Origin: Liolophura sinensis
Lineage: Eukaryota > Mollusca > Polyplacophora > Chitonida > Chitonidae
Direction: 5' to 3'
Assembly: GCF_032854445.1 (NCBI RefSeq)
Contig: NC_088301.1
Span: 35,945,187 to 36,009,186 of the forward strand
DNA length: 64,000 nucleotides
A program made the translations under genes and the position numbers. Shown here piece after piece: positions 1-64,000 of the stretch. How positions within the stretch are numbered: position 1 is the stretch's first letter; every line of letters starts with the position of its first letter. The notes below the pieces were generated by a model. That model did no database searches, was not told the origin of the DNA, and was given only the letters and a program-made list of their open reading frames with translations.

Positions 1-3000
1 TAATAATGGAAAGTTTTTATAGAATTTACATGTACTTTTGCTATCATACATAATAAGGGTTTGAGCATTTGATTTTATAAGGATTGTGCATTTTTTTTTC
101 CTCAAAAGATCATGGTGATGTGGCATCTAAAAATTCACTGATATATATACTTATTTTACACTGTTTGGCTGTTGAGAGCGTTTTATTTAGAACCCTTTGG
201 AATTTGGTGTGCTGAGTGGTGGAGTGGTCTTGGTTAAAGTAACAAGTAATGTTGAGAGACAGAACTAGACTATACATCCATCATGGCAATTAAATTGTGT
301 CAAATTGAACTTTCCATTGGCAACCAGCTGATGACCAAATGATCATTGGGAAAATAGATTTGGTTTTTGGTTGAATTTTGCTCAGTAGCTGTAAAGAGAC
401 CTTGCACTATCATTGCTATGTGTTGTTGACAGTAAGTACACAGTTGATTAAATAAAAGTCCACTCTCGGCCCCATGTTTTACATAAATGTTTGTTTCATT
501 TTATTATGTATTTTTTCTTTTGTTAACCATTCTTAACCATACACATAGTACATCCTGTGGAGGATTTCTCTCAAACATTTGTTCTTTTGGGGAACTTTGA
601 AAAGCCCATTATTATGTTTTGAACTTTACATCTTACGTACAAACAATTTAAATAAATAATGAGTATTTGATACACTTTTTTTTTTTGGTTTTTTTTCCCC
701 ATCTGTCTGCATGTTTATTCTTTTTTCTTTCTCTTGTTTGTTACTACTTGCCTTTGTTTGCTACATGAAATGTATCTTGTTTTATAAAAAGTACTATTTA
801 TATCTTACAACATATATCTATATATAAATACATTTACTTCTGTGTGCACCTCCTGTGCATGAACTGAAATATCTTTTGTACACTCATGTACAGATGTATG
901 TAGGGATACATATGTTTGTTTTGATTTTCTTTTTCCATGTCTTTACATTAAAACTTTATCTATACACTATTGTCTTTTTGTCCAAAAAACCTGGTAATTA
1001 TCCATCCATAGAATTGCCGAGGGAGTGGTTGTGACTTTATCATCATGTTATTTATATGTAGACCTGTTTGTGTAAGAATTGTATTGAACTTTCAGAGTGC
1101 AAGTGTCCTGTTAGTATGCAGTCAGTTACATACCCCATGTTCAGATTGGTGAGAAAGAGAATGCTTACTGAAATTTAGTCTCAAGAATTTTGAAAATACC
1201 ATGTAGAATTGGTTCCCTTTTCAAAGAATGGTATTTCTGATTCCTAAAGGAATCCTACCCAGTGGAAACTGCACTTCATGGGAAGTGTAAGTTAATTTTA
1301 CATTCCTACAACTTCATTCCATTGCTATAGTATTATTATTCCTTAAAGTGGGGCATCTATATACATGTGGAATGTCTTTCTGTTTGATTCTTGAGTGCAG
1401 CATTTAACACCAATCGGATAAATCTTTTTGGTTTGAACCTTCATGTATATTCCTGTCTCGTAGAGCATCCACAGTAACGATCCTCCCCAGTTCAGAAAAT
1501 AATACCTGTCTGCCTGGCTTTTGTTACATATAGTACTTGTATCATTGTTTTTTATCATTATCGTCATTTTTATCTATTTTAAATGTTTCTTTTTGGTAAT
1601 CGCTTTAACATATACCTTTATTATCACCCTGTAAAATGCCTCAACAGTCAGTGAATAGGTAGGTCATTTTCATTGGATTTATATTTGTGGGTCTTTGTAG
1701 CACTGGATTCACACTCTTATTGTAATACTGCATTCTTTTCTTTCTGTCTTAAAAATGTTCCAGTACTAAAAGTGACATCCCTCTAAACATAGGAAACTTT
1801 TTTAACGTTGATTTCTATGTGTCCATATCCTTGACATACGCATTTGTCATTTTGTCACTATACTGGTAGTGTTAATTCATCATGATAAGCAATATCTTTC
1901 AGTGCTGCTAACAGGAACCATTCAATTTGTTTTCATGCTTCATGAGCTAGTTAAATACATTCTGTGTAGCCTTTTTGTTATTAACCTTTGAGATGTATAA
2001 TTTTGTAGGCATTAAACTTTCACAATTGTCATTTACGTTTTTGTTTGACATGGGGGCATATGTAGATGTAACATTAAATAAAAATTCTGTTGGAGATTAT
2101 GTGTACAATGACACCTTTCAAGTTGTTACGATGTTCTCTCTTGTTTCAGTCCATATTCGTTAGGTTAATATATGTGTGAAAAGTAACAAACTAAAGACAT
2201 CTTTGGCAATAATTTGTGATAAAGTAGTACCCTATTGGTCGATCAAACGTGTTGTCAAAACCATGTGTTGTTGTTGTGTTGAAATCAGGAAGTTCTTGTG
2301 TACTGGGGTAGATTAAGTCTAGAGTGTTTCCAGATGTGAAGGGTTCATTAATGTGCCTACTGATGGAATACCATTTATATAGTAACATCCTTATAATCCT
2401 TCTAACTTAAAATAATGCGCCAAGATTTTTCTTTATGGCTTGTTTGTTAGAGGAATACTTGAACTAAATTGTGTATGTTTGCAGTAAGTACAGCCTTTGT
2501 ATTGTGTTCAAACTTATTGTGGTAATGCTGATCAGACAATCTTTTTATTATACGTCATAAAAGGCATATACTTTGTAAAACATTTCGTGAAGTACCACAT
2601 GTTTTTAATCGTATCAGTCCGATTATCAGTCAGTGTATGTGGTCCATTATAAAGTGTTCTTCACAAAAAGTTGGTGCTGTGTACTTTAGGCAATACATCA
2701 GATAAACGTGAATTGAAGAGCTAAGATGTTCTTCTGACAAAGGCCTTCAAATGCGATCAAGGAAAGCCATTCTCACAGTCCACATTGCAGATATCTTATA
2801 CAGTGGAAATACTGTTGCAGGTCATTATACATGACGAAAACATTCAGTATGAATATGGTAGTCACAAAGCAAAAAGGTCACATGATGTGGGAAAAACATA
2901 AGTTTGCCTTTGCATTTTTCTTCCTTTCTGTCACTTCAAACACGTATCCATCTTCAAAAGTCAATAAATCTCAGAAAAATTTTTTTTGCCCAAATGAGAA

Positions 3001-4560
3001 AATAGGTTCGTAATTGATTTGTATGCATTGCTTGACAGGTGTCCATATTAACTTGTCTCCACTGTCAAACTATCTACACCAAACTCTTTGCATGCATTGT
3101 TTATGTGCTGTACATAGCTCCTTGATGAAGGCAACTGACTGAAATGCGCCAGGAGACAAACCCTTCGCTTTGGTACACTCAAAACAATGATACACACTTC
3201 ACAGGAGTGGCTCTGATTGAAATGTTTTCATGATATATGCAGCCCAGAGCCACATTACAGATTTTATTTCATAAAACTTGGTCATGGTCATTTTCCTTAA
3301 TAAATGAGGCTACTTAAAGAAGCTTCAGTAATCCCTGTATATTTGTGAAATTTTACTAGTAAGAAGGTGGATGCCAGACTAAAAATGATATAATTCATAG
3401 CATAATTTCTCAAATTCTTTGGGTGTAGCTGTCTTACAGATATACAAGCATTCATTTTGTAAGAAATACAGTACTTCCATCTCATAGTGCTTGGTGCATC
3501 CATTGGCTGTAACACTCACTAAATAAGTCCCTGTATAGCTCTTACTGGTCACATGTTTGCCACCACTGGCTGAAGCCCACTGAATCTCCCAACATTCCTC
3601 CTCACTGTGTTGGGTTTCACTGAAAACTATAGACCTTGTGTGTCTTTATGGCCCTACTATGAACTTTTACTACATGCCGCTGTGGCTATAGGAGTAATAC
3701 ATGAGTCGTACAATGGAGCCAGAGGGATGCATAGGGTCTACACAAAACACCTTGGAAAGTGGCTGCAGGCATTACTGTATTATGATGCTGGGTCATCAAT
3801 ATAACTGTTTTGTTTATAGGTGATCTTTGGCTAATTTATATGCACTAGCTGATTGCAATGTATGATCAGATGATTAAATGTTAATCGTATAATATGCATA
3901 ACATGTTTCTATGTCCTGTCCCAAGCTCTTGTGTAAAAATAAAACACACTAGGCTCAAATAACACTGCTTGACTTGTTATTTTCTCAATTGTCGATGCAC
4001 TGTATATGTGTGATAACCACAGTAATTATAAGCTTTCACAAATAAAATACATACTTTCATCAATAATACTTTGAGTTCAAATCCGTGCTGAATCCTATCC
4101 AAGTCTTTTGGAGCAGTGCGGCCCAAAATATGAGACCAAAGTAAGGGCTTGAAGTGGGAGTAATAAGCTTTCCTATCTTCACAAAAATTTCTGAGATCTA
4201 TTTAGAATTCTCCATAGAGCATAGCCTGGTTTCCTCTTCACCAAACTCCATAAAACTGACATGCTGTACATTTAGTACGCACGGCTGACAGAATCAAGCA
4301 ACCATCCACCAGTGGAGGTAAAATGTATTTTTCATTTAATTTAATGCTTCATTTATTTAGGGAGGATTGGCCACTAGGGGTTCTCCTCAACAAAACAAAT
4401 TACAGGTACAAATATTTACAGGTAGGGATTACATAAGAATTACATAGGACGATGGATCATATAAGGGCATCATGTCTCACGCATGTGTAATCCTTTACAG
4501 ATCATCAGAACAGGTGTATTCCCATGAACTTATTGGCTAAATCTCTGTGTGTCCAGCATG
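1..4560. other. Non-coding, A+T-rich; no gene recognised
   Basis: I find no exon with a recognisable protein or paired splice sites on either strand. The + strand is T-rich, much like the EFCAB14 3' UTR at 25.2-27.4 kb, and has poly(A)-signal words AATAAA at 451-456, 2077-2082, 3938-3943 and 4041-4046. It could therefore be the 3' UTR or downstream flank of a + strand gene left of the window, but nothing proves this. The short open frames at 1343-1567, 1975-2163 and 3607-3804 have no domain or splice support. Confidence 0.4.
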
Positions 4561-4589
4561 TAGTTATGAACAAAATTAAACAAAAGCCG

Positions 4590-5700
4590 ATTTTCAACGA
4601 TTTTTCAAGTCGTTGGACCCCAGAAGAAGAATTTTCCACAAGTGTTGCACACTAGCTTTATCAGCTATTACACCAACATAATGTACACCTAGACACGTAC
4701 AATAGTTTTCCGATACCCAAGAGCATGTGCTTTTCTTGAGCGGCGAAAGCAGGGCAATCATATAGATAGTATACACTATTTTCATTGCGATAATGACAAT
4801 ACTCACAGGAGTGATCTGCAATAATATTGAGCGCTCAGGCCGATTTCTATCCGGCAATGCAATATAGTCGCGAAATTATCGAAGGAAGAGTGCAATGAAC
4901 ATAATTTTCTTGGTCTCTTGGAAAAAATGTTTTTAATACAAATAAACTTGAATTCCTGATTCCTATTGTTAAATTATTCCAATCCTTCGTAAGTTAAAGA
5001 AGAAGGATGATGCAAATAAATTCATTCTAGTTTTGAAAAGACGACGATTAGACAAAATTCTTTATCCTATAAACCAGGTGCTATTCTAGAATTTAGAGTT
5101 GGAAGCAAATCAGAAAGGAATGAAAGCGAGAGACTATTTACGATTTTATGAAACAATATTATACCATGGTTTCTACAACGCCCATGTGGAGAGGTAATCC
5201 CAGTTAAGTTCATCCAGTAAACGAAGACTAAGGAGTACGACGAGGAGCACCAGAACAAATTGTAGCTGCTCTGCGTTGTAGTTTTTCTGATCTTTGCCTG
5301 AGGTTTGCACTGCAATTATCAAATATTACATCTGCATATTTTAACTTTCGACTTAGATCTAATAGTCTGTTTTACACTGGCCATGATGCACAGCGTTTTG
5401 TTGCTTCTACAAATAACGTCATTAATATATCATGGTCCCATTTGCAATTTTCCTGCAGTGTAATGCCAAGATGTTTATGGGGCCGAAATACTTGCAAATA
5501 GACTCAATGCATTGTTTAATTCTAAAGCTAACGAAATTATCAAACGGCATTGATACATGCACTGTTCTAAATGAAGCACTTAATACGTAGTATAGCTTTG
5601 AGTCTCGTAAGTCCATGCATGGGACAAAGCCCAAAATTTCACATATTAGTACCGTCCAAGATGGCCAATTCTCCTTGATGCTTTTAACTTGATACATGTC
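4590..5700 (-). mobile_element. Decayed non-LTR retrotransposon (LINE) 3' end, reverse-transcriptase C-terminal part
   Basis: Translating the minus strand in three shifting frames gives the typical C-terminal part of a LINE polymerase. In order there are HKHLGITLQENCKWDHDI (near 5480-5430), then a piece like LSRKLKYADVIFDNCS, then RSEKLQRRAATICSGAPRRTP, then HKIVNSLSLSFLSDLLPTL, and finally a cysteine/histidine run near 4830-4740 (HSCEYCHYRNENSVYYLYDCP) like the terminal zinc knuckle of such elements. The match is to the family pattern as remembered; no search was done. Reading needs several frameshifts and passes stop codons, so this is a dead, 5'-truncated copy. I see no poly(A) tail or target-site duplication, so the edges are approximate. 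Confidence 0.62.
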
Positions 5701-6518
5701 TTAGTTCATGTTCATATATGATAACTCCAGCAAACAGGAAGCTTTATAGGGGTTACCTCACCTTTAATGCACACACTGTATTGGCGAATGTGTTGACTTA
5801 AACTTTGCAAAATGCAGTGCAATAACATCGCTTTTTAAATCCTCAGTCAACTCAGAAACCATGTTTTTATCTTCTGGAATACGAACTCAACTAATGCAAG
5901 CAATTCGTGTCTAACATGATGGAATAATAAGTGTTATTATAATTGTTGATGGAGCTAGGGGGACATTCAATGCCTTTCTTGATTTGAACGACAGATGGCG
6001 AGAGGACATTTTCCTTTGCAATCCATTTTTATTTTATCAAGTCACACACTTCGCATGTAGCTGACAATTAGGAATTACCGATAGCCAATGAACATTTATA
6101 AGTATAAAAGTATCCAATAAAACAGTTTCCTTGATGATGGAGAAAGACAAATTGTGAAAATACTTCTTGGAGCATAGGATCGCCTCCACAAACGATTTAT
6201 TTAAGTGCTATTACTGCTTGCCTTATATATTTAATTGACGCATCTGATATTTTTAATTGAGTAAATGATTTTCCAATCGAACGAGTAAATATCTGACTAA
6301 ATGATGATGGTCAGTTCAATTCCAAAAGAAGACTTTCGCGTGTCCGTCGAATCAGGTGGGAAAACGAAGTGACATATAATCGTAGCGAGGCATATAGGCA
6401 GTGTCTGGCTTGATTTAATGAGGATATTGCTACCATGCAAAACACGAAAAAATATACGCCAAATATATGTCAATTTTTCTGGAAATTAAGATCGTTCTGT
6501 TTTTTTTTTTTTTTTTTG

Positions 6519-6684
6519 TTTTGGTTTTCACGCTCACACCTGAAAATAAAATTAAAGTGTCACACCAGGTATATTCCTCTACGTATATATGTTTTGTTTT
6601 GTTTGTTTTGTTTTGGTTTTTCACGCTCACACCTGAAAATAAAATTAAAGTGTCACACCAGGTATATTCCTCTACGTATATATG
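6519..6684. repeat. 93-bp tandem duplication (two copies)
   Basis: A unit running from a TTTTGGTTTT run through CACGCTCACACCTGAAAATA to TCCTCTACGTATATATG occurs twice. The CACGCTC words lie at 6529 and 6622, a period of 93. The copies are nearly identical, apart from the length of the T/G-rich leader, so the duplication is recent. It creates spurious repeated open frames on both strands. Confidence 0.93.
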
Positions 6685-8912
6685 CTCTCGTCTGCGCGTG
6701 TAGCCATATTTCATTGTGATGGGACAGATGTTTTGGGACATATCAGGCAATGTTTTGGGTGGAAGGTTCGCCAACTGTACCTTTGGAAAGAGACAAGTTT
6801 TCACACGAAGGAAATGTATTTTTGTTATTTTGTTATTTATTCATCTAATAATCTGTTGGCTACATCTGGAAGTGGGATGTACGTTATCTGATGATCACTA
6901 CTGTTATAGGGCGTTCGACATACACCTCTCATCGACCCAAGGAGTCAGAATATCACTGGAGTTTACATAAAGGTCAAGAGAACACAAAAAGGATATATTT
7001 GCCAGATGAAGCAGAGCATGGGATACAAATTTTTTTTTTTTTTGTTACATTTGTCCCCAACCAGTAAAATGCTGTTGGGCCCAATTTGTATCAGTGACGC
7101 CACATCTATAAGTGTTTAAAGTAGCAAAAACACGGTGTGACATCACTTAATTCAATATATATATATGGTCAAAACGGCCACCACGGCCATGGCAGAATGC
7201 AGTATTTCACATGCATTTTACTAGGGTTCACTACTCAGGGACATTCTTTAATGGTCTTTCATATACTTGTTTTGTTTGTCTTTGAATTCAAAGGAGTCAC
7301 CTATACCCTTTGTGAAAACCTTAGTCTTGGTGGTTGGCAGTTCTTATAATAAATATTTGTTAAAAGATAAAATATATCATCAGTTAATAGCAATGACAAT
7401 GTAATATATGAATAACATGTAAGACTATAACGTGAATATAACTATACTTGAGTTAATTCACGTTATCTAAACCTAAATAATGACAGTTGTAAAAGAAAAG
7501 GCTACATAGCTGTGGCTATCAGGCCAACTGAAAAGGTCGCAGATTTTACATGCGAAGGTACCGGTCAGAGGAATATTTTGCTAATAGCTCATATTAACAC
7601 ATTGTTTATGCAAAAAAGTTGATTGTTAAATTTGCATAAACATAAACAATACAAACCAGGTTTTTTTTAGCATGCCTTTACTTTTTTGTTGACTGAGAAT
7701 GTGAGACATATGGCGTTTCTCTTGCTTTCGTCATTTACACAACACGGAAAATGATCATTTTTCACTTTCTCAAAATATGTGATAAAGCACATAAAGCATT
7801 GTCGAAAGGCTATCGTATCTTAATTTACTTATACTGAGCCTGTAAACATGTTAGTACCATTTATTTTGGCCTCAGGTGGTACCAATATAAGGTCTGGCCC
7901 ATGGACTACCAGGGAGGGCTCTTCAATGCGTTATCCAATATAACTTATATATTGATATATTATTGAAAATCACATGGTTTACATAAAAAAGTATCCTTTT
8001 TAAAAGTTTTGGGGAACATGTATGACTAATACTTATGTTAATGAAAAGTAAAAAAAAACCTCTGTATATGTCTAAATAAAGCAGCCTCAAAATGAATTAA
8101 GGCTGATCCCCAATAAACTAGGCCATGGACACCAAAATAAAGCTGATTCTTCATAATGCCTATGCCGTGTATATAACTTCGGTAAACATTAAGGGATAGA
8201 TTTAACAAAATAATGGATCCAGACACAGACCCAATGACCTTGAAAAAATAAGCTAAGGTTTACACTGATAAACAGAAGGGTTTTTTTCTGCATGACTATA
8301 GCTGGACATGTGGTGAAAGTTGAATGCAGCGCTATATATATGACAACGGCCAATTTTGATTGTGTGAAAGAAAGAAACGGAATCATGCAACGGTGTAAAT
8401 GCCCACATGTCAGCTGCAACACGTCTCATCAACAGTTCAACTGCATGGATTGAGAATTAAAAGCGATGAATTTAATAGACTCAGACATTTTGTGCGCTTG
8501 GACAAGAAAGTGATAAAACGTAAAACGTACGCGTTTAAACGCCAAGCTGTTGTATGATAGACATGCATGTAGGCTTATATAAGCACTCCGTGTTTGTGAT
8601 TTAAGCGCAAAAATGCATGCATGTAAAAATCCAGGCCGAGAGAGCATGTGCGCCTTGTTTTAGGTTGGAGAAAAAAATACGAAAACTGTATGCTCAAACA
8701 ACGGATTAGTGCTCTCGCGCTGAGGACAAAACCATTCACAAAAAATACCATGGCCAAACAATAATGCGCTTGAGAATATAGTGATTCGTATATATTCATG
8801 CAAGCCGCCAGAAATTAACTACCCGGAACGAAGTTGACAAACACTGTATTGATATATTGATATACTGAGATGTCAGATTTTGCAGTCCATATACGTTAAA
8901 AAGAGTGGACAC

Positions 8913-8913
<1 letters not shown>

Positions 8914-8990
<77 letters not shown>
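8914..8990. repeat. (AT)n microsatellite
   Basis: About 77 bp of uninterrupted alternating TA dinucleotide. It is self-complementary, so it could extrude a cruciform, and its length may be misassembled. Confidence 0.97.
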
Positions 8991-8993
<3 letters not shown>

Positions 8994-10384
8994 TGGAATT
9001 AGGTCAAACTTCGATCATCAAGCTGAACCAGTCAACAAGCTAGAATAGAACAATATAATAATGTGCATGAGGCATGCAGTGGTATGGCTCAAGCAGATCA
9101 TACGTAATTATAAGGAAATGAGAAAAAAATAAATAAAAATAAAAACATGTCCAAACAATCTGAATATGCAAGAAAGGTAAAATTATATGGTGCGTATATT
9201 CACCCATACCATGCATCAAGTTAAGGCCTATATAGGCCTATAGTTCAAATTAAGTATATACAAAAGTGGACAACTACCAAATTTCCATCAAGAAAGTGAA
9301 ATAAACGTTTACTTGTAGACCTACAAGTTGATTGGTTTTGCCAAATATATATAGAACTGATTTACACGGGATCCACACATTCAAGTTGCAGTCAGCACTC
9401 TTGCATGCGTGACGACTTGAAACTGATGCATAGTTATAATAATTCACACATGGACTACGTAATCCTTTTAGCATGATAATATATTTTCCTGGTAGACATG
9501 TATGCGTAAATAGATAAACTAATATAAAGGGGGAAAATGTAAACACTATTGGCTACATGCACGAACAAAAGTTGTGTGTTATTTCTACGTGTATAATACT
9601 TTGTGGAACAAAATGTACAATTGTTTAAACTTGTGTATAGAAGGCTTGCTTGCGCGTTTTTTCGTTACACATACCGCGTTATACGTTGTCTTATATACAT
9701 TTTAACGCTACAATGTGTATAATTGACATTTTACTTCGTATATAAAGGCCTATACATTTTAATGCTACAATGTACATATAATTTAAATTTTGGATAATTG
9801 TCCAAGTCTGTCGATCTGCAGTCTTATTACAGCATTCTGTGACTTTACCTGCGGAGGTATACATATAATAATCATGTCAGTTTGCGATACTACCAATATT
9901 AGCAATTTTTTACATTTATTTGAATGGTATATTTATGTGTAGGAATGTAGCGTATACATGTCTGCTTTATACAATTCATGCATATGTGACAATCAAACAA
10001 TCTTGTGTAAGATATTGTATTCCAGATGTGACCAAGACAAAAGAAAGTTCCAAATTAACAATCATAGTTGAAAGCCTTCCCAATTCAGTGCTGCACAATT
10101 CTCGTTTTCTTTTTTAGCGGAGTGCATGACATGACTGACCATGCAGTGAAGTGCATATAAAAAGCCTTCATACGAGTTATGTCCCCCTTTTTGTTACTCC
10201 CAGTATTTATTTTCTGTGCAAATGCGATACTGCATGGATAAGTTCATTCAAACACAATTTTCGTGTTAACTTGCGGGGTTTTAGTGTAAGCAAAGTTCGC
10301 GGAATCTTCTTGCACAGAAAAAGTCCAGCAGCATACAGAGCCGGTTCAATCATGAGAGGCCTAAGCTTGTGGTCGAACTTCTTG

Positions 10385-10392
10385 TGACGTCA
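10385..10392 (+). promoter_or_regulatory. CRE palindrome in putative promoter of the upstream EFCAB14 cassette
   Basis: A perfect TGACGTCA, the full CREB/ATF site, lies 78 bp upstream of the ATG at 10470. The surrounding 10380-10460 segment is less A+T-rich than its flanks. Full CREs are typical of proximal promoters, so this supports a real transcription start just upstream of the cassette. The role is inferred from position and motif only. Confidence 0.5.
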
Positions 10393-10469
10393 TACAGAAC
10401 TTATTCGCGGAAGTTTGTAAACTAGGCTGACGACTTCCACGTTGTTAAGAAGAGTTTGCTTCCTTAATT

Positions 10470-10597
10470 ATGAGTTTTGATTTCAACTCTGGAACTAAAG
10501 ACCTGATGAAGCTGATAGATTCTGTTAGTGACAGCGACACTGTGGAGTTGCTAACCCTCCCGCCCCCGAAGAAATCAAGCAGCAAACCGTCGAAAAG
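10470..10597 (+). CDS. EFCAB14: EFCAB14-like alternative first coding exon (cassette A, cytosolic tail)
   Basis: The ATG has A at -3 and an in-frame TAA upstream at 10446-10448, so the start is well defined. The 42 whole codons give a tail that is acidic and then rich in lysine, serine and proline, with DSVSDSDTVELL and PPPKKSSSKPSK. The exon ends in phase 2 at AG|GTGAGA. Tail exon B (13323-13543) likewise ends in phase 2 and has an acidic serine stretch followed by basic residues, so the two look like diverged duplicates. With exons 11541-11704 and 17680 onward it would give a protein of about 480 residues. The alternative is that it begins a separate, decayed tandem gene. No transcript evidence is available here. 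Confidence 0.66.
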
Positions 10598-11540
10598 GTG
10601 AGATCTCAAAGCATGTGATCTTACAGTTTCAGCATAATAGAACTTGTAAGTTGGGATGCTTCATCCGAAGTCATATAACACGACCTATGACATGGTTTAT
10701 TATCAGTGAGAGCGTTGGGGTAGGACCATGGGAAGTGGGTGAAAGCATGGTATATTCAGTGTATTTTGTATAACTTTTTTTGCAGGGCAATGTGCAATGA
10801 TATACAAATAAATCAATATGATATCAATAGGCTTATTAGGTATCACCACTTCAAAAAAGAAATGATGATTTTAATTTATAATAAATTTTATAATCCTCTT
10901 AGATTATAGTAGATGATATGTACATAGGCCTATATAGGGATATATGTGATATCTTAGTGAATATCGTTTACAAATTAAATTGTCAAACTAAAACACTCAG
11001 AACAATCTTCTCATTCTAGTTATAAAAAGTAGGGCCTAAGGGATATGGACAAGATTTCCTGCACTCTGAGCGGAAACAACTGTTCCTTGTATTGAGTGGG
11101 CAAAGGAGTCCATCGTATAAGAATAGGTTAAGAAAGGAAGTAGAACACAAGTTTGGAAACAACAGAAAATAAGTTTTGTAACATATAAATGTATGCATAT
11201 TGTGGACTCCATTATCAACACGTTTGAGTAAAGCTTGATTTTGTGGGCCAGTGACCAATGCCATCTTCTCTTTCGAAAATTGGATTACACTTTTAAACTG
11301 CTGGTCAGAGTAGTACAGTAATATTAATTACACCTAACCTATATCAAAGACTCCACATAATAACATTAAGAATTTTTGAAAACTTAGATTGCATTAGATT
11401 GTATCTGAAAAAGTGTTCAAAAGATTTAAAATCTGATTGTCGTGCTGATCACTTGCACTAGGTAATAGCGAATATTTTTCCCTGGCAGTGACAATGTAAC
11501 ATACATGTATATTGTATTCTTTACTTTCATGCACAAATAG

Positions 11541-11704
11541 GCGAAAGAGCCATTCATATGGCCAAAATATGTGTTCCATCTGGGTGCTCCTTAAGATGAT
11601 ACTGGCTCTGGTTCTTATTGGTGCCATGTCCTTCTTTGGGGTGACCACTTTTCAACTGACTAAACGGGTTGAAGATCTACAGGCTCAGGTGAAGAAAATT
11701 CAAG
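11541..11704 (+). CDS. EFCAB14: EFCAB14-like alternative membrane-anchor exon (cassette A)
   Basis: The acceptor ...CAAATAG precedes the exon and the donor is CAAG|GTGAGC. Entry phase 2 fits the exon ending at 10597. Exit phase 1 fits the acceptor of the common exon at 17680, giving the junction codon G|CT. The product has basic residues (RRKSHSYGQ), one hydrophobic segment (MILALVLIGAMSFFGVTTF, about residues 62-80 of the isoform) and then a coiled-coil start (TKRVEDLQAQVKKIQ). Exon B at 16450-16598 has the same layout: RR, hydrophobic segment, charged helix, IQ at the end. No coding continuation follows before 13.3 kb, so splicing to 17680 is the likeliest fate. Confidence 0.66.
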
Positions 11705-13140
11705 GTGAGCTTTTTGATGAGACCAGTCATAATATAACGTTCTTTGAACATAGCCCACCTGTGGGAAAAACACTTCTCCTCACCAAGCTATCAAGTTTTC
11801 ATGATTTCACATGCTTTAAGGTTAGTTTTGTCAGCCAATCGTAATAGCCCTTTTCATGCATTCAGATTTTGCCCATGCAGTTCCTCCCAAACGACGATGC
11901 TGACTTTTATGATAGTTGCCAGTACATCTTACCTGTCACCTGAACTTGTGCATGCTTAACTTTAATTACAATTGAGTAATTATTGTCATAATTACCTTGA
12001 CTTAGGACTTTGCGAAATACTAGTAGTAATTTTCCAGGTATTCAGACTTTGTCCCTGAAACTCTTTTTGAAGTACTGAACATATTGCCATGAAAGATGGT
12101 ATCATCTAAACTGATGCAGGATTATGCTTAAGCACAATGAGTTAATTATGTTCATAGTTACTCCTGTCCAGGTACTTCTGATTGCTATGTTTCTCTGTTC
12201 AAACTGGATGTAGTGTAATCCATGAACACTGCAAATGGTCTATGGAAGAATCTACATAAAGCCAAACTTGTCATATGAATTCCTGTCATTTCTTTTAACG
12301 TTTTGTTTCTTTTATTTTTGAAAATGTTGATGGATGGAAGGGGGTATTTCGAACTTCTGGATTCTAGTTTTGTGTATGTGTTACAGTTTCTAGCTTATTA
12401 AATATGTCATGAATTATTTACACAAAGAGTTGGAAGACTTCCACAATTTTATATTTTATTGAAAGTGATGCAGATCACCTGTGACTGCATTTTAATAGAT
12501 TCTGTGACAAGTTATTATCTCAACCTTCTTTATTTATTTGATAAGTGTTTTGCGCCATATCTCAACAATGTAGATTGCTGTATAGATGCAGTGTACAAAT
12601 ACTTATATATGTATTGGGTGGATTGTGTTCATATATTTTCATGTTTAATTGTGTAAAAACTCGAAGATAAACCCAAACTGCCTGTATCTTTTTTTAAGTG
12701 ATATTTCTTAGTAAACCATCAGGAGCATATTGAGAGTTTTTGAAATTTATATTATATATGGACCTGAAAATGATTTTTCTGGATTTTTTAGCTGTCATTG
12801 GACATGATTTAATCTGTTTTGATTATGTATTTCATATGATGTTGCAATGAGAAAGATTAAATATTTCGTTTGGTTCAGATTAGATTGATTCTCTCCTTTA
12901 CATTCTTTTTAATTTTTTGTCTGTTGTTTTAGTTCAGGATATTGCTATAAATAATGTTTTCTGCTTTTTACAAAAATTTTGTCAATGTACAGTATTCTAC
13001 TTGTCAAGTCCTAATGTATGTTGTAATTTTATGGGTAAGTTTGCTGTTCATCAATATTTTTAGTTGTTTGGTTTGAAAAAGCTGGAAAAAATTATCTAAA
13101 GAAGGGAGTGAACTGTGTACATTTTCAGACAAAATTATTT
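11705..13140. other. Intronic/intergenic stretch between the two EFCAB14 first-exon cassettes
   Basis: Frames here run straight on from the donor at 11705 or are short. I see no exon with a convincing acceptor-donor pair and no known repeat. The sequence becomes strongly A+T-rich from about 12.3 to 13.1 kb. Confidence 0.45.
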
Positions 13141-13322
13141 CCCTTGATTGTATGACGATTTTTAACCAATCGTGTTAGCTGCTCTCGTTTTCATCCGTTA
13201 ATTGCATGCGTAGTCGTCCAACATTTCCGGGGTTAAGTTGATGCTGTGAAGCCCAAAAACTAGCAATATCACGATAAATTTGTTATGTCTGAATGCGTTC
13301 TGTACACTGAACGACACACCTT
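13141..13322 (+). promoter_or_regulatory. Putative promoter and 5' leader of the main EFCAB14 transcript
   Basis: Just upstream of the conserved first exon lies a less A+T-rich stretch with a CCAAT word at 13166-13170 and an ETS-like TTCCGG near 13225. No TATA box is evident at a suitable distance. The leader also carries a short upstream open frame at 13285-13329, listed separately. The start of transcription cannot be fixed from sequence. Confidence 0.42.
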
Positions 13323-13329
13323 ATGGTGA
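13285..13329 (+). CDS. Upstream ORF (14 codons) overlapping the first EFCAB14 ATG
   Basis: This ATG (G at -3) opens a 14-codon frame ending at TGA 13327-13329, out of frame with and overlapping the ATG at 13323. Ribosomes translating it would bypass 13323 and could restart at the in-frame ATG 13395, which has A at -3 and matches the vertebrate start. It matters only if the transcript begins upstream of 13285, which is unknown. Confidence 0.4.
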   Translation: MSECVLYTERHTLW

Positions 13330-13543
13330 GAAAGCACGACAAGCTGGATTCCGGCGGGAGACTAATCAATGTGGAGTTCAAACACGGCAAAAAGATGAAA
13401 AAGCGTCGTGAACTGGACGCGCTTGTCAGCAATGGAAAGGCCCGGCGAAAAACCAGAAGCGGTCACGAACTTCTGCGAAATGAATCGGATTCTTCTGAAA
13501 TCGAGGAGTTTAGCTCACCAGACACGAAAATCAGTGTTAGAAA
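13323..13543 (+). CDS. EFCAB14: EFCAB14 exon 1 (cassette B, cytosolic tail)
   Basis: The first in-frame ATG after a TGA at 13308-13310 is at 13323, in a weak context (C at -3). The ATG at 13395, codon 25, has A at -3 and begins the part that aligns with vertebrate EFCAB14 (MKKRRELDALV). A basic run (KARRKTRS) and an acidic serine run (NESDSSEIEEF) follow, as in vertebrates. The exon ends in phase 2 at AGAAA|GTGAGA. Confidence 0.9.
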
Positions 13544-16500
13544 GTGAGACAGTATTTTTTCTTATTCAGTGGATACATAATATAATATTAGTTCAGTTAA
13601 ATTAAACGTTGAGTTATATTTCCAACAATTTCAGCTATTTACCGGCCTCAAAGTTTAATCATTGAATTCAGAAACGTTGTAGGTCTATTCTGCAAGGCAG
13701 TTTGCGAAATGAAGTGGGTCCGTAAATCCACTGTAAAACAGCACCATACTCCAATTTCTGTTGAGGATTGAAGGGAAAATGATGTCTTCAATCAAGCATA
13801 CAAGTTTAAATCCATTTCAAATTAGTTATATAGAGAAAATCTGATGAAGTGTTGACTTTCCTCTTCAAAATCGTGGTGTGCACAGGGGACGCATCAGGTG
13901 CATCCAAAATTAGGAATGTATCTGAGGGCATCAACGGAAAACATGGATAATGAAGCAGATGCGCATTTGATAGCCGCAAGACTTGATTGGAACCTGTAGA
14001 ATATAATTTTTCTCATTTAACTGACCGAGTAACATGTTCTTTCTATTTTACATCCATGATGACTGATGAAATCATTGCTGGATGTCATAATACCTAAGAC
14101 TAGTTTCGTGGTCTTGTTCGATTGATTTCTGTATCTTTTTGTGCAGTTCCGAGATTTTAGTACACCCAATTCACTATGACAGCACAAAGTTATTTTGACA
14201 AGCGAGAAGAAAATATATCTGTGGATTTCAACAACATTTCATCTCGGGAATGGATTTCCACTTGCAGGAGTGGTAATAAAGGTACTATTCTCTTTAATGC
14301 ACACTAGAATTCAGCACGTCTCCGTTTTGGAGTGGATTCATCGGCCAACTTCGTTCCGCAAAGTGCCTTGCGGGATGGACCGCATTTTTAAATCCAACGA
14401 TTTAACCTTGAGGCAGGTAAAGATCAGAAATTGTTGAAAATAGACATCATTTAATTTAATTTTAACTAAATACTGTATCAGTTTCACACAGGCCCCTTTA
14501 GCCATAGTTATCAGTACTTGGAGTTAAACACCATTTTGGCATAATGCCCCAGGAGTCTCTCACCAGTGCGGTCCCTGTGAGTTCAAGTCCAGCTCATGCT
14601 GGCTTCCTCTCCGGCCGTAAGTGGGAAGGTCTGTCAGCAACCTGCGGATGGTCCTGGGTTTCTTCCGGGCTCTGCCCGGTTTCCTCCCACCATAATGCTG
14701 GCCGAGGTCATATAAGTGAACTATTCTTGAGTACGGCGTAAAACACCAATCAAATAAAATAAATAATAAATCAACACCATTTTGAAGCTCAAGCTGGAAT
14801 TTAAGCAAATCATTATTTATCAGTCGGAGTCATGACAGGACTTTAATAAATGGTGGGGGGTGGAGAGTTTTGGGTCTTTACTCTTAGGTCTGCGAAATTT
14901 ATTCAATTCCCCAAAATGCCTATACCTAACCTGTGTTTTGATGAATAAGCCCAATCGATGTTTCGGGGGTCTAGTGAGTTCACACAGATATCAGCATGGA
15001 AGCTCTCGCAAACTAATGTAGATAAAAGACGTTATTTAACAGTGGTTGCTAGATTAAATACACGTATCTGTTGACTTGATGGCACCGTTGGCACCTGACG
15101 TATGATCACGTCTTTTAGCTGTGTTAGTTTGCAAGAGCTTCCACCTGTCTCACCCACATCTGCATGAACTAGCAAGACACCTGCAATGCCGATTTGAAGA
15201 CAGGAAAGTTGGTGCTATTACTCTAACTTACTAATCTAATTTATTTTATTTCATTGATGTAATCTATATAAAATCAATCAAGAGTTAGGAAATTGTGATA
15301 TCATTTCACGCCAATAGTTCACCATGTCAAATGCTCCACGGCTATTCATTAACTGGGGGCGGATGGTATAACGTTTACCTCACAACCCCTGTGGTACTAA
15401 CGATGACAGTTTCAAAGTAAGATGAAAATGAACAGGCCAAGGTTGGTATCCACCCTTCACCAAAAAGAACATGGCCAGATTTCAGTTTGAAATGTATTAT
15501 ATTTAGTTATTTTATAATTCAAATCATTTGATCCCATCGCCTGTTTCTGATCTGTTTAAAACTGAAACCATCTAAAGACCATAACTCAAACCGAACAGGC
15601 CTGCACTTTAAGAAACTGTAAGTGAAATGACTCACAACCCTTAACATGTGTTTTAATGTTGTAGGGAAACAAAAACAGTCACACAGAGATATACTGGTAT
15701 AGAAAACATAGCATATTAATTTGCATGTGAAGCATTCAGCAGCATCATCTGTATTTGAAATAATGAATGCTGTGCATATTTTGATAATCTTAGTGTCAAG
15801 TCTGCTGTGTCTATTCATAAAAGTTAGAGAAATGACTAAACACAGTGTTTTGGCAATTCTTTCACGGTGGGTGGTGTCTTTATAGGCTATCATATTTATA
15901 GCAGAACAAATGGTAAACCACGTACATTCCATTTTGTAATATCATGCCAGCCCCAAATTTTCTACGCAACACAGTGCTTCACAACAAATGGGCGATAGAG
16001 TATTTCTTTTCAGGTTTAACACATGCACTGTCCAGATACAAGACCCCTTTCCAGACCCATAACTGTGGTTAAGGCAAAATTGCTTGGGCTTCAACAATAT
16101 GTATGCCATGAGCTTTGGGATGGTGTCATTATTGAGTCATATAAACAGTATGTGTATGAAGTGAGTATTGTGAAAGGTGAAAGCCACAGTTCACACATGT
16201 TTGATGGAAGACATCGTTTATAAAGGACTTATCAGACTCTGTGTTAAGTGGTGTATGGTTTACCATTTGCTTCTGCCTTGGCTATGATACTCGGTAAGCC
16301 CATTATAAAAATTGAAGTCAAATAGCCACCTGGGGTGTAGAAGGAAGAAAAACCACTGTTGATGCAATATTATGATAAGCCTTTATATGCAGAGTTACAA
16401 GTTTTGTGTGAGTTTTTCTGTCACAAAAGAATGTTTTGGCTTATTTCAGTCGACGTGGTGGTTCTTTGTGTGGCACATGCCTGACTGTCTTGGCCTTCCT

Positions 16501-19500
16501 ACTGCTTCTGGCATGTGTTGTGGCCTGTGCAGGCCTGATGTGGGTGCATCTGGAGCTAAAGACAGAGATAGATACATTGAGGGGCAGAATTCAATCAGGT
16601 ACACAGGGTTTGGTGAAAGAATTGTGATATTTTAACAATGTTCATTTTTCTTTCAGGCCATTTAATTATACTTATGAAAACTACTACTGTGTTTTAGCCT
16701 TATTACTGGTGGCTATTAGTTGAAATAACAAAGCTTATTTGTTTTTTTGTGAATCAGTAGCAGGTGTACAAGGGATAGATTGTCTGTACGCTGTTATGAT
16801 CAACTAACATCAAACATGTCCATGCACTTGTCTGAATTTACTGCTTAGTTTTAAATTTTCATACATTTATTTGATTTCCTGGTTGGAAGTTGAGAGATGT
16901 GCATTATATATACATCTGAATATATCATTGATGTTGGCAGAAAAAAAAGAAAGTGAATTTTATTATTCTTGTGCTAAACCCATTTGTAAACGCATAATTT
17001 GATGGTAATAATTTCATGGTAATGGATTGTAATTGTTCATTTGAGTGTCAGTCTGAAGACATACACTTCCTGTATGATATGTAGAAAACACAACATTTTG
17101 TCATAAAGTATATCCTCATTTGACACTCCAACTGTTTTTTGTTTGTTTTTTTTTAATGATGCGGTTAAAATATCATTGTGTAACCTGATGATAGTATAAA
17201 TTATATATTATTTATAAATAAGTTTTGTAATTATGTGTACATTTTATTTGCTTACTTTTTGGGGGTTATATGTTATCCTCTTCTGTAACATTTGTGTTTC
17301 TATTATTGCAACAGATGTAGGTGATTTTTAAGACAGCTATTACACCTTTGTTATATTTGGTATTAGTTAACATTTTTGACACATCTATGATACATATGTA
17401 TACTTCTGTGATTTTGCTCTAACAGGAGCCTTCTTTTTATATTTGCGTTGACTCAGTAGGTTATAATAATTCATGTTAAAGTGCTACATGTACAATTGTT
17501 GTCTGATGTTTTTATGCAACAAACAAAGCACATGTATTTTCTGTTATCCTTATTAGGCATTTTTGAAATTGTTATTGTTGAAATGTCGAAGGAGATTTCA
17601 GGTTTCATAACATCTGACTTCCCAGTGGTGGTCTCACATTCATGTTCTGTCTTCAACATATTTTTTCTTTTAATTCCAGCTGAAAACAGTAATCAAGGTG
17701 TACCTGCAGAATTGGAGAGTATCAAATCTCAATTACAGGACTGGAATAAAACTCTGTTGGGTTATCGCAGTGGGAAACAAGGCCTGGAAGAGGTGATCAA
17801 AAATCTTACCACTGTTAGTCAACAGGTGAGTTTCTTTGAATCTGTGTGAGTGGAATATACATAGACATTGCTTGTCAATGTAATGCCAGATTTTCAGAAG
17901 CAGAACTAGTTTGTGGGTAATAATATGTTTAAATCAAAGGGAAGTCTTTAAATCAATCTTGACATGTATAAAATACCACATATGTAGATTTGTTTCGCTT
18001 TGATATAGGAGATGAAAATGGGTAGCAGTATCATGGCCATATAAGTGACACCCTTGTTCAAGCTTCTAATGAAATGAAATGGGACACTGGATTGGATTAG
18101 GCCCTTAAAAAACTTTTTTGTTGGCCCGAGTAAAATAACATATTATCTTCATTTCATTCATTAAAACATGATTACCACAGTTGAGAGCTTTGATCTACGC
18201 TGAAAGAGGAGAGGATTGATGTCTCCTTGTATTTAAGCTGTCATTACCTGAGAGTCCACTGAGGTAATGGAATATAAAGGATTGGACATAACACTTTTTT
18301 TGAATTCTGCTATCCCATCTAAACTGGGAAATTGTGGAATCAAGGAAGTAGGTGAGAAAGTACATGCGCAGCATAAATTAAAGGGACATTCATGTATGAA
18401 TTGATATAGATGTGTTTAGGTCAAACGGTGGCATTGTCTTTGTTTGATGGGGTTCTTTTTTTCATCTTTAAAGGTAAAATTACTACAGACGTTGCTGACA
18501 GAAATCAAGAAGAAGATGGGTCAACACCCTGACGAATCTAGCATGGATGGCCAAAATCTTGCTAAAGTGAGTTCATTATGCATTGTCAGGTATAGCTGTA
18601 CTACCTTCATTGTTGGTAGTTCATCTTGAAAAAAATTTGGTAAGATAATATGTCCTGTATGTGACAAGGGAGGTCCAGAAACTTACTGGTCTATACTAGC
18701 AAGAACTGTTTATATATGGTATTCATTGCTCGTTTTACAAATCTGCTTTTGACCTCCATGTACAGAAAGTTACTTCCGAAGGCATCAAGGTAATTTGATT
18801 GATTAAAATGTTCATGGCGTTGGCGATTCTTTTGTCCGATTGATAGAGCATGGCAGATATTGGCAGTGACTTGGAGACTGTTAAGAAACAACATGCACAG
18901 CTTGAGGACAAAACAAAGAAAAATATTCAGAAGTTGGAGGATAGAGTTGCGCAGCTTGAGGTAAGTTAGCAGAATTACCATAGACGGTGAAACTGGCTTT
19001 AGGGTGGTAAGGGGGTGGGGTATGTTTCCCTCCCCCCCCCCCCCACTCCCCTCACTATCCAAATTAATATATATATAATGTTCTGCCGCTCCTGTTACTT
19101 AGCATTGCCTTGTATCAGATCTCAAGGCAATAGCCAGCTGCTGGGCTTACATTATAAGCATGCAGATACATCATGAAGAATAGTTAAACATGCTTCTGTT
19201 TGTTTAAACTGTACCTACATTTAAGAGAACAGGTTTATTTTCATATATACATCCATGCACTTTATAATGGCAAAGCGTGTGTCTCACCTTTTAATGGTTC
19301 TGACTATTTGCAACACTTTAATGCACCAAGTATACTTCAAGTTCACAGCAAGATCAGAGACTATGTTAAAGTTTTAATAACATGCTTGGTTTATCTAATT
19401 ATGTCTATCACTTTGTATCAAAATTCCATGCACAACTTTTTCAGAATCAGCTGAAAATGATGGTTATGCCTTCACTCCCTCCTACTCCAGCTGTAGCTTC

Positions 19501-22500
19501 TATGAATAAGGAGCAGACTACTGAACTGACACTTGTAAGTATCTGTCTATTGGATTTCCATATTTTCATTTGGTTAGTCGATGGACATAGACAAAAACTT
19601 ACACGCTCAGAAAATTGCATTTAGTCTTGAGAGGTGAAATTCATTTTACTGAGTGATGATAAAAGACAAATATAAATATTGAATGTATAACGGACTGTTG
19701 TGTATATTTTTAGTCCTTTAGTTTTTTGCACCAGACACACATGGATAATAAATTCTCTACACGGAAAATGCTGCCTCTTTATGTGAAGTTAACATATAGC
19801 CCTTGATCATTTGGCTTTTCCAGATACATTTTATGTTTGCTACGCGTTCAATTGTCTGATTAGAGTGACTTATATATGTTCTATGTTTTTTTTTTTTTCG
19901 TTTATAGCAGCTTGAGCAGATGCAGAAGGAATTACAGACAACCAATGCATCTTTGTATGGGGAGATCAATGTTATAAGACAGGAGCTCTCTAATCATGAG
20001 GTTTGTTTTTTGATATATAGTTTGGATACTTCGGATACTTAAATCTCCAGAGCTGTAGGTGTAAGAAATGGTATGTTTGTTAATGGCTAAAGATTCTGTA
20101 GAGCCTAGAATAGAAGCCACAGTTCTTTCAGGTCACAGGTTAATTTTGGTGTTATTGATAAATTTGGATGTATTGAAAAGGCTCAGTGAAAGCATCTCTA
20201 ATACCATATCTAATTTTTTATTTCTAATTTTTAGAGGTACAAGGAGATAATGTGCATCCATCAGTCTGTTACAGAAAACCCTGATTTGATTTATGTGCTG
20301 GACTTAAAAATTCGACCTCATCGTCATATGACTGAAAAATTGTAAAGTACATCGTTAAAACCCAAGTATCCACCCATCCTATAAAACTCGAACTTGTTTA
20401 TATCACATTGAATTCTAAACTTTGACAAAATATTCCTTTTGATTGTGCCAATATCAGTGAAATATTGTATCTGGATTCAATTTTATCGGGTCAGTGGATC
20501 ATTTTATAAACTTGATTTGACTGTGGGACCTGTCAAATGCCTGGCAGCAGCTTCTTAACATCATTTTAGTCAAAGGTTCTTTTCCTACATGTAGCTCTTC
20601 ATGATGGTGTCACATTAGGCACAGTATGACAGTACAGAACAGAGTGATACATTGTAATATTGTAAACGTTGGGCTACAATCAATTTTTGATGTAACAATG
20701 GCTTGAGGTCCTGTTTTGCACTAGTGCTACCTCACAGGATTAAAAAATATGCCGGCCCTCTATTGACGTTAAATTAAAGCTCAAATTATGTTATGAAGCT
20801 CTAAACTTACATCAGTAAAACCATTGGTGTGACCATTCTCTCCCCATATTCAGACAAGGTAGTTTGCTGACTTTTTTTTTTCTTGTTTGTTTTTTTTTTT
20901 TTTTTCTCATGGAAGACCATGTACCAGTTGACGGAAGGTATGAACTACTTTTGTTTTCCTTCTTCTGGTATAATTGTTGCCCTTTCTGTAATTTGTTCTT
21001 TATGGATATTATCATTTGTTGCAGAGTCAATTTGAAGCCCTAGAAAGTCAATCTTCCAAGAAACCTGTTTCCATCAACACAACAGCTATTATGGTCAATT
21101 TGAGAAGTGAGCTAACTACTTACATACAGTCCATGGTAAGTGCTGAAGGGGGTTCCTGAGTTTCATATCTGATGTTCTTTTGGGTTTGATGGTAACCTGC
21201 AGAGTTATGCCCCTTGATGATATTTATCTGGGGCATAGCAGAGGTTTTCTTTTTAAACAAAGAGCCATGAATAAATGCAGATTGGCAAAAAATTCAAAGA
21301 TGTTTAATGTAGCAGAACTGTAAGACCTGAAATTCAGCCTACAGGTAGAAAAGGGGGACAAAATGTTCATGTCCAGTCACAATTATTACAAAAAATCTTG
21401 ATCTTTTTCTCCAGCTTTCTAATTCTAGCAAGTCTGCTGCTCCAGTGGTCCCAGACTCTGTCCTGGATACGATCAAAGATGAAGTTAAGAATATTTCTGT
21501 GGCAGTAGGCAGTCTGGAACAGCAGGTAATAGGAGAAATCAGTTACCAAACAGAACTTTTTAGAAATCCATAATGTACATCAGACCTGGCATGAGATTTT
21601 CCAACATGCAAGATATTCAAGACAGATTTTTGTCAGACTTTTTGTGGAATTACTTTCATTTTCCCTTGTTATAGAGGTATGGCGTTTTATGTTATAGAGA
21701 TTTCATCCGTCTGTCTGTGTTCTTGTCCAGGCTGTAACTCTAACAGTTTTCAGCATAGAGTTTTCATTTTTGGTGGATACATACACCGATGACGATGGCG
21801 CGACTCACATTTGTCCAGTTCCGTGGTTGTCATGGTTACCAGGTTGCCATTTCCCTTTCTATATCATAGATGTGATTTCATGTCCGAGATAAAGATAGAT
21901 ACATGTGATGATGTGTCGTGACTTGCATTTGACCATTTTCACGGTTGTCATGGTAACCGCTTAACTGTTTTCCCTATAGATAATATATAAATAGGAATGA
22001 TTTCATGTCCGGGCTATAACTTGAACTGTGTTCCGCATAAAGTTTTCATTTGTGGTGGACACATTTGTCCACTAGTGCAGTTGTCAAGGTAACCACATAC
22101 CTACCATTAACACCCATGAAGATTCCCCTCGGGTTATAATCACGACAATGCTGTATTCTTTTATACATTTCAAACAAATGCATTTGTTGGGGGTGTATGT
22201 TGTTTTTCACCTGAACTCTTGTTTCATCTTTTGTAAGTATTGATTCTTGATAATTTGGATTTTCATGCTCATTCATTTGATTCCACTCCCTATCCCCAAC
22301 ACACTCGCCTACCCAAAATGTACATCTGTAAGCCCTTAGTGAGGAAAATACTTTTGGTGTTTCAGATTAATACAGAAGGAAGCTCGGCAGACTCTGTTAA
22401 TATGGCTAAAACACTTGCAGTACTGCATGGTCATATTAACTCTACAGACAACAATGTACAAGTAAGACAGCCTTTGTGTTGATTTAGAATTGCACTGATT

Positions 22501-25217
22501 TGTGCATTGGATTTCTAATGCTTTTTTATGTATTTGTTTATTTATTTGATTTGCGTTTTAAGTCATACTCAAGAATATATCACTTATATGACAGGGGTCA
22601 GTGTTACGATTACGAGGAAACCGAGCAGTGCCTAATGTTTCTAATTAATGCAACTAATTAAAGAAAATTACAAGGAGGGAGGACATGGCTCAGTGATAAA
22701 AGTGCAGATCTCTTACACATTAGGCACTGGAGGTGCGGGGTCACTTCAGCCTTGGAAATAAAAGGGAATTTATACCTGAAGCAGTTGATGTTTGTCAATT
22801 GATTGGAATAATTTTATGTGTATTGAAGACGACTTGTCTTCTACTTACATGATGAATAAGTGAACATCACATAGTGCTAAATTTCCTCCATAACTGGCCT
22901 AAGGTTATTGGTTTATCACAGGCAGTACAGTTTCCTCCATCCATAGGCATAAAACTGATCATTGAAAATTATGAATCCAGCATGTAATTGTTCACAAAGT
23001 GCAAATATTCAGAAGAAGAAAACTACCCAAATTCAACTTTTTGGCATGTGAAAGGATGCAATTTGTGCAACTTTTTGATTTTGGAGACAAATCTACATTG
23101 GTTGAGTTGGCCACTTTCTGATTATCACTAGAAGTAATGTGATTACCAGTTTAGGCAAAGTAATGCTTTCAGAATATAAATGAATAAACATCTTGCTAAC
23201 ATACTTAAAGTTTAAAGAACTACAGTATGCACGCTTTAGAAGGCTACCCATCAAGCATCATGACTTGGAACCTTAGGTCGTGTGATTGTATTCGGTTGAA
23301 ATTACCTCCCCTTAATGTGTTTCTTCAATTTTAGAACTTGAACAATTCTGTTGGCAAGCTGGAGACTACAGTGGAGAAACTGATGCATCTATATGTTGAA
23401 GAGAAGAATGTGATAATGAATTTGACCCATAATGTTCATGGAATTCTCAGATATGTTGACCGACTTTCAGGTCCTCAAAGTGAGTAAATTCTCAATGTAT
23501 AAACCTGTATGTCCAATCATCCAAGTCAATCTTGGGGTACATTTTTATTCTAGAGTTTTTGTAGTAATAGAATTACTGTATTTTACCCAAAGTGAAACTT
23601 TTTGCAGTCTGCACATTCTGCTTGATTCTCATTGAGCAATTTAAGATTTTGCTGTGAAATTTGATTAATCGTTTTGGAATGGTTATCAAAAATATCATTT
23701 TCAGGCCTTTATGTGCTTCTGAACGTAAATTTTTGCAGGCAACTCAGATTTAAACATGAGATTTTACACTCGAGTCAGCAGTTACCGCACTGCAATCATA
23801 AAGAGGGCATATCCTGTTTTGAGTCTTATCCCACATGTCATGATATGAACAGGACAAGAATCTTTTCCCTTTGTTAGAATATTAAGGTGTCATGTCAAAG
23901 GCATGAGCTAATGACTTCAATTTTGTGTCATTACATATTTACATATGTATTCATTCAAGTAGTAAAATCTGAATAAAGAGCAATCTTGACTTTTGTCATT
24001 ATTTGATGTTTGTATCTTTTTTTTTTTTTTTTGAGTGTGTAATTTTGTGTTTTATTTGCTTCAGATACTCTGAATAGTGATACCACAGAATCCAATACCA
24101 CACCTGCACCTCAGCTGGATACCCAGAGTAAGTAAGAAAACCATCACAAATCCTTCACATTTAAACAGTATAGCCAGTCATATGTCCCAGTGACATCACT
24201 CTTTGGTATGAAATGGTGATGTTCTTAGGCGCCAGCTGCACACGGGGAAGTAAATGTGGAGCTGTGTGTATCTGTAGGTATGGTTTTACTTAAATTATAC
24301 AGCAAGATTTTGGGAAAGCTAAAACAGTGCATGGGGGCCTCCGTGGCTCAGTCGGTTAGCGCGCTAGCGCAGCGTAGTGACCCAGAAGCCTCTCACCAAT
24401 GCGGTCGCTGTGAGTTCAAGACCAGCTCATGCTGGCTTCCTCTCCGGGCGTACGTGGGAAGGTCTGTCAGCAACCTGCGGATGGTCGTGGGTTTCCGCCA
24501 GGCTCTGCCCGGTTTCCACCCACCATAATGCTGGCCGCCGTCGTATAAGTGAAATATTCTTGAGTACGGCGTAAAACACCAATCAAAAAAAAAAAAAAAA
24601 AAAAAAAAAAACAGTGCATGAAAAGAAGAAAATCATACACTGTCTATGTTTCTTGTAATAAGTATTATTGATTGTACTGAATTAAGAGCTTAGTTTTCAT
24701 GTGACAACTTGAAACAGTTAACCTTTAACCAGGTTCAAACTTTGTAACCACTCTTGATCATGTATGCCTTTAACTCTTTAAGTACATATAAAAGAGTATG
24801 TTGTGGCTGAGTGATTTAGAACCTTGTCTTTCGATACTTGTCTTTTTTATATACTTCAATTGGATGGCCATTTGGATTGTGTTACATCCAAATACGTATG
24901 TTTGTTAGAGAAAATTTACCTTCGACCAGTATGACAGAGATCTGAACAACTGGCAAAGATTATTAGGCATTCATGATGGCCTGATGACTTCTATTTCCTC
25001 AGCCAGGAAACTGTATACTGTTGTATTAGTGAAAAATTTTTAGTATGCCATTAAAATCCAATCAAATAAACAAAAACTTTCAAATATAAAGTTATCAATC
25101 ACCTGATGTGTTAATTTTACATTTACAGCAACTGAAGGCATTTCTGAAACCACCAGGACCGAAAACCGCCGAGATACATCGAACTTAAAAGAAGAATTAC
25201 ATGAAATTTTTGAATAA
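13323..25217 (+). CDS. EFCAB14: EFCAB14 (KIAA0494) orthologue, type II membrane coiled-coil protein lacking the EF-hand tail
   Basis: Thirteen coding exons join in frame: 13323-13543, 16450-16598, 17680-17825, 18474-18566, 18847-18960, 19445-19534, 19908-20000, 21025-21135, 21415-21525, 22366-22461, 23335-23479, 24065-24127 and 25129-25217 (1521 nt, 506 residues plus stop; human about 495). Diagnostic matches to EFCAB14 recalled from memory are MKKRRELDAL (human MKKRKELNAL), LLACVVACAGLMWVHLELK (human ILAACVVACVGLVWMQVALK) and SGKQGLEEV (human SGEMGLNKV). The layout is a basic then acidic cytosolic tail (1-74), one membrane segment (about 82-106) and a long heptad-like ectodomain with ten N-X-S/T sequons. 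The family role is poorly known. Vertebrate members end in EF-hands; this model stops at NLKEELHEIFE, aligned with the first residues of that region. The ATG at 13395 is a likely alternative or main start. Confidence 0.9.
13588..14469. mobile_element. Foldback/MITE-like element with long inverted arms, in EFCAB14 intron 1
   Basis: The left end (from about 13588, GTTCAGTTAAATTAAAC) and the reverse complement of the right end (to about 14469) are clearly related over 130-250 bp. Both arms share CAACAATTTC, TTTACC(G/T)GCCTCAA and a GGCANTTTGCGNAANGAAGT word. No transposase is encoded between them. The element starts about 45 bp after EFCAB14 exon 1. A partial, inverted copy lies at 61040-61625. 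The arms have diverged, so the insertion is not recent, and the exact ends and target duplication are unclear. Confidence 0.75.
14527..14784 (+). mobile_element. 5'-truncated tRNA-derived SINE with 12-bp target-site duplication
   Basis: The SINE body at 14539-14772 matches the fuller copy at 24334-24607 from the CAGGAGTCTCTCACCA region to the tail (GTACGGCGTAAAACACCAAT followed by an AATAAA-rich end), but lacks the A box. It is flanked by AACACCATTTTG at 14527-14538 and 14773-14784, a perfect 12-bp duplication. That marks it as a retrotransposed copy that was 5'-truncated on insertion. Confidence 0.9.
14785..16449. other. Rest of EFCAB14 intron 1
   Basis: No exon is recognised. The 137-codon minus-strand frame at 15519-15932 is the longest chance frame here and has no domain or flanking splice sites. 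A short near-inverted pair lies around 14996-15015 and 15127-15145 (GGAAGCTCTCGCAAACTA and TAGTTTGCAAGAGCTTCC), which may mark the ends of a small, otherwise unrecognised palindromic insert. Confidence 0.45.
16450..16598 (+). CDS. EFCAB14: EFCAB14 exon 2 (cassette B, membrane segment)
   Basis: It is entered in phase 2 after TTATTTCAG and left in phase 1 at TCAG|GTACAC. It encodes RRGGSLCGTC, then a hydrophobic segment ending ACVVACAGLMW that is nearly the same as the vertebrate one, and then a charged helix (LELKTEIDTLRGRIQS). The basic residues on the N side and the glycosylation sites on the C side imply a signal-anchor with the C-terminus in the lumen or outside. Confidence 0.93.
16599..17679. 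other. EFCAB14 intron 2
   Basis: A+T-rich intron with no exon, repeat or structured motif that I recognise. It ends in the pyrimidine tract before the acceptor at 17679. Confidence 0.5.
17680..17825 (+). CDS. EFCAB14: EFCAB14 exon 3, first common ectodomain exon
   Basis: It starts in phase 1, so either cassette A (ending 11704) or cassette B (ending 16598) can join it. It ends in phase 0 at CAACAG|GTGAGT. It contains the conserved block YRSGKQGLEEVIKNLTTVSQ, comparable to vertebrate ESGEMGLNKVWINITEM, and two sequons (NKT, NLT). Confidence 0.92.
18474..18566 (+). CDS. EFCAB14: EFCAB14 exon 4, coiled coil
   Basis: A 93-nt exon, phase 0 at both ends, with acceptor TTTAAAG and donor AAA|GTGAGT. 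It encodes VKLLQTLLTEIKKKMG and then a short polar stretch. Confidence 0.85.
18847..18960 (+). CDS. EFCAB14: EFCAB14 exon 5, coiled coil
   Basis: A 114-nt phase-0 exon between GATAG and GAG|GTAAGT. It encodes a strongly heptad-like helix (DLETVKKQHAQLEDKTKK, then IQKLEDRVAQLE). Confidence 0.87.
19445..19534 (+). CDS. EFCAB14: EFCAB14 exon 6, linker
   Basis: A 90-nt phase-0 exon between TTTTTCAG and CTT|GTAAGT. It encodes a proline-containing break (MPSLPPTPAVAS) in the coiled coil, followed by a polar stretch (KEQTTELTL). Confidence 0.82.
19908..20000 (+). CDS. EFCAB14: EFCAB14 exon 7, coiled coil
   Basis: A 93-nt phase-0 exon between TTTATAG and GAG|GTTTGT, a weaker donor. It encodes QLEQMQKELQTTNASLYGE and then INVIRQELSNHE, with one sequon (NAS). 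Confidence 0.85.
20001..21024. other. EFCAB14 intron 7
   Basis: No exon or known repeat seen. Two T-runs lie at 20872-20904. The sequence at 20740-20790 resembles neighbouring intron sequence. Confidence 0.45.
21025..21135 (+). CDS. EFCAB14: EFCAB14 exon 8
   Basis: A 111-nt phase-0 exon between TTGCAG and ATG|GTAAGT. It encodes SQFEALESQSSKKPVS, a sequon (NTT) and a helix (MVNLRSELTTYIQSM). Confidence 0.86.
21415..21525 (+). CDS. EFCAB14: EFCAB14 exon 9, coiled coil
   Basis: A 111-nt phase-0 exon, the same length as exon 8, between CTCCAG and CAG|GTAATA. It encodes two sequons (NSS, NIS) and the helix DSVLDTIKDEVKN then VAVGSLEQQ. Confidence 0.88.
21702..22108. repeat. About three diverged tandem copies of a 115-170-bp unit in EFCAB14 intron 9
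   Basis: Shared words recur in order at about 21702-21869, 21870-21994 and 21995-22108: TTTCAT..., TGTCC(A/G)GGCT(G/A)TAAC, AGTTTTCATTT(T/G)TGGTGGA and GGTTGTCATGGTNACC. The middle copy lacks part of the unit. It reads like a diverged minisatellite or the tail of a repeat expanded in place. Confidence 0.72.
22366..22461 (+). CDS. EFCAB14: EFCAB14 exon 10
   Basis: A 96-nt phase-0 exon between GTTTCAG and CAA|GTAAGA. It encodes SADSVNMAKTLAVLHGHI, one sequon (NST) and a polar end. Confidence 0.87.
22530..22760. mobile_element. SINE fragments (minus-strand tail, then a tRNA-like head)
   Basis: 22530-22630 matches the reverse complement of the SINE tail (TTTGATTTGCGTTTTAAGTC, then ACTCAAGAATAT). 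22685-22745 has a tRNA-like head on the + strand (ATGGCTCAGTGATAAAAGTGC, then GGGGTCACTTC). The words AGTGCCTAATG and CATTAGGCACT form an 11-bp inverted pair linking the two parts. Both are old and incomplete. Confidence 0.6.
23050..23225 (+). repeat. Unclassified dispersed repeat, copy 1
   Basis: It shares GATGCAATTTGTGCAACTTT, TGATTTTGGAGACAA, CTACATTGGTTGAGTTGG and GAATAAACATCTTGC with copies at 38150-38320 and 49190-49385, and its 3' part with 45555-45615. All copies run in the same orientation. I see no coding potential, box A/B or inverted ends. Confidence 0.7.
23335..23479 (+). CDS. EFCAB14: EFCAB14 exon 11, coiled coil
   Basis: The exon enters in phase 0 after ATTTTAG and leaves in phase 1 at CTCAAA|GTGAGT. 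It encodes NLNNSVGKLETTVEKLMHLY and then EEKNVIMNLTHNVHGILRYV, with two sequons (NNS, NLT). Confidence 0.9.
24065..24127 (+). CDS. EFCAB14: EFCAB14 exon 12, Thr/Asn-rich linker
   Basis: A 63-nt phase-1 to phase-1 exon between GCTTCAG and CCAGA|GTAAGT. It encodes a disordered-looking linker (TLNSDTTESNTTPAPQLDTQ) with a sequon. Because it is symmetrical it could be skipped without a frameshift. Confidence 0.82.
24321..24620 (+). mobile_element. Full-length tRNA-derived SINE with 13-bp target-site duplication, EFCAB14 intron 12
   Basis: The SINE at 24334-24607 begins GGGGCCTCCGTGGCTCAG. It has an RNA polymerase III A box (TGGCTCAGTCGG, 24344-24355) and a B-box-like GTTCAAGACC near 24413-24422. 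A conserved central region (GCTGGCTTCCTCTCCGG, then GGTCTGTCAGCAACCTGCGG) and the common tail (GTACGGCGTAAAACACCAAT) follow, ending in a poly(A) run. AAAACAGTGCATG flanks it at 24321-24333 and 24608-24620. Intact boxes and a perfect duplication mark a recent insertion. It resembles molluscan SINEs of the V superfamily; the family name is unconfirmed. Confidence 0.95.
25005..25078 (+). mobile_element. Diverged SINE tail
   Basis: ACTGTTGTATTAGTGAAAAA, then TTTTAGTATGCC, then CCAATCAAATAAAC resembles the common tail (TCGTATAAGTGAAATATTCTTG, TACGGCGTAAA, CCAATCAAATAAA). It is old and lacks the head. Confidence 0.5.
25129..25217 (+). CDS. EFCAB14: EFCAB14 exon 13, terminal coding exon without EF-hands
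   Basis: It enters in phase 1 after TTTACAG and reads TTEGISETTRTENRRDTS, then NLKEELHEIFE and TAA (25215-25217). The NLKEELHEIFE stretch lines up with vertebrate STEDLQDLFRK, which leads straight into the first EF-hand, but here translation stops. I found no EF-hand loop (DxDxDG) in any frame between here and 27.5 kb. Confidence 0.85.
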
Positions 25218-27440
25218 TGCTTAATAGAGATGGTGGTGAATGTCGTGTACGGGTCTGAAAATCTCTATAAATTATCCCGCTTCTTCACATTTCCGCCATT
25301 CATGTGAACATTTCCAAAGTATAAATATATATTGTATTGTTTATCTGCTTTGACCTTGTTGCAGACTATAGTTAGTAAGCTTTACAAAATGTTATTCATT
25401 TGTTTGATGACTGTTAGGCACAGTGATCAGTGTGGGCAAACCCAGCTGTCAGTATCTTCATGTAGCTCTGTTGAAACCTTATCTTGATTTGGAAGTGCAT
25501 ATTGTTAAATTATGAAAAGAAATATTTTAAATTTTTGTATAAAGCTTACCTAGTATTGAGAGCTTAGGATAATGTTAATGTTTCATCTTTAGTCATCTTT
25601 AGTTTCATCCTGTCAATATGCAGGTTTTTTCTTTTCTTTGAGGCTTATGAGTAGGACTTGTACAAGATGGAATGTGTAATTGATATGTGATATGTTGCTT
25701 TAATAGACTGTTATGACAACCAATAATTATGTTATAGTGTAGATTATTTTCATACATCATGTTGCTAAATCTTGTTATATTGTTAACTTGGCTTGAATTC
25801 TTTGAAGAACAAAGTTTATAATATTTATGCCCTTTTTGCCCCATTGTTTTTGTGTATGTTCTTCTGTTGGTGTCAAAATTTGTAAGTGTTGCTCATTTTC
25901 ATGTCACATTGCAAGTCTATATTCAAAACACACTCTTTATTCAAAGACAGCCCTATTTTGGAAGGCACCTCCAGATTTGGTATTTGACTGTCAATGCACT
26001 GCCAGCTTGACCTGATAATAATAAAACTAAAAATTGGAGCAAAGTTACAAATGTATTTATGACGAATTCTAATGTTCTGGATTTACTGAATCATCTTTGT
26101 GTATGGAGCATTTCTGTTGGATAGTCCAATCCTTAAAAGAAGAAATTTGTTCTACTGTATGCACCTGTTCCAGCTCTAAGAAAACTAACAAATTTGTAAA
26201 ACTTGGTTTGATGGCTTGGGTCTTGTGCTCTTCAGGTAAAAATCTGTGTTCATGGAATTTGTTGTATATCTCTGTTGGCCATTACAAATGTGCACTCGTG
26301 CTTGTGAACTGCAGGTGGCCTTCAAAGATAAGTTTGTGTAACTATTACCCTGTGTGCCAGTGCTGGGGGAAAAGCCTGAATGGTGCTCATAGAATTATGA
26401 CGAAGAAATAAGTAGATGTGCCATCGTTCTGCAACAGCTTTATTCCAGATTATTCAGTCACTAGTATAAAATTTAACAAAAAGTAAAATGCAGCATTTTT
26501 CTGAAATAATTATGATTTTTCAAATGAACATGAAGTCTCTTTTTATTTTTATTTTTTCATTTCCATTTCCATTTGTGAATCTGCTGCAATGTGCAGATTG
26601 TAAGTTTTGTATTTTAAGTAATGGTACTATAAAAAATTGGATAAATGAGCTAATATGTATACTGTATATTAAGCTAGCCACATTGTGAATTTGTATTGTA
26701 ATACTGCATTTACCTGTACAAAGCCTGTTAGCTAGATGTATTGTCATGTTCAAATCCAATTGACTTTTTTCCCTACTGTATTAATAACTGTTCTTTTGTT
26801 TAATTTGTGTTCAGCTGCAGGTATTTGTTTGTAATCACATTTTGTCTGTACATTCAGTTGGCTTGAATAGTCAGTTTGTCTATCTTCAATTTGTCAGTAT
26901 TTTCAATCTGTAATGTCAGTTTCTGAAGAAGTCCCTATTTCTTTCCTTATATTTTAAATGAGATTTTTATGAATGCTTTGAACTTATGTTCATTTTAGGT
27001 ACTATGATAACTTTACTACTGCACATGGGTTGATATGTAGAATGATTGCAGAAAGAGACGTATGTTATGTACCAGGTATAAAACCATTAGGAGACATTTG
27101 GTTTCTCCACTGACTTAAATAGTAGATCTGATAGTTTCCATAATTTATTTGATATTATGAAATAATGTGCAGTAGCTTAAGACATAATAAAGGAAGAATG
27201 TGTGTGCAATTCTTATAATGATAGATCTATTTGACTTCAGATTATCCTGATTCATAATTTAGAAACCATTGTTATGGTGTGAAAAGTAGAGTATCATGTT
27301 AAATCTTAGATAATCTTAGATAATTAGATATTGGTTTGTTTTCACTCCATCATTGACTCTTGGCACAAGATTTCTTTTTCAAATACTTTAAATATTTTGC
27401 CTATCACAAAGCAATAAAATTGTTAAAAGCTTTCTCAACC
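25218..27440 (+). other. Probable EFCAB14 3' UTR
   Basis: T-rich sequence with no coding exon follows the stop. Poly(A)-signal words AATAAA lie at 26020-26025, 27186-27191 and 27413-27418. The last of these is followed by a change of composition, so a long UTR ending near 27.44 kb is the likeliest, with earlier sites as alternatives. Confidence 0.55.
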
Positions 27441-30400
27441 ATCACAAAAGTATGGAAGTTGCATATTTTAATAGTTTATTTCAAACGTTTATTTCGGAAG
27501 TAGAAACTCTGAATCTTTAAAATAGCACCAAAAATGACCTGAACCATGTGTAAATAATGTAGATAGATTGAAAGTGTACTGTGCTTTGAACCATATCCCA
27601 CGAGAATGTACATACGTAGTCTCAGCATTGTGTACATAAGCAGACTGAATCCAGTAACACAGGTGTGACTACGCCAAAAAAAAAAAATAAATAAATGAAA
27701 AACCGTAAGTGTCGAAATAATAAGTGAATGCTAAGCAGCATGGCTTGTCATGCTTGATGTATATGTACGAACACTACCTGGCCCGAAGCTCAAAAAAAAT
27801 ATCAATATTGCACGTCCCAAAATAAGTAATCGGTCAGTGTTCTAGAACTCCTAGCGACGTCTCATGTTATACAATATCAACACTGGATGTAAAATGTTAT
27901 TACATATCATTGCTGTGATAAAGAATTAAACACCAATTGAATTATATTTCTTGTTGGTCTTTGTTTTATTTACTGTTGTTGTAGGTTGCTTGCCATCACA
28001 TGTTTCAGGATATACTACATGTTATGTGAACACGTAGCGCGCCTATTGGTGACGGAGGTACCTACATGTATATAACTCGCTCGACACGTGTACAGTATAT
28101 TCTAGGTTCGGACTTTAAGAAGTTTACAACGCACCAGCACATTTCAAATCCAACACCATCTGGCTCGGCTACAGTCATGTGTTTGGAGGATTGACGGTTC
28201 TATGTGCATTTTACTTACGGTATACATATCCGACTGTACCGCCGCTTATACGTAAAACGTATACATATATATATTGCTGACTGCATAAAGACATTGGCAT
28301 GTTTCCATTTTCTAACAGCAATTAGAAGAGAATATTAATTTTCACGTTCACAAACGACGCTCGCATGATATTTTATGATAGGTAATTATTTGGGCTATTC
28401 TACAATAAAAAGATAAGTGGAAGCTTCATGTTGGATTGTCTTGTTTTGGTCAGAATTATGGCGATGGTTCTACGTACACATTACGAAAGTAGTTTTCTGT
28501 CCGTCAGTCATCGGATTATCTTATGTCAATCTGTTAAAACGGTATTAATTATGTGATGAAAGTCATAATGTGCAGAATTTGAAATTCGATATATGCGACC
28601 TGAATGTTGTGATAAACTATTCTTAATAATGGAAACCGATTTATGCAGTTATATATAAAACTGTATATATATGAAGTACAAATTAAGGCTTTGATGTAGA
28701 GACATACATGTTCTCGCCTGAGACCAAGTTCTTGATATACTTTTCCTTTACACACACACATACATGTTTAAGTCTGGTTTGTCACATATCATGTGTATAT
28801 ATATATCTCTGCGTAAACCATACTAAAATATAGCACTGTAAGCAATACACTCGGGCATACACATGGATCACGAAGCCTGCATATAACCCAGACATCGCCA
28901 TTTACGAAAAAAAGGTTCTACAGAAGAAATTGGATTTACCTTTTAAACCCGTGCAAATGATCATGTAGCTTTAAATTCAATTTACTATAATGTAGTAAAT
29001 TAAAGGTTACATGGTCATAAGCTATATGTTTCTATTTAAGGCTTTGACATGTGTATAATACGGAGGAAATTCAATGCCTTATACACATGCTCATGCACGA
29101 CGAAGATGAAGATTCTTGTATCTTTTACTGTATATATACTGTATTTTTGCAATTTGGAATGCGAAGTAAGAAAACTCATCACCTCATGAGAATCCATTAC
29201 TGATGTCTATACTGATATATATATACATGTATATATATATATATATCAAACATATGTAGAGCTTTGAATACGAAGAGACAAAGTTCTTTTCCCTAACATT
29301 AGTTGTGGTATACAGAGTTGTGACTCAGGCTACAGCAACATGAATCCTTTTGATACACTGTCCATTTGTGTGTTTGCTTTTTTCAAACACTTAACCTATC
29401 CGGCGTTAAATGTGTTTGTAGTTAGATGGGTGGCAGTATGTAGTTAATTTCTCGTCATGGTTTCGAACCCAAGTTGTGCATCCATGCATGGCCACAAAAC
29501 TTATTCAAGGCTACATGAAGGTGCTACCATTGTTCCAGTATAGTGCAGGACGAAAAGCACCGATCTCACGGCACAGAATGAATTGCGCAGCGTTGTGATT
29601 CAGAATTGTTCGTGAGGGTCATCGAATCACCATTGAAACACCTGCGGCCGTCACTTAGCACGCTGCCATTAGATGTCACATCCGTTCTCGAGATGACGTA
29701 ACGGCTTGTAAAATTCACATCATTCCTGTACAAAGTAAACAAACACTTGTCAGATGAAATACAGCCACTTTCTTTTTATCGCTGCCTAAAACCCACATTA
29801 TACGACGACACAAAGATGGGGTTTATCTTCCAATTAAAAGGCTATACCTATACTATACATCAGTGTTGAACTCTTCTGTGTAATAGTTATTATGTCATTA
29901 ATTTCTGCTATATTTACCTTAAGTGTATTACAAAGAGAATAATATAGCTCCAAAACGTAGTTCCTGAAACACACACATATACAGAGGATTATGTGGCCTA
30001 ATAAACAGCGATTGATACTGCTCCATGACGTACATACTGTAGTATAGGATTTTATATTTCGTAAATCCTTTTCTTTCCGCCGCCCAAGATTTACTGCATT
30101 CAGATAATTCAAAAAAATATGATATTTATATAATTCTTGCTATATAGTTCACAACACTTTAATATGTTCTAACCATTGAAAGTCACACATGCAAAACATC
30201 ATGCTATGAAGCAAGAAAACGTGTAAAAGTATCGCAGTTATGCTTTTATTGCAACTGATATAAGCACAGTGGTGAGATTAAAACTGCGCTATATATACAA
30301 ACATGTCCAGCAAACCATGACTTCAGGATGATATACACAAGCAATTATGGTCTGATAAGCAGATAACAAATAAATTCTTTGATGTATATTTGACTGCCAT

Positions 30401-30685
30401 TTTAGGCGTATCCCGCAGACACACTCTTTTTTTGTAACATAATTTCTACATGAATGTTCAGCATGCATACATGTTTTAATGTTCGGAAACTATATAGCAA
30501 ATTTAGGCTGTTCCTTTGTTTTGACAGAACAATGCGGAATTTGGAGATATACGCTGGTATAAAGGACAAACGTATCCAGGCAAACATGATGGACTTTAAA
30601 TACAACTAAATATGCTTTCTTTTGAAAAATCAAAAAGCTTAATTGTAGTATTAAGTCTTAAAACAGGAAGCCTTGCACTGTGGGG
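27441..30685. other. Intergenic, A+T-rich
   Basis: No exon is recognised on either strand. It includes a short (TA)n run at 29215-29247, a poly(A)/AATAAATAAAT stretch at 27677-27697 that may be an old SINE tail, and a less A+T-rich patch at about 29570-29760. That patch contains GATGACGTAA (CRE-like) and GTAAACAAACA (forkhead-like). Confidence 0.4.
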
Positions 30686-31085
30686 ACAAAACGTTAAGTC
30701 ATGTACCTCAGAAGGTCAGGCGGCCAATGTGACCTTTGACACCAGATGGTCCAAGGAGGTCATTTCCACTTGAGAGGTCAGGACTTCCTTGATCGTGCAT
30801 TGAGACACAGTACAGTCTTTCACCTGAAGACCGGGAAGTTGCCATCGCCACTAATCGACCGGAAATTATATTCTTTAAAGTCTTCACGGAAGGTGCAAAA
30901 ATTTTACGGTCTCTTGAGCACCAGATGCAGATTGGAGATAAATGATCCCGACATCGAGGAAGGCGCACTTTCATCTATTGTTTCATTACAGGATCGGCAG
31001 ATCGTTCAGCGTGAAAGGAGCCCCCATTATGCCCAATCTCAACACGTCTAATGCACTGCCCACATTAAACTTTGACTAAATTGTG
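30686..31085. promoter_or_regulatory. Candidate regulatory island upstream of RNF220
   Basis: This 400-bp block is clearly less A+T-rich and more complex than the kilobases around it. It contains TGACCTTTGACAC at 30730-30742, close to a DR1 nuclear-receptor site. Open frames on both strands are about 90-100 codons but overlap and show no domain, which fits constrained non-coding DNA or chance. Confidence 0.28.
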
Positions 31086-31990
31086 AATAGTAATTAGGAG
31101 TCACGTCTTCAGTCACAACTCAACACCAGCTAGATGTACAATGGTGCTGATTTTGATGGCCAGGCTTTCAAGTAATATAGTTTCCCGATGCTCATTCAGC
31201 TAACGTTATCACTTCGAAAGACGCTAGTACACGCAGTTTTACTGTCCACCATACTTTCATTCTAACTACACTATATTTTTATTTCTCAAAAAAAAATTGA
31301 TAAACTGAAACCATTTTAAAATGTATTTGCAAACGAGGCTTGCATAAAAAGAATGACACATAAATGACTTGTATATATCATTAGTTGAATATGCTGTCAA
31401 CAGTTTAAGAATAATTCACCTTAGATGTCGTAAACATATATGGCTTAAATCATTCATAAACTGTATTATGGCCAACAAGCAGAGATCTACTATAGTTTAG
31501 AGCACAAACTTGTGCATATACATTCTCTAAGTAGGATAAATTTACACCTATTTATCAATATACCGATATTACCATGTTCAAAGGTGTATAGTATATTTCA
31601 AAGACCCTGTCGCCACCATGCTCACTGCTGTGTGGTTCTGATCTATACTCATACCCCTATGGCATGCTGGCTCTTAAAAACCATTTTGTCCTTGTCTGTA
31701 ACGATATATGTCTATGTCATGCACATGCCCATTTCTACAGTATCGGACTATACTCAAACAATTGTCACGTTCACCCTTGAAAACAGGGTCAATATAATTA
31801 TGCCTATATATATATATGTATATACCATGTTTCGCTTTTGACAAAACTATATTTTTATATATGAATTAAGGAATGATGCATTGCAACATAATGGAGAAAA
31901 GCATAAATGTATGTACATGGATGTCTTTTGGAAACATTTATGATAAAATGATTTCTTTAAATAATTATGTAACATTATATTATAATGACG
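31086..31990. other. Intergenic, A+T-rich
   Basis: Nothing recognised. The 109-codon frame at 31512-31841 is low-complexity in part (TATATATATGTATAT near its end) and has no domain. Confidence 0.4.
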
Positions 31991-32110
31991 CGTGCCGTGG
32001 CCGTGGAATAGTAGTTAAGGTGTTTCCCTTTCATGTGTTATAAGCCACACGCGGTGCGGGTTCAATCTACAGGGAATCAGCAGATTCCCCAACTTTCACT
32101 GTTTATGGAG
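31991..32110 (+). mobile_element. tRNA-derived SINE head (old)
   Basis: GTGCCGTGGCCGTGGAATAG, then GTTAAGGTG (A-box-like), then a B box GGGTTCAATCTAC at 32058-32070. No acceptor stem can be closed around it, so it is a SINE head and not a tRNA gene. The common SINE tail is not visible downstream. Confidence 0.55.
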
Positions 32111-33082
32111 ACATGGTCGACAACGATTGTAGCCGTTTGCACATTGTATCGTTCGCTGAAGATAACTTGCCTTGCACCAATAATACGTGCACATGTTACA
32201 ATTCGTCAGTAAATGCTTGCCATGCAAGTTTAGCTGGAAAGCCAGATCGCATTTATCAAGTTTTGTCACATTCAATTCTTAATTTCTTTACGCATGACGT
32301 CATGCATCAATATGCAGTTTCATCTAAGTTCGTCCATGCACGATGATAAATCGTACATTCACGTGACATTCTTAAAAAAATATATGTAATCGGATCGATG
32401 TGTTCTCCTGCAGTTGTAAAGAAATGTTTGTATTCGCCTCTTAAGTTCTGGTGGTGGTATTTCATGAACTAGTGGACTCAGTTAAGTTAATGCCTGGCAG
32501 TTTTTTGCACTTACATGTATACAGATCCTATATATTGACATATTACATGCACGCACAAAGGTTAAGGGTTAAGGGTTATAAGGGGCATTTACATGCAGCA
32601 CTATTAGATACCCACCATTGCTACATTCGTACATGTGTGTGTGCAAGAACATGATTTGCATATCGTACATAAATGTTTACTTTATATACATGCATAACAT
32701 ACAAAATATAATTATTTCTATGGACACGGCTAATCCTCATACAAACATGTGTGCCATCCATACATGTCACGCTGTATTTTACGCTGTACTTTGTATAAGG
32801 TGATCTTGTGGACCAGTTTTTCTGCAGATGCCATTTCTTTGTTCTTTCACAAGTGGTTGTGTAAAATAAATTAGGGTACATCGCATATGCATGTATATCT
32901 GAGGGTTCTACTTTTCGTTGTATAATATAGGTAATGTCAGATATGTGTTTTACAATTAACAATCTTAGATGGATTATAAAATAACATTTAAAATTTTACT
33001 GTTACACTATCGTATATATGTAGATTTCGTACATTCCTCAAAATTCACGTCTATGTATGTGGACAATATCTATAGGCTCCAT

Positions 33083-33115
33083 TTGTGTGTGTGTGTGTAT
33101 ATATATATATATAGG

Positions 33116-33178
<63 letters not shown>
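33083..33178. repeat. (GT)n/(AT)n compound microsatellite
   Basis: A (TG)n run is followed by alternating TA, broken once by AGGCCT. It produces spurious YIYI frames on both strands. Confidence 0.97.
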
Positions 33179-33180
<2 letters not shown>

Positions 33181-33184
33181 GAAG

Positions 33185-33730
33185 AGTTCGGAAAATCTCA
33201 GGAAAATAAAGGACATCGTATTTTGTCCTTACCCTTGGCCGCACCGGGCGTTCTGATCCAGGGTAAAAGCACAGGGTTTAGAAGTGAATGAGAATAGGCT
33301 GACGAGGGTGACGGGCGATGAAGTGGGCTTAACACGGACCGATTGACAAAGGATTTGGTTCTCTTAACGCCGTCAACCAATGCTCCAAGTCGATGCAAGT
33401 ATTCATGAGGCTGAGGAGTGTATATACGGTTAAACACAGTGCCGCCGTATAATTTGCTGCGCTATGGGGTTTAAGACTCGGGGATAATCAATGCAACATT
33501 AGCAGGATCCGGTGTCAAATGGGCACTATTGTTTAGCCACCTCGTTACGTGAAGCGGGTGGATCTTTTAGAGGATACTGAGCCCTGTCTTAAATAGGGCT
33601 ACCGACATGACCAGCAACGGCCTAAGGTTTCCCTTCGAACGGCTAATAATGGACACGACAGAAAATTGCCCCCAAATGGCTTAGCCAAGCTAAAAATGCA
33701 CTGAGTTCCTTTCTAAAGCTCCGAAATCCG
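33185..33730. promoter_or_regulatory. Candidate regulatory/conserved non-coding island
   Basis: About 550 bp of markedly less A+T-rich, non-repetitive sequence starts right after the microsatellite and lies about 2.3 kb upstream of the RNF220 coding start. No frame looks like a protein (the best is 79 codons on the minus strand) and I see no match to rRNA, snRNA or a known repeat. It includes CTTAAATAGGGC (MEF2/SRF-like) and GGCTAATAATGG. Confidence 0.3.
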
Positions 33731-34925
33731 CTTGATCACTTTGTTAAAATCACACTCGATGTTTCTCTTAACAGGTAAATTGCATTGTGACAGTGAAACC
33801 TCTGTTATGGATCTTAAAATAAAATGGCCATTTTACAAATGTCATGCCAGCTGTAAAGTTTTCCCCATTAAACCCTATACATTAATACATTTTGAGCGAT
33901 TTACGCTCAGTGCAGTGCATGTGTTACATCAGTAGTGGATGACGTGACGATTTCAGAATCAGTTAGAATTATCTCCTTTTTATGCGGGAAAGCTTGCACA
34001 GTGCCAAAGACGGGAGTACGTGTAATGTGTTTTATTGACTGAGATATGGCACCACTGATAAGTCTGTCGTACAATTTATAAAAGACTGGCATTAACGTCC
34101 AAGCAGACCATTTTATTGCCAGTTACATTGCCTATTATACGCCTACATTTTATATTTCTATTTTATTACGTTTGGTTCTCTGAATATCGTTATCTTACAG
34201 AAGAAAAAATCAATACCTGGTGTAGCCCACAAGTTATTCTCATCGAGTGCACTGATAGCGTAAATATCCATATGGTCTTCATGTATATGAGTATACAAGT
34301 ATATGCTACTATACTCGCATCCATACAATGAATATATGTACAGACTTGGACAGTGTAAGGAAAATGCTCATGATAGGCTAAAACAGCCCTTCTCAATGTT
34401 TTTTTTTTCTTTTTGGAAAATGGTAAATTGAAACTGCATTGGTAAATTCAATAAGATTGAAGCCGATTGCGATCGGGGTGCCTCTTGGTCTATAGGCCTA
34501 CCGTAGGTGTAGATGCACATGTAGCTATAGATTCGTTGATGCATTATCTCAACCTGTAAATAAAACCATATTTTTCATTTAATTCAAACCTAATACCACT
34601 TCGCTTCTATTTCTGTGTACAATGCAGCGCGGCAACGAGCCGAACACTCTTTTTATTCTAGTTGGTCACACGTTATCCATAGACAGTGGCGTGGCAAGGG
34701 CACCCCGTTAGACCCTCTTCCGTATTAATGCATGGTTCGACTGTACATGTACACTTGCAAACTTTGTGACAAATGCTGTGTATGGTTTATGGCTTTTAGG
34801 TGTTCTTTTTTTTGTAATCAGATATATATTGTTTAAAAGCATAAATATAACTGTAATAATAGCAATAAAATAAACAAAAGACTCATTTATTTCATTTCAA
34901 ACACTGTGCGGAATTCCAATGTTTT
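33731..34925. other. Intergenic, A+T-rich
   Basis: No exon or known repeat seen. Confidence 0.4.
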
Positions 34926-35560
34926 GATTTGGCGCAGGAAACGAGGGGATTCCTCCGTTTCCCATAATTCCATTTTGGAGATTCCCTATTTGAAAACGAG
35001 GCTGTCAATTACTCTTAGGCGGTGAGTATCAAGTGAATGATAGGCAGTTTTATCCATTCAATACTTCTGTCATCGATCTAATTCTTCTCACTATTTGATC
35101 AGTAATTCCTTTATCTGCTTTGTATTAATCGATCTGTGTGCTTATTTTACTGATCTCCGCTGTGCATGACCCGAAAAACTTTCCACGAAGTTGCGATGGT
35201 CCCACTGTGAACTGTCGTCTCGCGGGCCTTGTTTACCTTCAGCAGGGCGCCGTTCTAAATCCGCCCCCATCGTGCTTCATCCAACGATAGCGCGCGAACA
35301 AAATGTCACGATTTACATATGAATAAAGTAAACTATTGGATTATGTGTTATTTGGCCTGTTTTAGGGATCTAACGCGTCCCACTTACATTCCTGCCACAT
35401 TGAGGGAAACCTCTCAGACCTGCCTACTCCTGTTAGAGCACTGAATGAATTTATGACAGACAGGTCATGTGGTCAACCTGCGTTAGGGGCAGGGCTATTG
35501 ATACTCTCTCACAGGATTTGTTAATATTTCATAGCTACAATCCCACCTTGTCATGAAATG
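34926..35560 (+). promoter_or_regulatory. Putative RNF220 promoter and 5' leader region
   Basis: A less A+T-rich region with CpG-containing patches (GTCTCGCGGGCC, GCGCCGTTC, GATAGCGCGCG) lies 0.5-1.1 kb before the first coding exon. A consensus donor (GGCG|GTGAGT, near 35022) could end a non-coding first exon that joins the strong acceptor at 36058. TGACAGACAGG (MEIS/TALE-like) lies near 35455. No transcript data are available, so start site and leader are inferred. Confidence 0.35.
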
Positions 35561-36073
35561 GAATAGTCAATCCGATTTGTAGTTTTAATTGGTGCGTCTG
35601 TGTGTAAATGCAAAGGAAATGTGTTGATAATCCGATAGCCCAAATAACACTATTCGAGAAGTGCCAGCACTGGGCCCTGACGAGGGGGATTGTAAAATGG
35701 TGTGCGCAGGCATTATACCAGACAGTTCCCAGGCGGACAGCTCACTGGCTGTGTAGGACTAGAGCAAGCGGACAGTGTACTACGCAGACACCTGATCAAC
35801 TTCTATAAAACTTATCGCTTCTTTGTTCTTCGTGATTCTTTAAGAAAAAAGGACGGGGCATGCACGGACATCAAAAATGGGTCCATACATATTGAGAATT
35901 GGAACTGATTAATTTAAATGAAACGGTGTTTACAAAAATTTTAGCTTTTTTTTTAAAAGCTGTCATTGCCTCAAGACTTATCACAAATGAGTAACAGTTT
36001 TGATTTAATGATGTTTAGGTTTAATTTGTGGGCCAAGCCGTTTTTCCCACCACCCCAGTCTGTGGGTCCAGGG

Positions 36074-36665
36074 ATGGAGAACTCTACCTATTTACCCAAC
36101 CCTTTGACGTCCCCTGCCCTCATGGTGCTGGCAAGTACAGCTGAGGCGACCCGAGACGGCACCCGGCACCCTGCGCCACACCCTTTCCCTGGCCAAGGGG
36201 TTGCGGACAAGGATGGTATGGTTTCGCCCTACAGCAGCTCTTTCCCCACCATGTACCGACAGGGTGACCCTTTTCCCTCGCCCATGTATGCCCCCCTCCC
36301 CCCATTTGTTCGCCCCTCCCTGGAGCGTGGGGTGGGTTTCATCAACCCTGGAGGAGGAAGTGCATTTCGTCCAGTGTCAACCACTGGGGATGCCTCTGAG
36401 GGTTATCAGTCTGCTTTTACTCCAGCTAAACGGTCAAAACATGAGGAATCTGAAACTACTGGACTTTTCAGTAATGGTCGGACAGATCGTGGTCAGTTGG
36501 GCCTGGAGAAAAAACATGACACCTCGTCAAACAGAGGTTCTCCAGTGGTCAAGGAAGAGAGACCATCAAGCAACCACTCTTTGTGTGACACAAACTCTGA
36601 ATCTCAGTCAGAACATGGAGATTTAGGGGATCGAAACACGCCAGATGAAGGCCGAAATCTAAGAA
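36074..36665 (+). CDS. RNF220: RNF220 coding exon 1, disordered N-terminal region
   Basis: It encodes MENSTYLPNPLTSPALM at the start, matching the vertebrate N-terminus. A proline-rich stretch (PSPMYAPLPPFVRP), the conserved GSAFRPVST and YQSAFTPAKRSK block, and a serine/acidic tail follow. Leaves in phase 1 at AGAA|GTAAGT. The frame is open back to at least 35966, but GTTTTTCCCACCACCCCAG at 36040-36058 looks like a good 3' splice site, so the sequence before 36059 may be intron. Confidence 0.93.
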
Positions 36666-39600
36666 GTAAGTTGCTTTAATAAGATATAGATGTACATGTG
36701 CTCCTCTAAACAGGGGGCATTGAATGCTTTAAATGAATGTAAATGACACAAGTCAGATGTGTATGAAGGGTTCATTTGAAGTTTTTAATGCTGAAGTTTT
36801 TCAATTCTTTCGCATTAAATTATTTTGTTGTTAATTTGTATAAAATTGAATAACCAACTGGTGCACAGAGGAGCACTATGCTAAATGCAAAACTAAATTT
36901 ACAGTCTACTGTACCTCCAACTTTTGTCTGTCAGTATCAGATACAAAAAAAAAATTAACAGGACAAATTATTTTTCAAGAATTCTTTTCCTAATGTGTTA
37001 CACAAGCACTAGAAATCAGAATCCCAAGTGTCACAGCAAATAGTTGACAACTTGACATAGACCACACCTGTGACTGTCATGGGACATGTTAGACAATTTA
37101 ATTATTTCAGTCTGGGAAGGTCTTCTAAGGAATATTTCAAAAGTTACATGAATTGAAGTTCAAAACGTAGGTAAGCTTGCTTGCTTTAAAAATATTTAAC
37201 AGCCTCCTTTAATAAGTCTATTGGTATGCATGTAGATTAGGTTTGGAATGGCAACTCAGAATTATCAACAGAAACATTAAAAAGAGACTTCAGCACCTCT
37301 TACAGATAAATGAAAAAGTGGATCTGTACAAGTAGTGTGACATTCCAAAACATTCATTGTGTATAGTGACAGATAATATGTGCAGGAAATAAGTTTGAAT
37401 TTTATTAAAATGAATTATAATTGTATACATATGTACCAACTTCTGCAGCCAGGCTACGGTCAGGTCTCTGTGTGCCAGGTACATTGTAGGATTGCATATA
37501 AGATCACAAGAACTTCTTCAGATGATCCTATTAGTATTACACATTACCTGGTAATTTACCAACATTTTGCATATTGAAGAGGACAATTGTAGATGCAATT
37601 TATAGTCAGATGTGCAAAATATAATATACATGTGCATGCTAGTATGTATTCTCAGAATACTTTAAAAGTTGGAATAAATTATTCATTTTGCCTGATTTTG
37701 AGAGTTCTATTGATCTTAGAGTAAATATGTGGAAAACACAGAATGACAACACATGGAAAGGTTGAGAATTTTTAGAAAGAGGTTATTATGTGTATGTATT
37801 TTAAGTGTCTTATGAAAAACAAGAGGCTTTTAAAGGCTATGGAGGAAACCTGTATACATTTTAAGTGAAAATTGAATTTTCAACATTTTTTTTTTTGTAA
37901 TCAGAATTGTTTGCAGGGCAGGTATTTGGTAAGATCATAACAAACATTATTGTTCATTACTATGCATGTAACTGAGGATATTAGTATAACTCTTTTGAAT
38001 TGTGGGAAAACATAATATTTTGGTTATGTACATCGACCTTTTCTTTGGAAAAGTATTTTGTCTTGTGACTGGGGAAATATTTGGAATGAAAGTTAGGCTT
38101 ACAGGTTTTATACAGCAGTAGACCTGACTTAATTCCTCAACCTTTTCTCATATGAAAGATCTACTTTTGGTGCAATTTATGCACATTTTTAAGTTGATTT
38201 GGGAGACAACTACTTATCAAACTTCACAAAAAGTTTAATTTAATCCATCTACACAGATTAATGTGTATAGAATATGCTTCAATAAACACCTTGTAAAATA
38301 TCTGAAAAGTGAAAAATCCTAATTTTGCAAGATCTTTTTGAATGAATATCCCCAAAACGCAATAAAAATTGTGGCATCTAATTAGTGTATGACCATTGGA
38401 ACTGTATGTACACAGATCATTTCCAAGGTTTTATGTCTTTTTACTGGTTTAATTGGTTACATCGTACATGATAATGTAAGTGACAGTTGGTATCTTACAT
38501 TGAACTGGTAATATCTGTCCATGGTTAAACCATGCACCAGCCCGTTTCATGAAAAATTTTATACTTCTGGTCATGTTTGTGAAAGAAATTAGACTGTGAA
38601 ACATGAGCTCTGCAACGATTCCTCGTGGCAAATTTCTTTCTGTCTTAACATCAGTTTTATTCTATACATTCTTCTTAGCTGTAAGTATAAACTGTAGGAG
38701 AGTCTCATCTGACATCTCTCTTTATCTCCCCATTTCTCGATTTCCACTTGACAATTTATTTGTCTGTCGTACTTTGCTGAAAGAAACTTCTTCATGTACG
38801 TGTATTATCAGGATTAGTTACAAGTTGATTTTTTCATCATCAAGGAGAAAACTGAAAGATGGATATATTAGTATTCTGAGTGTCCACTAACCAGACATAA
38901 ATGAGTCAGAATGAGGAGTGATCACTTCTACATGTACATGTAGATTGCTGAATATGTCTGCAGTTGTCAGACTATCTTCAGTTGTTGTTGTTGTGTTGTG
39001 TTTAAAGCTGTTTTAACTCCACACAGGTAGTAGTAATGATTAAATGTTTTGTCAAGGCTCAGTTGCAGTGCTCGGGATATACAAACTGTCCTGAGCTGGC
39101 AGCTTCCTTCATGACAGTGGGCAGTATGTATTATACCTGATAATGTCCATTGTCCTGTTCTGATCCAGGAGTATAAGCCCTGTCCAAGTGGTTTAGGTCT
39201 GTGGCCGTTAGACCTTGTGAGATTATCACTCTTGTGTCAGGGTTTACTAAAGTGTTTAAGGAGAAATTCTCTCCAAACAGTCCTGTAAATATTTATCCAA
39301 CACAAGACTGTGCAGATTGCAGAGCTAAGCATTGGACTCTGATATCATGGCTAGATCATCGTGTTAATGCTTATGCACAGCTGACTGTGTGAATTTAGTT
39401 TAAGTACGTTTACTTGATGTAAAATTTTGACTTATGAAAAATGATCAAAACCTATCTGTAAAACCAATTACCTGTTATACATGTTCTATGGAAATCTAGA
39501 TGCAGTCATGAAGGTTCTATGGAAATCTAGATGCAGTCATGAAGGTTCTATGGAAATCTAGATGCAGTCATGAAGGTTCTATGGAAATCTAGATGCAGCC

Positions 39601-42600
39601 ATGAAGGTTATGTTTGTTCAAGAGAATGCCATTCAAACACCAGTAGGCCTAATTTGGTGAAATTGCTGCAAACATGATAAGTATGGGCTTTAAAGCACCA
39701 TGTTCTATATTTACAGGTAGCTGTTTCTGAAGAAATGGTTTGAGATTTATATGATCAATATGTGACAAAAGATGAATGTTATTTTAAGCTTAAAAAAGTA
39801 TGAAGTTTAATATTCAGTTTAGTATAACTTTATGTACTTCATAAAAGTTACAGCTACTGTCTGTTGGAGATTTAGACCTCTGGTATGTTTCATGTTTGTC
39901 CACATTGCGACCTATTATTGGTTGATTTTCAGTGGTGGTGTTTTACGTTATCCCTTGTGGTTGAGATGTTTACAGTATTTTTTTAGAGGACCTCCGGCAC
40001 AGGTCATATACATGTATGCCTTTGTTACGAATTCCACGCAGATTGGCTTAATCTTGCTCATACAAATTGTTACATTAATGCAGGAGATGTAGCTACAAGT
40101 ACATGTACATGTATCCTAAATAATGCTGCTTTCATCTGTGGTTCACAGGGTTAAACCATTGCGGCCTTTCGAAATGTAACAACTGAAGATTTTATATTCA
40201 TAGGCTATTTCAGTTTATTGCTCTATCCAATGAGATGGACTTGGCCAAGGAAGATGAAGAGAATGAGGTTTATTATAAAATAAGCCTGCCAGAGTGTCGA
40301 GTTGATGTAAAGGCTCTATGTGATGTTAGGATTGGGAAGGTATGAAGTTAAGGGGGCCATGTTGAATTCAAGAGACAGAAAAAAAAAGGGAGAATGTTGT
40401 GGAGGGGAGGGAAGTAGAGTAGGGAAGCTTACAGAATAAGTTTTGGAAACCTTAAATCTTTCGTAGTTTACGTGAGGTGAAAAATAATTGCCTTCAATAC
40501 ATACCAGGTATGTTGTATTTTTTCTTACGGTAACTCTAGCATTTACACATTACAAGTAGAAAATAAAGTATTTAAAATCCTTCAGACAAGTTCTACAAAT
40601 TCCCCTATTCTCATATCAAAATGTTGATGGTTTATGCAGGACATAGCAGGTGGGAGTTGAAAGGGAGTTAGGGCTTAACTATTTGATGTCTTTGTTGTGA
40701 GCACCCTTTGTGGTTGAGTATAACACAAAACAAAGTATAGCCTTCTGAATCACCACTCTGGATTACGTGCTCTGAGAACTGCCAATAGGCCTCTAACAAC
40801 ACCCAATATGTGAGTAAGGAGAGAGAGGCATAATTAAGAGTTCACTCAAAGTGGCCATATGTCTGTCGTACTGTAATTATTGCTCAACTCCATCATGACA
40901 GTTTTACCTGGGTACCTCACAACCATCAAATCACGGCTGCAGCAAACAGTACTCAAAGCTGCCTTGTCGACCCAGGCTCTTCGCCGATTATTGGCCGTTT
41001 AAATATCGATGTTATCAAAAGTAATTTAAAAGTGGTGGAAAGTGGCCTATTGTTCTCACAGGTGACGTTTATTATGGTGTTGTCAGTAAGCTTCCTGGCA
41101 ACCCCAGAGTTGTGGCTGATCGGGACGACCGTAATAAAGTTGTCCCGTCATCTTGTAATGTTGAGAAGGCGCTATCGCCACTGATCTGCAGCTCTCTCTC
41201 TCTCTCCGATATTGCCACCAGATCTCCCAACACAAGCTGATTGGTTAAGCCGAGAAGTTTACCTGCAGAGATAAAGCCTGTGATAAAAACCTGCTTGTGA
41301 AGACATGCCAACTCCACCTGAAATTTGACGGCCAGAATCTGAATATTAAAGATCTTATCATAAGATGATTTTATCACAGACTTCTTTCTCTGTGGGCACT
41401 TGCCTTAGGAAAAATCTGAATACAGCTCATTTAACGACTGGAAAAGCAAATAAACTTCCAGGGCTGTACACTTGTGTTGTAAGTCCTTACTGATTAATTC
41501 ATGAAATTTATATATAATTTCAATCCCAATAATTTGGAAGTTATAAAGCATACAATATGATAGGTTTCCCTAATATGGCAAGATGGAGAGTATTTAACAT
41601 GGAAGCTTACATAATGCTACATTTGGAATTTATTTGCAGGATTCATTTTTGTGTCAGACTTTATGGAGTTGTAGTCAAGAAAATATCTTTGTGTAAGTCT
41701 TATTTCACGTTACTGTTTCACAAAGACGGATTTTAATGATTTAGTCTTTCTTAAAATGGCTTTTAACGTAAGTGCAAGGTTTAGTTATTAAAAACATTGT
41801 TAATTTATAATTTGAAACGAAAACGGTTTATGAAGTTTTTAAACTGTTACATCTGTCCTTAATAGAAAAGATAAAAGGTGTTTTTGTGTACATGTGTATG
41901 TAAACACGTATTCTGTATGTAAGTGATAAAAAAAACCCTGCATCTAGCAGAAAAAGAAGTTGAGGTCATCAATCAACTTGTCAATAAATGTCTTATGTCT
42001 TTTACACTTCGGTACATCTTGTCATCATCACTCAAGTGAAGGTACATGTACATATTGTGTCCAGGTGCTGTTAGACTACGCAAAGTACATGTCCATGTAT
42101 TTGTATTAGTGACAAAGTTTTTACTGCACTACAGAAAACTAAGAGACATGGTGAGGGTCTCAGCCTTTGCTCCTGCCAATCTACCCGTGAGTGTCTAAAC
42201 ACTCAAACAACATGTTAAATACAATAACGGATTGTGTGTGTTTCCAGTAGGAGCTTAGAGTGCTTTTGTCCTGTAAATCAAGAATGGACCAAACGAGAAT
42301 CGAATGCAATTATTTTTTCCGAGGCTGAAGTATTTGTTTGGCTGGTTTATGAAGCGTTATCAGGCAGCATGGGACAGCAAGATGGAAGTAGAGCCGTTAG
42401 TCTCTCGGAAGTTTCTCCCGAACACAGATGGCATAATGGGAGGTTGATTGTCCAAGTGGCCTTTGATAGAAGCTGAGCTCTTCAGTACGCTTAGCAACAC
42501 GGCACTAGCCAGCCTGGCGGGTCTGAGGGCCCAGCTTTATGGCTATGCCGTAGCCCAGTAAGCTCGGGAAACACAATTACATCAGTAAAGGAGATATGTA

Positions 42601-45600
42601 CTGAGTATTGAACAAATTCTGATGGCATTTCGTGTTGCGTAGTTTTTATTTGGGCTCTCATCGTGTGCTGAAGTGCCCGGAAAGTGGACATGAAGCCCTT
42701 TTGGCGGGTTGAAGAGGATTGAGCCAGGATGGCTGTTGTCATCTGTCTCCCACACTCTCTGCTCCATGCGCCTTCATTTATCTTCATATCCCTGTCACCG
42801 AGTTAAGACAAGATTTCTTGCCAAGCCACCCTCTCACCTCTCACTCACCACTGCCTCACTCATCCAGCTGGAGAGATATCGGAAGTTATTGGTAAAGAAA
42901 AGAACATTATTTAGACTTTGTATGAGCTTTTCAACTGAGCTTGTGACAAAAAGGAATTGAGCCAAATGTGTGCATAATCTTTGTACGAAATTGAAATCAC
43001 CAGCCAGGGTTTTACAAAAGAGCAGAGACTGGGTCATTTATTAACTGGTTTTAAAGTGTCAATTCTTGCCATATGAATTCTCCTCTATCATCTCGCCAGC
43101 CTGTTTTGTCAATGATACATTTAGACATGTACAAACTGCGTCAGGCAACTATAGGATTGAGTGTGACAGTGCATTCATAGGTGTCCTGTTGTCTCCTCTT
43201 GCTGGAGATAAAATGAACGGCCAGTCATTACCAATGTCTGATATCCGTCTCTAACTAGGGTAATCCAGGGATGTCCAGACTTAGAAACTTGTGACACATT
43301 TGACAGACAACAATCTCTGTTCCTCACAATTCATCTGAACTTGACACTCCCCAAAGGTTAACTTAAATTGCTTCCAGAGTTTTGCAAAATATCTGAGAAT
43401 TAATTTGACAATGTCACTATCATCAATTTTTTTATTGAATGTACCTACCTGTTCATTTCAGTGTCTGTAATATGAATATTAAGAGTTTGCATCATCTTAA
43501 CTGTTTCAAGAAAATGCTTTATTTCCTTTATTAAAGAATTGTTTTCTTTTTACCTGTAATATTTTCGATCACTTGCATATTTTTTGTTCATGTGTACAGT
43601 CTATGGAGAAGTGTTAGCTGAAAGATGCTGTATTTCACCTAAAATTTGGTATGTACAAATGCTTTTCAGAAGCACAGAAAGGCCTTAAAATGATGCTTTC
43701 AATGCTAAAACTAAAGTTTTATCTGATGAAGAATTAAGCTTCGCAAAAACTTTTTACGTGGCCATAGAGGTGGATAAATCAGTCTAAAATGAAGCAGAAT
43801 TTGTCAGTTGAAAAATGCTATACTTTGTGTCAAATACTTTGTCAACACATACATTCCTTATTTATTATGAGGAGAATAAAAGACTCGCATACAATCAGCT
43901 ATTTTTGATGCAGTTCCATAAAACTAGCCTATAACAGTTTTGATAATTTGTTAAAACGAAGCCTTGCAAAAAAAGTTGAAGGGATGAAGGGGTTTCTCTG
44001 TAATGGCCCTTCTTCCTGGATGAGTTTGTCCAGATGGTAAATCGGAGGTGTGAGATCCTGCTGACTGTTTGTCCTCTGATCAGGGTTCAATGGCCACTCT
44101 AATGTATACGTGTATTCTCATCCACAGCCACAAGCAAACACGCCTGGGCTCAATTCTCAACAGATTTCTATGGTCTCTAGAATTTAGACTGATCGGCCCT
44201 TGGAATCAGGACAATTTGTCTGGCTTGCTCAGTTAGCCCAAACTCCCGGCTGCTGTTTGTTAGGTCTTTATGTGGTTTATACACAGATAGAGCTGTACCT
44301 AGGGGTGTTAGCACAGCCAGGCCCTACTGAAGTCTATGCTTTTCTTGACCAGGTGATAGGGCTCAGCCCTTCCGCCCACAAAACTTTCATGGCTGCCTAA
44401 ATGTTTGACCTTGCTCCATGTAAAAAAAAAAACCCATTCAAAGGGATTTAAACCAGGGACATGTTGATATGTATATAGGTATAAGATATAAACAAGTAAA
44501 TAACTTCTTAACAGACGGCTTCTTAGGTTGTAAATTTTCAGACGTGTGGAAAATTTATTCTGAGTATGCCTTATCGCTGTATCCAAATGTTCATGTGTGT
44601 AGTAACATAAAATATTTTATAAATAAATTCAGTTAGTAGTGACATCAAACCATTGAAACTGCATTTTAATAGTTGCATCCGACCAGTTTAGATCATGTTG
44701 ATTGAAGGAGAACTTGGCAGATGCATCAAGATCATTTTTTTTTTTTTGCTTAATAAACTTTACTTAATAAAATGAGTGTATTCTAGTGACCAAGTTTTCT
44801 TCATGCTTAATATTTTAATTAGGTGCCTTTAACTGCACTGGTTTCCATTTTTCTCAAAAAAACAGTTAATGGGTCAGATATACATGAATCACTAAATATG
44901 TGTCCTATTATAGCTGCAAGTCTTTGTTTTTTCAATCATTTTATGAATATCAGGACTTGTTATTCAGCTTTAGTGCATAGTTCAGAATTGAGTCTAGAAA
45001 GTGTCAAGTGATTATGTATTTCTTGGTCTTTCCTGAATAATTCAATGAATAATCGCCATGGCCAGTTGCAGATTGAGTTATTTCTGATTGATTCAATAAA
45101 CTTTCTTCAGTAAAAAATAGAAACCATTGAAAATCCATATCCATGTTTTCCAGAGGCTCTCTGTCTGGTCTCTGCAACAGCTGGGTGTGAATAAACATAT
45201 TTTTGCAGTTTTTTGTAACTTCTGTGTGCCACACTTGTTTTGTGCCGAGATATGTAACATAAACCCATAAAATCTGACAAATACTAGTATGGTAATGTAA
45301 ATGGTAGGTACATTTACTATAATGTCTTAACATCCTCGCATATAAAGTAAATTTATTAAGATGTGAATGGTTCTTGGAAGCATGAGGATTTGGAACAACA
45401 TATTCCCTTCATTTACTCTGATCCACCCCAAATTGTCTTTGCCCAAACTGAATACATACATCTGAACATGCGTTGAACTCCTGCTTATTTCTTTTGTACC
45501 ATAATTGTGAGAACAGATGCTCTATAATGCACCTCAGTTTTTAATCAGCCTCACAGAATAATATGACCAGAATATCCTTGAATAAAAACCTTGAAAGCAT

Positions 45601-48600
45601 GCAAAAAAAGGTTGAACTCCAGTAGGTAGGCATCATGGATTCAAGAAGTGCACAAGAAATTAGGTACATAGTATTTAAATATCAACTCTTATAAACTTTG
45701 CTTTATGATAAGTGCTGTAAGTTTGTTCATAGTCACTTTTTATCCAAAACCTGGTAAAATCAATAAGATAACTTAATAACTTAATTATGTTGATGGCTGT
45801 CAGAATAATGAGAACTGTGGTTGCTGAATTAAATACTGGCTCTGTGTTTGGCTTGCCAGTGTAGAGTCTGACCCCACTAAGTTCAGCAGACTGGATTAGC
45901 ATGGATTATCTGTAGCTTAGTCTCTGACTAGTTACCCCAAAAGGGCTAGAGTTGTCAATCGGAGGCAGTGCGAGCCAGGGAAGTCCCGTCATTCTGTTAG
46001 TCCGTCTGACTGTCACCTTGGTCATTGAGCTGAGCCCCTTGAGTGGCCGTTGACCGTAGCTGGACAGGGGTCAGCCCTGACTTAACACCAGGTATCTGCG
46101 CACATCCCCTTGTCACCGTGCTGCCAGGCGATTGAGCCCTAGAGACCTGGGCCACCAGTGCTGTCATATCAGCAGGCAAAATCACGGAAAAAGTTTAGAA
46201 TCCAGGTCCAAAGTTGGATCATGGGATTGACAGGTTTGGATGAGAGAAATGGTAGGAGTGCTGTGATGCCCTTGTCTCCGTTTATCCCTGCTGCATTACC
46301 AACTGTCACATGGGCAATGGGAGGGCTAAGCAAGTCTCCCCAGCCCTCGCAGTCGCTAACATTCTTTTATTCATTCACCGTGTATAATATTCATGTGTGC
46401 TGACGAGAAAATCTCCCCCTGCAAGCCCAGCAGAAAAAATTGTTAGTCTAAACAGACCAGGGATTTTCCCTAATCTGCTGAATTCCGTCTTAAATTCCAA
46501 GAATGTGGGGCTGAAGCCAGCACATTTAACTTCACATACCTAGTTTGTTTAAAAGGTTACTTCAACAATTCTCACCTTAAATCCACTCTTATTCTCACCC
46601 TGTTCAGGCTACAGGCCTCACACTTCTTGCCTATCCTAGGTCCGGGTTTAGTGTCCATGTCTGAAAACCGGGATCTGATTAAACAGGCTATTATTTAATG
46701 ATTTTTAACCAACCAGTGTGGGGAGGAAACTTCAAACAAACCTGTTTTCTGTGTTCTGAATTATAATGTATATACATGTCATTATAATATGATAAAAGAA
46801 TTTAACATTGAACAGTATTTCCTGTTCCTGAAAGAGATTTGTACACTGTATCAGATCACCATTGTTCTCATGAAGATCAGTATAAGAGCAACTTATCACA
46901 TGTAAAAATAAGATCTTAACACATGGAATCAACTTAGTGGACTGGACGGTGGGAGAAGGCAGATAGAAGTACCTTCTATTATGTTCCTCTTTGCATCATT
47001 GCATAGTGTAAAATTGTAATATCATAAAAGATTTTTATGCTGTAGGAGTAATTTCAAATTGCAAGTCTGAAAAGTGCTTAATTACAGCATTTATTTCCAA
47101 GCTCTGACACATTTTGGATAAAATATAGTCAAATATTTGATTTGATTTCTTTGGTGTTTTACACTGTACTCAAGAATATTTTACGGATACCATGGCAGCC
47201 AAGATTATGGTGGAGAGAAACGTCTAATAATTAAAGTTGAATGTGAAGGTTAATAAAGCCTGCCTGAATTGTTTTTGGGTAGGCTGTCCATAAAAATGTG
47301 GAATTGATCCAATTTCAGTTCAAACAAATTAGGTGCACATTTATGTCTTAGTGTAGAAAAAAGTAAATCAAGTTTTCAAGATTAAAGAAGATATGAAATT
47401 ATGGGACATTAAATTCTACTTGAGTTAATACATTTTATTACCTACATGTACATTGTAAACTGCTTGCTGAAAATTTCTGATATGATGTAGTGGCTAGTGC
47501 TTGCAGAATTGCTCATACATTGTTGTGGTGAACATTGGCTCTGGTGCTAAAATCTGCGACAGGTGTGTGTAATGTGTGATGTTTACATGTTTGTGGATGT
47601 ATTTTGGAGTGGTTTTTGTGTTGCCATACAGCAGGCATTCATATCAAGATTGACCTGTTTGTCATTTGAGGATAACTAAAGCCTTTGCATCGTTTGAGCC
47701 GGCCGAGTCCCCGATTTGTACCCTCCCATCATTCTTAGCTCTGTGTCTTTTTTTTTTTTTTAAATCTGAAAGAAAAAATTGTCTTTGGGCAGGCGGCCCA
47801 TCAAAAGCGGGAGTGATGCAAATCCGGTGCAAGTCCAACCTTATCCACATTTCTACTTTTGATGGGTCCCAATTGTTGAACATAATTCCACTGAATCCGC
47901 GCCCGCACATGCTGCGAGGTGTGAAGTAAGCCTGGCTACAGGTATTATATCTACACATATCTCTGCATACAACATTGATCATAATAAAAAAATGTCAGTG
48001 AGACGGATGTGGCAGTTACCCTTGGCTTAACTCGTGAACAAAACCCCTGCCGGATTTGTAACCCAGCATTCAGTTTTTACCTTTACCTGGCCAAAAAGTA
48101 CAGGTTGTACTTATGTCTCAGGTGTTAGCACTTAGAGAAATTGATAATACTTCTCAGGTTGACTTCAAGTTTTGTCATTAATTAAAGTTAAGCTGTAAAG
48201 AATATTTGTATGAATTTTAAATAAAAATGAAAAAGCATCCTACATTTACCTATGATTATAACCTGGATCCTTTTGTATACTGTGGCAGCGAGCTGTGTGA
48301 CATCTATGCATACATGCATAGCCATGGCCAGATGAAGCCATTGCTGAGCATGTTTTGGTGACTATCAAGATATTTTCCACACATTTTAGTGGTATATATT
48401 TTTAAATTGAATTTTTAAATTGACTAATTTGAATTTAAAGTAGGACATGCTTACATCTGTCTGTAAGGAATGTGCCTCTAAAATAAGTATATCAACAATT
48501 TTCATTGGAACTAACCAGTGAAATATTAACTACCTTGAAAATAAAATGTGTTATGCAGGACTGCTACATGCATCAGGAAAACAAAGCTATCTTATGCTTA

Positions 48601-51600
48601 CCACTTGGTCCTGAACATTGGACATTATCATCACAAATTACCACATACAAGTACCCATAGGGACAATTTTATCCCATTCATGTAATCAGAGTGTCTCTGT
48701 ATTTTTTGGTTTAAGAGATGGTTGAGGTGTTGTGCTAAGCAATAATCTATCATACAGTCAGTCAGGCGGCAGCTGGTTTCTCCTTCCCTCTGCACGAAAT
48801 GGCTCATGTACCAAAGATTTACATGTTCAAGTATTTCCGTCTGTCTGGCCAATTATTTGTAAATACAAGTGTTTTAAACCTTGTAGATAAGTAACTACAT
48901 TGATACGCTTTAGCCTTGGAGATAACCTATTTCATTTTCTCTGACCCTGGCTCATTTTGTCAAGGTCTTTAGAAGTTACAGTTTTTATTACAAGCTTGTG
49001 GAAAATATCTCTTGAACTCTTTCAACAGTTTTCATTGATGACCTATTTTTCAAGGACATTAGGCTTGTGCCTCTGTGTACAGTATTTTTTGGAACTGTGT
49101 TTATGACCAAAAGGATATTAATTGTGAATTTCAGAGTGGTTTGTATTGTTACACTATTAATGTGTAACATTTACCCTAATTTCTCAACATTATTGCACAT
49201 GAAACATCAATTTTCAGTGCAATTTATGCACATTTATAATTTGATTTTGGAGACAAGCTACATTGGTTGGATTGGACAATTTCAGAGCTTCAGAAAAAGT
49301 ATAATTTTATCAGTCTACATAGAATAATTCCGTCAGAATATGCCTGAATAAACACCTTGCAAACATGCGAAAAGGTTGAAGAATGACAGCATCATGTAAA
49401 AACAACACTGTTTTCTTTATATGTCCATAGTACTAGTATTTTAAATACTAGTTGAAATTCAATGTGGAATAGAATATAAAAATTTGTATACATTCATCTC
49501 ATGATGCCTGACTTTAATAAACATAAACATGTCTGCCATATATGAAGAGGAATTGGAATTGTGCTTTGGGAAATAAATATGAAATTTGCCCTCATTGGCA
49601 GGCTTATCATGTAGACTATCACCTGTCAGGGTGTTCCTTACAGGTATGAAACGATCAGAGTAACATTTATTAATTACTCAGTGCATTTATATAAATACAA
49701 ATTTCCATATGTCATCTGTTTGTTTTACTTTTTTACCCCAGCTATACTGCTGTCTTGGCTAAAGCAATGTTAAGGTAAACATGTTTTTATTTTACCTTCA
49801 GAACAGAGGAAGCGCAGTTTGTTAGATGGCCAGACACCATGTTGTCCAGTCTGTGGCATCACTCTCAGGTCTGGTGAGGTAGAAGCTCATTACATCATGG
49901 AACTGGAAAAACTGGACAAAATCTCAAGGTAATCTTATAAGGAAAAGTCTTTTACAAGCATTTGTTTTTGTTTGGCTTTAATTGCTTATTTCTTTCCTGA
50001 ATGTCTAACAAGTTCATTGCTTTTATATACAAAAGCCTACAAGTGGACTTAAGTAAAATAGTAAATCTGTTTCATTTACAACCTGGGGGATCATTAGAGA
50101 TAGTAATGTTTGTTTTTTTTTAATGCACAATTTTGTATATATGTATTTCAGTTGTATGCTGCATGTAAATGTACCAGTTAAGACATTGTTAGATCTAGGG
50201 CTTTGTTTGATGATCATGCATTTAAGCTCCAGATCTTCAATCAAGGGAAATACTGGACCACAACCTTAATGACCTTTGATAACCAGTGCTGACAAGAAGG
50301 ACAGACAGAGTAGTTATTAATCTGGGTAATAAGAGATGATAATAGAATCTTCCTGGCCGTAATCCCATTAATGGGGGTTTTGATTTGAGTTCGTTACTGT
50401 TCACTCCTCTGTCCCAATGCCGCACTCTGAAATATCCATCATCGTTATGGGTCATACTTTTTTCTCCTCTATGTACAAAAGATTTGACTGTGAGAGAGAT
50501 GAAACGAATGTCTGTTGAACAGGCTTTTGTATACACTGTAAAAATATGAAGCATTTGTCAGCGGACTGTACAAACCGTTGAGGCGAGTGTCATGAATTGA
50601 TACTTGTTTGATGACTAAATTGCCGGAGAAATATTGTCAGTGGTGGTTTCATGAACATTTCTAGCAGGGCTCCAGCAGAGGGTAGGCTGCTGCCAGGCGC
50701 TACTGAGACAGATAAAACTTTGATGATGTGAGAATTACTTTGTCAGTAGCCAGGCCCAAATTAAATTACTGGTGCATATTCAACCAATAAATTTGTCAAG
50801 AGACGGAAATTCTGGGGAAATAATGTAATCAAGTGAGCTGTAAATGAGTGGCAAATATCAGTGAACCCCCTCTCACTTTCTCCCTCACAATAGATATTAA
50901 CTTGGCATTACCGGCACCCATCTTGCGCCATTGGAGTATCCAGTGTGAGGGTTATGGGGTAATGTTAGCACAGAAACTTCTGCAAGTCGAATCACTTGTG
51001 TTTGTATATTCATGTATATACTTCCACTTATATACATGTTTGAAAATTATTAGTATTGTAAGCATCATCTTTGCACATAAAAATTTGCTGCATATGTTTA
51101 TTTCATGGTATAACATTTGCTGTTTTATACTTGCTATGCAGCATTCTTTACTCACACATATATATTTCATCTAGTTCATTATAGTGACAGACTTTCTAAA
51201 TAAAAAAAATATTTGTATATTGTCTAACAACGAAGAAAGAACTATATTTGAAGAAGTGTTGCACTGTTTTCTGAACTAAACATTCAGTCATAGCAAAACA
51301 CTTGAAAACAGCAAGTACTACTTATGGTTTGAGCACTACCTGTATCATACTTTGCTCTGTGTGGCTGATTGTCACAATTGTGGCAAGGCTGATGGTTGAA
51401 ACCAAGATGTGTTTAGTATGTTGGGAAAGTGTTATTCGTTTAGCCTCAATAATTTGAATGGCTGAGAAATAAGAGAAATTGAGAATTCATGCTTCTTTTC
51501 AATGTTTCCAGATCTAATGATACTAAAAATCCAAGCTGAAAAAAAAAGACTTCCTTTTGCAATGTGGTTGTATTAAATTTTCAAGACCAGTCCCTGTTGG

Positions 51601-54600
51601 TTTGCAATAAAATATACATTTCAATATGGCAAACTCAAGAGTATTTGATTCATTGTATAGTGTCTTTGAAATATAATTTTGATTTCTGTGAACGGGTGTG
51701 GTGGTTGCTCAACTTCACAGCTCACATTAAATAAGAATTCACGCAAAGCTGCTCATTTTATATGACACCTAAAAGGAGGCCAGGTTGCTTTGTTTGGCAA
51801 CAAAGTCTGAGATTTCCGCAGCTGTGAGCAGTGGTGTTGCTATGAGGCCTCAAAAGTTGAATTTTTTATGGTATTGGTTTTGTACGACACTTAACACTTT
51901 CATCCAGACCATGGTTTGAACTGAGAGATAATGGAGGGGGGTTAAAAAAAGTTAAGTAATTCATACCTGTGAAAAATGAAATTTTAATTGCGTAGAAAAG
52001 GAGCGATCTTGCCCTTTTGGTAGTTTGTAGCTTTAGTTAAACATTCTTGCTAGGTGGTCCCCTTACAACCCCAGAGAAATCATCATGATGAACTTAAGCT
52101 TGCCATTGTACAGAAAACCTACTCAATTGTGAGAGAACTGGATCTTTTGTGACTGGGTTGAAACTCTGGATATAAATCAAGTGCAGGGAGTGTGAAGACT
52201 GACAGCACTTGAACTTCTGCTATTGTCTGCCTGTTCTTCGAAGTAGATTAGTTGTGCTTCTAAAGAATATGAAATCCTGTGTAATTGTTCAGAGAACAGC
52301 CCCACCAAAATGCGACCAGTTCATAAATCTGTGGGGCGTTAAGACACAGAATGGTTGTTGAAGCTTGCGTGCATCTCCCTGGCTCAGGAATGTGGTACTA
52401 GGGAGGGAGCTGTCTAGGTTGTGACCAGACCTTGTACATCACCTACAGAAAACATCCCCATATGTCTTCATGTCTGTCAACACAAGCACTATCTCTAAAT
52501 ACTCTTTGTAATTCACAGCTTTTTTTGCCAATATGTACATGTACATCTGTGCAACAGCTCCCATCCCCCCTTCTTCTCTCTTCCTCCTTAACACCTGGGT
52601 TTTTACCTTTTAACCGCCCCTAATAACATGGTTAATCATCTCGCGATATGTGTCGGTTTAAACAAGATCAGCAATCATCTCAGACCCCTGTAGTAAAGGG
52701 AAATTTATTGTAAAAGACTTACAATAGCTTGTATCAGGGTCACATCAGTATTACTATTGAGATTTAAAGAAAAAATGTCAGCTTTGTTCCCAATTTTACC
52801 TTAAATTTGTAAACAAAAACATTGTGAATATTTTTGAATACACATGTACATTGGTAAAGCTAAGATACTTTATCTTTTTTAGGTTTTATCTAGACATTAG
52901 CAAGTTTGATGTCTGTCGTACTGAAGATTTTTTTATGTTTTTATTTGTGATTTCAGCGATATATAGAAGGATCACCACCAAACCTTCCCTAGTACTCACA
53001 GATTTTGTTTAATTTGAATTGTTTCAATCACAATTTTTGGAAACCTGATAAAGTAATCATGCATTATTAAAAGGAATTGTTCGTGGTTTAGGCAATGGAA
53101 AGTGTGTGATGTAAAATGTGATATTGTTCTTGATTGTGCACAGATCAAGAAAGTTGTGTTGAAATTTGTATGTTGACTGTTTGTACTGTAACTGGTAGGC
53201 ATGTTAGATGCAAAGTCGTTAACATATTTGATTTACAGGTTATTCAGAATATTTAAGACAATCTGGATATTCCATATAGTAGAAAGATTTAGTGCTTAAG
53301 TTATAAATTATACCTAAAGTGTTTCCGATGTACAAGGTAAGATTTTCTTGCTTTCAGAAATGGAAAGAAGTGTACAAGAGACTCTACGCCACAAGGAAAG
53401 AAGGTTAGACATTATTTTGATAAAATATTTGAGAAAGACGTTTTAAAACAGGTGGGCGAGGATCTTAAGCTGTGAAGAATATACAATGTACCTGTTTGAG
53501 AGCTCAGTGGAAGGATTGTCAGTTGATTTGATTTATTGGATTGGTGTTTTGACGCCATACTCAATATTTCACTTATACGACGACAGCCAGCATTATAATG
53601 GAAGAAAACCGAGCTCAAATGAAACCCATGATCATCCGCAGGATGTGAACAGACCTTCCCATAGACCCATAGACGGCCGGAGAGGAAACCAGTAAGAGCT
53701 GGACTAGAAATTGCCAGTTGATATTTGAGATTATGAAATGCAGGTTTAAATGAAGAATTGTCTGTCTTTGTGATGTTCATTTTTTTTATATTCATAGAGA
53801 GGCACGTTTTGATCTGTGCCTTTTACATTTTTGACATAAACCTCCACAGGTTACACCAGCTTAAGTTGGAGAACCTCTTAATATGTCATTGAAATTTTCC
53901 CCAAGTAATCACTCTGCTTGAGTATTACAGTTAGAGAAAAGTTATTAGAAATTTTATGTACGTGTAATTAACAGTTAATAGTTTTCATCCATGTATAAAC
54001 CTTCTGTACTGCAGTTTGTTCAGCAAGGTCATTTGTTGGTGACAAACTGCATGAAATCATCTGTGATAATTTTCAACTTGCATCTTCTGATGGTTCTTAT
54101 TATTTTAGTCCATACTACCTGTGATAATGGTACATAACAAGGATTCCAACCCCCCTCCCCCCTCCAGTGTCTTTCAGTCAGACCACAGAGAAATGGTTCT
54201 CCACTGTTGAGAATTGATGTACATGTACTGTAGTAATCAGACAATGAAGCATTGAGTGTCTGTGGTTTGTCTCTAGGGCCAGTTGTCCCCATCCACTAGC
54301 AGAGCAGGGCGTGAGTCTCCCGTGGAATCCGACTGTATTCCAAACTCCAGGTTTGAGGTAAGTTGAACTCACCTGTAGACTATAGTTGTATCAGCAACAA
54401 CCAACAGGTCTTCACCACTGGTAATGGTTACTGTATTCTACTCAGTGATGGTTTCTCTGCGCTTAGACTTACATTAACATGTCAGCTATTCCTTTTACAT
54501 GAAGCCCAAAAGTAAGGTTTTATGTTTATATTTATTTTTTTCTTCTTGATCATGCTGTGAAGATGCATATGTCTTAATTCATCCAGAGTACAGATTTTAT

Positions 54601-57600
54601 GTTTGGGTCAAATACAAATGTAGTCTCAAAGTTGGAGTATGCTTTCAAAAGTACTAAGTTTCTGACGTGGCCAATTTCTTATCTGATTTAGTAGGCTATT
54701 GATAAAGCCACCAGAGTAAGGTTTTGTATTTCCGTCAACTAGTCATTCATTCATTCAATTTATCCATGAAATTTTATGGGCCTGATGAACATGCTTTGAA
54801 GAAGTAGACATCTTAATTTTGAGATTTTTTTGGAATTTTATTCTTCAGAATGATCAGGTTATAAACAAAGTTTAATACTTGTAGTCCCTTAGTAAGAGGG
54901 ACATGGTACATAATGTCCTGTGCATGTAGTCTTAATGCACAGATTCAGGATTGGGGAGACTCTTTGTGTTTTCTTTTCATCCTTTCTTGTTCTGAAAGTT
55001 AAGGTTCTTCTGACATTGTGAAATATAAGATTTCCCTGGCAGTTGGCTGTAGGATGTAGGATAAGCAATCTTTTGTTATTGTATTTTAAAACAATTTTTT
55101 TTTGTCTGTAAAATGTATCCACTATCCACAATCTGCAATGGAAACACTCTTACAAGTGTTAGTGTTCACATGGACATGATTGGCATCGCAATGCTTGTTT
55201 TTCTTTTTTTTTTGTTGTTATTGAAATAGTGTGGTTTTTGTTTGTCATGTGCAATATGTATGCACATATACACCCATGTTATCTTTAAACTAACATGTCT
55301 CAATTGCAACTTCAAATTTTGACTTAAGTCAGAAATGGCTTTGAGGAATCGGCCCCAGGGGCCAGTTTCACCAAGCTCTCTTGACTCCACGAGCTCGCTA
55401 TTACCATGATGACGTAATGCTTACAGTACTGGTTGCCATGGTAGTTAGGTGAACGTAATGTTAAAAGTGCTTCGTGAAACCGGGCCCAGGTCTGCTATTT
55501 AGGAAAATTATAGGTGTAGACCTGTATGTCATATTTTTAAACAGAAGAGTGATAAGCATTAAAAGAAAATTCGGTAACATGTAATGTTGTTAGAGGTAGT
55601 TATACATTCCCATGTACAAGTAGTGTAGACTAGTAGTGTTTTCTCCTTCAGAAATATTCAGAATAAATATATTCAAAACTACTACAACCAAAATATTTTT
55701 TGAACTACAAAAAACAATTTGTAAATGGTCAAAGAAACATATAATACCAGTGCTTCTAATAATGTGAAACAGTTTCTTCAGAAACTTAAGATCTATTCTG
55801 GGCTGGTTGTTCTAAAGTCCTTGACATCCCCATTCCTGTTGTATCCATGGGTGGAACCATGTAATACATGTTATTACAGTTCTGATCCCAATAATCTGTT
55901 ATTGTTGGAAATGTAAGCCTAATCAGAACCGTTTTTGTGAGAAAATTTGGATTGCTCTCTAAATGAAGCAATAGAGGTATGGGTGAGTGGTTGAAATATG
56001 TTCCTATCAGCACAATCATAAAGCTTGTATCCAGGTTTGAAGGGTAGGGCTTGGTGCAGTAATAGAAACTGATAGAGCTGTTCCAGTGTAAATAGACGGG
56101 GAGATATGGTGGTTTTGATTTTCATCCTTCATGGCCTGATATTAAATTGAACGCAGGGTGAAAAAAAGTGATGAGGTGATTGTATAACTGACAAACTGAT
56201 CGTCGAGTGTACGTAGCGGAATCGTGGCAGAATGACAGTGATGGGCAGTTGAAAGTGGAATTCCCCAGTCTCTCATTCCAAAAACGAATGGCTGGGTTTT
56301 TAGTTGTCGAAAACTTCAGGAAATATTCGAAACGGGGCAGTTAGATATTCATAGGAACTCTTGTGGGAGTTGGGGTGAGTTTAGGCTGTGTAAATGTCAA
56401 CCACCGGCCCTGTTGACACAGCATGCATCAAAATTTGTAGCTGATACATTGACTGCCGATCTGCTAGCAAGGCCAGCAGTTGTCTAGGCTCACTGCTTCA
56501 GCCAACCGCGGGATGGTGTTTCACTAATAACGGGTCTTCTCTGAGCCCAGTAATGTCCCTTGCTCAATGCATGTTTATTCAATTTGAAGTCATTTGATTT
56601 CATTCTAAATTCTGTAATGGGCCTTACAAAGCAGATGGGGCTCCCATGGGATTGACGATGAGTACATTACTGTTTTGTAAATTACCCTGCGCCGCTCGTG
56701 TGCAGTAAGGTACTCAGAGGGGACATTGCTCACTAACGACTGATCAAAGATAAGAGCTTTGATACAAAAAAAGCCCAATTGCTCTGAAAACTTTGAGAGT
56801 AGGGGAGCTAGTCGCCAGTGCACTTTGGCCTGCATGAATAATACTGTCACAGATTATGGAAATGACAGTGAGAAGTTTGCCTCGCAAGTTCGACTACTGT
56901 TGATCTCTTGACACTCTCAGTGTAATGTACTTTGTCTACCCATGGTGGACACTTGGTAATACCATGCATATTTTACCACCCAGTCCAGCTTAATGTGTTT
57001 TCTACAAAGTGAATGTGCGACAACAATTCAATAAAAGAAACCCGAAGTGTACTTTGCAGCCTGTATCATGCATACTTGTATGGACAAGATCCTGAGCAAA
57101 TCTGTACACTTGCCTACAAATTATGTACTGTACACTTAAATTTTTTTTTTTTTTTTTTGCTTTTTGGTCGGCTTTGTTTGTTTTTGAGGAAGGAGTAATT
57201 AATTGTAGTGAATAAAAAGGTAGAAAAAAAAATTAAATCAAGTCATGGTCAAAATAATGAAGAATTGAATGTCAATAAGCACAGAAAGCTGTTAGGACAG
57301 ACTTCTGGTAAAATGTTTAAAGGGATAAAAGTTAATTTGTACTTATTTAATTTTTTAAATAAGTGATTTTCTCTTATACAATTGCAGTTAGGTCTACTTT
57401 TAGTAAAAATGTGTGCATAATAAACAAATGAATTTGTTCTGCACAAAACTGCCTTAAGTGTAATTAAGTGAAGCAACACGTCATATCTGAAATTCTCAAT
57501 GCTTGTGAGTATAAAGGTAAGGGATAGTGTTCTGGTGTTTAAGCTGTTTGTACAATGCAAGATATACAAGTACGTCCTTATTTTCTCGACTTTCCATGAT

Positions 57601-60600
57601 GACAGAGTTCATGAACATGTACAGTTTATGCATTTCTTCCTCCAATCATTCATGTACATATTGTCCTGCTTGCTGTTTTATATTAAGCCAATCATTCTGG
57701 AGTACAAGGTAAAAACCCACTGGAAAATAAAATAGATTCGGAGTAAATTTCACATTCCTACTGAACTAAGGCTTGTACCCTATTTTTCCCCCAAAATATT
57801 TTTTTGTGTAAAATAACTGGGATCTTAGCATTGTATTTAAGGCCTTGAGGAATGACTCCGCAACATTGCTCAGCAGTACATGTAAGTAGTGGTAGCCCAT
57901 GGTGTCAGTTCAGTCTTGATCCATGAGACAATTTCTTGATTCCTGCTTTATGGTCTCGCCCAAGTATATTAGAAATGGCACTAAAGATTAAAGTCACTAG
58001 CAGGCATAAGTGTTTGATTGAGTGCATAGGTTCAATGCACAGTTCCATTTGTTGTGGATTATTATTATTGGTATTAATAAGTGCATTAAGTGTTGTAGCC
58101 TATAAATTTGGAGGGAAAGGGAGAGAACTGGGATATTGTAGATTTCTCCACCCTCAATGTTCTTGGGGCGATGGAGACAATAAGCGGTTGACAGTGCTCC
58201 TGAATGTTTGCATGGTCTACTGCTCATTGCAGACCACTTATCTTCCGCCTGTAGGGTGTGGAAATATGTACCTCACATGTGGGAATGTTTGTCAGTAACA
58301 TGACAAAAAAGGTGGATTGTGTCTGGCACTTCATTTGTCTTCTTTAGACCTGACTGCCATTGTATGTATGTGAAAAATTGTTGAGTATTGCAATAAACAA
58401 AAACCAGATAAATAAAATTTCTGGAACAAATCAACGACAGTATAATTAGCAACCCGACAAGAAATAGGTGTTGTCCTTGAGGTCAGGTATTTGGACTACA
58501 TCAAGCAATGAATGAGTGATACTAGAAATTGTGCAATGATTTTCTATAGTGTATTAGTGGGAAAATGTTGGTTTGTATCAAAATAACTCAACATGATTGT
58601 AGGAAATGAATGTACAAAGTGTTCAGCTGAAGTGCAGTAAGAAATTACATTAAATTAGAATATAAGAACAGTGAAATTGTTACAGGAGCAAACATTGGTT
58701 GTGTGTTAATTGATTTTCTTGTGCTCATCTCAAACAAGAAAACAGGTCCCTCACTCTAAGCTGTTGTAAATGCTGCATGTTAACTAAGCGCAGTTTGTTG
58801 GCAATTGCCAAAGATCACAATTAATAGAGATATTTGCTGCTGGGCGATGAAGAAATCGGTAAATGGTGCAGCTTGGACGGCAGGCTTACCGAATCAATTA
58901 ATTGATAAACACTCCGTGCGATTGTTAGTGATCAGGAAGGGCAAATAATCCTTGAGCCTCTGGTTTTATCATCAATTCCATTGGGCCACGCTCCATTTGT
59001 GTCCCCGTTCATTTCCAACAAGTATCCGCAAACAACAGTTCAATGAGGGACTGTTTGCTGGCAGGCTGACTGAGCAAATCCAACAGCAAAGCATCTGTGC
59101 CTGACATATTTGCTTGTTAGATGACTGTCTACAACCCTGATTCTACTTGTGTGTGGTTTCTACTGTTATAAATTTTGTCTTTGGCATGACTGGTGTGCAG
59201 TCAGAAAGCATATGGACTTGCATATTTGATATTTATCTTTTTAGCCAGTTGCATTTTATGAACTTTGACATTCAAGTGTAATGCCACTGGTTTCCTTTAA
59301 AAGGTCTTCTGCTAACACTAAATTTTTTATTGTTTATTAAAGAGATAAATTTGTTTAATATAGTGTTTAGAATCTTCATATTACTAATGTGTATTTATTT
59401 CATTAAGCTATTTATTGAAACTACATGTACCTGTAATACATGTAAAGAAAAAACATAAAGGTAAGTATGACTAGTGGAAGAGTTTAGTCATCAACATAAT
59501 TGCAATGGAAGAATATATAATTATAGTGAATCTTCAGTATACTGATGAAATAGTTAAGGGATAGTGGAATGTCCACGGTGTCTGCCAACCAGTAATATGG
59601 GCTCTCCTTATGTTGCCTCTGCTGTATTTTCTTAAAAGTTCTTTCGTGACTAAATTACTCTTTTTGCCTGATTCTGGGAGCTGTGCTGATCGCAGACAGG
59701 TGTTTAATGCGTATTTGGGAGGCACATGCAGGATCATGTCCTGTTGGAAATACCCGTTTCCACTGCAGAAGTAATATTTTGTTTGTGCCTCTGAAAATGC
59801 ACTTTAAAGGACAAAAATCTGCAATGCAATACAGTGTTGTATCCATTTTGTGCTATTTGCCTTAATATACAAGCTTTATTTTAGCTCATGATTATAAAAA
59901 AATTTACATTACTGGAATTTTTTTTCTTGTTGTAAAGGGCATTGTTGAGTAGAGTATTACATGTGTATATCTTGTTGAACTATCAATACTTTCATGCGAA
60001 TGTTGGTGTTGAATCTTGTACTACTTTTATGTATCACGACAGTAATGTATGATTACTATGCTTCCCTGCCTGAAACAATGTTTAACAGATATCTGTAGTC
60101 AATACAGAACACTGGAAGCAGGCCATGACCAAGTGGTTAAGGTGATAGCCTTTTAATTGCAAGAACACAAGTTCCATACCATTCTGGAGCAAGGAAATTT
60201 CAGGGTTCCAGGTTTCAGTAGTTCTCTGCTAGGTGGCAGTAATTGTCCAATGATGTTCTCTTATGAGGTCCTTCTTAAAGTTTACTTGAGACCACCTGCC
60301 TAGTACCCTGTAGGAGAGGTTGCCAGTAGCTGACGAAAAGCTAGTGGTTCACCTTGGTAATCTGGCTTCCTCCAACCATACAATTGGCCGCGATCATATA
60401 AGTGAAAATTTTTTAATATGTAGCATTTAACAGCAAATAAATAAATGTACATACAGCAAACATTTTCATTGTATGCTTTTGGACAAAATCCTCAGAAAAA
60501 AGAAAAGTTAAAAAGCTTTTGGTGAATTTTATACATCAAGGTTAAAGCACTATGATCTTCTTGCAGACATACCTTAGGATCAAGTGTAACCGGCAAAACA

Positions 60601-63600
60601 GATTAAGTGGTAAGTACATGTACTTCTTAAGAAAGGAATTTATATTTAGATGTTCGAATTATAAAGTTTGTCATGAGGATTTTGAAGTAAATGATGAATA
60701 TCTCTATTCTTTCCATAAACAGCAGTTCTTTCTAGGTCTTTTAGAGTAAAAGAGCAAGTGACTTTTTCAACTCGAGAATGTTCACAAAACCTATAGCACC
60801 ACACAGTGATGTAACATAATTTTTTTTGGTGCCTGCACCTGAAGTCTGCACCTGAAGTCAGCCTGTCCTCACTGGAAAGAGCCTGCCATAAGGGAACGTA
60901 ATAGCCTTAATCAACCTGCCCACAGCCAGTGTTTAAGCCAAATATTACCAACTAAAATGCCTTTGACAGAATGGATGACACATTGAAGCACAAACATAAC
61001 ATATATTATATAAATTCATCATTCTTGTGGCTTAGTCATAATGGTTCAATTAAATTAAACCCTGATGTCTATAATTTTCAACAATTTCTAATATTTACCT
61101 GCCTGAACGTTTAATCATTGAATTAAAAAGCCTGGCAGGTCCATTACGTAAGGCACTTTGCGGAACGAAGTAGGCTTTTAAATCCACTTTGAAAAGGCTG
61201 CAATTGCTGATTTCTGGTGTACATTAAAGAGAATAGGACCTTTATTACCACTCTTGCGAGTATAAATCCATTCCTGAGTTGAAATGTTCTTAAAATCCAC
61301 AGAAATATTTCCTTCTCCCCCATCAAAATAACTTTGTGCTGTCCTGGCAAGTCAGGTGTACTTAAATCTCAGAACCACGGGTCAAAAGATATGGAAATCA
61401 ACCTAACAAGATAAGACCACAAAACAGTTCTTAAACGACAACTAGCGATGATTTCATCAGTTATCATGAATGTACAATGGAAAGAACAATTTGCCAAGTA
61501 CATCGATTCTAAAGGTTCCAGTCAAGATATCATGAGCACGTCTGCTTCGTTGTCCATTTTTTCTGCCTGTGGCCTTAGATACAGTCCGGATTTTGGATGC
61601 ACCTAATGCATTGCGCATGCACAATATGCTTATTCTGTGTGGATGGAGAATCCATTAATTCAGGGACCCATGCCTGTACATGTACAATTTAGGTGACATA
61701 TGTAGGCATTCAGGGAGTGACCATACATTTGTAAACAATGAAAATACACAGTACATCTGTATGTATATGGTTTAGTTCATATTTTGGATTTTAGACCATT
61801 TGACAAAAATGTTCTGAAGGGAAGAGGAGACACTAAGATGTTCTCATCTGTCAAAAACAAGCTGCACTGTATGCATGTATGTACAGCAACTTCTGACATG
61901 AAAAAAAAAGTAAATAGGTCAACTACTGAGGCAGTGTACTTTTAGACAGACTCCTTTTGTATCATGAAGTAATACTTTTATTTGCGCTAACCATCAATCA
62001 CATATGTGATTTTGTTCCCTATGTTTCCAGCAAGGAGTAGAAGCAAGAGAAAGAAGCCAGATGAAGCTGCCTGCCCAATCTGTAATGAGAAGTTGAGCGG
62101 CACCCCAGAAGAACTCAATGATCATGTGGAACAGTGCCTCAAAAGGGTAACCTTGATAGAGCAGACATTGAACAACGGTTCAAACTTAAAGATCTGAACT
62201 AAGCTCTCTGTACATATATTACCTTTAATTTTAAAACCTTAAATATTTATTAGTACATTTATGTGTAATTGATGTTTTCCTAATGCTTTCAAAGAAGGTT
62301 GGTGTTAGTTTTTTTTTTTTTTGACTTTTGCAATTTCCTCATGTCTTAATCAACCTGTTTTAATTGAGTACTCCCCATTTTTTTGGTCAAAAATGTTGAT
62401 AGGTTTTCCAGTTAAAAAACACTCTAGTTCTTGTAAACATCAGTATGATTAATACACAACACTATGATAGCTGGATCATATAATAAAATATTCTTAAGTA
62501 CAATGTTAAACACTAATCAAATAAATAAATAAATAAATCCTGTATCTAGCTGGAATGCAATTATTTTTTTTTTTAATATGTAAAACTATGGAGTATGGAT
62601 TAGGCTGTACATAGAATACACGTTGGCAACTTGATACCTACCATATGAGATGCTACATATTATGTTGATTCAACGCAAACCACTTGTTCTCAGCAGAATG
62701 GACACAATTTTGTGAAAATCATTGCTGGTATGTTACAGGTTGTTGAGTCTATAAAGTGTTTTGGTTTGTTATAGCGAGGGGAGGTGGAGGATGAGCCTGT
62801 GGATGTTGAGGGGGACGGGGAACAGTTCGAGGAGTACACCTGGGCAGGGCAGACACGTGTCCGAGCAACTACCATGCTGCAGGGAGGATTTTCCAGTAAG
62901 TGTACTAAAAGGTTCACTTATATAGAATATGACTTTCAGATTTAATCCCAGCCTTCAGACAGGGAATATGTATTTCCCTGCTTTCATTGCTCTTGGAGCT
63001 ATTGTCACTAATTTATTTATTTATTTGATTGGTGTTTTATGCCGTACTCAAGAATATTTCACTTTCACGGCAGTGGCCAACATTATGGTGGGAGGAAACT
63101 GGGCAGAGCCCTGGGGAAACCCATGGCCATCCGCAGGTTGCTGGAAGACCTTCCCACGTACGGCTGGGGAGGAAGCTGGACTTGAATACACAGTGACTGC
63201 ATTGGTGAGAGGCTCCTGGGTCATTGCACCGTGCTGGTTTGCTAACCCCTGGGACATGGAGACTCCGTTGTCGCGAAGGCTGTGTTTTTACGAGTGCATT
63301 TGCGATACTTTATGCAATTACTTGATGCATTCATTTAACACCACCATTCCATCCCAGGAGTAAAATCCTTGTCTGATGCATAGGAAATGGAACGTGTTCT
63401 ATACGCTCTGCAATAGCGCACGTGTTGAAGAATCAGGGAACAGGTAATCGCAAATACATGTCGGTGGAAAAACGGCATAAATACAGTCAACAGCACTCCT
63501 TGAGCTATTTGTACAGACATAACATTTGTTGAAGACAACTTTTCTGGCTTCAATATTATGTTCAGGGTATGATGTACTTGTAGCATGTGGGAAAGGTTAT

Positions 63601-63944
63601 CAGTAACTTGCCAAAGGTCAGTGGCACTCTGATTTCCTGCACCCATAAAGCTGACGGTCATCATATACACATGTAAGTGAAAGAATGTTTATATTTTGCA
63701 TTCATGAGCAACTCATTAAATAAGTCAATTTTATGCCTGAAATTGATAAAGAGTTTTGAACATAAAATATACATTTTTACTCGTTTTTGTTTTATTCCTT
63801 ACACAGGACAGCATGTAAATTAATAAATTTTGTCTTTCTATTGCCAGATTTTGGGTTTCAAATTGCAACTAAACGTTGTGGTCAAGATGAAGATGTGGAT
63901 TTAAATGTGGATGGAGATGAGACTGAAGTGTATGGGAAACCTCA
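36074..63944 (+). CDS. RNF220: RNF220 orthologue, RING-type E3 ubiquitin ligase (partial; RING beyond right edge)
   Basis: Eight coding exons join in frame: 36074-36665, 49802-49928, 53358-53403, 54277-54357, 60567-60609, 62031-62146, 62775-62895 and 63848-63944 (1223 nt, about 407 codons; human about 566). Matches to vertebrate RNF220 recalled from memory are NPLTSPALMVLASTAEA, YQSAFTPAKR, TYLRIKCNRQNRL (TFLRVRANRQTRL), CPICNEKLSG with HVEQCL, FEEYTWAGQTRVRATTM and DVDGDETEVYGKPQY. In vertebrates RNF220 is a mainly nuclear E3 ligase reported to ubiquitinate Sin3B and Gli factors and, with USP7, to stabilise beta-catenin. The C-terminal coiled coil and RING needed for catalysis should lie just past 64 kb. 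Introns are large. ATG 36074 has G at -3 and +4; an in-frame ATG at 35987 is the alternative. Confidence 0.93.
36666..39482. other. RNF220 intron 1, left part
   Basis: A+T-rich intron with a dispersed-repeat copy at 38150-38320 and otherwise no recognised exon or element. Confidence 0.45.
38150..38320 (+). repeat. Unclassified dispersed repeat, copy 2
   Basis: It shares GTGCAATTTATGCACATTTT, TTGATTTGGGAGACAA, AATATGCTTCAATAAACACC and TTGTAAAA with the copies near 23.1 and 49.3 kb, in the same orientation. Confidence 0.7.
39483..39606. repeat. 31-bp minisatellite, four copies
   Basis: Four head-to-tail units starting GTTCTATGGAAATCTAGATG. The first three are identical and the fourth differs by one base (T to C). 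Such near identity points to recent expansion or an assembly-sensitive locus. Confidence 0.97.
41040..41380. promoter_or_regulatory. Candidate regulatory island, RNF220 intron 1
   Basis: A less A+T-rich block with a short (CT)n run (41189-41204). The minus-strand frame at 41072-41377 (101 codons) has no domain and lacks splice sites, so I read the block as non-coding. It is suggestive only. Confidence 0.25.
42220..42850. promoter_or_regulatory. Candidate regulatory island, RNF220 intron 1
   Basis: About 630 bp of balanced-composition, non-repetitive sequence in an A+T-rich intron. Words include CAATTATTTTTTCC, GCATAATGGGAGG and ACACAATTACATC. No coding pattern is seen: overlapping frames on both strands lack domains. 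Confidence 0.28.
43990..44400. promoter_or_regulatory. Candidate regulatory island, RNF220 intron 1
   Basis: A balanced-composition block with GGACAATTTGTCTGG (two half-sites like SOX, inverted), CCAGATGG (E-box) and CAAGCAAACACG (forkhead-like). Role inferred from composition and motif words only. Confidence 0.25.
45555..45615 (+). repeat. Unclassified dispersed repeat, 3' fragment
   Basis: CAGAATATCCTTGAATAAAA, ACCTTGAAAGCATGC and AAAAGGTTGAA match the 3' part of the copy at 49190-49385. Confidence 0.5.
45900..46480. promoter_or_regulatory. Candidate regulatory island, RNF220 intron 1
   Basis: About 580 bp of the least A+T-rich sequence in the intron. It contains GGGGTCAGCCCTGACTTAAC (inverted nuclear-receptor-like half-sites) and a cluster of CAGGT/CACCTG-type words. 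No protein-like frame. Confidence 0.28.
47138..47222 (-). mobile_element. SINE tail fragment
   Basis: TTGATTTCTTTGGTGTTTTA, CACTGTACTCAAGAATATTT and AAGATTATGGTGGAGAGAAA match the reverse complement of the common SINE tail. The head is missing. Confidence 0.75.
47640..47940. promoter_or_regulatory. Candidate regulatory island with POU octamer, RNF220 intron 1
   Basis: It contains a perfect octamer ATGCAAAT (47816-47823) between an 11-bp inverted pair, CCCATCAAAAG (47797-47807) and CTTTTGATGGG (47856-47866). Each arm carries a TCF/LEF-like core. A T-run interrupts the block at 47749-47761. Frames on both strands look like chance. Confidence 0.3.
49190..49385 (+). repeat. Unclassified dispersed repeat, copy 3 (fullest)
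   Basis: The most complete copy: GTGCAATTTATGCACATTTA, TTTGATTTTGGAGACAAGC, TACATTGGTTGGATTGG, AATATGCCTGAATAAACACC and TTGCAAACATGCG. Same orientation as the copies at 23.1 and 38.2 kb. Confidence 0.7.
49802..49928 (+). CDS. RNF220: RNF220 coding exon 2, first zinc-finger-like motif
   Basis: Acceptor TACCTTCAG, donor TCAAG|GTAATC; phase 1 in, phase 2 out. It encodes KQRKRSLLDGQ, then CCPVCGITLRSGEVEAH and a charged helix (MELEKLDKIS). The C-x2-C plus downstream His layout matches CPICQVLLRPSELQEH in vertebrates. Confidence 0.94.
50230..50970. promoter_or_regulatory. Candidate enhancer, RNF220 intron 2
   Basis: About 740 bp of complex, less A+T-rich sequence. TGACCTTTGAT (50270-50280) and ACTTTGATGATG (near 50710) are nuclear-receptor or TCF/LEF-like. 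TAATCCC (50360-50366, Otx/Pitx-type) overlaps the perfect palindrome CCCATTAATGGG (50364-50375). TAATCTGGGTAATAAG lies near 50317. Clustered homeodomain and TCF words are typical of developmental enhancers. The function is inferred. Confidence 0.36.
50971..53357. other. Rest of RNF220 intron 2
   Basis: Mostly A+T-rich with no exon recognised. A moderately less A+T-rich patch at about 52050-52420 lacks clear motifs. Confidence 0.4.
53358..53403 (+). CDS. RNF220: RNF220 coding exon 3 (46 nt)
   Basis: Acceptor GCTTTCAG, donor AAGAAG|GTTAGA; phase 2 in, phase 0 out. It encodes RNGKKCTRDSTPQGKK, a short basic linker. It is the least certain exon, since it is short and poorly conserved in this family, but it is needed to join exons 2 and 4 in frame. 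Confidence 0.75.
53521..53705 (-). mobile_element. Diverged SINE, headless, RNF220 intron 3
   Basis: TTGGATTGGTGTTTTGACGC, CACTTATACGACGACAGCCAG and GACGGCCGGAGAGGAAACCAG match the reverse complement of the SINE at 24334-24607 with many changes. Confidence 0.82.
54277..54357 (+). CDS. RNF220: RNF220 coding exon 4
   Basis: An 81-nt phase-0 exon between TGTCTCTAG and TTTGAG|GTAAGT. It encodes the serine-rich stretch GQLSPSTSRAGRESPVESDC and then IPNSRFE, equivalent to vertebrate SPTASPHSS...DRYQ just before the TFLRVR block. Confidence 0.87.
54358..56175. other. RNF220 intron 4, left part
   Basis: A+T-rich, with the short MITE at 55353-55490 and no recognised exon. Confidence 0.45.
55353..55490. 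mobile_element. Short palindromic MITE with GGGCCC-type ends
   Basis: The left end (AGGGGCCAGTTTCACCAAGC) and the right end (GCTTCGTGAAACCGGGCCC) are inverted repeats. Between them is a segment containing TACCATGATGACGTAA and GGTTGCCATGGTAG. Elements with such ends are common in mollusc genomes (from memory). There is no coding capacity. Confidence 0.78.
56180..56920. promoter_or_regulatory. Candidate enhancer with paired TCF/LEF sites, RNF220 intron 4
   Basis: About 740 bp of complex sequence. Two perfect TCF/LEF cores face each other, ATCAAAG (56743-56749) and CTTTGAT (56757-56763), separated by seven bases that with the preceding base carry a GATAAG word. AATGACAGTG (MEIS/TALE-like) occurs twice, near 56263 and 56862. 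No frame resembles a protein. Confidence 0.38.
56921..58785. other. RNF220 intron 4, middle part
   Basis: A+T-rich with T-runs (57141-57159). The frames at 57499-57735 and 57936-58298 lack splice support and homology. Confidence 0.4.
58790..59120. promoter_or_regulatory. Candidate enhancer, RNF220 intron 4
   Basis: A complex block with the perfect 14-bp palindrome ATCAATTAATTGAT (58893-58906, paired homeodomain cores) overlapping GATAAACA (forkhead-like), followed by AAATAATCC (Otx-like) near 58945 and TTTTATCATCAATTCC. A motif cluster of this kind suggests a developmental enhancer; inferred only. Confidence 0.35.
59121..60117. other. RNF220 intron 4, right part
   Basis: A+T-rich; no exon or element recognised. 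Confidence 0.4.
60118..60446 (+). mobile_element. tRNA-derived SINE with a different head, RNF220 intron 4
   Basis: The head has an A-box-like TGACCAAGTGGTTAAGG and a B-box-like AGTTCCATACC. The 3' end (GGCTTCCTCCAACCATACAA, GATCATATAAGTGAAAATTT, then AAATAAATAAATG) is a diverged form of the tail seen in the other SINEs. A second head on a shared tail implies a sister SINE family. Confidence 0.75.
60567..60609 (+). CDS. RNF220: RNF220 coding exon 5 (43 nt)
   Basis: Acceptor CTTCTTGCAG, donor AGTG|GTAAGT; phase 0 in, phase 1 out. It encodes TYLRIKCNRQNRLS, matching vertebrate TFLRVRANRQTRLN. Conservation makes this tiny exon secure. Confidence 0.92.
61040..61625 (-). mobile_element. Partial inverted copy of the foldback/MITE-like element, RNF220 intron 5
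   Basis: Its reverse complement aligns with 13880-14469. Shared words are GGTGCATCCAAAAT, GGAACCTNTAGAAT, ACTGATGAAATCAT, ACAGCACAAAGTTATTTTGA, GAGTGGTAATAAAGGT and CTTCGTTCCGCAAAGTGCCT. Only one arm is present; the part equivalent to 13588-13880 is missing. Confidence 0.85.
62031..62146 (+). CDS. RNF220: RNF220 coding exon 6, second zinc-finger-like motif
   Basis: Acceptor GTTTCCAG, donor AAAAGG|GTAACC; phase 1 in, phase 0 out. A basic stretch (RSRSKRKKPDEAA) leads to CPICNEKLSGTPEELNDHVE then QC. The C-x2-C...H-x3-C pattern is a C2HC finger like UBZ/Rad18-type motifs, and matches CPLCNRPL...HVEHC in longer vertebrate isoforms. Confidence 0.94.
62465..62538 (+). mobile_element. SINE tail fragment, RNF220 intron 6
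   Basis: GATCATATAATAAAATATTC, TTAAGTACAATGTTAAACAC and TAATCAAATAAATAAATAAA form a diverged common SINE tail. Confidence 0.7.
62775..62895 (+). CDS. RNF220: RNF220 coding exon 7, conserved acidic/aromatic block
   Basis: Acceptor TTTGTTATAG, donor TTCCA|GTAAGT; phase 0 in, phase 1 out. An acidic run (EVEDEPVDVEGDGEQ) precedes FEEYTWAGQTRVRATTM and LQGGFS, nearly the same as vertebrate FEEYEWCGQKRIRATTLLEGGF. Confidence 0.95.
63012..63268 (-). mobile_element. SINE, near full-length with decayed head, RNF220 intron 7
   Basis: Minus-strand copy. Tail at left (TTATTTATTTGATTGGTGTT, TATGCCGTACTCAAGAATAT), central region (CATCCGCAGGTTGCTGGAAG, ACCTTCCCACGTACGGC), and a decayed head at right whose complement reads GGAGTCTCCATGTCCCAGGG. 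Together they explain the 144-codon + strand frame over this region. Confidence 0.9.
63575..63735 (+). mobile_element. Diverged SINE tail, RNF220 intron 7
   Basis: GTTATCAGTAACTTGCCAAA, TGATTTCCTGCACCCATAAA, GCTGACGGTCATCAT and GTAAGTGAAAGAATG resemble the central region and tail of the SINEs at 24.5 and 60.3 kb. Confidence 0.5.
63848..63944 (+). CDS. RNF220: RNF220 coding exon 8 (last in window)
   Basis: Acceptor ATTGCCAG; it encodes NFGFQIATKRCGQDEDVD, then LNVDGDETEVYGKPQ, matching vertebrate DADLDVDGDDTLEYGKPQY. A GT at 63945 (CCTCA|GTATCC) would leave in phase 2, with the next exon supplying the rest of Gln. Reading past it gives a stop at 63969-63971 after nine further residues. The donor is weak and unproven. 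Confidence 0.88.
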
Positions 63945-64000
63945 GTATCCTTTTAAATTCCAGTGGTCTTAACTCACCTCCATGTCTGATTATCAGAGCC

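Follow-up and report, generated by a model that had tools for sequence, protein, structure and literature searches.

Two alternative tail-plus-anchor starts may serve a single ectodomain in an EFCAB14-like gene of the chiton Liolophura sinensis

An EFCAB14-like gene of the chiton Liolophura sinensis appears to carry two alternative starts, each made of a tail exon and a membrane-anchor exon, that are able to feed one ectodomain. Support for this comes from a footprint of CpG depletion, a single-copy ectodomain, a membrane exon (A2) that stands alone in the 64-kb stretch of DNA analysed (the window), and the logic of the reading frames. Judged from the sequence, the upstream start is most likely a real alternative N-terminus, and an mRNA joining exons A1 and A2 to the first common exon, E3, probably exists. 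From the same letters we infer the A2-E3 splice, a promoter belonging to cassette A and a difference in sorting between the two forms. The chiton assembly (609.5 Mb in 632 scaffolds) was reported first as Liolophura japonica (PMC11068029), and its authors have since moved it to L. sinensis (PMC12441733).

Results

Gene model and resemblance to EFCAB14

The four exons that make up the two cassettes lie on the forward strand at the coordinates proposed in the initial annotation, with GT after A1, A2, B1 and B2, AG before A2 and B2, and open frames throughout. Exon A1 (10470..10597, 128 bases) holds an ATG and a 42-residue tail, has the donor AAG/GTGAGA and ends in phase 2. Exon A2 (11541..11704, 164 bases) encodes a basic juxtamembrane stretch, a membrane helix and a two-heptad stalk, and is entered in phase 2 and left in phase 1. 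Exon B1 (13323..13543, 221 bases) contains an ATG, a second in-frame ATG at 13395 and a vertebrate-like tail, and ends in phase 2, while exon B2 (16450..16598, 149 bases) encodes a vertebrate-like membrane helix and stalk and has the same phases as A2. The phases assigned beforehand to all four exons thus hold. An in-frame stop at 10446, 24 bases 5' of the A1 ATG, fits A1 as a first exon.

The first common exon, E3 (17680..17825, forward strand), begins the ectodomain at an acceptor in the 100th percentile. It is followed on the same strand by E4 to E6 (18474-18566, 18847-18960 and 19445-19534), E7 to E9 (19908-20000, 21025-21135 and 21415-21525) and E10 to E13 (22366-22461, 23335-23479, 24065-24127 and 25129-25217, the last with the stop). 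Form B is a 13-exon model of 506 residues composed of a cytosolic tail, a membrane helix and the shared ectodomain, which has coiled-coil-like stretches and ten N-x-S/T sites. As the initial annotation had held, each cassette is compatible with the exon at 17680: cassette A is also predicted to join it in frame, giving a form A of 480 residues. At 17557 lies another good acceptor, use of which would lengthen E3 by 41 residues in frame; the extension is open after either A2 or B2.

A genome search with the ectodomain returned 12 matches with E values up to 1, all within the EFCAB14-like locus. The ectodomain is therefore single-copy, and cassette A has one obvious partner. Retrocopies of the ectodomain, which might have carried evidence of splicing, were not found in the genome, where matches fell at its own locus only. 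A1 and A2 each matched the genome once. Direct repeats between 10300 and 17830 comprised eight families of 18-30 bases, and no long repeat linked cassettes A and B.

Resemblance to human EFCAB14 was scored against a provisional reference that was not drawn from a database, so for the tail and the anchor it counts as a clue rather than a full test. Against this provisional sequence, none of 2000 shuffles reached the score of B1 or of B2, and none of 300 reached that of the early ectodomain, which was aligned over roughly 230 residues from the start of the shared part. Tail B, anchor B and the early ectodomain thus appear to resemble the human protein. No homology of A1 and A2 to the same provisional sequence was found, as 340 and 542 of 2000 shuffles, respectively, reached their scores; the earlier view that only cassette B resembles the vertebrate segment was borne out.

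The gene model ends at 25217, which by eye is close to where we take the EF hand of the provisional human sequence to begin. No EF-hand family was among the 25 matches listed of 32 that form B drew from Pfam. Searches of the six frames of the whole window by tblastn with calmodulin or the C-terminus of the provisional human sequence found no EF hand (best E 3.9), nor did a small EF-hand model run over the window's 2202 open frames (best E 3) or a relaxed loop pattern applied to the forward strand from 17 to 36 kb. A stricter loop pattern was also run, which would itself miss the human loops. These searches covered the 64-kb window, and an EF-hand exon may lie beyond it; because none was found within it, the gene is called EFCAB14-like. 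The 32 Pfam families drawn by form B were weak, the 25 listed being all under the cut-off and mostly of coiled-coil types, and the first 172 residues of form B gave one chance-level match (E 0.8) among solved structures.

Splice sites and reading frames

Three joins remain open, A1-A2-E3, A1-B2-E3 and B1-B2-E3, whereas A1-A2-B2, A1-E3 and B1-E3 run into stops. The lengths of A2 and B2 are both 2 mod 3, so a productive transcript contains exactly one membrane exon. The cassettes had been described as interchangeable. This stands insofar as both fit the exon at 17680 in frame, but it is too narrow, since A1 also fits B2 in frame and the tail and anchor of a cassette therefore need not travel as a pair.

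Among the 4123 GTs of the window, the A1 donor scored in the 99.8th percentile and the A2 donor in the 100th; the B2 donor (CAG/GTACAC) is rather weak (94.7th). The A2 acceptor is weak: a matrix built from the other 12 acceptors of the gene (B2 and E3-E13), with A2 left out, ranked it in the 18.7th percentile of 3593 AGs. A rough generic score placed it in the 90.5th percentile, near that of the real exon E10 (92.3). The B2 acceptor is usable, scoring in the 98.8th percentile by the matrix trained in part on B2 itself and in the 95.7th by the generic score, and an A1-A2-E3 transcript must skip it, which counts against that transcript. Between A2 and E3, E3 included, 11 acceptors reached at least the 97th percentile, and two of them (17680 and 17557) open the ectodomain in frame.

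Chance and coding tests

Both strands of the window were scanned for exons of A2 grade, defined as open exons of 90-300 bases running from phase 2 to phase 1 with a donor and a hydropathy at least equal to those of A2 and an acceptor required only to be AG; A2 alone was recovered. In 7.68 Mb of DNA simulated with a third-order Markov model no exon appeared at A2's own thresholds, a rarity that is overstated because those thresholds were derived from A2 itself. Three looser settings gave 17, 50 and 41 exons in the simulated DNA, which corresponds to 0.01-0.04 for every 6 kb on a single strand. From the empty simulation and the CpG-depleted stretch after A1, described below, we regard cassette A as unlikely to be a product of chance.

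A codon-based score, which drew on 25 of 30 kinase loci and left out five that had stops in both readings, placed A1, A2 and B2 in the 98.8th, 91.9th and 95.2 percentiles of open intergenic frames; against intron frames A2 reached only the 87.6 percentile. Exons E3-E13 ranged from 48.1 (E10) to 99.7. The score discriminates poorly, since E10 is as low as the read-through past A2 (48.6) and the +2 frame of A1 (99.9) exceeds A1's own, and its values for cassette A are suggestive only. In Pfam, A1-A2 drew two weak families, both under the cut-off. The A2 pattern had 161 and 29 matches in prokaryote and viral collections, respectively, and none was confirmed, as expected for an animal exon. Rfam and tRNA scans gave no match.

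CpG landscape

Methylated CpGs decay over time, so the CpG landscape can be read as a record of germline methylation. In the oyster, methylation is reported to climb steeply past the start site to a plateau in the gene body, with promoters generally free of it (PMC4378273). Segmentation of the window at penalties of 5 and 7 gave CpG observed/expected ratios of 0.29 for positions 1-4400, 0.81 for 4401-10700, 0.28 for 10701-13100, 1.88 for 13101-13500 and 0.66 for 13501-15400. To the right the ratio was 0.29 up to 24300, 1.67 for 24301-24600, 0.22 to 27600 and 0.84 to 36500. The CpG-rich segment at 24301-24600 coincides with a SINE-like repeat, and the border at 27600 is close to an AATAAA at 27413. 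At a penalty of 10 the valley after A1 (10701-13100) was no longer separate.

The depleted stretch after A1 (10598..12850, ratio about 0.3) sets in no more than roughly 100 bases from the A1 donor and may be read as the body of a gene transcribed in the germline. The CpG-rich stretch around B1 (12801..15300, ratio 0.78, with the spike at 13101-13500) may be read as the promoter region of B. The ratio was 0.33 over the 2.2 kb of 10598-12800. Flanking CpG-rich stretches, delimited after the profile had been inspected, went no lower than 0.68 in 79 windows and 0.69 in 121, and a distant 50-kb stretch, a single unannotated block chosen before its CpG content was seen, had a minimum of 0.62 (956 windows); as these windows overlap, their counts are not independent tests. 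A dispersed repeat (11840..12379) lies in the intron after A2. Ahead of it, over 10598-11839, the ratio was 0.34, a value reached in 0 of 195, 0 of 279 and 0 of 1951 control windows, and beyond it, over 12380-12850, it was 0.21. Depletion on both sides means that the repeat is not the cause of the valley, which extends from near A1 up to the core of the putative B promoter region.

The body of the EFCAB14-like gene and the outer parts of the window ranged from 0.13 to 0.56. Low ratios are common nearby: 2.2-kb windows in the 30 kb to the left ranged from 0.17 to 0.60 (median 0.30). With this background, and with controls that are all unannotated, the footprint marks a methylated domain, and transcription from A1 follows from it only by inference. 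The footprint carries no strand information; strand skew, as a sign of transcription, was mixed and was set aside. The landscape fits two start sites, one near A1 and one near B1, with the separateness of their promoters as a prediction.

A cAMP response element upstream of A1

A full CRE (TGACGTCA) is present on the forward strand at 10385..10392, an exact match 85 bases before the A1 ATG, and may belong to the CRE-bearing promoter candidate that the initial annotation had assigned to cassette A. The window holds two copies (10385 and 32295), and about 0.003 would be expected by chance in 300 bases, the motif having been named before this expectation was tested. Human KIAA0494 (EFCAB14) appears in a list of potential CREB targets for K562 cells, where its CREB binding ratio is 5.42 and its expression ratio in the knockdown comparison 0.678; it has a full motif kept from human to mouse, which the legend prints as TGACGCTA (PMC2647550). 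The parallel between the chiton and human motifs was noticed after the fact and is suggestive.

Tails and anchors

Tail A reads MSFDFNSGTKDLMKLIDSVSDSDTVELLTLPPPKKSSSKPSKRRKSHSYGQNMC and contains two matches to the acidic dileucine pattern [DE]xxxL[LI], DLMKLI and DTVELL; tail B contains none. At least two such motifs occurred in 0.07% of 50,000 shuffles of tail A and at least one in 4.8%, for a motif class that was picked after tail A had been read. Motifs of this type are described as being recognized by AP-1 at the TGN, AP-2 at the plasma membrane and AP-3 (PMC5297682). Two motifs in one tail and none in the other give reason to expect different sorting. Provided that the A1-A2-E3 mRNA is real, the two forms may be sorted differently, a prediction from their tails that we hold only tentatively.

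A2 and B2 share an arrangement of the membrane segment, entry and exit phases and a single helix each. By eye, both consist of a basic or glycine-rich juxtamembrane part, one helix and a short L-(I/V)-L-(I/V) stalk. AlphaFold2 models from single sequences gave one helix for A2 (residues 4-53 of 54, pLDDT 80.1) and one for B2 (residues 5-48 of 49, pLDDT 88.2), and these models do not separate the competing readings.

The proposal that the cassettes arose by an ancient two-exon duplication found no support, as the score of A2 against B2 (26) was reached by 717 of 2000 segment-preserving shuffles. Similarity between A1 and B1 was marginal (45 of 2000 shuffles reached the score), and equal phases alone are a weak sign of duplication. 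The anchors may have arisen independently or by a duplication too ancient to be detected.

Discussion

The reading we prefer is of a single EFCAB14-like gene with two starts. The downstream promoter would be responsible for the conserved, vertebrate-like B1-B2-E3. Use of the upstream promoter would yield A1-A2-E3, with B1, taken as a first exon, passed over and B2 skipped, so that form A would display the shared ectodomain on a different cytosolic tail and a different membrane helix. Transcripts with no membrane exon or with both would meet a stop, leaving one anchor in each productive mRNA. The dileucine signals of tail A could draw form A toward endosomes and lysosomes, while tail B, which has no such signal, would keep the acidic-cluster tail of the vertebrate form. 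Different compartments for forms A and B are a hypothesis. In its fullest version, this reading has promoter choice exchange everything from the cytosolic tail to the membrane helix; cAMP, acting through the CRE, would perhaps turn on form A, whose two adaptor signals would take it to endosomes and lysosomes, and form B would stay elsewhere in the secretory pathway; the frame would enforce one anchor; and the anchors would have arisen independently, without duplication. That all of this holds together is unlikely.

Among the alternatives, the one that survives best takes A1 as an alternative first exon spliced to B2, so that the tail alone changes, the anchor is kept and A2 is rarely or never used. 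In its favour, A1-B2-E3 can be read without a stop and keeps the phase, A2 has a weak acceptor, a transcript from A1 is all that the CpG valley requires, and B4GALNT2 offers a precedent in which two first exons give two tails (PMC9959560). We nevertheless think it quite unlikely, since it leaves aside a 100th-percentile donor on A2 and a correctly phased membrane helix, and since simulation yielded nothing at A2's thresholds.

That A1 and A2 form a separate small gene for a short single-pass membrane protein, without the ectodomain, seems improbable. Such a gene would end by read-through of the A2 donor, with a stop near 11842, or in an exon at 12172; in either case the frame stays open for a short distance, and ATTAAA sites lie at 12397 and 12856. 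The read-through is not coding-like, though the real exon E10 is no better, and it would waste the strong A2 donor, while the site at 12172 falls within the dispersed repeat. CpG depletion moreover continues to about 13100, beyond the 12397 site and up to the B spike. It is very improbable that cassette A is an open reading frame that arose by chance, or an exon that has decayed and is no longer used. The weak A2 acceptor speaks for this, as do the lack of similarity between A2 and B2 and that between either cassette A exon and the provisional human sequence; against it stand intact A1 and A2 frames, the empty simulation at A2's thresholds and the onset of CpG depletion so close to the A1 donor.

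The preferred reading, with its two starts on one ectodomain, has relatives among known systems. Exons 17.1 and 17.2 of Drosophila Dscam1 are a known swap of anchor exons. Like them, the chiton gene has two membrane-segment exons of the same phase, and joins with both or neither are unproductive. Unlike them, the putative chiton alternatives occupy the 5' end, seem to have a promoter each and would exchange the cytosolic tail along with the anchor, and the two anchors have no detectable similarity. Alternative promoters give different N-termini to type II membrane proteins in the ASPH/junctin family. Human B4GALNT2 is reported to have two first exons that encode two cytosolic tails, the long form gaining a post-Golgi location (PMC9959560). 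In the chiton as in B4GALNT2, alternative first exons meet a shared exon in frame, but in B4GALNT2 the membrane and luminal parts are identical, whereas in the chiton the anchor would change as well. Compared with the provisional human EFCAB14 sequence, the chiton gene differs in cassette A, which has no detectable counterpart there, and in that no EF hand was found within the window. Anchor-exon swaps and first-exon tail swaps are therefore both known, and a gene that combined the two through its choice of promoter, with anchors unrelated to each other, would be a variant of these.

In the titles and abstract openings of the listed papers naming EFCAB14 or KIAA0494 we found no alternative anchors and no reported function, the name occurring mostly one to three times per paper. 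If form A is real, nature would have exchanged both tail and anchor beneath a single ectodomain in the chiton, and the site of action of an EFCAB14-like protein could readily be studied with it. Once calibrated on annotated genes, the CpG footprint that germline methylation leaves in gene bodies could back unannotated start sites in molluscs without RNA. A real form A would also mean that the choice of promoter can exchange the entire membrane module of a gene while the reading frame imposes a single anchor.

The modelled protein of the EFCAB14-like gene terminates in its last exon (25129-25217) with ...LKEELHEIFE-stop, at about the position where, by comparison with the human protein, the EF hand would presumably start. 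No EF hand was found in the six reading frames of the whole window. Judged from the sequence, this EFCAB14-like protein seems to be without its namesake EF-hand domain.

At the other end of the protein, exon B1, the first exon of cassette B, has two in-frame ATGs (within 13323-13397). The -3 position of the first is C. Because the second, at 13395, has A at -3 and corresponds to the vertebrate start, the 24-aa N-terminal extension of form B may be optional. Five short upstream ATGs precede B1 (13150-13322), one of which overlaps the B1 start codon, compared to a single upstream ATG within the 220 bases preceding A1, the first exon of cassette A. Translational control of form B may be tighter. 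An alternative good acceptor would lengthen the first common exon by 41 aa (17557-17679); this partly hydrophobic extension is in frame behind either cassette.

For the dispersed repeat at 11840-12379, at least 53 and at least 55 matches were listed, self included, with identities of ~64-86%, and some copies are situated near one another. Two SINE-like elements (14540-14775 and 24330-24600), each with an A-rich end, are alike by eye. The second falls on a peak of high CpG (24301-24600) in a gene body that is otherwise CpG-depleted, as if this element were a recent insertion whose CpG had not yet decayed. An open frame of 240 aa (35957-36679), Pro- and Ser-rich by eye, lies close to where the following CpG-depleted domain begins on its left side; it had no match in Pfam at E up to 1. 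In sharp contrast to the CpG-depleted domains near the window, a distant control stretch (C7:35500001-35550000, L012-L016) is CpG-rich over its full 50 kb (median observed/expected 0.86); in its CpG content the genome resembles a mosaic.
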